DNA of 64,000 bases from positions 64,503,043-64,567,042 of the forward strand of contig OW799234.1 of the NCBI GenBank assembly GCA_941918925.1, read 5' to 3'. A program made the position numbers and the translations under genes. Positions 1 to 64,000 of this stretch are shown piece after piece (the first letter of the stretch is position 1; each line of letters opens with the position of its first letter). The DNA is from Phyto melanocephala. Its lineage: Eukaryota; Arthropoda; Insecta; Diptera; Rhinophoridae. Under the pieces are notes generated by a model. The model saw nothing but the letters and a program-made list of their open reading frames with translations. It did not search any database and was not told the origin of the DNA.

Positions 1-315
1 AGATGTACAGGGTGTTCTAATTCAGATGGATTGGTGTTTATGGTTTTTGACGGCTTCTGTAAAATCTTTTAATTATTATTTAGACACTTTAGCCAAACGA
101 AATTGATAAATCACATGATTAAGTAGTACTCATGGTTGAGTTCCCAAACGTCAATTGCAAAGCAACTACACAATATCGCGCATTCCTAAATGCAACCTTG
201 TAACGGTCTATACAATATTATCTGTGCCAAAATGTAGTAAAAAAGTTATTGCTTTGGTTTGATACCGTAGCACTACCGCTTCAGTACTGTCAAAAAAAGT
301 TTTCGATAGTGCATG
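1..315. other. AT-rich DNA, no gene seen
   Basis: This lies past the last recognised dlg1 HOOK exon in transcription order, presumably inside the intron before the GUK exons. It starts ACAGGGTGTTCTAATTC, which resembles a decayed transposon end, but no partner repeat is visible. No coding signal on either strand. Confidence 0.5.
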
Positions 316-980
316 TGTGTAAAGGGTGTTTAAATTTTTTAAGGGCCGAAAATCTTTTCGCATTTACATTACAATTTTTTTCTCGAGCATTTATTTTGAC
401 AGTTTTCAATTTATGCTTTTCTGTGTTCTCTTGCTAACAAACAAAATGTTGCACGCAAAAGTTGCGGCGTTAATTGCATAGTCTAAATACGGTCTAACTC
501 AATTTGAACCATGAAAAGATACACAATCGAGCAACGCGTTAAAGTTGTTCAGGTTTATTTTGAAAATGTGCGTTCAATTCAAAATGCATTTCGTGCACTT
601 TGTGATTTTCTTGGTCAACATATCGCTCAAATTCCTGCACAATCGGGAGAATTGTGAAAATTATTTAAATTTCAGCAAAACAGGTCTGTATGAAATGTGA
701 AAATATCTGTGAATGCCTTGTTAGTTCGTTGAACGGAAAACATTGCTTTCAGTCAAGCTCGACTCATCATCGTACCCAACAATTGAACATCAATATTGTT
801 ATTGAAAATTTGGACCATCGGATGGAGGTGTGCCGCCGAGGTCGCCGATATTTTATTTCATACATAATTGAACCATACCAATATTATCATTATAAATAGA
901 AATGACAATAATTTCCTAAATAATTTGTGTGTTTATTTAAAATCAACATCGGCCCTTGAAATTTAACCACCCTTTGCATT
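316..980 (+). mobile_element. mariner-like relic, internally deleted, with TIRs
   Basis: Terminal inverted repeats frame this copy: AAAGGGTGTTTAAATTTTTT then AAGGGCCG on the left, and CGGCCCTTGAAATTTAACCA then CCCTTTGC on the right (about 949-977). Inside, an N-terminal transposase piece MKRYTIEQRVKVVQVYFENV RSIQNAFRAL (511-600) is followed after a large deletion by a C-terminal piece VIENLDHRMEVCRRGR (about 800-850). These match the first helix-turn-helix and the last segment of the mariner-like family seen elsewhere in the window. The catalytic core is missing, so it is non-autonomous. Exact edges are approximate. Confidence 0.75.
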
Positions 981-2120
981 GCAGCTATTTGATGGCAGAT
1001 GACACTAAAAAATATTTAAAATATTTGGCATACAAAAGGTTTTCGTTAATATCTCAGAACTGGTAGATATAGAGCAAATTATTGTTTTCTTTTTTATTGG
1101 CTTCTTAATGTAAAGTAGCGTTAAGTCGATGATCGTCTTTCAATTGTTCCCAAAACATCTATGGAAAATGTTTTTTTCCCTTATTGAATCATAAAAAGAG
1201 ACATAAAGGTACATAAGATTCGACGAATGCCGGTACAATTACTTAATATTATTACTTTGTAAATTTTAATATTTTTTTTTTTAATTTCAAGCCTATTTAA
1301 CATTCGACAACTTTCCTAAAATGATAATGGGTTTAGTAACTATGTAGATGAATTGCAATAAATTTCTTACATGTCATGAAAAGTTATTCCAACTAACTAG
1401 TGAAAAACAGCTAAAGAAATGTTACTTACTTGTTGGAATATCAAACAAAATTTGGTTTTAGATTTTTCTGAAAATTCTCACAATGCTAAAATATATAGAG
1501 ATTTTATAGAATTCAAGTACATTTTTTTGTTTTCAAGTCTACTTTGTTTTAACAAAGTTTTGGTTTCACTAAATAAATTCACCTTAAAATAACACTGTTC
1601 GTTTTTGTAAAGTTCGTAAGGTTTCGTTTTTGTTATATTTACGACCAACTAAGTCGTAAATGCTAACCGATGTAAAAGTTTAAATCAACTATAACTATGT
1701 ATGACAATAACAATACGACCTATGACACTGTCGACATCGTTTTCATATATCTTATAGACAAAAACGAAGTCCCTTCAACACGGTGTTGACTTTGAGGCAT
1801 CTTAGAATATTATAAATTTCTGTCAGCAGCAACGACATGTTATAGATAACGATAACACTACATAGTATTTTGCGGCATCGATGAGACTGAATTGAAGATG
1901 ACTGACAATCAAAGTGAACAATGAATTCGTATGAAGTTTTAATTGTTATTTAAAGAAATTTTATCCAAAGCATTGTTCACATAAATTCCGCTCACATTAA
2001 GAAGTTTCTTTAGCAAACAATTTTTTAATATATAAATTTATTTTGTTATTGTGTTAAAATCCTTAAACAAAAAAATAAATATACTTTGTGCATTTTCAGC
2101 TGCAAAGATTGTAAAATAAA
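981..2120. other. AT-rich intronic DNA, nothing recognised
   Basis: No coding signal, clear inverted repeat or RNA gene was seen on either strand in this stretch, apart from homopolymer runs. Confidence 0.5.
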
Positions 2121-3600
2121 GCAGGATTCACCCATAAAATTTTAGTTAAGAACAAATTTTTTTTTATGTTGAGTTTGATGTTTTACGTTTGAGAGAGAGA
2201 GAGAGATTATTTTGTTCAGAAAGATTTTTCTTGAATTGGTTTAATTTTAATTCTTGTTCAGAAGAAACTGAATTGGGATGCCACTTTTTTTTCAATATTT
2301 ACACGAAAATTGAATTTGGTTGCCACATCACATAGTGTCAGTACATTTATTATACAAATTGTTTTTGCCGAAAATTAACAATTAAAATGGAATTTAATGA
2401 AAATATTGCTCAAAAATTAATAGAAGAATTAAAAAACCAGGAAGAGAATGTTTGTATGACATGAGCAATAGTGTATACAAAAATAGTTATCTAAAACAGT
2501 GTTTTTCTCACCGCGACTCATTTTATTTTCGATTTTTTTTATAAATTTCTTCTGCAAAAAAATTGACTTTATACACTTCAATTAAAAATAATAATTTTAG
2601 TTTTCTTCTATCCGACATTTTTTTCACATATATTTTAATGAAATAATTTACGTTTGTATTTATTTACATAGTTTGCTAGCGGTGCTGCCACTTTGTACAA
2701 CTGTTTGCATTTTTATATTATATGGCAGCTTTGTTTTTTCGGACAAATTTTATTAAATGGGTGAATCGTTCTGCAGAAAACTCTCAGTAAAAAATGTTAT
2801 TCTCCGGAAAAAATTTTGTTCAGAAGAAATGGGTGAATTCACCTTAAGCTTATACAAAGAACTTCAGACGATCGAAGAAAGCTTAAGCACGGATCATAAC
2901 CCAAATAAAACAAATAAAAAAGCAACCAAAAAAATTGTCACAACTGCTTAACAAATAACAGTATCAATTAAATTCAATAATTGCCTTAAACTGAGTCATA
3001 TGGATGATAGCATATGACAAAAACAATGTATAAAAAAATTTTTAAAATTGCTAAAAAAAAAAAAAAGTTCATGGTTTGACAAGCTATTTGCAGACTGCAG
3101 CATTTGCTGCTTCCGTAAACGTTTAAATCCCCTTATTTGATTTGGCCTTATTTCGCATAATGCAGTGTTAGTTGGGTTGGTGTTAAGGGAATCAGATCAG
3201 AATAATAAATAAAGTATGAATCCCCCTAAAAATTATCCTAAGCTTCGAACAATTGCCCAATTTTAGGCTATTGTCAAACGAAAGTTAAAACAGAACGGTG
3301 ATAATATTAATAAATAAAAAAAAAGGATATCGGTTTGGGACAAATATACAATGCAATAATTCTAAGGAAGAATCTGGTGCAAAAAAAATCTGCATGACCA
3401 CACATAACATACAAGAGTTTGAGGAGACTTTAGAATTTAATAAAAGACAGTCTACACTAAGTGGTCTTGATGAATTTGGTATGATTTTAGAAAAAGATGA
3501 AACCTGAGTTTGGCATTTAGTTCTTTTCACACTTGAGCTCATGATAAGAATTTCAGCGATATTAAAAGATATTCCTGTTTCATTCAACATTTTTCACTTA
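2121..3600. other. possible decayed element with short unassigned reading frames
   Basis: GGATTCACCCA at about 2125 and its inverse TGGGTGAATC at about 2758 could be the ends of a 640-bp element; GGATTCACCCA also occurs at about 9948. Short plus-strand frames (2386-2463 MEFNENIAQKLIEELKNQEE; 2757-2951; 3298-3507) look protein-like in places (EESGAKKICMTTHNIQEFEE) but I recognise no family. A (GA) run lies at 2191-2206. Host exons are unlikely because they are on the opposite strand and lack splice support. Weak evidence overall. Confidence 0.3.
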
Positions 3601-3810
3601 TTTAAGTATCATCACTAGAAAAAAATAATAATTTATGTGTGCACTAGACATATGTATACACTTTTACAATTTTTGTAAATAGGAAAAATGGCATATATGG
3701 CGAATAGAGCATAAAAAGGTATGAAAACCTACGCACCGCACCGAGCGCAATCACTTTTTTATCTGCTTTTACTGCTTAAAGGAAACTAAGTTTTGTATAC
3801 GTTTTTCTTC

Positions 3811-3894
3811 ATATCGCCGTTCGTAAATTATTGTGTTCTATATGTATAGATTTTATGTGTCACATAGAACATAATAATTTACGAACGACGATAT
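3811..3894. repeat. 32-bp-arm hairpin abutting a MITE
   Basis: ATATCGCCGTTCGTAAATTA at 3811 and its near-perfect inverse ending in TTTACGAACGACGATAT at 3894 form arms of about 32 bp with a 20-base loop. The right arm merges with the first bases of the adjoining MITE at 3891. It may be a separate small fold-back insertion. Confidence 0.65.
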
Positions 3895-4149
3895 ATCTGT
3901 GGCTTGGAGCTAAAAGGGCCAATGTCAAAATATTTACTTTTGAGAAAATTGGAATTGAACTTTAAATTTTATAGATGCTTTCATAGTGACATTGGCCAGC
4001 ATTTTATTTATGAAGCTGTTCTGGGTTAAGTATGACTTTAGCTGTTTTACCATAATGAAATAGAGCAAGAAAACAAATCTAATGCAATGATTAACTCAAA
4101 AGAGCAAAAAAGTGACATTGGCCCTTCTAGCTTCAAGCCACAGATATAT
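3891..4149 (+). mobile_element. 259-bp MITE, family 1, copy 1
   Basis: Terminal inverted repeats of about 30 bp: ATATATCTGTGGCTTGGAGC then TAAAAGGGCCAATGTCA on the left; TGACATTGGCCCTTCTAGCT then TCAAGCCACAGATATAT on the right. A second, oppositely oriented copy of the same length is at 50885-51144 and is highly similar throughout. No coding capacity. The ends lie in ATAT, so the target duplication may be TA or ATAT. Confidence 0.78.
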
Positions 4150-4204
4150 GTGCTAATATTCCAAAACCCTTTAAATGGAGCTAAATAAAGTAAAATGATC
4201 TGTC

Positions 4205-4345
4205 ATCAGAGCTGCGATGGTCATTTAATGGACATTTCATACTTAATCGGAACATTTCTTCTTTACAATCAAATAAAAAAAATCACAGCCAACCCAAAAA
4301 AATACGTGATTTTAAATTTGAATGAAAAAATGCATTCTTACTGAG
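4205..4345 (+). mobile_element. mariner-like transposase 3' fragment
   Basis: The plus strand reads CDGHLMDISYLIGTFLLYNQ, matching the very C-terminus and trailer (GGHLPDIIFHT plus flank) of the mariner relic at 53890. The shared trailer ACTTAATCGGAACATTTCTT CTTTA supports the match. Only the last ~140 bp remain. Confidence 0.45.
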
Positions 4346-4632
4346 AAACCCTTTATTACCCTAGTTTTTAATCTTGTTTTCACATTAAAATTGTGTAAAA
4401 TTATTAGCCATTTAAGGAACCACATCAAACTTTCTTAAACAGTTTAACCTGAAGAATTGTTTGTAGTTCTCAGTTTTTAAAAAGGTGAATTTTTAGTCAA
4501 TATGTGAGTATATTAAAGTGATCCGGAACAGTTTCCGTTTAAACATAAAAGTCATGTTTGCACAAAAATATTATTATTATCATTTAAAGGTTATTTTTTT
4601 CGCCGTTGTTCATCCTCGATAATTATGTTATA

Positions 4633-5092
4633 ATAGGTATACACTTTGCAACATGTTTATGCAACCTGTCATTTTTAGTTGTTGTTGGTTATTTTTAAGG
4701 TTTAATTTTGTGTTGCATACTGGGTTTACAACATTTTTAAATATTTTCTCGTGAATCGTTGTTTATTATTATTTTTTTCTGGTTTAGTTCATTGAAACCC
4801 ATAAAGCTGTGAATATGTACGATGTATGATCAACCGCAAAAAAGAAAATTAAGTGAGGTGAAGAGAAAAGAAAATTGCGATTCATAAAACAAGCGTTGGG
4901 TAAATTTTAATAATTTATAAAGAAACATTTATACAATTATTGTTGAACTCTCAATTCATCAAATGTGTTTTTAACGCAATGTTTAATACCAACACAAAGT
5001 AAGAAAATGATGTTGCATTTATGGTTTAATTGCTAGTTGCAATGTTGAAAGATAAGTATGTTGCATAAACAGGTTGCAAAGTGTGTACCTAT
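4633..5092. mobile_element. 460-bp MITE with TIR ATAGGTAYACACTTTGCAAC
   Basis: The left end ATAGGTATACACTTTGCAAC, followed by ATGTTTATGCAACCTGT, is mirrored by the right end ACAGGTTGCAAAGTGTGTAC CTAT, with a second inverted stretch TATGTTGCATAAACAG. GTTGCA motifs recur inside. No coding frame. Flanks are TA-rich, so the target duplication is not readable. Confidence 0.65.
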
Positions 5093-5135
5093 CATATTTG
5101 CTAGATTTTTTTTAAGTTGCGCTTAGAAAAGTTTA

Positions 5136-5254
5136 ACTGCTGTATTCATAAAAAATATTTTAGGTTTATTGAAAGCTTATTTGACAGATATTGCATAGAA
5201 ATTTGTCAAATAAGTATTCAATAAACCTAAAAAATTTTTTATGAATACGGCAGT
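5136..5254. mobile_element. 119-bp hairpin MITE, copy 1
   Basis: Nearly the whole unit is one inverted repeat: ACTGCTGTATTCATAAAAAA ...TTTATTGAAAGCTTATTTGACA on the left, and the inverse ending in TTTATGAATACGGCAGT on the right, with a 17-base loop. A diverged sibling lies at about 45887-46008. The transcribed unit would fold into a pre-miRNA-like hairpin. Confidence 0.7.
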
Positions 5255-7068
5255 AATAATTTATTTTAAAAGCGTAAAATTTTTCATTTTCATCATGAGT
5301 ATATAGTGTTTTAACTGAAAAGAATATCGATAGTATTTTCCATATAATTATTAAACAATTAAAAAATTTTATATAAAACGTTTTTTTTTTTTTTTGATCA
5401 ATTGTAATTTTATTACGCTTTTTTTTTACCAGTTTATTAAGTTCGATTTGGCTACTTTTCAACACTATTTTTACATTAATTTTTTTATATTTATAAAAAA
5501 GTGTTTTAAAAAAGCTGTTCGATTCACAACTCCAATGTTAAACAACACAATATATTTAAATATTTTTTCAATTGTTGCTTTTGATTAATACAGGGATGGA
5601 AAGTATTAATTTTTTTTTCGGTCTCAAAAAATTATTTTATTAGTATTTTTAGCTTTCTAAAATAAAAAGAGAGATGTTTTTTAAAGATGTTCAAAGCTGT
5701 TATTATTGTTATTGCTTTTTTTTAATTTAAAAGTTTTTTTTTTAAATTTTCGTATTGTATAACTTTGAAGGAAAAAGATTTTTTAAACTTTTCCATTTTT
5801 TATGTATTTTAATAGGCGATAAAAAGAGATTTGCGAACTAAACGAGTAGCTTGAAATGTTAACATGTTATAATTATGACAGCAATTACAACTGTTAACCT
5901 TAAAAATGATTTTATGTAGCAATAGATCAAGTTAGTAATAGTGTAAAATGTGTTTTTATTTGTTTGTTTTTTTTCTTGTGCAATAGGTGACATTTAAAAG
6001 AAAGCCATTTATTTCTTATTGGTGGAGAGAAAAGACGTGACTTGGGATATTTTTAAAAAAAAATAATAATAGTAATAATAAAAGGGAGCTTACTAAACAA
6101 CAGTAAGATATTTTAAGGGGAAAATAATTTGGCTTATGATAACACCAAAAATATTTATTAACAAATGGTAGTTTTTTATTAATATTATTATTATTATTGT
6201 TTTTTTTTTTAAGAAAAATGCTTGGAGATATAGGAAGTAAAAAAGGAAACAAATGAAGGCAACGATTTTCAACAATATTCATTAAGAAAAATACAGTTGG
6301 AAACAAAGTTTTAAAACTCTTTCAACAAAGGTTTCATTTTGCAAACAAAATTTTCTACCAACAAGACACAACTACAATTTTTACAAAAATAACAAAAATA
6401 AAACAAAAACTTAAACCCAATAACACAACGTAAGCACCAAAGCTTTTAAAAGCTTAAAAAAAAACTCAAAAATCATAATTAAAATCAATTATAAGAAAAA
6501 GAAAGAAAAAAAAAACTACAAAAAAAATAGAAATAACTACTACAGTTGTTTTATTTTTAAACAAAAAAGTTTTTTGACAATTTGAAAACTGCATGACAAA
6601 CAAAATGGTTTAACGAGATTATTTTTTTTAATGCCAAACTAAAATAACGTTTATAAGTTAAGTTTTTTATTTTGTTTTTTTTTTTTTTTTTTTATTTTAA
6701 AAGTAGTTAACAGTTGTAGCAAAAAGTAGTTGTAAATAGACAATGGACTGTGATTGAATTTAAATTGTGATAAAAAAGAAATTTGAATTTAATTTATGAA
6801 ATCAAATAAAATAAAACAAAAGTTTCCGGTTTATTTCAACGGACTGAAACAATAAAAATTATATATTTTTTTTCTTTAATAGTAATTGGTTTCTGTTTAA
6901 AGGTAAAATACATCAATTGAAATGTTTTGAGTTTAATTATTATTAACAAAAACAAACTTTTTTTAAATAAATATTCATTTCAACATTTCTGTTTTTGTAT
7001 TTTAAGTGTTTAGTTTTTAGGTTTTCAATTTTGTTAAATTGTTTTGTTTTTTTAGTTGCTGGACTTAC
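5255..7068. other. AT-rich intron sequence, nothing recognised
   Basis: Long A and T runs (for example 5380-5396 and 6674-6695) and AAT repeats (6063-6080, 6180-6200). No exon with splice sites, no GUK coding and no element ends were seen on either strand. Confidence 0.55.
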
Positions 7069-7152
7069 GATAGTCAGCATCACTATTCTCCAGGTAGATA
7101 AGAGTTATTTGTTCCATATCAGGTAGTTCCACTCTATAGATGATTTCGTTGC
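7069..7152 (-). CDS. dlg1: dlg1 HOOK cassette exon C
   Basis: The 84-nt exon (phase 1 in and out) has acceptor TTTGAAAAG and donor GTAAGT. It reads [21 protein letters not shown] then ENSDADY. This matches a Drosophila Dlg isoform segment with [20 protein letters not shown]. It follows cassette B directly in frame. It is the leftmost dlg1 exon in the window; the outgoing phase-1 C should join the exon that starts the GUK domain, which is not present in 1-7068. The acceptor again has a weak pyrimidine tract. The flanking intron has a TAG/TAGTAG microsatellite at about 7225-7300. Confidence 0.88.
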
Positions 7153-10100
7153 CTTTTCAAATTCGCACACAAACACACACGGATCACGAGTTATCAGGAT
7201 TAAGTACAATATAGTTGCACGTTGGGTGGTAGTAGTCATTAATAGTAGTAGTGGTAGTAGTAATATATTTGGTGTAATTTAGTAGTAGTAGTAGTAGTGA
7301 TAATTAAGTGATATAAGAAGCACAATTTGTAGTAGAAAATCAATTTTTTTGGTTATTTTTTTTTAATTAAATTTGTAGCAGGTTCAAATGAACAAAAAAT
7401 CGAAGTTTTTGTATTTTTTTTTTAAACAATTAATCGATAAATGGTAGGTAGAAAGTGGTGTAGAAGTAATAAACATTTTTATTTTTGTTGGATCATATGT
7501 TTTGATTTTATAACAAGTACAAGTTGATTGATAAAAACAAGTAGTAGTAGGTAGTAGTAGAAAGAAGTAGTAAAAAAGAGAATAAAGATAAAAAAACAAA
7601 TTCAAAAGAAAAAAAAGAAAATCATCTATTATTGCCATACGTAGTTGATTTAATAGAAAATTTTTTGATTGTATGTTTTAATTTAAGAAAAAACAGAAAA
7701 AGAGGATTAAATATTAAACAAACTTCTAACGAAATCATAAGCGAACTTCAAAGGATACCAAAAAAAAAAAAACTCATAAAAATAATAAAAAAAAAACATA
7801 AAATAAAATTTTGGATTTGATGACCTGTTTAAACCAATTTTGTATTTGAAAATTTGACAATATTTCACACAACAACTACAAGCAGGGAAATGAGTCTGAG
7901 AAACGTTTTGTATTTCGATAATATGAACACGAGTCAATTTCAATCATTCATTGGTTATAGTCTACAATTTGTTACAAATTTCTTTTACGATTTTCGTTAT
8001 GCCACACCTGCCATACAAGATCGTTTATTTATAATATTTATATGCATATTATTTTATTTTTTTAAATAAATACACTTAGAGAAATCATAGCAAGCTGTTT
8101 TGTTTGTTTGTTTGTATGTATATTTATAAGTATTTATAACGGCAATATTTTAAATGATACCTCTCTCTTACATAAAGAGAGTACTAATAGAATTATATAT
8201 TGTACTTTTGTTATAAGCATTATTATTAAGCTGAAATTTAAGGACCCGAATTCGATTGAATAAGTTCTACCAATGTGTAAATGCGATGTGTAAGTGAGCA
8301 AATTAAATAAAAATATGTAAGTCAAATTCACAATCTTGTGCATGTGTCATTGCAAATTTGCACAATTGCTAACGTGTTTTAATTGTGTATACGTTGTTTG
8401 TGTAAAGTAAAAAATAAATTCTACAATTTTGCAAATGCACTAATGTAAAACCTTTTGAACAAGATTGTGAATTGTGGACTATTATTTATATATAAATTTA
8501 ATATGTATAGTAGTGCAACAGTTTAATTTAAGAATTAATTTAATCTAACCTTTTTGTTAAAATAACAGTTTATTTTGGAGAATTTTTATTATTTCTACTT
8601 TTGTAAAAACTGACAAAAAACATTTCTAAATAATAGTAAAAATAGTAGTTAAATGTATTTAATAATTCTTTTCAAACTCTTTACCTACAAGCACGGATCC
8701 AAGTGTGGGAAGCGGAAAAGGATATTTACCGTCCTAACCTCCTAAACAAATTTTTTGGATAGAAACTGTTTTGGCAGTCATAAAACAAAAAACTCATATA
8801 TTTTAATACAAAAAAAATTTAACTTCTCCCTAAATTCGTAAGCTGGTTTCGTGCTTTAAATATATAACGTTTGTTTGTTTGTATGAAACGTTACATATAT
8901 GTATATGAAAATATAACAGTTTTCGTTTGACTAAAAAAATTTTTTAAATTTATTAAAGAAAACAAGTAAGAGCGCTATATTTGGCCGTGCCGAATCTTAT
9001 ATACCCTTCACAACGTGTAGTCATGAAATAACAGTAGTTTGTGTCACCATTCATCCCATATGAAATACGTACATACATATAAAAACATACATATATAAAA
9101 ACATCCCATTGTAAAATTATAAATTCACGTATGTATGTTAAAAAAACGAAAAAAAAAAAAATTTAAAAAAAAAATTTAAAAAAAAATTATTATATATATA
9201 ATATATATAAAACAAAAAAAAATAAAAAAAAAATTAAAAAAAAAATACCAAAAAAAATAATAACAAAATATAAATAATATATTATATAAGCAAAAACCCA
9301 CGACCACCTCGATTTTTTTTTCACAAAAACAACATTACAACAACAACATACATACATACAAACGTGTATACTGTTTAGGGAAAACGTGGCATCGAATCCC
9401 AGCTGAGTAAAAAAAATTTTTTTTTAATTTTTTAAAATTTTTTTTTTAATTTTTTTTTTATTTTTTATTTTTTATTTAATATATTATATATATTTTTATT
9501 ATTATTTTTTTTTAATTATTTTTTTTTTAAATTTTTTTTTAATTTTTTTTTGTTTTTTTAACATACATACGTGAATTTATAATTTTTCAATGGGATGTTT
9601 TTATATGTATGTATGTATGGGATAAATGGTGACACAAACTACTGTTATTGCATGACTACACGTGTGAAGGGTATATAAGATTCGGCACGGCCGAATATAG
9701 CGCTCTTACTTGTTCACTGTGTGAAGGGTATAACAACATAAACACGAAACGCTATCAACAAAAGTTTATACAAAAATAGTTGGTTAAATTTCACGTACAG
9801 AGAACTTATCTTAAGGTGGTTAAGGTTAAGGCTTATCTAAAGGTGGTTTCCAATACAGACGGGACAATGGTGACAGTCTGTGGTCGTCTGTTGTTTATTA
9901 TTCAGCCATCACGCCACGTTAAACGAGTGAGCACACGTATTAAGCTGGATTCACCCACGTGCGGAAAAAAACTTTTTTTCTTTACGTGTGTAGTTTGACG
10001 TTTATCTTAAAAAAAAATGTTTGGAAAACTCAACTTAAATGGATTTAATGTTTGTCCAAACAAAAATAAACTGAATTGTCACATCATACAATCTTTTAAA

Positions 10101-13100
10101 CGTCTTATTTGCATATGTATGTATGTATTTCATATGACCGCTTTGATTTTCCGTACTGCAGAAAACTCTCAACCAAAAAAACAAATTTTATTTTTTTTAA
10201 ATCAAAAGAGTAATTTTACAGCGGAAATTTTTTAAGTATTTACTGCCACGTTTGATGACAACCAACTTTGTAAACAATAAGACAATATTCATACGTCAAA
10301 TAATAGATCGGCCGAAAATCGCCTCTGTATGCAAAAGTGTACACAGAAATCGGACAAAGTCTAAAACTTACGCTGTACAAAAACTAAGACTTGCAGTTAA
10401 TGACCATAGACAATGCCATTTGTTCGCTGAGTGAACAAGTCCACAAGACAGCAATATTGATCCATACTTTTTCAACAACAAATCAACAAAAATAATAACT
10501 AATTTCATTTTAACCGAATCGAACGTGACGCTAACAAACACACAGCGAATGCCACAATGGATATTCTACACAAATGATCTTGGGATATTGTTATCGCTCG
10601 CAAAGGTGCTAAAATGTGTCTCCTTTTTCTTGTAAGGAATTTAAAAGTTGCAAAATTAATGAAAAAATTCAATATTATTAGAAATTTTTCAGTTTCAATC
10701 AATTTTTTCAAATATTAATTGCATAAGTTTTTTGTAGCTACACGATTTTATTAATACATATATGAGGCATTTCATACCAACTGTCCTGCGAACGAATAAG
10801 TAAGTCATAAAACATTTGAAACAAAGGTCAGTAAAAAGGGAAAAATCTACATCCATCTATACGTATACGTAATATACACTGCAAGTCTTATATTTTATAT
10901 AACGTATACGTATAGAGGTACGTATAACAATTCAAAAAAAAAATAGTTCGTGGTGCAGAATGAATTGAAATTTTCATAAATGATGTGCTTCAAAATGAAT
11001 GCAAACTTTTATAGCTCTCCAGCAAATAAAAAAAAACACTCAATAGACTAAAAAAGCTTGTGAAACCGATAAAAAAGTTAATTGTTTAAAGTTTTTGTAC
11101 ACAAGGTCAAAAAGATTTTTGTGCATCGAGAAACAAATCCACTAAATTGTCTAGAGCTCAGGCCAATTGAAAGGATGTGTGTTTTGGTCCAAAGAAAAAA
11201 TGACGTAGGTAAGGTTGGTTTTGAAACCATGACAGGCATACACGTATGCCCAATTGGCATCGTTGATGCAAAGAATAAAAACTAAGCAATTTTATAAGAT
11301 AAAAACAGTACGAAATGTCTGTAGTATTTTATAATAATGTTAATAAAATATTAATATGGGGTGCTGCAACCATAATGCACAATGCTAGTTGTGAGTCACA
11401 TGTCAACGTTAAGTTTTTTGCCCAACTTAATTTGACATTTCTTTGTTTCAGTATTTAAAAAAATTCAACCATAGAGAGCTACAAAGTTGCGTTAACATTT
11501 TTGAAGCCTTTTAAGAAAGTGGGTATTCAAATCAAAATCTATTTCGTGAACTTTGGTCAACATAATCGACGTCAGTAGATTCGTTAACGAGCAAAATTTC
11601 AAATGAAAATCCACAAGTGATTGTCGAAAATCCGATGCATTCACGAAGAAAGAGTGAGGTTTATGGGCTGGCGGCGTAATCAGGCCGTACTTCTGAAGCA
11701 GTTACCGTGGATGGTGTTCGCTATCGCGAGATGATAACTGGGTTCATGCAGAAATTGTGGATATGGACCTGGACGGTATGTGGTTCCAAAAAAACAGTGG
11801 TGTTTTTGCGCTAGAAAATCAAAGGCCATTTAAGCTAACGCCGTGGCGATGTTAGTTGGTTGGCACGGTCAAATGCCAAAAACAAAGTGTACGTCAATAA
11901 GCTAAGAACAATTCAAGAGCTTAAGGATGAGAAAATTCGACATTGAACCCCAATTATGTCTAAGTGTCATTGAAAATATGGACCATCGGCTAGATGGTAT
12001 CGGTATGACACCGAAGCCGTGGCGAGCATTTGACCGATATTTTCTTCTTCTCTAAAAAAAAATTCTTTGTTTTATTTACAATCAACATCGTGCATTATGA
12101 TTAGACCAACCTTTAATAATCATATTAATAATAATAATGTGATGGACAATGTTTTCAAATGCTGGCCTTTTTTCTAAATTTCTAAAATTTTAACTGTTTA
12201 AGCTCATAATAAAATTTATAAAACTTATTTGTTTAACTTAAACTTAAGTGAAAACTCTGTTCAGTATTCCTTTAAATGAAACAAATATTATTTATTAAAT
12301 AAGCATTGTTAAGTGTTGAATATTTAAATATTTTTTCATATAGCACAGTAGACACTGCCCCACATTCTTTCTCCTATAGAGGGAAAGTTGGTATGAAATA
12401 ACTCATGTATAATAACTCTCACCTTTTATATAAAACCGACCTAATATTAAGTTTAATTTTTATAACTTTTCAAAAGACTTTCGACTTGTAATTAAATATA
12501 TATTTGGGGGATTCAAATGGTTGTCATTAAGTCATATGTTTTAATATAATAGTAAGAAAAAATATCACTGCTGTGAACAAACCCTCATAATTTAGTGTGC
12601 TAGTCCAAATTTAAGGCAGCTGTTTTTAGAAAGAAGCAATTATAAATATTATTGCAATTGTAATGGCTGGCTCAAGTAGGTATAAACAGAATTGCATCTG
12701 TTTAAATTTGAATCAACCTTTTTGTAGGTGATGAAGCCAAGGAAGAACAAGCCATTAGCTAGTTTTTAATTAACATTAATAGTATCCTTACTAATCGCAG
12801 AAGCGTTAACGTTGGGATCCCAAAATCTGATAAGTGGCAGCAAAGCGTATTTAATACAAGTCCATAAACGGTATAAATATTTTTAAGCACCTGGATTCTT
12901 ACTCATTTAAAGTTAGAAAAATGTAATTAAGTGTGATGTTTTAAAACTGTGATAAATGTTAAGTCATACTAACAAACTTATTGCACACATATATCAATGA
13001 CAACGGCGTTTGAATATTATCGCCGGCTCGAATAAAGTGTTTCAGCCGTGCGGCTCAGATTTCTATTAAAAAGTTATGACAAAGCAATAACCACGAGTCG

Positions 13101-16100
13101 TAATTCAGCTCTGGTCGGGTCAAGAGCTCAACCGTCATTGTCATTATAGTTGTCGAATAAGGACAATCAGGCCGTCCTTTTTATGTGGCTTCGAGAGTTT
13201 TGCGTCTCGCTCGCGCATTAGTTAATTGCGTGGCGTCGGTTAACTGTACAAAGGTACAGTTATCCGGACTATCAATTGACCACATGCAGATTTTTATATA
13301 AGAAGTTGAATTCGGAAATTCCGGCTTCCTATACGAAGGTAAAGGTCCATTGGTAGTTACTGAAGGAGGCTCTGAAAATTAAATCAAAAATAATTGGTGA
13401 TGGCAGTTTTGTCTTTTGACAGCCATATAATTGTCTACTGCCAGTACACTAGAACCTCCATTGAAGTAATCCTAAATTTAAAAAAAAAACAACATAAAAC
13501 ACAAAGTTTTTAAATTTGTATGACTTTTTTTTTTGAAGTTCAACAACAATTTTTTTAAACTATAAATATTAGCGCATTATGACAATATGACTTGATAGCA
13601 TACCGTTTGAAACCCCCAATTATTTAAACAAATTCTACTTCTTTTTTTCCACAAAATTTAAGCATTAAAAATCGTTAAATATATATGGGCATTTCCATGA
13701 ATATGTCAACCATGACTGTAAAAATAAAAACTTCTGAGAGTGTTTAAATATAAGTTTATTGATGAAAAACACTAAAATTTTACTTTGCGCAGGTATTAAG
13801 AGCTTATTAAAATATTTTAAGAGCCATAATAAGAGTTTAATCTGATTATCTCTTTGACTTATTTTAAAGAGTTGCAATCAACTATTTTTTTTAGCGACTA
13901 AATTGAAAAAATAAATTGTGATTGTAAATATGCTGTAACAACAACAATTAACAAGATCCATAAGAAAAAAGAAAATATAGAGTCCGGTTGGCGGTATTTT
14001 TTTCGATTTCCCTTGGATGTTATTTTAATGTCACGTACGTAGTGCAAAAACATTATTTGTCTCCGTCATTCGTATTTTAGCAGTCGCAAGAGCTCCTAAT
14101 TAAGAATTTAACATGATATAAATTTTATTACCTAAGAATACTATTAGAGAAAAATCTGTCACGTACAATATGTCACGAACGATATTAAATTGAATTTATT
14201 ATAAAGTCATTTAAAGATTGTTTTCAATTAAGTATGATGGATTTTAAATGAAAAATATTTGGTTTAGTGTAAGAAATTAAAAAAAAAGAAAAAATACCTC
14301 TTAAGATTCGCAGATATTTTCATATTTCCATATATACCTCAAAATCACTTCTGTTTTATGTCACGTACGATATTCTCTTATTTTCCTGGATATTTTAGAC
14401 AACAATGATTCAAATATTATCATTTTTTTAAAGTACCCTTTCAATAGAATATACAGATCTAATTTTGTTTCAGCTACTCTTACTTTTGCAAAAATTACTC
14501 CACTTTATAGGAGTACAAATGTCACGTACGATGACATGGAAATGCCCATATGTATGTTTGTATATAAGAGCAACAATTTGATGATTTGTATGTTAACAAT
14601 GAATTTGTTGACAAGGGCTCACATCTTTCTTTTTGTTAACAGTGAAAACAAGTTTTTTTTTTAGATGTACAATATGTACAAATGATAAAAAACAATTTTA
14701 ATTAAACTTTGTGTGATAAATTGTAGTAATATGGATCTTAAATACATACTATATAAATCTGAAAGAGCATAACTATGATTATTATATATTTTATTGTTGG
14801 TCATATAAAATGAACTAATTATATTATTATACATATAGTGTGTATATTGATATGCAATCATGGATATAAATATTTAAAACAATTGTTTATTTTTATATAT
14901 GTTTGTGTATGTATGTATGTATGTCTGATGATTAATTTGGTTTCTTTTCTTCTATTTTTAAGATATTAATTAAATGGATATACATTTTATAGGGTGTTAT
15001 ATTTGAGATTTTATAGAAAATAAAAACAGGGAAAACCCCAAAAACCCAGATTCAAAAAACATTAAATTTGTAGTTTTATTTTATAAAAAAAAATAAGGTA
15101 GGTTATGTAGGTTTATAAATAGTATGTAAAATGTAAAGATGTTAAATTAAGTTAATAGCATGTAATAATATTAGTATGCAGTAGGTATTAATTGGTACAA
15201 ATAAATATTGCAATAATTATATGTTAAGGTAATAAATATAAAAATGTTTAAAAGAGGTAGGTATATAATATGTAAAAGAAATAAAAAAAAGAAAAATATA
15301 AATAATTAAAATGACTACATTTATAAAACATAAAAAATTAAAATTATACAAAATAAAAACAACACACTTCTTTTTTCAATATATAGTATGTATATGGGAA
15401 TATTATTACATTAAAAATTAAATAATAATAATGAAAAAAATATTGTATACAAAATGTAGCATTTAAAAGTATTGAAATATTCTAAATTTTATTACATACC
15501 TCCTTCAGCATTGGCATCGTCTTGTGTGTAGCAAAGCATAAAAGCTAAAAATATTATAAATAATTGAGAGAAAGAGAGAGAGAGAGAAGAGAAAAAACAC
15601 AGAGTTGATTTGACTTGTTGTTTTTTTTTTTTTTTTTATTTCAAAGTGAAAAAAAAGGAAGAAGGTGTATTCGAAAAAAATAAAACAATTGCTGTACACA
15701 ATTTTTAAAATTGTATTATCATTAATTTCATTAATGTTTATCAATTTTGTCTGACTTAAAATCTTTCATAAATCTGCTTGTTGTTATTGCTATTATTATG
15801 GAGTATTACGACATTTTAAAGACATAATCAGATACGGTTAAGGCAGAATTAGTTTGAACGTTCTGTGCTGTTATGAATCAGCTGTTTTGCTTCTGTTCAA
15901 TTGAAAATCTGAATGTGTGGTTTGTTGTTACTTTTTCGTTCTGTTCTGTTGCGGACAAACCTGTAGAAAATAGAATTCAACGTTAGGTGACGGCCATTGA
16001 AAGAGAAACAGCTGTTATTAACTCGCCTTTATTTTGATGGTGGCTACAACAGAGAGACTCTCTTTGGTTATATATATGAAATCTGACACTACAAATTTCT

Positions 16101-19100
16101 TTTTTATGTATGGACTTTGACGAGAAAATATACAAAAAAAAAAAAAAATAAACTTGTTCTTGTAAGGTTATCTTATAAAGTAAAACATAAATTTTTACAG
16201 AAGAATTAATTACAAAAATTAAACAGCAGAATGACACGTCATAGAACGACAACAGAAAGTAAAGACTAATGAGGCCTTTATCGTTGGAGGATTCACAAGG
16301 TCTGGTAGCACACCAGTATTCCCTAAATTTGTAAAATGCTTTAAAAATTTTATATTAAAATTTTAAATGACAGCACACCTTCTGATACTTTAACGCCCAC
16401 TTTCATTGATAGACTAAATTTACGAAAACATTTTACTAGCATATCGAAGTTATACAAAGAAAGTGATACATATTTTAGTATAATGAGATTATTCCATAGT
16501 TATACAAAGAAAGTGATACATATTTTAGTATAATGAGATTATTCCATAGCGATTACAGTTAATAACAAAATAAAAAATTTTGTGCTATAGAAGTATATAC
16601 ATACATATGTATATATAGTGCTCTTACTTGTTTTACGACGTTGATAAATTCACCTTGCCATTTCCAACTTAAACTTGTTTCCCTTATTTTTTAATTTATA
16701 TATTTCTTTTAAACAATACTAAAAAGAAAAGAATTTGGTTGTGCAAAAGTTAAGTTGACTCTTGAGACGACCAATTTTGGGTTAAGGCGCAGTTCATTGA
16801 TATTTCCGTTTATAACAGCTATGTCCTATATCGTTCTATCTTAATTGACATAATTTTTTGCACAAATTCACAACTACTAACTTTCTCCCAATATTGGTGA
16901 CGCAAATACAAAATAAATATCATATATGTATGGAAGTTAAGCTTGAAAAGCTTAATATTGTTTAGAAATAGTAAAAAAGTTTGTATCAATCTGTAAGGCT
17001 GCTCTAGAACATGATCTAAAACGTTTGATTGCAATACACCATAATTTCAATTATTTGTTTTTTATAATAGCAAGTAAACAGGCAGATATGAATATTTCTT
17101 ATTCCAGTATAAAATTGACAAAAAAAATATCGTTAATAAATTTTTACAAAATTGTGTATAGAAAAAGATTTAACAAAAAAACATTTTAAATGATGGAAAA
17201 TGTTTTGGTTTTAAATTTATTTATGTATTTTCTGTTTTTTACGATCAAATATGAATGAACGATTTTGTCAACGAACAATAGAATCGATTGATAATTTTTT
17301 AAATAACGAAAGCATTCTACAAAAGGTAGATAAAGCTATACGAATAGAAAAGAGATAGAGCAAGATAAAAGTAGTGTGGATTTTGTTCTATGTTGTTGCT
17401 AGTTATTAAAGGAATAGATGCTTTGCTTTATTTTGAACTTTTGTACTAATACTTTAACAATATTTAAATAGCTATATATTTCTAAAAACTATGTTTCTCA
17501 TTAGCATTTAATTAATATTTATATTTTTATTTTGTTTTTTTTTTTTTTTTTTTGTTCAAATCAAACAAATTATTTAAAGAAAAAAAAAAATAAAAATATA
17601 TTAAGTTAATATGAAAATTAAAAGTAAAAAAAGGAAAATTGTAAGAAAATCTCTTGTTTCGTGTTGTTATGTTGATGACTGTATAAGGAATAAGATAATA
17701 AAATGTATACTAAAAAACAAATTTGACCATATGCCCATAAAACATACACATATGTATGTATTTATGTGTATGTACATTAGAACGTACTGGAAAAAAGTTC
17801 GTACTAAGTACACTACTGACAAAAAGACAGTTAAAACTAACGAAAGGGTTAACTGTCACACGAACTGTAATACTGTGCTAAATTTTTTTACATTTATGAT
17901 CAGTTACTGTTCACATTATTCACATTATCCACAACAGACCCGTTTGGTGTGGTTTTCACGATGATGGCATTACGCTACGGTCAATGGAGTGCGTTACCCA
18001 TGATTTTTCTGTTAGAAAACAAGGATGAGATTGATCTGGGTGAGATATGGTTTCAACAGGATGTCGCTACGTGTCATACGTCGGCTTCGAGAAGTGAACC
18101 TGTCAATTAGCCTCCAAGGTTATACAATTTGACACCTCTCGACTATTTCCTATGGGGTCTGGCGAAGTTACTGGATTTGTGCTCATAAACCAGCATCAAT
18201 TAACGCCTTTAAGGGCCAACAGTATTTGTATTATTCGTGACAAACGGCCATCAATGCTGGAAAAAGTGGCCTAAAATTGGACGTCCATAATTGGTTTCGC
18301 CAAGAATAGCCGCGGTGGCCATATGATAGAAATTATTTTGAAATTTTAATGCAACGTTTTTTTTTTTTTTTTTTTAATTCAAATATTTTAGTTACATATT
18401 TCACTTAATTTTTTTCAAAACTCCAAGTTCTATGAGGCACCCTATATTAGTATAGATTCTCCTAACCACTGGGTTGTATAATTCGTAAAACAAAAAAACA
18501 CTGCTGACCAAGTGTTGTATGTTGCATGCCACTTATTACTCGCTACAAATTTAAAATTTGTTTATTGAATAATTACACAGGCCAACACTCAATTTGCTTC
18601 TTTGAATTTATCAACTGATTCTAGTTAATTTGGGTGCGCTGAATCTGTAATCAGTTTGTCTCTATCAGCTCTAGTTTTCATGATATAGTTTAAGTTTTTA
18701 AAAAGTAAAACTTTTTCATAGGAATTTAAAAAAAAAAACAAAGAAGAAATCTGGAATGAACAGCCGGATTAGAGTCTCTTTGCAAATTCCAACAGTAGTC
18801 TGCCATCATATGTGTATCCCACCTTCCCTGGTACCGATTCTCCATAATTTTGATATCTTGGTGAAACCTTTCTCCTTGTTCTTCGCTTAAATTACCCAAA
18901 TTTTCGGGAAATCGGTCCAAGTGACTGTGCAAATAATGGATTTTAATACTCATGTTGCAGTCAAGGTCTCTGAACTTATCCAGCATATTCTCCACTAATT
19001 GAACATAATTTGGAGCTTTATTATTTCCCAAGAAATTCATTCAGTTTTAGCATTTCGTTCAGTTTCGGTCATTGACTTATCAAAATCACTAAATACTCAC

Positions 19101-22100
19101 TAAACAGAAGTAACAGTCGTCCAAATGATTTCTGGGCTCTCTCCAAACCATCGGCACATTAAACTTAAGCCTATTTCGTTTTCCTTGAGTCCACTGTCGC
19201 AAATTTACACAGCAAGTATTGCACACAATGTGTGGAGCCCAGCTTTTATCTTGGTCACCAAGATCAACTCCAAAGTAATCTAAATACGATTTTTTAACAC
19301 ATTCCGAAATAGGTCTTATGTTTTCTTTAAAGGCGTATTCTCCACAAATATAACAAAATGTGTCAGCGTTATTTTTACAACATCTTCTATTGGAAATCAT
19401 TTCTATTTAGATTAACACTTTTTTAATAAACTTTGCCAACTGACCACTTCTTACAAGCAACTAACTTCCGATATGCAATTGGAGTGCAAAAAGAAAAAAT
19501 AACGTTCTGAATAATATTACACAAATGAAATTCCCGTTAATCAGCTAGCAATTACACAAAAAATAATATTTTCGGAAAAAACGGAATGACAAACTGATAT
19601 ATACCCTCCTCACTTATAGTGAAGGGTATAAAAAAACTATATCATGAAAACTAGAGCTGATAGAGACAAACTGATTACAGATTTGAATTCAGCGCACCCA
19701 AATTAACTAGAATCAGTTCAAAGAAGCAAATTTTTTTTAATTTTGTCGGGCTGTGTTATTGGACTGAAATACACCCAAACAAAAAAGCGTAGTAAAAAAT
19801 ATGCTCACGTTTTGAACACTACAACAAAATTACGTTGTACAACAATATACATACTTTAGTAGGGGTAGTTTCATTATAGAAATATGTTTCATATTTTTGT
19901 TAAACTACAAAAAAATAAAAAAATAGCAATTTGCAAATAAATATGCAGTCAACCTTTAAAAAAGTGTTATCGAATTAAATGGTAGTATTTGTTTCAAAAT
20001 AGAAAAACAGCAATCGTGTTTACACAAAAAAATATATTTAATATCAAAAAAAAAATAATAATAATTTAACTTTAGTAGAATTTTTATCATAAATATTATG
20101 TTTTATATTGACTGTCGGCGTTATTTATAAGCAGAAACCTTGTGCTATCTAAATAAATGATGACTTTTGTTTTGTGCAAATTCACATAAGGGAAAATTGC
20201 AGTTCGTTAGTTAGCATACAGCGGCTCGTTATGAATAATGCTTTATGTCCTTTAATATACATTTAAGTATTAAAGCCTGTGACATATACATACATATGTA
20301 TAATATTTAGTGTTTTGTAGAGACGATACCAGCCATTCAGTTTTCAAAATGTACTTTTCTTAAAATTTAGGAAATTTCTTTTAATTTATAGCTAAGAATT
20401 ACAAACCACCTTAAATTTTTAAATTAAAAGGAAACATACTGAACAATTATCCCTGCAACCTTTAAATGTTTAGTTGAATTAATAAAAATTATTATTAGAC
20501 TTATACATATTTACATTGATGTTATATATTATTTTTAGTACACCATCATCAATTGTAATTTAAGAAAATAATGTTCAATCATATAAAGGAATTTAATGTA
20601 TAAAAAAAATAAACCATATTCCCAAAACCTAAAAGTGGATTTTGTTTCTAATCATTGAAAACTTTTCATAAAGAAACTTTTTGTAAATTAAAAAAATTTC
20701 TTATAATTTCAAGGTATAGGTTTTCATTTATATCTATATATGAAGTTTGGCGTTTGAAAAGAAACGATTGAAGAGAAATTTCTTTGTATTTGTAGAGGTT
20801 GTTGATAGTTAAATATCAAAATATTAATGAAGAAAAGAATCATGACTATTTGATAAATAAATTATCCAAAAATAAAGAGTTTGCCAACATTTTTATTAAT
20901 ATACATATGTATGTATAAAATTTATTTAAAATTTTTTCCATAAACAAAACAAAGAAAAAAAGTTTGTGCTGAATTTTTTATTGCGATTACGATATAACAC
21001 ATAAGAGAGCTAAACTCAAATATATATTTAACAGTTTTATGAAGGTAAAGGTCATTTTCAGAAAAAGGCCTACATGAATTAATTAGGCCCAAAATGTAAT
21101 TAAACTTGTGTTCTTCACATTGACTGCAAGGTTGGCATCCACAGACGAACGAAACTTGTTTGATACAGAAAATGATTCAAGTTAATTTGCATTCTTAAAG
21201 GTTGGAGTGGGAATATTTTTTATTATCAGAATTTCTGCAAAAATGCAAAATTTATCAATAATTTTCTAAAACTAAGAGATTCGGTAATAATGCAAATAGG
21301 AAATTTAGCAAAATTTTTGAAAAAAATAAAAAAAAAAAAACAAAATTTGTAAATAGACAGAATTGATTTGGAAAAATGCAAGCAAAGAATATACATATTT
21401 GAAAATTGTCCACTTAATTTGTTTGTATAATTTTCGTAAATTACAAATGATAATTTGATTTTGAAACGGAATTAGTTTGATTTTAAGTTACATATAAGGT
21501 AAGAAAATAAATATATTTCAACAACTTACGCTGTTCATTGGAATCATTGTAGTTTATATTATTAACATCTAGCTCACTATTACTGGCTGCAATTCCATTA
21601 GCTTTTAGATATACGTTTTATGTATAATTGATCAGTTGAAATTTTTTTTTTTTTGATTGTTGGTGTAATTCGTAGTATGTTTATCCAAAACAAAGTTATG
21701 TTTATAAATAAAATGAACCCCATGGTATTGATTAAACAGAATGAATGTATACAATAATAAATTTATACATTATATTTTTATTATTTTTTTTTATTTTTTT
21801 GTTTATAACCAAATCGGGGCAGGATTTTTTTTTAAGATAAACCAACAAATTAAAAAACATAAAAAACAGTACGACAGTACACATTAAGTAGTGTGTTTGA
21901 TTGGCGAGTGTATGTAAATTTTGTTGAGTAGAGAATAGGAGCAGTGGTGAAAAAATGTTGACATCATTATGGTAAAAAAGGCATGAGTTTACAGTAGGAC
22001 AATTGTGTAGACAATAGACAAAGGTGGTAGAGTATTTGATGAATAAATAAAAAAAAAAGTAAAATTAAAAACAAAAATTAAAATATAATTTTAATTACTT

Positions 22101-25100
22101 AAATTCAAAGCATAAACAAAATAAACATTAAGCCATAATAAAATAAAACACAAATTAATGGAAACATATAGAAAACTATACTTTTTCAATAAATTTTAAT
22201 AATAGATTAATTAAAAAAAACACACTCTTGAAAATCTTATTCAATTCTCATCATGGAAAGTAGAGGAAAAGTGCAATCATTAATCAATAACTTGTTAGAA
22301 ATATAAACGGGTCAACGGTGCACGTTTTGTTTTTGGTTTTTTAGTTGAAAAATATTGTAAATTATTATTTTTCGAAATTCTTATGGTGTTTGCTTGAACT
22401 GCTTTCAATTTTAATAAAATTTTGTTTACCTTAGTCATAAATATTTTAATTGTTATTGTTATTAAATGTTTTTATTGTCGACTTTGAAAAAAAAAGTTTA
22501 ACTACTTACGCTCTTGATCACTACCATCTTCATTGCGCTCATCGCGGCTCTTCATAAATGGAAACTTTCGAGAAAATGTAAAATTTTTCTTTTTCCTATC
22601 AAGTGTTGACTGCTGAAAATTTTTAAAAAATTACACAAATTAATTTGTTGGCACAAAAGAAAAAATGCTTCTTAATACAACCCACCTTATCCAAATTATT
22701 ATTATTATTATTAGTTGCACCAGCTGCTTGACCTTGAAATTTAACACTACGATCTCGCGCACGCATTTTACGTTCCCAACGACGTTTTGACGGCACAATA
22801 CCAATTTGTTCGTCCTCATTATCGCCGAGGATACGACGTGCCTGCCACCATTCATCATCCGAGGCATTTGTTACATGCAAAATATCACCGTGTCTAAATG
22901 GTAAACCCCGCGACGGCAGACCATCATCACGATTTGGATCGTAATCGAATAAGGCCCGTACATATAATGAACGTTTTTGTGTAGTACGCAACAGAGTGCC
23001 AGTACTACCGGCTGTTAAAGCAGCTTGTTGCTTAAGCTCTTGTATGCGTGCCTCAAAACGATTATACTCTTCGGGTCGATATTGTGCAATTAAAGTAACC
23101 ACACCTCCAGATTTCTGAAATTGTTTAAATTTTTTTTTTTTTTTAAATAAACTTTATTTTATTTTAGAGAATTTTTATTACTTTTAAGGCCTGTGCAGCT
23201 TCTTCATGTGTAGCATTTCTTAAATCCATGTCATTGCAACTTAATAACTGATCTCCTCTTTTCAGTTCGCCACCCAAATCCGCTGGTCCTCCCGCCAGTA
23301 TAAAAGAGACATAAATACCTTGGCCGTCTTCGCCGCCAACAATATTAAAACCTAAGCCTTGTGGTCCTTTCTGTATGGTTATTGTTCGCGACTCTCTGAA
23401 AATAAAAGTTTTAAGCAACGTGTTTAGAATTCGTAATTTTCTTATTGTTCTAAGCAGTTATAAAATATTTCTATTAAGAATATTAAATTCTACACCATTT
23501 CCAAATTGATTTTAAACATAAGGAGACAAAAAGAAGTAAGATAAAACTATTTCAACGTACGACGCTTTTTAATTTTTATCAATTGAGGGAAAGCTACGTA
23601 TGTACATGGTTCAATTGCAAACAAATTTTTTTTTTTTTTAACTTTATTTTAGTAAAACAGAGCATACAAAAACTAGGAAAGTAGTCATTGTAAAATATAT
23701 TGCAAAAAACACCTTTTCCATACTCGTCCCATTCATAAATAATTGTCCCCAGCTATACTTTTTGACAAACCATATTTTGTTTATTACATTTTATTTACTA
23801 AATCTTCGTTTTATTTAATAAACTAATAATAAGTTTTCAAATTTCATTTAAAAATTTAAATCAAATGTCGTTCGTTGGTAATAGCATGACTTAAGAATGA
23901 CAGCACCGATTTCACTTTTTTTAATGTTTGTCATAACCCAACTTAAGTTTTTATTAAGTTAAAATTTACCATGCCCACTTGTACGCCCACTTTTTAATTT
24001 ATCTAAGATCGGCTGAACCGATTTGTCTAATTTTTTTTATATTCGCAGTATCGAATTAACTTTATATGGAAAGCGATTGCTAATTTGTTTTAATATTTGT
24101 ATAATCTTACTCTATGTACATGCATAAATAAAAACGAAATAATGTTAGTTGCTCAGTATATTACCGGAAAACGGTTAGTTTTTCTTATAATTTGAAATGG
24201 GCCGGCACCTCCAATACAAAGTCAACAGTTTTTGCCGTATATCCAGAGTACTGTAATACCAAAGGTTTTTAGAATGAAAACTCCACACTAATATTTAATT
24301 AAATAACTTCGATAGTTAAGCTTAAATGAGCTGGAAAACAGCGTAGGCGTGGCAATTTCAATACAAATAAAACAGATTTGATTAGATATCTAGAAAACTA
24401 TCAAATAATAGCTAACCCGGCAAACATTGTTTTGCCATATAAATTATTTCGAGGAAATACCATAAACCATATGTGTTCTACGGCATGCTGATCTATGTTA
24501 GTTTAAAATTTCATCGAAGTCGTAACGTTATTTAGGTGAGGCATAAATTGTACCTAGGGGTGAGTCACCCTTAATATTAAGGAGTATGAAAAATAGATGT
24601 TGACCGATTCTTAAACGTTTATTTCTGCATTGGCTGGACTATAAATTGTGTACAATTTGAAGAAATATACAAAAAACTATATCGATGTAAGTACATATTT
24701 AAAAAAAGGGCGGTAAAGTAGGCGTGGTAAAAAAAGATTCATATTAATCATATAACAGTCTTAGTAAAATTGTGTGAAAATTTCAAGAAGACCGGTCCAG
24801 CAGTCTGGCCTATCTGAGGGGGCGTAAAAAAAGGCGTGGCGTTGAGAAGTATGAAAAATAGATGTTTTACCGAATCTCAGACCTACCCGATATGCATACA
24901 AAATTTCATGAAAGTCGGTCGAGCCAATTCGGAGGAGTTTAATCACAAACATCACGACACGAAAATTTTATATATTAAAAAGATTTAATCTTAAAACTTA
25001 GTGTGCTTTACTTTTATCCAGCCGACAAGGGATACGGGTGAAGCAAAGGAAGTGATACTCCCCATACAAAAAACTCATTCTATTACATATTTCAGAAACT

Positions 25101-28100
25101 ATAAATCTTGGGAGTTTTTAATCCTAATACTTATTATACATTTTAATAAAAGTTATACAATTCATTGAAATTATTGGATATGATTTATTAATGAGAGGGC
25201 CTGGCATTTTCGATACAAAGAAAATTTGTTTAGTGAAATATCTGCAGAGCCTTAAATTCTGTATAATTGGCTGCGATATCACTTAACCTTTTTGGACTCA
25301 AAATCTATAGGATTAAAGAAGGGGACATGGCACCCCCACAAAAAAAAAACACATTTAATGTCATACTGAAAACACGTAATCTCTATTTGCTTTAAATTTA
25401 GTACAAGCTACTTTTGAAAAATTAAGTGAAGGAGGAGTTATATCTTTATACAAAGCAAAGCCAGCAAAGCGGTCGGGGTTTTTATAGTATCTAATAAAAA
25501 ATATGCTGGACGACTAATTCGTGTACATGTTTTCCGCTTAATTTATGATTCTGTGTCCTTTTCCCGGCCCAGAACGGTAGTATAACATCTTATCAATCGA
25601 ATATAATCTTGCCTATCCATACTAATACAATAAAGAGGAAATGTGTGTTTGTATGCTATTAATTTTTTCGAAACTACTCATTGAATTGCTCTAGGTCTAC
25701 CTTCCGAACGGACATAGGCTATATATTTGTTTTATTATTTAGGTGGGCGTGGTACCTCCCATACAAATTAAACACAGTTTATGACATACATATGTATGTA
25801 TTTTAAAAACTATAGCAGAAATTTCCTTCAAACTTTGTACGTGCTACTTTGATTTTCTTATTTGAGAAAAAATGAATTTGTTTTTATTTCCAAAACATTT
25901 TAAAGTATTTTGTTCAAATTAACATTGAATTAAACTGAGGTGCATTAGGCTAAGGAAGTTTTTAAAATATAAAATTTAAAGAATAACAAGAGAAAAAAAC
26001 AAGTAGGAATGCTATATTCGGCCGTGCCGAATCTTATATACCCTTCACAACGTGTAGTCATGCAATAACAATAGTTTGCATCACCATTAATCTCATACGA
26101 ACAACGTACATACATACATATATAAAAACATCCCATTGTAAAATTTTAAATTTACGTATGTATGTTAAAAAAAAAAATAAAAAAAAAATTAAAAATAAAT
26201 AAAAAAATTTAAAAAAATATATAAATAATAAATAATAATTATAAAATAAAAAAATAAATAAAAAAAATTAAAAAATTAAAAAATAAAAAAAAAATTAAAA
26301 AATAAAAAAAAAAATTAAAAAAAAAAAAATAAATAATAATTATAAAATAAAAATAAATAAAAAAAAATTTTAAAAAAATATTTAAAAAAAATTAAAAAAA
26401 TATAATAAAAATATAAATAATATATAAAATAAAAAAAAAAAAAATTTTTTTCGACTCAGCTGGGATTCGATGCCATGTTTACTCTAACCAGTGTACCACT
26501 TTTTTATGCGTGTATGTGTGTTGTTGTGTTTATCAAAATCGAGGTGGCCGTGGTTTTTTGCTCATATCTCAGTTGTTTATGTACCGATTTTCAATACCAA
26601 TCTACTCCCGAATATTGCTGATATTTTAATAACTCACGCGGGTCCAGGCGATGTGGTGTGACGACCAAAAATTTTAAAAATTTTAGACATACACATTGAT
26701 TATTAAAGAAATGTGATGGTTTAAAGTTAATAAAAGGAAAAATTTACAATTTAGCGCTTTACTGGAGAAAATGGATTACATCCATACATTGGGGCGAATT
26801 ACATCCGCAAATATTGTATTTTTCGTTTCAGATACAGGAGATCAAAGTGTTCAAGGTCACGGGCAGGTGGTGGGTCAACACGGGATGTTACAGCCAGTAC
26901 AGAGGGTCAACAGAGAAGTCAGTGCGAAAAAGAAAAAAAACCCACAAGCAGAGACGATGGCAACCCATGAAAGTGAGAACGCAGCAAACAGCATCAAACA
27001 CACAGGCGTGCAACTTACAACATCCACACAGGACAACGCAGAGAGCACAGCAAACCTGACACAACCAGCGCTATCGGTTCGAACATAGCAGAGTGTAGTT
27101 GCTACAAAGCGACAGTTTTGCAGATAAATCATGGTTTGTGTAGCATAGGGACTGGTTTACAATCAGTGAGTAAGAAGGATTTACATCCAACTTATCTCCA
27201 ACGGAGAAAGGAGAATAGGGCACTGCTCAGGACTAGGAAACGAGAAATATTTTCCTGGAAGTAAACTCTCGGAAAATAGAGGGCTAAGAGTAGAATTTGG
27301 ATTACATCCGAATTATAAAATAAAGCGTAGGAGAAGCTAGGAGGACTAAGAACAGGACTACCCCACCTTAAACGCTACCGTGAGGCAGAAACTTAAAGAA
27401 TAATAAAGACCAATAAAGTAGTGAAAGAGAAAATTGCTGTGTGATTATTTATGTAAAGGGCCCTGGACAAGACTGAGTATTACCCCAGCTTAAGCCGGAG
27501 CAACCGGAGGTTCTTTACAGTCGGGGGGCTTAAAAAAGTTGATTTTAACATATACGGACAGACTGACAGAGCTTAATCGACTCCCCTCTTCATAAGCTTT
27601 CAGAAAATATTTACTTTATGGGGTCGGAAATGAAAATTGTAGAAATTTCACACGGAATGACAAACCTACATATATATACCCTTTTTCACTGTGTAAAGGG
27701 TATAAAAACATTAAGTTCAGGTGTTCTATTACATCTGTTTTTAGTACATAATGGTGTTCATATAAAGTTCATATAAAAATGTCCTAAACGTAACACAAAA
27801 TTTTGAAAAAAACATTAATAAAAAAATTTAAAATCATTGTTTCATAAATTTTAATTCATTTATTTTATTTTAGTAACACTGCGAAATAAATTTATTCAAA
27901 AGGAAACTAAAATATGTTAAATGTTACTTTTAAGATGTAATGCACCAGCATATAAATTTTGTTTTTTATGACGCTTATTTAAAAAAGGAATAAAATAAAT
28001 TAAATAAAAAATTACTTAAAAACACAGAAAAGTTTTAATTTAACTTTTAACATTTAAACTGATTTCATACTTATTTGTTTGTTTTATGGTGTTCAAAACA

Positions 28101-31100
28101 GAAATCCTGTTTTTAAACTCCTCGTGTACGTTTTAATTGCAATGAACCCACATACATATATACGTAGTTATCAAGGCATATTCATTTATCAGTTAGTATT
28201 GATTAGTCAGCAGTTACTTTTTGTATACCCTTCACACGAGTGTAAAAGTGTATATATAAGTTTGTCATTCCGTTTGTAATTTCTCCGTTTGCAATTTCTA
28301 CAGTATATGTATATATAGCAATCTCAGTTTTTATACCCTTCACACGATAGTTTGAATAAAAATATAAAATTTACAAACGAAAACCGATTTTTTTCAGTTT
28401 CTATACAACCTAGAAAGTAAAAATCCTAGTTGACGTCCTAGATGAAATGATGAATATATGTGTCAAAAATAGTAGTTACGGATTTGACTGGGCTTGACCA
28501 GTAAAAACTATTAAAAAATGTAAAATCAAAAATGTCGTCTGAGACAAACTGACAAACATTTTATTAACCCCATTTATATGGATATCAAATGAAAGGGTTT
28601 GACTAGTGGAATACACTAGTTGACAAGTAGGATAAGCTACAATTTGGTCATTATATCTATGTACATGATGGTGAAGGATATTATCAGATTCAGCATTTTT
28701 AACTTCAGCAATCCAACTCCGTAAATAAAAAAGACATTTCTCATTTCTAATTTATTTCACAATGTCAAACTTTATAAGTAAAATAATTTAACCTAATAAA
28801 TAAATATACATTCAAACATGTATTGCATGTTCGTTCTATTTCAGTTTTAATGTTGATCTTTGTTCGTGTTCAGCTTTATTTTATTCTAATGTTGTTCTAT
28901 TTCAGTTTTGCTTTATTCTTAAATTTTTTTATCGTAAATCAAAACTCATATTTTTGCAATTACCTATTTTATAATGAGAGAGTAATAGTGTGTCTACTAT
29001 TTAAAATTTAAGAGAGAGCAGCGCTTAATTAAGTATTTATGTAGAAAATAATTTAGCATTTTTGCTCTTTCTAACCAAGTATGTAAATAAGGTGCAAGAA
29101 TTCACACCGAACCGTTGGATAGTTAGACCATTCTGAAGGGTTCAATATTCCGCAGTATTATTTTTAAAAAATTAAAAAAAAATACTATTTAAAACTTTAT
29201 ATATTAAAATGAATCCCTTTTTCCCTTGGTCACGGCATCACGCGTGAATGGCTAGACCGATTTCACTAATTCTTTTTTTGTTGTATTTGTTATTATTAGG
29301 AGAAGGTTCTTATGTCAGTTTCGTGATTATAAAAGTGGGCAGTGCCACGCCCATAAAAAATGTGTTATCATTTTAAGCTACTTGCACTAGATTGATTTTT
29401 CTGAAACTTTGCACACATATTGAGCTGTCATGACTACATAACTTCGTGGTTATAAAAATAGGCAGTGCCACGCCCAAAGGAAATAAGTTTTAATTTTTAG
29501 CTACTTGCACTAGATCGATTTTTCTGAAACTTTACACACATATTGAGCTGTCATGACTACATAACTTCGTGGTTATAAAAGTGGGCAGTGCCACGCCCAT
29601 AAAAAATTAGTTATCATTTTTAGCAACTTGCACTGGACCGAATTTTCTAAAACTTTGCACACATATTGAGCTGTAATGACTATATAATTTCGTGATTAGA
29701 AAAGTGGGCGGTGCCTTGCCCATAAAAACAAGTTATAATTTTTAGCTTCTTGCACTTGATATTCAATTAAAATTCAGAATGCATTTTTATTCATTAAGGG
29801 TCGTAGCAACGCGCGCCGGGCTTGTCTAGTTTAATATACAAATGCATGTAAAGTGAAAAGTTTTAGATTTTAAGGAAAACAATTAAGAACACTGTGCCGA
29901 ATATTTTATACCCACCACCAATTTGATGTACTTTTGTAGAACAAATTTTATTATTTTGTTATTAACAGTGTATCGCCATGGAATAATCTCTATATACTAA
30001 AATATATATCACTTTCTTTGTATAACTTCGATATGCTAGTAAAATATTTTCGTAAATTCAGTCATTCAATGAAAGTGGGCGTTAAAGCAGGAGTGTCAAA
30101 AAACTTTTTTCCATAGAGAAATTATATGAATTTAAAATTAAGCGTTAAATGGGAGGTAACCCTTAAAGTGGCCGTGTCACATTCATTTTCTGACATAACA
30201 ATGACATTGACTAGAAAGCTATATGTACGAAATCATCATACCTCTAATTTTGTCGGTTTTATGAGCTTTTAAATTTCATTAACAGTATATTACGTAAAAA
30301 GTGGGTGTTATACTAGACGTGTAGAAATAGTTTCTGTCAATAAACTCCACTCAGATATTTCAATATAAAGTCCTATATTCTTCAAAAATCTTTATTCATA
30401 GAATAATTATATGAATTTGAGATAAAGCGTTGTATGGGAGGTGGGCGTGTCACATTTATTTTCCGTTAATACAAAGCCTTTGACCAAAAAGCAATGTTTG
30501 CAAAATTTCTGAATCAAACATCTAATTTTGTCAGTTTTATAACGTTTTCAATTATGAATATACCGAAAATACACTGTGCGGTATAAATTTTCGTACATTT
30601 TGAATTTTCAGGGAAAAATATATTGTTTTTACTCAGGAAATATACATACATTCGAAATTTCATGGCATGTTGGAAGGACATGGTTTTTTACATTACGAGC
30701 TATTACTCTTTTCCTAATATCCCGATTTAGCCCATTTTTAATACCAAACAAACCTATAAGAAATATTCTGGCAAAATTTAAGCTCCCTAGCTTTTTTGGT
30801 CCAGTCTCTATCGTGCTTTTAACAGACGGACGGGCATAGCTAGATCGTCATAAAATCAAACCACGATTTAGAATATATATACTTTATGGGGTCTAAAATG
30901 GATATTTCGATGTGTTACAAACGGAATATCAAAATGAATATACCCCCACCATTTTTTTTGGTGGTGGGTATACAAATTTGTCTAAACTTTTGCCACCCCA
31001 ATAAAAATTTTGTAGCCACGACAATGCACGGACATATGTCTAACGAAAATTAGAAAAAAAAATGTTTTTATCAGTGTTGCCAAGTTAACAATTCTGGAAA

Positions 31101-34100
31101 AGAATTTGCCAGAAATTGTTTGTTTTTTTATTTCTAGCTATAATAAGTTTTAAAATAGAATTTATTACTATGTTAATAATTATAATTTCTGTAGAGTAAA
31201 CTCTTTAAAATTGAACATTATGATTTTGCTATCAAAGCGTATTTATTTAGTACTTTTTTAACTATAATCAATTTGAACCAAATTGCATCTAAAAAAGTTT
31301 TGAGTGAAAATAATTCCATTCGTCATAAGTTTGTTCGATATTAAATTCTTATATCAACTGAAATAACAAAATAATTTCAAATATTTTGGTTTCCTAAAAA
31401 AAAAATAATTTTGCTTATTACTGAAATGGTGTACAGCACGCTAACAACAACTTGATAATAATTTATTATTTTTTTAATTATAATACATGATAATAAAATA
31501 AACACATCACTTTTCATTATTTTTATAACGATCACGTCGTAAATTATTCACTACCAGCAGTAGTAGTTGATTTTTTGAAAAACGTTTATTGTTGTACTGC
31601 TGTTGTTTTTGTTGCAGTTGCTCTTGCTCTTGCTGTGGCTTCTCATCAACAACTGACCATAATGGAGGTTTACGTAAATTCGCAATACGTTCGTCTAAAT
31701 TTAGTAATTGTAATTGTAGACAACTCATTTTTATAGATGTATGTATGTCTGACTGTTTGTTAATAGCAATACGAAATCAATACAAATACAAAATTAATAA
31801 AACAAAAAAGAAATCAAAATTTGTTCATCTTTTTATTTGGAAGTATAATTTTATGCGTATCAGGTGTTGTTTTAAAATCGTAAAAGGAATTTCTTTGATG
31901 ATTTGCCAAAACATTGACTTTTTCACTGTTTTTTTATTTGACTTTGCTATTTGTTTTTTTTACTGCTTTTGTAAGGTGGGATGACGTTTTATGAAATGTC
32001 ACTGTTTGCTTTACGCGCACATGTTTTAAGACACGAGTTTATAATCTAAGGTTCACTTAATAACTAACTGATTACTGCAGAAATATGCTTTTGGAAAGCA
32101 TGAAAGTACAATACATTTCACAACTAAATATTGAAATATTTATGTACATACACTATAATATTTACAAGTTAATAGGTGTCTTTTAATATTGCTGGACATG
32201 TTTTTGCGACACTACTGTATGCGGTTTACTTCACTACTGGCATATCTTTTTAATTTTTTTTTAATACTCTTATCAAATTAAAACAAACCAAAAAAAAACA
32301 GTTAACTACTTTTTCATTAAATACGATAAGTGAACCGCTAGAAAATTTACAAATCATTTTATGAATGAATTTAACATAGTGTTAACCACACCCATAGAGG
32401 CAAAGTTACCTATTACATGCTTTTAATACAATAAATGCTTGTAAACATAATAAAAGTTCTTTTAAAACATCAAACATAAATGAAAGTTAAAGCTTTTTTT
32501 AAAATTTAAGCACTTAAATCAATTAAAGTGACTGCCTTTGCTTTATTTTTGTATACCCTTAACATGGGTTGCCAATATTCATTTCCGACCCCATAAAGTA
32601 TATAAATATATCTAAAAGCTTATGAATAGGGGAATCGATTAAGCCATGTCCGTTTTTTGGTTAAAATAAACTTTTGAAAATATTCGTAAATTAATGGTTA
32701 TTGAAATCAGAACAATCGCATATTACTTTCTAAGATATGAACAAATTCACATGACTGCATCTGTTTTTTCCCCACATTATTACCCACAACAATTAAAATT
32801 TTCATTCATACGATAATTTATGGACACGTTTGCATCTAGGACTAATTCTAAAAAAAATTGTTACAAATCAGTCACTGACCAGCAAAGTTATAGGCAAAAA
32901 TTATTCGGAAAAATATATATTTTTTAAATACATGAAGTTTGTCAAGCTCTAAATAATTGTTGGTCAGGCTAATAACACCAAATTGTCAGGAATAAAAAGT
33001 CGTAGCCTCGAAAAATTAAAACTAACAAACCGGATTGAAACTAACTGAGATATAGCCCCCAGAGATAAACTGCTTCGGTGATTTTCTTAAAATTACCAAA
33101 AATCTATATTTCGCAGCTTCTTTTAGATAACCAAGCAAGTCAAATAAAAAGGGTTTGAAATTGTAAAAAAAAAAATTCCAAATCCATGTTGGCCACCACT
33201 ACAAAATGGCACACAATATTGGTATGAAATGAAAGGACTTGACCAGCAGAATATAGTAAACTATGAAAAAGCTAAAATCCAATAGGGCGTCCTAAATAAA
33301 ATGGCGATTATATGGGCGAAATTTAGTAATTACAACTATGTTCACTTCAACCCATAAAGGATTCTATTGGCTTGTGCAGTAAAAATTTGCAATGGAGATT
33401 TCACTAGACATAAAAAATTATGTAATTTAGTATAAATTTAAACACAGTCATAACATAACGAGTACAAAGGGGAAAACAGTATGGTACTTTTGGTACCCGA
33501 TCATAAATATGTACAGATTTCTTTTATGGGTAATGCTAATATTTCCCCCTAAACAAGGCGACCACGCTAACTAATAGCTCTATAACGGCTTGTTCGATTT
33601 TAATAATTTAAACACCAAAAAAGTAATAAAATTGAATAGGTTTAACATATTTTGGACAAGTTTCAAATAGCTTAATTAGGTTTAACTCCCTTTATATTAT
33701 TTTATTAAACTAATTTTTCTTAACTTATTGTTATAATAAAACATTGTTAATTGTATTATGGGCAGTAGCAGGCCCATACAAAGAATATATCGTCGGCTTA
33801 ATATGCAAACTATCTAACTCCCTTTTAGCAAATTTTACAGGAGAGACAGAAAACTCCTTATATTTCATATTTGTGGCTTGAGATGAAAACCAAAAATATA
33901 GTTGGTTTATTTTATGGTATTCTTCATGCATTAACAAAAATAAAAATCGTAGTGTTAAAATAATTAAATTAGTAATAAACACTGAACTTATAACGTACTG
34001 GATTTAGCAGTTTTTCTTACAAAAAATTTTCTGTGAGAGGATTTAGCAGTTTTTCTTATGAATCCTATTTTACACACTTCAAGCCTTAAATTGAAGAAAT

Positions 34101-37100
34101 CTTCCTCTACCACACGGCATCAAAGTCTCAATTTACTTAAAAAGTGGATTTAGCAGGTTTGCATATTAAGCCGACGATAATCATTTTAAACTAAAGAAAT
34201 TAGAAATAATTTCTGAGATTACGGCTTATAATTTGGTATTTTAAGCGTGGCCAAAAATTATTTAGGAGTTTGAAAAATTTTGATATATTTAGAAAAATAT
34301 ACATTTTTTCAAATAATTTTTGCGTATAACTTTGCCGATTAGCGACCAATTTGTCCAAAATTTTTCATTAATATCTCTTGAGTCATATTTAATATATAAA
34401 TAAAGTGTGCTTTTTTAGCTATTATCTTTTTGGCAACACTGGTTTAAACAGCTGACGCACGTTTCGTGTTTTGTTTCACTGTCAAACATCTTCAGTTTGG
34501 TCTATAATTTAACCATGAATCGTCTTACAAACAACGCTTGCAAATTATTGAATTTTATTATCAAAGTGCGTGCTCTGGTAAGAAAGTTCATCGTGCGCTT
34601 CTTATCGAAAAATTGTGTTCAGCGACGAAGCTCAATGGGTACGTTAATAAGCAGAATTGTCGATTTTGGAGTGAAGATCAGCCAGAAGCATTGCAAGAGC
34701 TACCAATGCATCCAGAAAAAGTCACAGTTTGGTGCGGTTTATGGGCTGATGGCTTCATTGGACCGTACTTCTTCAAAGATGATGCGAATCGTAACGTAAC
34801 TGTGAATGGTGAGCGCTACCGTGAGATGATATCCAACTTTTTTTGCCCAAAATGCAAGAGCCTCACTTGCATGATATGTGTTTTCAACAAGACGGTGCCA
34901 CATGCCACACGGCACGCTTAACAATAGACTTATTGAGAGAAGAGTTCGGTGAACATTTTATTTCGCGTTAAGGTTCGGTCAATTGGCCGCCTAGATCGTG
35001 CGATTTAACGCCTTTAGACTATTTTTTGTGGGGCTATGTTAAAGCTCATGTCTATACACACATGCCCGCTTCAATTGACACATTGGAAGACAACATTGAA
35101 TCATTTATTCATGAGATACCGGCCGAAATGTTGGAAAGAGTATGCCAAAGTTGGACTAAGCGGATGGACCATTTGAGGCGCAGTCACGGTCAACATTTGC
35201 ATGAAATAATCTTTAAACATTAAATTATATGGACCGAACTATCGATTCAAATAAAGGTTTCATGCATTTTTCTGAATTTAATGTGTTTTTTTTAAACTTT
35301 CCTCTTGCTCTTAAAAATCACGCTTTAGTAACATCCGTAAAATTACCCCAGGACTGGAAAATTTTAATTTTTGTGGTAACGAAAGTTTTGGGGCGATTAT
35401 GCTGATTTCCAGTACTGATCTGCTCTCAAATATTTCTGATATTATGATACCTTACACGAGTCTTGGGAATGTCGGGGGCTTCAAAATGTTCAAAATACAC
35501 ACGGACAGATGGACAGACTGATATTGCTTAATCGATTCCCCCAATCATTAGCTTTCAGTTAAATATATACTTTATTAGGTCGGAAATGAAAATTATAGAA
35601 ATTTTACACGAAATGACAAAACCTTTTACACTGTCGTGTAAAGGGTATAAAAAGGAACTTCAACTACGACCATTTCTTAGAAGGCCATAACTTTGAAAAT
35701 GAATATCAGAAAAAAAATATATGGTATATGCTTTTTCTTACTGACTAAAAGTACAGTTAAGCTATATTAAGAAGAAAAATATTTTTTTTATTGTCGGTTC
35801 CACACGAAATGATTCATATGTTAAAAAAAATATTTATAAAAAATAATTGAACTTACCTTGTTATATCCTCAGTGCTAACAGCTCTTGGAGTGCCTGGTGG
35901 CACGGCAGCCAAAACATTTGATGAGGCATACCTAGACGCTGGTTGTTCTATAATTTGATATTTTGTGTTTTTTTTTTTTTTTTTTTTTTGCACCAAATCA
36001 AAATAAAGCGTATTGTAATATAGAAAAAAAAAGCCCAAACAACAAAATATTGGTTGGGACAGGAAATACAAAAAATAAAAAATTGTTTGTTATTAGTGTG
36101 ATTAAAGCATTGGTTGTTTGGTATTATTAAGTTGTAGTAGTTTTTAAGAGATTATTTTTGATTTGTTTTAAGCCAGTTGTTGTGGTAGGACAATATAACA
36201 TAATTCTTTTTTTTTTAATACAGATTTTCTTTTTGCAATTTCTTTGCTTGTTTTTAAAACATAGAGAAAGGAATAAACAAAACAAAAAAAAACAAAATAA
36301 GAAACCGATATAAATTAAGAAAAATAAAAACACACCACTCTTGTATGCAGCAGCAGCACCAGTAGACATGCAAACACACAAATCATCACAGTTAAAACTT
36401 GAAAAATTTAGATTCAAATGAATAAATAAATTTTTATTACAAGAACTAAATCATTGTCCATAAAAAACTTAAAACGTGCAAAACAGTCACAAACAAGTTT
36501 GGATTTTTAATAATATAAAAATAAGATTTTTCTTGACACTTTCTATAAAGTCCTTTTTAAACATGCAAATTATGTTTTTTGTTTGTTAGAAAAATTAAAA
36601 GTTATTAAACAATACAACTAACAGAAAAAAGCTAAAAATTTCCGATTCTATTTGCTTAATATGTATATGAAAAAAACATTAAGTTAACAAGCATACAAGT
36701 GTAACATTATTGTTTTAATATATGGAATGATTTCTAAAAGGTTTTTTAAATGAATTCTGTTTGGGTATGGGTTTGGGTTCAGTTTTTCTTTTCTTGCTTG
36801 GACAGAGGTGATTAAAGTTTTACTTTTACTTTTTCTATATTTTTTTTTTTTGTTTTGTTTTGTTTTCAAATACAACTTAACGAAAATTCGAAAATAAAGT
36901 ATTAGGAAATAGTTTAAAAGTAAAACGTAAAGGAAAAATTATAAAAAAAAAATCAAAAGAAGCTTACGAGGCAGAGGTGACTGGGATCTAGATGTAGATG
37001 TAGGAATTATTTCAGCTACAGCTGGGGAAGATGCATGGTGCTGGTTATTGCTATTATTAGTTATTGTAGCTGTTGCTGGTGGTTGCATAGCATTTGTATT

Positions 37101-40100
37101 GTTGATGTTGTTGGTGGTAGTTGTGTATGGTGTGGTTGAAGATGAACGAGCAAAATCAACAACACTTTGCCCTATAGTATTAATCGCACCTGTTGAATGC
37201 GAATTCATTTGATTAAAATGATGTCCCGATGTAGAAATAATGTGACCCGATTTACCCACTACTAATGTTACTTTATCGACAACGGATTTCAGTGTGGCAA
37301 CGGCCTGTTCGTGCGTAACATTTTCTAAATTTTTATCGACCTAAAAAAAGATAAATGAAACAAAAAACACATATATTTTTCTAAATTGCATAAAAAAAAT
37401 TATTGAAAATAAAAAAATTAATAAAGAATCTTCAACAGTATATTTACAACAAAAAATTATTAAGAATCGAAAAACATAAAACTTTTTTTTATTAAAATTT
37501 CCTAGTTGTTATTTATACGTTAGTGTAGTCGTCTCAAATACCACAATTTTAACAACTCTTCAAAATTATTTGAAAATCATTAAGAGTTTTCACAGTGCTA
37601 GTATTTCTTATTGTCATAATTTTCTAAAAATTTTAAAATTATTGAAAAATGTTGAATGTTTATAGTTAAACTTTTAATCCTTTTTAAAATGTTGAAAAAT
37701 TAGGACAAACACTTCTCGAATTTACCAATTAATTTTAAATTTCTTAAACAAACGTTTAAGAATGCGTCTTGTATTTTACAGAAATTTATTTCTTCAAAAT
37801 GTTTGGATTTACAAAATGTTTGCCAAATCTTATTTATTTTGTTTTTTGCTTTAAATTAAAATCCTAATGAAAATACAAAAATGCAACGATTTTTCGCGCT
37901 ATCTTTGTTTATTTTTACCAAAAGCTAAATAAGAATTATAAACATTAAACTACTAACCCCATTTGCTTTTACAGCGATTAGCTTGTCGCCAATTGATAAA
38001 CGACCATCGACAGCAGCAGCACCACCATCCATTATTTTAGTAACATAAATACCATTATCGCCTGGTATGTGCTGATTGCCAATACCACCGGCAATTGAAA
38101 ATCCTAATCCCTTATTGCCCTTAACTAAATCGATATCAATTACTTTGGGTCCCACATCGGCTGTCTGATTCGCTGACATCTTATTAGAGCTAATACCATC
38201 AACAGCGCCTGCGCCACTACCACCACCACCGGTACGTCTTCTTTTCACATGTAACTTAACTATATTCCCGGCTTTCTTTAAGGCATCGACTGCCGAGGCA
38301 TGAGGTACATCTACAACGGAGACATCATTGACCGATACAATAATATCGTTGACGCTTAAACGTCCATCGGCTGCTGCCGCACCACCCGGTATTAATTTTG
38401 TTATATAAATCGAGGAATCGTTACCAACATGAGGATTGTCTGTGCCACCAGCTATAGAAAAACCTAAACCAGAATTACCACGCTCTAAAGTAATATCCTC
38501 ATATTGCCAGCTTTCATCACCATTAACCTAAAAAAAAAATACAAGAATAAAGCATTAGTTTTTTAAATTAAAAAAAAAAATACATATAAAATTGAATTTA
38601 GCAATACATAACACATAATATGAATGTAGTAAGTTTTAAATTATTTTTGTTTTATTTATTGAATTTGTTTGTATTTTTTATATTTTGTTAATATTTGCAT
38701 CAATATTTTGTTTATACTGACAAATCTAAAAAAAAAATTAACAACGTAGTTTTAGTATGACATATACGCATGGACATATACACAAAATGTCTTGAGATCT
38801 TTCTTACCTATGAAAAAATAAAGCGCAAATCAAAAAAAAAATATCATTGACAAAATAAAAAAAAATAAACAAAACATCAAACAACAAATTAAAAAAAAAA
38901 TTTATTTGGTTTAAAATTCCCAGAGCTGTTGATCTATTTTCAAAAATATTTCTTATCTGTATGCCAGGAATACAATTACAAACACTGGCAATTCTGTTAG
39001 GTTGAAAAGGAGGGGCACTAAAAGCCCAAACCCATGACAGGTATAAACTTATGCCCAGTTGGCATGATGTGCGCTCCATATGGAAAACGGAACCATTAAC
39101 ATAATTCCCCATAAATAACGGACTAGTTTAAGAACCCAGTCCCCTCAATGTAACTCCTTATGGATCTCCAGTTCGAGATCCCCAGGTATTTCAAGTTCGG
39201 CATAGTATCCACTGTAAAATTCTCGCGCCTAATATGCCCAAACGCAGGACAATGACAGAGGTAGTGTACCAAAGTCTCATCCTTTTCCTCGCTGCTCTAC
39301 ATGTTGTTTTCTCAGATAATCTCATGCGAGCTAGATGGGTTCTCAACTTGGTATGACCTGCAATTACACTGGTTAGTTTCCTAAGTTTTGGTCTACTTAG
39401 TCTCAGAATCTCCTTTGATTTCCCAAGATTTGGGTCACCCCATAGTGTTCTTGTCACCTTACCGATATCAGTGCTTTGCCATTTTCTAACATGTTCCTCC
39501 ATCGGAAATTATTCCTGAGAAAAACTAACAAATCGGTTGGAAACTAACATAGATGAAAGAATTTAAAAAAAAACTGTTACAAAAACGGTGTTTTTCTTTG
39601 GATATACAAATTTAAAAGAAAAAATGTACGTTAATACGCCAAGAATATTGAACCTTAATTACGTCTCAGTGTCGTTAAAAATATGAACCATCAGATACAT
39701 ATATAAGGACGAAACCGAAGCTCTGACATTTAACCATTTGAACAAACATAATTGTCACAGATCCTTCTATCGTAATAAAATTCTCTGAAAACGGTTTGTT
39801 TTATTTACAATTAACATCGAGCGTTTTAGTTCAAAGGAAGTTATAATGAATAACTTAACATGATCTATTAATTTATAATAATTCGAATCTGTACTTAATA
39901 GATCTTTTTCATTTTTTAAGATTAACTAAAGGGTCCGCCATCTAATGTTTTTTTCAACTAGTGCTTATTTCGTGAATGGTAAAGTTTTATCCTTCCGCTG
40001 AACGAATATGGTTGTGTATACGCTTGAACAACAAATATTGCGACATTACTTTGGCCGATTTTGTCAACAAAAAAAAATCATCTTTTCTTTTCATTTTGAT

Positions 40101-43100
40101 TTTGGCGGGTATGTAAACAAGCAAAATTTTCTCATTTGGGGCACAGAAAACCCGCACGCATACATTGAAAAGCCGATACACCCAAAACGAGTCACTGTTT
40201 AGTGCGGATTTTGGTCTAGAGGCATAATTGGGCAATTTTTCTTCGAAAATGAGCAAGGAGTGGCCGTTACAGTCAATGTCGATCGTTATCGGGCCATGTT
40301 GAACGAATTTTTGTTCACAAAAATTGAAGAGGAGGATATTGGCAACATTTGAATTCAACAGGATGGCGCTACGTGCCACACAGCCGAAGCTACACTTTTT
40401 TTTATAGCATTTTCAAAAAAAAAAGTAATTTGGCGGACTCTTTAGAACTCCTCAGTTGATACTTCTTAAAATTATCAATTATACCTTCGACAGATCATTT
40501 TCAGTTAGAGTGTGTAGACTTTATATCGGTCTAAGAAGTTTTGAATTTTCTATTACAGGGTTTTAAGCGTAAGTTACTTGACATTTTTTACATTTATAAA
40601 ATTTTTTTAAAAGGAATATATTATATACATACATATGTGTATGTACATATGTATTTATTGTTGTAATTATTATTTAATTTTAAACTTTATATTTGTATGT
40701 ATGTATATGGCCATACGGGCATGATTAATTGCATAAATAAATGAAAATGAAATGAAATTAGGAATAAGACTATCTCGATAAATATATATATTTGACACTT
40801 TTATTGTCATATAAAGTTTGAACCCCGCAAGCTGTCACAGACTTTTGTTCCGCAAAAACGAAAATAATATTACACAACTTTAGGCAAATAGCGATAACTA
40901 CAATCTGACACCTATTAACAAAAAATACTTTAAAAATACTTATTTTATTATTTTTTAACTTTTACAAAATGTTTACCTATTTTTGCCAATGCATTATTAA
41001 TTGATGTAAATTTTCTTTTTGCGATAGATAAAAAAATGTTTAAAAATTTGAACGCCCACTTGATAAAAAAAAAGCAAAATAAGAAAAATGAGCAGCCAAC
41101 AAAAACAAAACATCACACAATCTAAACAAAAAAATGAGCAGCAGTGCAACCGAACAAGTATGACTATATTGTTGCACACACATATGTATCTTTTAAAAAT
41201 AAAATAAAACAAATATATCAGAATAGTATGAGGTCAAGAAATTATTTTTAATGTTGTTGTTATGTTTCTTTTTAGTTTCTATTAATGTAACAACATACAT
41301 ACTGAAAAAATTATTAATGCCGCATACATTACAATAATGTGATAAAAAAAAGTAAAAAAAATAAAAAATAAAACGATCGTTCATTATATGGGGGGAAAAG
41401 CAAAGAGAAAAAACAAAAGCAAATGAAATATAAAAATATCAATAAAGAAAACCTATGAATATGCTACAATGGAATTCCCTTTAATGAGGAGATCAAGTAG
41501 GGCAGATTAGAGTTGCTAAGTGCAAGATTTTTTTTTTTTTTGAATTTTATTGCTATTTGTTTTAAGTAAAAATAATTTGGAGTGATTTTAAAAGTTAGTT
41601 GATTTTAAGAAGAAACAAATGGATTTACACATTTGAATATAGCACTTGTAAATCACTTCAAAAATGTTTGTTAAAAACAAAAAATAAATAAATTAATTAT
41701 TAAGACAAAGTGAACATTTAAAAAAAAAAAAAAGTAAATAAAAAAAAAAAAAAAATTAAGACTTTTCTCATATCTGATTTGTATAATTTATACCAATCCC
41801 ATGATATTGACTTAAAAAATATGTATACTAAAACAACGTTTTTGATTTTCGGATTAAACATTAATAAAAGAATTGATTAGTTTATCTTAAAATAATTAAC
41901 ATTGACGTATCAAAACTTAAACTTAAACTTTTTAGAAGTGCCTTGGTAATTAAGGTAATTACGAAAAAACAAAGTATATCTCACTTTCTAAGTAAATGAT
42001 TAAATTTCGATTGTTCTAATGAAAAAAAATTTGTCAATTTTGTCCGTTTAATATAACAATTGAAAAAAAAAATAAATAAGGATTAATTTTATTTTATCCT
42101 ATAATGTACATATGTACCTATTTAAGTCAAATACTAGATGCATGATAGTCGATATGTCCCTTTTATTTTATTTTACACTTTCAATAAAAGAATGCTCTTA
42201 TATTAGCGTCAGCCTTTGATTGCCATAAATTTGTCATGTTAAGATTTTGTTTGGATCAAATGCAAACAAACAAAAATGCACGTGAATGTTAATTATTTGG
42301 CTTATATCCAATCGTTGCGACACAGCGTCAGTAACATTTGGACTTGTTATTTTGTTTCTACTACTAATGAAACAAATTTAGCGTTTTTATATTGACATCT
42401 TAACATATGTTTGTGATCAAGGATATTTAATCGTCAAGTGGTTTAAACCGGTGCAAATAATTAAATATTTTTACTCCTTGATTCGTCAGTTGATTACTTT
42501 TCACTTTTTTTTAGCTAAATTTGTTTAATTAATTTAGTACATTACCTACCCAAATCTGTCATTTATTTAAATCATAATATATATGCATCTAGATTTTGTG
42601 CAGCCTATACAGTGTCATTTATATTTAAAAGGCAAATTTTTATATTACTTTTTTAATTCAAGTTTTACATTTGGGAAGGAGCCGAATCAATTCGAATGTA
42701 TCTTGCGTGAACCTTAGTACTATGTATTATTTAGCAGTTTAAAAGGCTGCTAAAAAATTAAATTACGATTGAATATATTATAGCATTTATTGTCCAAATG
42801 CAATAATCACGCTTTACTGGTCAATGGCAACCCCCATAAAATAAATAGTGAACCAGAAGAAACAAATACTTTTTAATTCAATAAAACTGAAAGCGTTCAA
42901 TATAAAAAAATATTGTATAAACATTAAAGTATTGGCATATTGGTCAGTATTTATAAATTTATCCACATTTCCAAAAATCCTCTCATTAAAGATTCTTTTT
43001 GTTGCTATCGCTACCCTTTTAGACAAGTTGGTCTAACTTCGCTTTAAACCAGGCATGTTCTGAGTTACCTTTATTGTGTACTTATATTCTTTTTTGACAA

Positions 43101-46100
43101 GAGTCTTGTGCCTTTTACCTGGTTTAAGTTCTGGATCTGTATCCCGTGGAACAAAATTTACATTATAGTTTGAATACTACTCAAGGGCCTTTGTACCATA
43201 GAAGCATGAAGCTAGATCGAGCCAGAAATATGAAGACTCTGTTTACGACAATTAAACACAGTTTTTTGTACTCTCTTTAATACATTATATTTATGGTTAT
43301 CGTGTCTAATGTCACAGGTGATTGGCTTCTTTTGCCACAACTACAAATGGATTGCCATACTTTTTGGGAAATTTTGTTTGTTTGTTTTGTTGTGAAAAGT
43401 CTTGTCAGTATATCATACACATACATATATTTTTTTTTAAATTTTACCTAATATTTTTCCCTCGTTCTTCTAGTTCTAAGTATTCAGAACCTTTAACTTT
43501 ACTAGCTGTGTTTCTGATTGAAGTGTTCGGTGTTCTTCGAAAGATTTGTTCGACTTCTTTTAACTTACCAATATCTGGTAGAATTTTATTTCTTCCTTTA
43601 CTGGTTTAATGTTTTTTAAAAACGGAATTGAATAAATAAATAAATAAAATAAAACAGTTTGAAGATGAACCTACAGATCTTTTATTCCTTTTTTAAATAT
43701 ATTAGATTTTTTTATAATTTTAACCAAGGATAAAATGTGGCTGGAACAGTGTGTATAAGTTTTCTCTGAATCACTCTTTACATGAAGATTAACAAATACA
43801 TTTATAGAACGATCACAAAATTTTAGAAAAAACTCTATAAAACATGGGCAAAAAGCACACTTAAATTTCCACCCGAAAACCCCTTCAAATCATCTGCTAA
43901 CAATCTCTTTTGGCTTTCTAGCTGACTAGTGGGAGATGACTATTATAGTAGTGTGGTCAACGAAATATATTTATTCTTTATAAATAAATGATGTTATCAT
44001 CAACAGCATCAACAGATAAAAAAATGGTCACACAAAAATAGCCTACCACATTGATGATTAAATAAAAAATTGATATGCACACATGTATTATTAACAAGTA
44101 GATCATTTATGTTAATATTTTTCTTGATCAGGGGTCATAGAGTTTCGAACATTTTTTATCATTTTTATCATAAATAAAAAAAATATCTATTACTAAAATC
44201 ATAATTACCGAATCCAAGTTAAATAAGGACGACACTTTTTTGATAAAGCCTCCACCGCCGCCGTTCTCTTTGCCCTTCTTTTTTCGTGTTGTCATCTTTG
44301 CTTAATATATTTTTATTTTTTTATTTGTTGTTTTATTTAACTAAATTTTTAGTTTTTTATATTTACTATAATATTTATCACTTTCAATATTTGTTTATTT
44401 AAACAACAAACACAATCCGACAGACAAATGATCTGTTTTCTTGACGTTCAATGACAAATCCAGCAACGGCAGCAGTAGTATTTATTGCAGTGTAATGAAA
44501 TAAAAAAAAACGATACAAATTCTATTTGTAAGCGTTCAATCATTGAGCAACATTAGTACCACGGCGCGTAAAAATAAATTTGTATAAAATGAATAAATAT
44601 CTAATTGATAATAATTTTTTATTAAAGCAGCTAATTTTTTTAATTTATTCAATCTTTAGTTTTGTATTTTATTTTCTTTAGAACTTTTTGCTTTTTTTTT
44701 TATTCACTGTTCCGGTAAACAGCAATTTTGAGCGAAAGGGAGAGCGTAAAAAGAGATGTCAAAAACCATAAAATAATAACGACACATTTCCACAAACACA
44801 AATAGAACTATTATTAACAATGTATATAAACACAAATGTTGCTCTAGCAAGTAGTTAATCATTAAAAAAGCATAATTTTTAGCAACTAGGTATGTAAATT
44901 AATTTACACCGTCTTTCTTGTATTGATAAGTACAAGCAGGAGTATTAAAAAACTGTTGATTTAAAACACTTGTTACTAATAAATGTAAAGGGAATGGTAA
45001 TATTTAATATACTTCTTAGTACTTTTTTTGTTTTCTATCGGGGAGTGAGTTGTTTTTATCAATAAATTTATTTTTTAAATGCAATTACACTAAACTATTT
45101 AATTACAACTCATATAAGAAAGTACTCTTTTATGGTATGTACATATATTAAGTTACAAGTACATGCAGTGTTGGAACTTTCCCTTTAAAAATCTTTGCTC
45201 GGAAATAAATTAAAAAAAGCAGCAAATATGTAGGATTTAACGTCGCCAAGCAACCTTTTTATTTCCCACAACACAACCACTGTCTGAATTTGTAAACCTT
45301 TATTTATGTCTATAAATTATCACTTTAGTTTTATATTTATAAATTTAACATTTTTATTATAAGTATTTACACTTTTCTTTATTTTATGTTCTTACGCGTT
45401 GACAAATTTTGTTTTTTTTTGTGCTAGAGAAAATTTAATGATGACAGCGTTTAGTTGGAGTAATGAATGAGACTGTTACTCTGGCAACATGTTTAACTTG
45501 TTAAGCAATAATTAAGCCGAAAACATTTCGATACTCGTTTCATATATGGCAATGCTGTAGAGGAATTTTTCTTTTCTTTCTTTTCCCAATGTTTCTAAAG
45601 CACAAAAAACAATTTCTCGTTCATCTCCGTTTTTACATTTTTTTAATCGCTTTGTATTTATCTATTACTAATTATGTTGTTTTTCTTTTTTATTTATTTA
45701 TTTAATTTTAATTCATACGCTAATTGGACAGAACGATCGTATACCGTATTCCACTGCTGTCACTTTTTGACAGTTAAATCTTCCAGGGCTGCCAACCCTT
45801 CGAAGGTTTGATCTTATTTAGCAAAAAAAAGTTGTGGTCAGGGAAATTCACTTTCCTATCACAATGTCAAAAATCACGCATAAATAATATTATTCAATTT
45901 ATATAGAAATTTTATGGGTTTATTACTGGCTTATTTTACAGATGTTGTACAGAAACTTGTCAAATAAGCCTTCAATATATCTAAATTATTTAATATGAAT
46001 ACGGCAGTTAGAGTCTAATATGGTGTATGAATTAAAAATTATGAGAGATGAGAGAAACTATATGAAATTTTGAAAGCACAATAGAGCTTAAACTGAAAGT

Positions 46101-49100
46101 TTGAGGGATTAAATTTTGCCAGAATATTTCTTTTACACAAGGTTTGTTTGGTATTGAAATTTCTGAAAGCTTATGAATAGAGGAGTCGATTAAGCCCTGT
46201 CCGTGTGTTGGTTAAAATCAACTTTAAGAAGCAACCATATGTTCCTCAGATCTGTGTATGGTATCAATCTTTTAGATATACACGGGAATGCATCGCTATT
46301 GAAATTCAGCACAATCGCCCCATATCTTTCTGAAATATGAGCAAATAAATATGACTGCCTCTGGTTTTTCCCATATTTTACCACCAAAATTAAAATTTTT
46401 CAGCCTTAGAATACTACTACTACTATTTGTAGATATAATATGCCTTTAGAGATATTCGTGAAAATTTTTGGATAAAGCGGGCTCTAATCGGTAAAGTTAT
46501 AGGCATTTTTTTTTTTAATATATATTCCAAAAATTTACAAACGAAAATCAATTTTTTTCAGCTTCTAGACAACCGAGAGAGTCAATATTGGTATTATTAG
46601 AAGATGTAAAATCCAAGATGGCGTCTAAAACAAAATGGCGGATCAAATTTGTTTAACCCCATCAATATGGGTATCAAATTAAAGGGCTGAACAAGTAGAA
46701 TATATATAACTTTGCTTTTAAGAGATTTTCAAACGAAATAAATTTTGTATAATTTTATAATTTGTTAGCTATAAGTACAATAGAAATAAATTGTTTATGA
46801 TGTTTAGAAATAATTTTTTTTATGGTCCAAATTTTCCTAAATTCCTATTTTTAATAGAGCATAACTTTTAGAGAACATAAGAAAAAAAAAAGAAATTAGC
46901 ACTATTTAGTAGATAAAACTCTCCTCTATACCCCTATAACCCATTGTGTACCCGGAACGATCCGACCGTGAGCATCAGACCAATTTTTGTGACACAAGGT
47001 CAAATATTTTTTGCAAAGTTTGAGTAAAAGAGCTAAACAAATTTTTTTTGTAATGTTCTTTTTTTAAGTATTTTAGTTTTTTTATCAAATTGCTTTTATG
47101 AGAGACGGTTTTTAGATGGATATATATATGTATATATTTACAACTGCACACAATAACAAATAGATCTCAACTAATTATGGTAAACACCATTGATATGTAA
47201 CAAGCGTTCTTACAGGTAGAAGTAAAAAATCAATCAAATTCTAAATGGGGATGTGATGGGTCCTCTGTTCAGAGACAATACAAGCAATGTAATGCCGAAA
47301 ATTCGTCAGATGCCAATTTATTTATGGTATCTTTCGTTCCATTGCGCTTAACAAAAAGTTATAGCGGCTTGGAGCCCTAAACTAGTAGAGCAACAAAAAT
47401 TGTTTTGTGGAAAAATGAAATACCTTCGTCAATAAAATTTACATTCCAAAAAGAAACAAAAGATGTCATAACTGAAAAAGTCAAAAAAAAATAAAAGATC
47501 AAATTAAAGCCCTTCAACCTGCAATATTTTCAATTGATGACCAGGAAGTCGAAGTAAATTTTAAAATGTGTCTCACAATGATTGATGGAAAAGTTGCATA
47601 AGCTTTAACTGATACAAAAGCATCGTCAAGCTGCATTATATGTCAAAAGACATCAAGCCAACTAAGCCATTCCATTTCAGAAGATGACAGTTTTAAGGCA
47701 GCATATGGTTTTGGATTGTCCCCTCTTCATGCTAGAATACGTTTAATGGAGCATATTCTTAAATTAGGTTATGATTTGGATGTTGGTCCATAAGGACAAA
47801 CAGTGAGAAAAAATAAGGAAAATAAAAAATAAGTAAGCAAAAAAAAAACAAATTCAAGAAAAATATTTAGAACTAGGCCTAGTGATCGATAAGCCTAAAC
47901 AAGAAGGAAACACAAATGATGGCAATACTGCAAGGAGATTTTTTTCAGATCTAGAAACTGCAGCATCTATTACAGGTGTAGATTTGGAACTAATAAAGCA
48001 CTTCAACATTATATTACAAGTTCTAGCATGCAGTAGAAAGATAAATGCGAAAAAATTTGGAGAGTATGCCAAAAAAACAGCTATACTTTATAACGAGAAA
48101 TACTCTTGGAGATATGTATATGCCATCCACAGTTCATAAAATTTTGTACCATGGGGAACAAATAATTAAACACAATATGCTACCAATAGGGGATCTATCT
48201 GAAGAAGCTCAAGAAAAAAGAAACAAGGACTACAGATTCTTTCGCGAGCACAACACTAGAAAAATTACCAGATGTTGTACTAACGAAGATCTGATTACTA
48301 TTTTATTATGCACCTCAGATCCCTATATGCCCAATATCCGGCAAACATGGAAAACTAACTATATTGAATTAGACGTCAAAGCTAAACTACTTCTAGAAGA
48401 TGAAAACCAAGGCTATATATATTTAGAAAAAATATCTACTTAAATTGTTTAATTAATAGTATTTTTTCAGAACTTTAGATGTTTTATGTACATTAATCAA
48501 TTTTAAATTTACAACTTTGTAATAAAAGTTTACATATATTATTTATAATGTCTATTTTGGACTTAATAAACCAATTTTAAACACAAACTACTTCAAAAAA
48601 CCAACCTTTGGCCCGTCGTACTAAAAATTTCTCAAAAAATAGGACTTTGTACAAGACGAACGTTTTTAACAAGCTTTAATAATTCACTTTTTTTTACCAT
48701 AAATCAGCTAAAACTTAAAATGCATTTTAAACCAATCATAACTATTTTTCTAACCAGTCGATTTTTATATCTCAAACCTAAAGCTAATAGTCTCACCTAG
48801 TAAACAAAAAAATACTGCGTTTAAAAATTCCAATCCAGTCAAAAGTTATAGATTTTAGACCGCCTTCTCGCGAAATGGGCCACCGTGCAGCGTACACCTT
48901 ATTAAATTCATTATTCACATTAAATACACATTAATACACACTTTCTCCAGTTTTTTATATCCTTCACACGAAAGTGTAAACGGGTATATGCATGATGCAA
49001 TTACAAAAGGTGATTGCAGTACGGAGAGAATTTTTTGAAAACATTTTTTTCTTATATAAAGTTTGACAATTGGAAATTATGAAAAAAATAGTGAAAATAT

Positions 49101-52100
49101 ATGAATTTTGATATTTGGTAAGAAACAGCTGACGATCAGCTGCACTTGAAACTACATATTTAAGAGTACCCTGGGTATATGTACACAAGAGTATCATTTC
49201 GTTTGCAATTTCTACAATATTCATTTTAAACCCTATAGAGTAAATATATTCTAAATCCTTATAGATGAGGAATTGATTAAGCTAAGTCTGTCTGTCCGTG
49301 TGTATGTTGAAATCAACTTTTTGAAATAACCACGATTTCTTCAGACTCTTATGTGGTATCAATTTATCAGACATGCTTTCGAGAATTATGCTATTGAAAA
49401 TCAGTTACATGGCCCTATCACCAGCTAAGATATAAGTAAAAGAACACGATTGATTGTTTTTCAATAAACAGAGCTTTCAGCGCCAATCGAACTTCTTGAA
49501 ACGTTTGTTGCGTACATACAAAATATGTATTTTTGGTAACATTTACAGAAAATCTTGGTTTAATAGGTCAATTACCCAATAGATATCAGTAAAAAATGTA
49601 AATTAAGAGTTTAAATTATTGATTTCTAAATAAGTTTTGGTAACAGTTTCACCATATAGTTAATGGTCATTCGAAACCAGCTACAAATTTAAATTTTTTT
49701 TTGTCTTATTTTTTATTTTATATTAAACATGTACCAGTGATTATAATTTAGAGTTAAATAAATAAAAAATCGCTAAAGTCCAAACATTGCAATGTACTGG
49801 GGCTGAATAAAAAGTCCAACGATTTTTAAGGTGGTTGGTTGATAATAAGAAATAATTATAAAAAATTTTTACTTCAATATACATAAATGTAAAAAAAAAT
49901 ATCAAGCATAAAATTACACATACAAACCTTTTTAAAACTTGCATAAAAATCATTTTGGCATACAAAATCAAACAAAAAAACTTATAAAATGAATTAGATT
50001 CAACTTTATTAATAAAAAAAAAAAACATTTAACATGCAAAAATTATTATAAAAAAAAAATATAAAGCAGTATATAAAAATTAAACGTTTAAAGATAAAAT
50101 TAAAGCATATTCTAAAAAAAAAATACTTTCTGTATTTATAAACAGTTTTTAAACATATTGTTTTTTGATATATTTAAAAATCGATTATTTAAAAAAGAAA
50201 AATACATACAAAATTATAAATGCATATAAAAATTAAAAACGATATACTAGTTAAAATACAAATGAAACAATTTGTAGGTTTTGATGTACAGATGTCAAAT
50301 CAAATTAAGAAAAAAATGTTCAAATGTCCTTTTTTATTATGATTTGTGTAACTAACAAACTATCAAAATTTGTCCTCGCAGTTTATAAAGCGTTTGTTAC
50401 TTTTAAGTGACTCCGTACAAATAATTACTTTCACTTTACTGCTGTATGCATAAAAATTGTTAAAATTTTAGTGATTGTTTATTAGACCAATTTCTATGGA
50501 CATTTGTTTTATAAACCTTTGAAAATTATAATGCATTCAGCTGTTTTAGTTTAACAGCGCAATTCTCGGCCAGTGGCAAGCTAATTTTCCTTCATAGTAA
50601 ATATATTTAGTTATAACAAGGGGAAACATTTTCTTTTGTGATATAAGAAATTAAAGGTATAATGATATGATATGCAAAATTTTTAATTTAACACTTTCAC
50701 AGGACCAAATGTTACCCTCAAAACTTCTGTGTATTTTAGTTAATAAAGATCTATCACATTTACAATGGCTGACAAAATACAATCATGGTATAATCACATA
50801 AGGTAATAGTGCAGACAGACAGAATTACTCGTCTCTATTTTTTTATATGTAGTTTGACAATACTTTGCACTGAAATCTGTTTTTATATATCTGTGGCTTG
50901 GAGCTAAAAGGGCCAAAGTCACTTTTTTGCTCTTTTGAGTTAATCATTGCATTAGATTTGCTTTCTTGCTCTATTTCATTATAGTAAAACAGCTTAAGTC
51001 ATACTTAACCCAGAACAGCTTCATAAATAAAATGCTGGCCAATGTCATACCATGGAAGCACCTATAAAAGTTAAAGTTCAATTCCAATTTTCTCAAAAGT
51101 AAATATTTTGACATTGGCCCTTTTAGCTCCAAGCCACAGATATAATGTTTGACATATTCTGACACACACAAAAATAGCCAGCTGGGCTCTCATCAATTCC
51201 TGTATAAGTGCACGCAGTAATTATCATCGAAAATATCACTGTTAGTATTTAATTCATTTGGCAGAAAAAGCAAAACTAAGTAATTTGCATATTGGGTTAT
51301 TATTGGGTTGGATTAGTTAAAATAAATATTGTAGCATAGGATAATTAAAAAAAAATATAAAATTTTTAAATATAATAAAATATTAAGTACATACATAAAA
51401 AAAAAAAAATGTAAAACAATATTATCATTTGGCATAAATCTTTCTTAAAGTTTAGCATATGCAAAATTATATACTTATGTATATGGATGTATATTTTTGG
51501 CATATAAAAAGAACTTACTTTCTATCACATACGATAGAAAGTGACTTACAAGTCACTTTTTTCTCTATCTACATATTTGCAACAACAAAACTTAAAACAA
51601 CATATAGACTTCATAAGGACTTACAATATTTACATCTGTATTTCCTGATAATGTTTGACGACCATTGTTTTGCTGCTGCTGCTGCTGTTGTTGTTGCTGT
51701 TCTATTGTTGACGTAGCTATTGCAGCAGCATCTGTTTGTTGTTCCCTTTTCACAACATTTCCTTCAGTTTCAGTTACTTTTATGGGTTGATTCTGTAAAT
51801 ATTTATTGTTAAAAAATAAAATAAAAAATATTTAATTTTGTTGCTAGAAAGCTTTAAGAAATCATATTTATTTTTAAAATAAAATGAAACAATAATTTAA
51901 TTAGTATTTTTTAAGATATTTATAAATATATTTTAACATTCAAAATACTCTTAAATAAACATTTTCCCCCTATAAAATTTAAAATGTAGGTATTTTATTT
52001 CAAATTATCATACAAAATTTACTTAAAATAGATTTTAAAAACATTTTATTTTTTTATGAATACTAGCCATTGTATGTATGTCAGTTTAAAATTTCAACTG

Positions 52101-55100
52101 GAAATTTAAATTATTACAAATACATACGGCCTTATTCATAACAAAAAGTTGGCATAAAGTTTATTCATAACATACATGCCAAACTCTGGCTAACGATTTG
52201 CTAAACTCTTGTTAACGAGCTGCCAAGCGTTTGCCGACTTATGAAAATAAAAAATAAAAATTTTTGTGCACGAAAAATATATTGTTTGTTTATTTTTTCA
52301 ATTTATTTTTAAATTTTAAAAATTGTTAGTATGAATGGAAAAACAAAAAAAAATGTCAAAATAAGGGATGATATACAAAAAATGGTTGCAATTTCAGAGT
52401 TGATTTATGAAAAGTTGGCAGACGGATAAAAGTTTGTTATGAATAAACTCTGTGACAACGAGCTGCCAAGCTAAATCGGCATTCTAGTTAGCAGCTCCTT
52501 GTACGTAGTGTATAAACTTTGGCTAACTTTTTGTTATGAATAAGGCCGATAAATTTCAGATTTATATAAACTTTAAATTAAAAAAAAATAGGGAATTTTC
52601 GATAAACTTACAACATGTACATATATATATATATGTCAATGAAGTTACTAAAACAGGAAACTTTTTTTTTTTGCCACGCCCCAAAATACAGCACTTTTTG
52701 TTTTTTATATATAGCGCCGCCATTTAAAGTCCGATCTCATCATGTCACATTTTGTTGTTCATGGCTTGACTATAACTTTAGTTTTGCCCTGGGTGACTTT
52801 TTAATCTAACGTCAAATTAAAGATGTCATTTATGACATCTCGGTTCCTTCCCACTAATCTAAAATTTTGTTATGAAATAATATATAAAGCATTCAACTCA
52901 TTTAAGGTAACATGACAAATTAATCAGAGTTCGAGTACAGACATAATACGCTCTAATAGCATTTCTTCAATTTACAACTGCCATTGTATTTTGTCAATCA
53001 AATAAAAAATCAATATTAAGAAAGTTGATCAAATCTTACTTTTACAGAGTTACAAAATGTTAGTAAAAATTTGTACTAAAGTTAAAACCAATCAACAAAA
53101 CATTTCAGTTAAAAAATATATAATTTTTATTTTAAGAGCAAAAAAAAAATACTACAGAATTTTTTTTTGATGCTGCAAAAACTTTTATTTTCCATCCCTG
53201 TATGAATCCATTACAACGCTTTTAAAAGAAACAAAAAGTTTTAATGAAAATTACCAACAACAAGCAAATAACACTGTAAACACAAACAAAAATAGAACCA
53301 ATAATAAGTACATTACAACAGGGGTTGTGAATTGAATTATTAATTCATGAAGAGTATTCCCCATGTTTATAATAAATTTTGAGGCTTACCGGAGGTTAAT
53401 TAAACTAATTTTTCACACAAAAATCCTAAATAAATTTAAAAACTACATAGTTATGAATATCAGCGAATATTTGATATATTTTTCTTTCGATGTTTATCAT
53501 AACCAGACACCGGAAATTCATACAAATTTATATCTCCCCCTTTACGTTTAAGAACAGGGTAAATAAAATATATTTCCGGATTTAAGAATTTGCATTAAAA
53601 TGGCATTAATTTGTTAGTACATTTTTTGGATATTTGGCGAGCATGTTTTTATTTATTCTGCTAAAAATGCATTATATTCCTGCAACCTCATGCTATCAGA
53701 AAAGAAAAAAAATCGGTTTTAATATGTGATACAAATCCAGAAAATTAATCCGCAATTTTTTTCCTACCCCATCTTGGATTTTTTATTTTTAAATAGTTAG
53801 CTATAATTTTGGTAGTCAAGCCTTTTCATAACCATAATAAGAGGGTTGAAGGGGAAACATTTATTATTACTAACGAGTGTCTCAGTAAAAATTCACTTTT
53901 GCATTTTAAAATAAAAACACGTATTTTTTGAGATATTTGTGATTTATATAAAGAAGACATGTTCCAATTAAGTATGGAATAAAATATTCGTCAAATGGTC
54001 GCCATGGATCTGATGATGCCGTTTCTCTTCTTATGAAATTTTCCATGACTTTTTTACAGAGATGTGGCTGTATCTCAATGATGACGCATTAACTCTCGGA
54101 TTGAAGCTCAGGAAATGTTTCGGGTTTATTGATATACACCCGAGATTTATATAAATGGCATGATCTGGGTGGCCAGTTGACATCAAAATTAAGATAATTT
54201 GTTCTGGAAATTTTTGCTGCTACAAATGGATCGTTTTATGCGCGGGGTGTGTTGTCCAGATCCATGCCATTCAGCTGAGGTCACAAGAACTCTATTATCA
54301 TGTTCCTGTAACGAATGAAGTTCAGCCACTTAAATTTTTGCCTCATTTAAAAAAAAAAATGAAGGCCCAATCACGCTGCCTGACCAAAATCCGCACCAAA
54401 CTTTTGCTTGTTTTTTGGAAAAATTAGCATTGACTTCACTATGCTCCATTAACTATTGAATGATTTGCGGGGCTCTCTATGATCTGCTGGTTTCAGTTCC
54501 TCTGTAAGCTTAAATTTGTACACATAAAGAAAGTGCTTCGAGATATTTGAAGTTGTTAAAAACGATGTGTAATTATGTGTGTGAAGTTAGCTCCGTAAGT
54601 TAGCTTCGTTTTTTAAGTTTACCTAAGTTACATGGTAACTTAACATAACTCTCACTCTTTGTCTGCTACTTTAACAGAACAGTATATTTTTAGCTTAAAA
54701 ACATTGTGTGCATACAAATCAAAAATGTATGCGTAACATAATGTTAATATTAAGTAAAATCTATATGAACATACATATGTATATTGCAATTTCGCACACC
54801 TTAAAAAAATTTAAAAAAATTTAAAAATTTTATAAAACAAATAAGATCGAAAAAATCATTTAATAATTTTGAAACTATGTAATCTTTATTCAGAATTTAT
54901 TTCAGATCGGAGATATATGACTTTGAAAAAAAATTTTAACATTTTTGCTATATGGACAATTTGAAATATGCAAAAAAAGGCTAAATCTAGAAATTGTGCT
55001 CCAATCAGACCTTTAGTGCTCGAAAGCTATCATTCTAGAGATTCCAGAACCATATAGTCTATATTCAGAATTTATTTCAGATCGGAGATATATGACTTTG

Positions 55101-58100
55101 AAAAATAAAAATTTTAACATTTTTGCTATATGGACAATTTGAAATTTGCAAAAAAAGGCTAAATCTAGAAATTGTGCTCCAATCAGACCTTTAGTGCTCG
55201 AAAGCTATCATTCTAGAGATTTCCGAACCATATAGTCTATATTCAGAATTTATTTCAGATCGGAGATATATGACTTTGAAAAATAAAAATGGTAACATTT
55301 TTGCGATATGGACAATTTGAAATTTGCAAAAAAAAGGCTAAATCTAGAAATTGTGCTCCAATCAGACCTTTAGTGCTCGAAAGATATCATTCTAGAGATT
55401 TCAGAACCATATAGTCTATATTCAGAATTTATTTCAGATCGGAGATATATGACTTTGAAAAATAAAAATTTTTAACATTTTTGCTATATGGACAATTTGA
55501 AATTTGCAAAAAAAGGCTAAATCTAGAAATTGTGATCCAATCAGACCTTTAGTGCTCGAAAGCTATCATTCTAGAGATTTCAGAACCATATAGTCTATAT
55601 TCAGAATTTATTTCAGATCGGAGATATATGACTTTGAAAAATAAAAATGTTAACATTTTTGCTATATGGACAATTTGAAATATGCAAAAAAAGGCTAAAT
55701 CTAGAAATTGTGCTCCAATCAGACCTTTAGTGCTCGAAAGCTATCATTCTAGAGATTTCAGAACCATATAGTCTATATTTAGAATTTATTTCAGATCGGA
55801 GATATATGACTTTGAAAAATAAAAATGTTAACATTTTTGCTATATGGACAATTTGAAATTTGCAAAAAAAGGCTAAATCTAGAAATTGTGCTCCAATCAG
55901 ACCTTTAGTGCTCGAAAGATATCATTCTAGAGATTTCAGAACCATATAGTCTATATTCAGAATTTATTTCAGATCGGAGATATATGACTTTGAAAAATAA
56001 AAATGTTTACATTTTTGCTATATGGACAATTTGAAATATGCAAAAAAAGGCTAAATCTAGAAATTGTGCTCCAATCAGACCTTTAGTGCTCGAAAGCTAT
56101 CATTCTAGAGATTTCAGAACCATATAGTCTATATTCAGAATTTATTTCAGATCGGAGATATATGACTTTGAAAAATAAAAATGTTAACATTTTTGCTATA
56201 TGGACAATTTGAAATTTGCAAAAAAAGGCTAAATCTAGAAATTGTGCTCCAATCAGACCTTTAGTGCTCGAAAGATATCATTCTAGAGATTTCAGAACCA
56301 TATAGTCTATATTCAGAATTTATTTCAGATAGGAGATATATGACTTTGAAAAATAAAAATTTTTAAAATTTTTGCTATATGGACAATTTAAAATTTGCAA
56401 AAAAAGGCTAAATCTAGAAATTGTGCTCCAATCAGACCTTTAGTGCTCGAAAGCTATCATTCTAGAGATTTCAGAACCATATAGTCTATATTCAGAATTT
56501 ATTTCAGATCGGAGATATATGACTTTGAAAAATAAAAATGTTAAAATTTTTGCTATATGGACAATTTGAAATTTGCAAAAAAAGGCTAAATCTAGAAATT
56601 GTGCTCCAATCAGACCTTTAGTGCTCGAATGCTATCATTCTAGAGATTTCAGAACCATATAGCCTATATTCAGAATTTATTTCAGATCGGAGATATATGA
56701 CTTTGAAAAATAAAAATTTTTAACATTTTTGCTATATGGACAATTTGAAATTTGCAAAAAAAAGGCTAAATCTAGAAATTGTGCTCCAATCAGACCTTTA
56801 GTGCTCGAAAGATATCATTCTTGAGATTTCAGAACCATATAGTCTATATTCAGAATTTATTTCAGATCGGAGATATATGACTTTGAAAAATAAAAATTTT
56901 TAACATTTTTGCTATATGGACAATTTGAAATTTGCAAAAAAAGGCTAAATCTAGAAATTGTGCTCCAATCAGACCTTTAGTGCTCGAAAGCTATCATTCT
57001 AGAGATTTCAGAACCATATAGTCTATATTCAGAATTTATTTCAGATCGGAGATATATGACTTTGAAAAATAAAAATGTTAACATTTTTGCTATATGGACA
57101 ATTTGAAATATGCAAAAAAAGGCTAAATCTAGAAATTGTGCTCCAATCAGACCTTTAGTGCTCGTATGATATCATTCTAGAGATTTCAGAACCATATAGT
57201 CTATATTCAGAAATTATTTCAGATCGGAGATATATGACTTTGAAAAATAAAAATTTTTAACATTTTTGCTATATGAACAATTTGAAATTTGCAAAAAAAG
57301 GCTAAATCTAGAAATTGTGCTCCAATCAGACCTTTAGTGCTCGAAAGCTATCATTCTAGAGATTTCAGAGCCATATAGTCTATATTCAGAATTTATTTCA
57401 GATCGGAGATATATGACTTTGAAAAATAAAATTTTTTAACATTTTTGCTATATGGACAATTTAAAATTTGCAAAAAAAGGCTAAATCTAGAAATTGTGCT
57501 CCAATCAGACCTTTAGTGCTCGAAAGCTATCATTCTAGAGATTTCAGAACCATATAGTCTATATTCAGAATTTATTTCAGATCGGAGATATATGACTTTG
57601 AAAAATAAAAATGTTAAAATTTTTGCTATATGGACAATTTGAAATTTGCAAAAAAAGGCTAAATCTAGAAATTGTGCTCCAATCAGACCTTTAGTGCTCG
57701 AAAGCTATCATTCTAGAGATTTCAGAACCATATAGTCTATATTCAGAATTTATTTCAGATCGGAGATATATGACTTTGAAAAATAAAAATTTTTAACATT
57801 TTTGCTATATGGACAATTTAAAATTTGCAAAAAAAGGCTAAATCTAGAAATTGTGCTCCAATCAGACCTTTAGTGCTCGTATGATATCATTCTAGAGATT
57901 TCAGAACCATATAGTCTATATTCAGAATTTATTTCAGATCGGAGATATATGACTTTGAAAAATAAAAATTTTTAACATTTTTGCTATATGAACAATTTGA
58001 AATTTGCAAAAAAAGGCTAAATCTAGAAATTGTGCTCCAATCAGACCTTTAGTGCTCGAAAGCTATCATTCTAGAGATTTCAGAACCATATAGTCTATAT

Positions 58101-61100
58101 TCAGAATTTATTTCAGATCGGAGATATATGACTTTGAAAAATAAAAATGTTAAAATTTTTGCTATATGGACAATTAGAAATTTGCAAAAAAAGGCTAAAT
58201 CTAGAAATTGTGCTCCAATCAGACCTTTAGTGCTCGAAAGCTATCATTCTAGAGATTTCAGAGCCATATAGTCTATATTCAGAATTTTTTTTTAGATCGG
58301 AGATATATGACTTTGAAAAATAAAAATGTTAACATTTTTGCTATATGGACAATTTGAAATTTGCAAAAAAAGGCTAAATCTAGAAATTGTGCTCCAATCA
58401 GACCTTTAGTGCTCGAAAGATATCATTCTAGAGATTTCAGAACCATATAGTCTATATTCAGAATTTATTTTAGATCGGAGATATATGACTTTGAAAAATA
58501 AAAATTTTTAACATTTTTGCTATATGGACAATTTAAAATTTGCAAAAAAAGGCTAAATCTAGAAATTGTGCTCCAATCAGACCTTTAGTGCTCGAAAGCT
58601 ATCATTCTAGAGATTTCAGAGCCATATAGTCTATATTCAGAATTTATTTCAGATCGGAGATATATGACTTTGAAAAATAAAAATGTTAACATTTTTGCTA
58701 TATGAACAATTTGAAATTTGCAAAAAAATGCTAAATCTAGAAATTGTGCTCCAATCAGACCTTTAGTGCTCGAATGCTATCATTCTAGAGATTTCAGAAC
58801 CATATAGTCTATATTCAGAATTTATTTCAGATCGGAGATATATGACTTTGAAAAATAAAAATGTTAAAATTTTTGCTATATGGACAATTTGAAATTTGCA
58901 AAAAAAGGCTAAATCTAGAAATTGTGCTCCAATCAGACCTTTAGTGCTCGAATGCTATCATTCTAGAGATTTCAGAACCATATAGTCTATATTCAGAATT
59001 TATTTCAGATCGGAGATATATGACTTTGAAAAATAAAAATGTTAAAATTTTTGCTATATGGACAATTTGAAATTTGCAAAAAAAGGCTAAATCTAGAAAT
59101 TGTGCTCCAATCAGACCTTTAGTGCTCGAAAGCTATCATTCTAGAGATTTCAGAACCATATAGTCTATATTCAGAATTTATTTCAGATCGGAGATATACA
59201 TATGAATTTGAAAAATAAAAATGTTAACATTTTTGCTATATGGACAATCTGAAATTTGCAAAAAAAGGCTAAATCTAGAAATTGTGCTCCAATCAGACCT
59301 TTAGTGCTCGAAAGCTATCATTCTAGAGATTTCAGAACCATATAGTCTATATTCAGAATTTATTTCAGATCGGAGATATATGACTTTGAAAAATAAAAAT
59401 TTTTAACATTTTTGCTATATGGACAATTTGAAATTTGCAAAAAAAGGCTAAATCTAGAAATTGTGCTCCAATCAGACCTTTAGTGCTCGAAAGCTATCAT
59501 TCTAGAGATTTCAGAACCATATAGTTATATTCAGAATTTATTTCAGATCGGAGATATATGACTTTGAAAAATAATAATGTTAACATTTTTGCTATATGGA
59601 CAATTTGAAATTTGCAAAAAAAGGCTAAATCTAGAAATTGTGCTCCAATCAGACCTTTAGTGCTCGAAAACTATCATTCTAGAGATTTCAGAACCATATA
59701 GTCTATATTCAGAATTTATTTCAGATCGGAGATATATGACTTTGAAAAATAAAAATTTTTAACATTTTCAAATTGTCCATATAGAAAAAATGTTAAAAAT
59801 TTTTATTTTTCAAAGTCATATATCTCCGATCTGAAATAAATTCTGAATATAGACTATATGGTTCTGAAATCTCTAGAATGATAGCTTTCGAGCACTAAAG
59901 GTCTGATTGGAGCACAATTTCTAGATTTAGCCTTTTTTTGCAAATTTCAAATTGTCCATATAGCAAAAATGTTAAAAATTTTTATTTTTCAAAGTCATAT
60001 ATCTCCGATCTGAAATAAATTCTGAATATAGACCATATGGTTCTGAAATCTCTAGAATGATATCTTTCGAGCACTAAAGGTCTGATTGGAGCACAATTTC
60101 TAGATTTAGCCTTTTTTTGCAAATTTTAAATTGTCCATATAGCAAAAATGTTAAAAATTTTTATTTTTGAAAGTCATATATCTCCGATCTGAAATAAATT
60201 CTGAATATAGACCATATGGTTCTGAAATCTCTAGAATGATAGCATTCGAGCACTAAAGGTCTGATTGGAGCACAATTTCTAGATTTAGCCTTTTTTTTGC
60301 AAATTTCAAATTGTCCATATAGCAAAAATGTTAACATTTTTATTTTTCAAAGTCATATATCTCCGATCTGAAATAAATTCTGAATATAGACTATATGGTT
60401 CTGAAATCTCTAGAATGATAGCTTTCGAGCACTCAAGGTCTGATTGGAGCACAATTTCTAGATTTAGCCTTTTTTTGCAAATTTCAAATTGTCTATATAG
60501 CAAAAATGGTAACATTTTTTTTCAAAGTCATATATCTCCGATCTGAAATAAATTCTGAATATAGACTATATGGTTCTGGAATCTCTAGAATAATAGCTTT
60601 CGAGCACTAAAGGTCTGATTGGAGCACAATTTCTAGATTTAGCCTTTTTTTGCATATTTCAAATTGTCCATATAGCAAAAATGTTAAAAATTTTTATTTT
60701 TCAAAGTCATATATCTCCGATCTGAAATAAATTCTAAATATAGACTATATGGTTCTGAAATCTCTAGAATGATAGCTTTCGAGCACTAAAGGTCTGATTG
60801 GAGCACAATTTCTAGATTTACCCTTTTTTTGCAAATTTCAAATTGTCCATATAGCAAAAATGTTAACATTTTTATTTTTCAAAGTCATATATCTCCGATC
60901 TGAAATAAATTCTGAATATAGACTATATGGTTCTGAAATCTCTAGAATGATAGCTTTCGAGCACTAAAGGTCTGATTGGAGCACAATTTCTAGATTTAGC
61001 CTTTTTTTGCAAATTTCAAATTGTCCATATAGCAAAAATGTTAACATTTTTATTTTTCAAAGTCATATATCTCCGATCTGAAATAAATTCTGAATATAGA

Positions 61101-63456: not shown

Positions 63457-64000
63457 AATTATTTTTAATATTTAGAATATAATATATGCACTTTGAAATA
63501 TATTCTTTCAATTTAATTTATATAAAAGAAACTCTGCACTTCATAATTGTTTATTAATATTTTTTTTTGTATACATTTGTATACGCAGGTATGATGCTTA
63601 TAATTTGTTATTTTTTTAAGATTGTGTATTTTAATATGATATTTTTTTTTGTTTTGTTAATTAAATAAATTTGTTTATTTATTTCATTTTTATTTATTCC
63701 TTTTGGATTTTAAATTATATTTAAAAATTTTGTTTTCAATACCCGTAAAATATTGGCATATTTGTACCAAATAATTTAGCCATGCGTTAATTTTTTCATT
63801 TTAATTAATTTCTTATTTGCATTAATATTTTCTTATATTTTTTGTTTTTAATAATTAAAATAATGATTACTGTGCATTTCAATGATGAAAACAAAGAAAA
63901 TTTTTTAAATCACAAAATATGAAAATAAACGACTGCTGTCTGAGTAACGAAAATTCTTAAACTGAAACTTACAAAATACACACACACTTACTAAATATCG
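63457..64000. other. upstream of the candidate 5' exon, AT-rich
   Basis: If 63184-63456 is a first coding exon, its 5' UTR or an upstream acceptor lies here. The sequence is AT-rich with T runs; no convincing promoter motif or upstream coding exon was seen. Confidence 0.35.

What the first reader, a model, noticed from the sequence alone, without database searches (positions are those of the whole stretch)
54575..61583. Foldback-like element with 316-bp unique ends, ~178-bp repeat arms (27 forward, 8 inverted) and a 9-bp target duplication
The termini are exact inverses, TGTGTAATT is duplicated precisely at both borders, and the interior is only a tandem repeat running inwards from both ends to a 16-base loop. 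A 9-bp duplication and repetitive arms are known for Drosophila Foldback elements and related Mutator-like elements, but the unit here is much longer than classical FB units and satellite-sized. That makes it a candidate undescribed Foldback family, and possibly a route from a transposon to a satellite array.
Basis: partly seen in the sequence, partly recalled or inferred. Interest (0 to 1): 0.9.

Follow-up and report, generated by a model that had tools for sequence, protein, structure and literature searches.

The report
Mobile foldback element with satellite-length arms
A fly chromosome carries one copy of a young family of jumping DNA made of matching ends and long repeated arms; copies differ in repeat number, so the growth of satellite-like DNA inside a mobile element can be traced.

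Summary
The element at 54575-61583 has 316-bp inverted ends (313 of 316 identical), about 27 forward and 8 inverted ~178-bp units, and an exact 9-bp duplication TGTGTAATT. It is not unique: a 30-bp terminal pattern hits the 739.75-Mb host genome 53 times, 50 exactly, control 0. These ends form 21 inverted pairs 2.0-18.0 kb long, 18 with perfect 9-bp duplications. It is therefore a young, mobile, non-autonomous foldback-type transposon family. The 14 elements examined (13 fetched, plus the window's) consist of ends and unit arrays only, apart from a nested copia in one and a split end in another; six have a 200-N gap at the centre. Two insertions share an identical centre but carry 65/12 and 36/24 units: array change inside a moving element. 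Two other copies share one outer duplication, suggesting a composite. Foldbacks with satellite-sized units, and a foldback-to-satellite route, are already published (Tetris; Rehavkus-1_TC). No transposase was linked, so Mutator membership is unproven. No unit array at a locus without family ends was seen among the places listed. New member of a known kind.

The parts
54566..54574 (+). left 9-bp target-site duplication TGTGTAATT
   Evidence: identical to 61584-61592, neighbours differ
54575..54846 (+). left terminal inverted repeat, unique part (about 272 bp); its terminal 30 bp occur exactly at 50 places in the genome
54847..54889 (+). degenerate partial unit where the end passes into the array (positions 273-315 of the end)
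   Evidence: positions 273-356 of the end align to the unit at 84%, the outer part being the degenerate one
54883..59768 (+). left arm: 27.4 tandem units of about 178 bp
59769..59786 (.). centre of the inverted structure: 18-nt loop between 98-bp perfect stems
   Evidence: the copy at C1:84.52 has the same loop with one base different
59787..61275 (-). right arm: about 8 tandem units in inverted orientation; units R01 and R05 are identical and both carry the 3-bp deletion of the outermost unit
61268..61583 (-). right terminal inverted repeat, 313 of 316 identical to the left
61584..61592 (+). right 9-bp target-site duplication TGTGTAATT

Best explanation
This is one copy of a young, non-autonomous, cut-and-paste DNA transposon family of foldback architecture. 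SHOWN: a terminal 30 bp that is almost invariant over the family, 9-bp target duplications, arms made of ~178-bp tandem units in inverted orientation, and no coding interior of their own in the 14 copies examined. INFERRED: a transposase made elsewhere in the genome binds the two ends, cuts the element out and inserts it at staggered 9-bp cuts. SHOWN for two insertions (C4:125.02 and C2:132.85): an identical centre, the same outermost and innermost units, but arms of 65/12 and 36/24 units with repeated blocks between. INFERRED: between or during moves the arrays grow and shrink by unequal exchange, slippage or break repair, as satellites do, while the ends stay fixed. INFERRED: the palindromic centre promotes template switching and so new junctions (six kinds among eight gapless copies). 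INFERRED: two neighbouring copies can move together as a composite with the DNA between them.
For: Terminal 30-mer: 53 places (26 forward, 27 reverse), 50 exact; control 0 and 0. 21 inverted pairs, 2,001-17,985 bp, median 7,919 (pairing by orientation and distance). Perfect 9-bp duplications in 18 of 21 pairs: 11, 2, 1, 4. The 14 elements (the window's and 13 fetched ones) all have end + forward units + inverted units + end. Ends differ by a mean of 0.9 in 225 bp among 27 ends, so the family is young (one split end left out). 591 units from these 14 elements, 271 distinct, mean difference 4.25 within and 4.67 between elements. E06 and E09: the 62-nt centre is an exact reverse complement in the other, the exact match runs on 139 and 660 bases to either side, and no other of the 14 has it. 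Units outward from the centre differ by 0,0,0,1,0,0,0,0,0,1,1,2 on one arm; outermost units are shared on both arms; block 226-227-228 occurs 5 times in E09's 36-unit arm and 0 times in E06's 12-unit arm; E10 holds a 12-unit block twice. Composite: copies at C1:84.50 and C1:84.52 have mismatched flanks of their own but share the outer AGCTTGGGG.
Against: 3 of 21 pairs lack their own matching duplication (C2:28.56, C1:84.50, C1:84.52) and 11 of 53 ends are unpaired. No transposase was found in or beside a copy. Six of the 14 elements have a 200-N gap at the centre, so their arms are joined by scaffolding only. No reads were available. The centre shared by the window's copy and C1:84.52 is not matched by especially similar neighbouring units, so it may be an old or a convergent junction. 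The second arm of the E06/E09 pair is less alike outward from the centre (1,0,1,0,1,0,2,7,3,3,1,2). The first bases ATG do not fit the G/C bases reported for the first three positions of most arthropod MULE ends.
Confidence: 0.93

Rival explanations
1. The mobilising transposase is Mutator-like (MULE: the Foldback/NOF, Phantom or Rehavkus branch), so the family is a non-autonomous MULE. This is compatible with the best explanation and only names its transposase.
For: 9-bp duplications in 18 of 21 pairs lie in the 8-11 bp range given for MULEs; Rehavkus is listed with 9 bp, ends of 26-400 bp and a minisatellite before its 3' end. Rehavkus-1_TC has 164-bp satellite units in inverted termini. The host has 135 listed MULE matches, three of them in open frames of 410-471 aa, one read as a 415-aa frame.
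Against: The nearest listed MULE match is about 92 kb from a family end; 504 of 654 candidates were not scored. Ends and units have only short chance-like matches in 12 MULE loci. Terminal ATG rather than G/C.
Confidence: 0.6
2. A different or unknown transposase superfamily that makes 9-bp duplications moves it; foldback form has arisen in more than one superfamily.
For: The Tm1 paper says foldback-like elements are not necessarily related and Galileo is placed in the P superfamily (passages). A divergent end at C2:35.10 (79%) lies 0.8-0.9 kb from a hAT-type fragment.
Against: hAT and P elements make 8- and 7-8-bp duplications (recalled; 7 bp for Galileo), here 9. The C2:35.10 interior looks like nested unrelated elements, and no partner end was found for it.
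Confidence: 0.3
3. Not a transposon: a satellite array that was inverted in place, with the 9-bp match a coincidence.
For: An inverted tandem array without recognised ends does occur elsewhere in this genome (the 172-bp array in L051).
Against: 50 exact terminal 30-mers, 21 pairs and 18 perfect duplications with different target sequences.
Confidence: 0.01
4. The palindromic arrangement is an assembly artefact (hairpin reads or misjoined haplotypes).
For: 200-N gaps sit at six of 14 centres. One locus seems duplicated: C4:125.06 repeats the right side of C4:125.02 with 1499 of 1500 flank bases and 1500 of 1500 array-side bases identical.
Against: Eight of the 14 elements are gapless, L052 too. 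The arms of the window's copy differ from each other outward from the centre and in unit number. Two loci on different contigs share one private centre.
Confidence: 0.04

Closest known systems
Tetris (Drosophila virilis and D. americana foldback; PMC4079207, parts 1-4 of 6 of the text read)
   Same: Long inverted ends with a flanking domain and internal tandem units of satellite size (~220 bp), 8-10 bp duplications, no coding copy found, unit-number variation between allelic copies (three against four units), a 37-bp stretch (~80%) shared by flanking domain and unit, and long unit arrays flanked by two flanking domains seen by fibre-FISH.
   Different: Three structurally complete copies were described, with ends up to 1,735 bp and a middle domain; here 21 inverted pairs, arms up to 65 units in gapless copies, and no middle domain in the eight gapless copies. 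Tetris units also fill contigs without ends; that was not seen here. No sequence comparison was made.
Rehavkus-1_TC and the Rehavkus group (PMC10218199, PMC6446971; passages only)
   Same: 9-bp duplications, ends of 26-400 bp, 164-bp satellite units in short inverted terminal arrays.
   Different: [quoted passage not shown] here no coding part was found and the arrays are mostly larger.
Foldback (FB/NOF) of Drosophila melanogaster (recalled)
   Same: Inverted arms of tandem repeats; 9-bp duplications (recalled; also in the finding).
   Different: FB units are much shorter (about 31 bp, recalled). No FB sequence was compared.
Galileo subfamily F (PMC3573991; passages only)
   Same: Long inverted ends with ~210-bp tandem units, different numbers in the two ends of a copy.
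   Different: P superfamily with 7-bp duplications, up to three units per end.
Tm1 of root-knot nematodes (PMC3169594; passages only)
   Same: Composite foldback-like ends, mostly 9-bp duplications, a Phantom-type transposase in one group.
   Different: ~14-bp units; asymmetric 7-bp terminal motifs outside the inverted repeat.

Membership tests
Foldback architecture (generic) | long inverted ends built largely of tandem repeats, able to fold back | tested here: met
Foldback architecture (generic) | dispersed copies with target-site duplications | tested here: met
   18 of 21 pairs, 9 bp
Drosophila FB/NOF | sequence relationship to FB or to the NOF protein | not testable with these tools
   no eukaryotic repeat library on hand; no FB sequence compared
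Mutator-like (MULE) | 8-11 bp target duplication | tested here: met
   9 bp in 18 of 21 pairs; range
Mutator-like (MULE) | MULE transposase in a copy with these ends | tested here: inconclusive
   none seen in the 14 elements; none of the 135 listed matches within about 92 kb of an end; but 504 of 654 candidates were not scored and six of the 21 pairs were not fetched in full
Mutator-like (MULE) | G/C bases at the first three positions of the ends (most, not all) | tested here: not met
   ends start ATG; feature from a passage
Rehavkus | 9-bp duplication, ends of 26-400 bp | tested here: met
   definition
Rehavkus | transposase with PHD finger | not tested
   no coding copy found to test
Tetris | sequence identity to its flanking domain or TIR-220 | not testable with these tools
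   no Tetris element sequence on hand; unit length differs (178 against ~220)
Galileo / P superfamily | 7-bp target duplication (Galileo) | tested here: not met
   exactly 9 bp at the window's copy
Satellite DNA | arrays free of transposon ends | tested here: inconclusive
   every place printed lies at a locus with a family end, but 32 of 52 candidates were not scored; 587 of 747 exact unit words are placed at such loci, 160 unplaced

The most novel reading that the evidence does not exclude
A currently mobile satellite: a foldback family whose copies are nothing but ends and satellite-scale arrays, which re-amplifies its arrays between successive jumps (65/12 against 36/24 units around one identical centre) and can carry host DNA as a composite (8 kb between two copies within one shared duplication). 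The spreading element would itself be the source of new dispersed satellite arrays, without having to lose its ends.
Probability: 0.4. Interest if true: 0.65.

Novelty: new member of a known kind. Interest (0 to 1): 0.5.

Why it matters
How satellite arrays arise and spread is a long-standing question, and foldback elements are one published route (Tetris). Here one chromosome-scale assembly holds a whole young family with intact ends, target duplications, arms of 2 to 65 units and a pair of sister insertions that share a private centre. Array change inside a mobile element can thus be traced unit by unit, and rates, block sizes and the role of the hairpin centre become measurable.

Tried and rejected
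Free satellite arrays: looked for with the unit as DNA and as an exact 29-mer; none seen among the listed places.

Transposase: PF10551 in the own genome, blast of ends and units against 12 MULE loci, interiors of the fetched copies, and three divergent ends at C2:35.10, C1:172.9 and C4:75.8. The C2:35.10 interior held pieces of other elements (a hAT dimerisation domain at 1e-07, and a RAG1-type match at 0.0032 below its cut-off), so the idea that it is the autonomous relative was dropped.

A conserved 200-bp middle domain: rejected; these were runs of exactly 200 N.

Truncated right end of the copy at C3:85.24: rejected; the end is split by an insertion of about 2.5 kb and the duplication CTCAATAAG is intact.

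Relation of the 172-bp unit in L051 to the 178-bp unit: score 95 against a shuffle mean of 57 and a maximum of 96 in 500; suggestive, not claimed.

Order along the arms of the window's copy: weak signals only (arms colinear at shift 0, P = 0.024; lag 3 in the left arm, P = 0.010, the lowest of ten lags tested); not built upon.

Viral and prokaryote collections: end and unit patterns gave 0 in viral contigs, the unit pattern 0 in genome contigs, as expected for a fly sequence.

Host species: a dlg1 exon gives its best named match in Rhagoletis zephyria at 80% and an unnamed contig at 89%. The species stays unresolved; a mitochondrial marker search did not complete.

Full report
OBSERVATION. The element spans 54575-61583 (7,009 bp). 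TGTGTAATT stands on both sides, exactly 9 bp. The two 316-bp ends differ at 3 positions. Tandem Repeats Finder reports 27.4 forward and 8.5 inverted units of about 178 bp at 96%. The centre is a 98-bp perfect stem with an 18-nt loop. Positions 273-315 of the end are a degenerate piece of the unit, so the truly unique end is about 272 bp. Elsewhere in the window the end has only short or A/T-rich matches.

HOST AND PLACE. The window holds exons with PDZ and SH3 domains that look like dlg1 and is 28.7% G+C. The host is a fly; the best named relative of a dlg1 exon is Rhagoletis zephyria at 80%, with an unnamed contig at 89%. The window is C2:64503043-64567042 of an assembly of 739.75 Mb in 9 contigs.

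A FAMILY. The 316-bp end finds 40 scored matches (82 candidates), each at 90% identity or more. The terminal 30-mer with up to 3 mismatches finds 53 places, 50 of them exact; the reversed control finds 0. By orientation and distance these make 21 inverted pairs (42 ends) and 11 unpaired ends. Pair lengths run from 2,001 to 17,985 bp, median 7,919; the longest includes a 4.5-kb nested element.

TARGET DUPLICATIONS. 18 of 21 pairs have perfect 9-bp duplications: 11 of 14, plus C3:64.69 and C1:0.20, C5:45.67, and C1:89.50, C2:36.31, C3:85.24 and C4:65.46. C3:85.24 counted as a miss because its right end is split by an insertion; one search shows the true border. The three misses are C2:28.56 (TAAAAATAT against AGAAAACAT), C1:84.50 and C1:84.52. 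Eleven target sequences show no clear consensus.

ANATOMY OF THE COPIES. I examined 14 elements: the window's and 13 fetched, one of them (C3:85.24) without its outermost right part. A 15th was fetched later (L052). The 14 are end, forward units, inverted units, end. Unit counts by blast run from 5/2 (C1:16.00) to 65/12 (C4:125.02). Six have a gap of exactly 200 N at the centre; one of these also carries a nested copia-like element. Eight are gapless, L052 too. The ends come in variants that differ by 10 or 20 bp in a 10-bp A/T-rich repeat, and a copy may have different variants at its two ends. In the first 225 bp, 27 ends differ by a mean of 0.9 (one split end left out).

ARRAY DYNAMICS. 591 units from the 14 elements include 271 distinct sequences. 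Mean differences are 4.25 within and 4.67 between elements, and the nearest relative lies in the same element for 30% of units against 9% expected. In the window's copy the two arms share one pool of variants (P = 0.26 for arm structure). E06 (C4:125.02) and E09 (C2:132.85) have the same 62-nt centre in opposite orientation, the exact match running on 139 and 660 bases to either side; no other of the 14 has it. On the arm with 65 and 24 units, twelve units outward from the centre differ by 0,0,0,1,0,0,0,0,0,1,1,2, and the outermost three units are again the same. On the other arm (12 and 36 units) the outermost four are the same, the twelve from the centre differ by 1,0,1,0,1,0,2,7,3,3,1,2, and E09 holds the block 226-227-228 five times where E06 has none. 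E10 holds a 12-unit block twice. The simplest reading is one source element, two insertions, and internal block duplication or loss since. The eight gapless copies show six kinds of centre. The window's copy shares its loop with C1:84.52 apart from one base, but neighbouring units are not especially alike, so common descent is less sure there.

COMPOSITE. The copy at C1:84501157-84511371 has AGCTTGGGG on its left and TAGGCAAGG on its right. The copy at C1:84519369-84534022 has ACAAAACAG on its left and AGCTTGGGG on its right. The 7,997 bp between (L051) begin inside a gypsy-like gag/pol and hold a 172-bp inverted tandem array. A 32.9-kb unit flanked by one duplication is what joint transposition of two copies would leave. 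Recombination of a circle carrying a copy into a resident copy would leave the same picture. The first copy has a central gap, so this rests on scaffold order as well.

SATELLITE QUESTION. The exact unit 29-mer occurs 747 times (402 and 345 by strand; control 0). 495 lie in 15 elements (14 and L052). Of the 100 places printed, 56 lie in the C1:0.20 pair, 21 at C1:3.6 and 15 at C1:42.9 (the last two loci with one end each); the other 8 are in a fetched element. So at least 587 of 747 are at loci with a family end; 160 were not placed. In one search each printed unit match is at such a locus, 20 of 52 candidates having been scored. End-free arrays were thus not found, though not excluded.

TRANSPOSASE. 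PF10551 (MULE) gives 135 listed matches in the host (150 of 654 candidates scored); the nearest to a family end is about 92 kb away. One locus has a 415-aa open frame containing the domain. Ends and units have only short chance-like matches in 12 such loci. Divergent ends exist at C2:35.10 (79%), C1:172.9 (86% over 108 bp) and C4:75.8 (26 bp plus a 75% unit piece), which suggests an older family history.

MECHANISM. Shown: ends, duplications, dispersal, youth, arrays that differ around an identical centre. Inferred: a transposase in trans, probably Mutator-like (0.6), acts on the ends; arrays change by unequal exchange or replication slippage; the palindromic centre yields new junctions; ends are homogenised by conversion.

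KNOWN RELATIVES. Tetris (text parts 1-4 of 6 read) already shows a foldback with ~220-bp units, 8-10 bp duplications and satellite-like arrays built from its units, some flanked by two ends. Rehavkus-1_TC (passages) has 164-bp units in inverted termini. Rehavkus as a group has 9-bp duplications, 26-400 bp ends and a minisatellite (passages). Galileo F (passages) has ~210-bp units but 7-bp duplications. Tm1 (passages) has 9-bp duplications and ~14-bp units. Seven literature searches (listings only, save the papers named) showed no report I could recognise as this fly family, but the library is partial and no sequence search of repeat libraries was possible.

VERDICT. Confirmed observation; a new member of a known kind, with an unusually clear record of array change inside a mobile element.

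Noticed in passing
C1:84501157-84534022 (L037, L038, L051, L035, L036): Two family copies share one outer 9-bp duplication around an 8-kb middle: a possible composite transposon.
   Followed up: partly
L051:4599-7290: A second inverted tandem array with a 172-bp unit, forward then inverted, without recognisable ends.
   Followed up: partly
L051:2-3993: Gypsy-like gag/pol frames: 281 aa cut by the neighbouring family copy, then a 1065-aa pol frame.
   Followed up: no
C2:38.31 copy, positions 10083-14593 of the fetched stretch (L045/L046): A nested copia-like element with one long open frame inside the unit array.
   Followed up: partly
C4:125034527 and C4:125061398: Right side of one copy present twice 27 kb apart, flank 1499 of 1500 identical: probably an uncollapsed haplotype or a very recent duplication.
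   Followed up: partly
C3:85241133-85243601: The right end of one copy is split by an insertion of about 2.5 kb.
   Followed up: partly
window 47837-48443 (+) and 18726-19406 (-): Fragments of other transposase-like proteins; the first has a weak RAG1-type match (0.016, below cut-off), the second a zf-AD match below cut-off.
   Followed up: partly
window 34419-34921 (+): Frames resembling a degraded mariner-type transposase (DUF4817 helix-turn-helix at its cut-off; the mariner label is recalled).
   Followed up: no
window 29320-29760: 123-bp tandem repeat, 3.6 copies at 86%.
   Followed up: no
window 16448-16549: Exact 50-bp direct duplication (2.0 copies, 100%).
   Followed up: no
L053 904-2151 (C3:45.85): 415-aa open frame with a MULE domain; its front looks FLYWCH-like by eye (recalled motif): a candidate Phantom-type element in this host.
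   Followed up: partly
window 54575-54650: Motif AAGTTA/TAACTT four times in the first 70 bp of the end (positions 10, 23, 51, 62): possible transposase binding sites.
   Followed up: no
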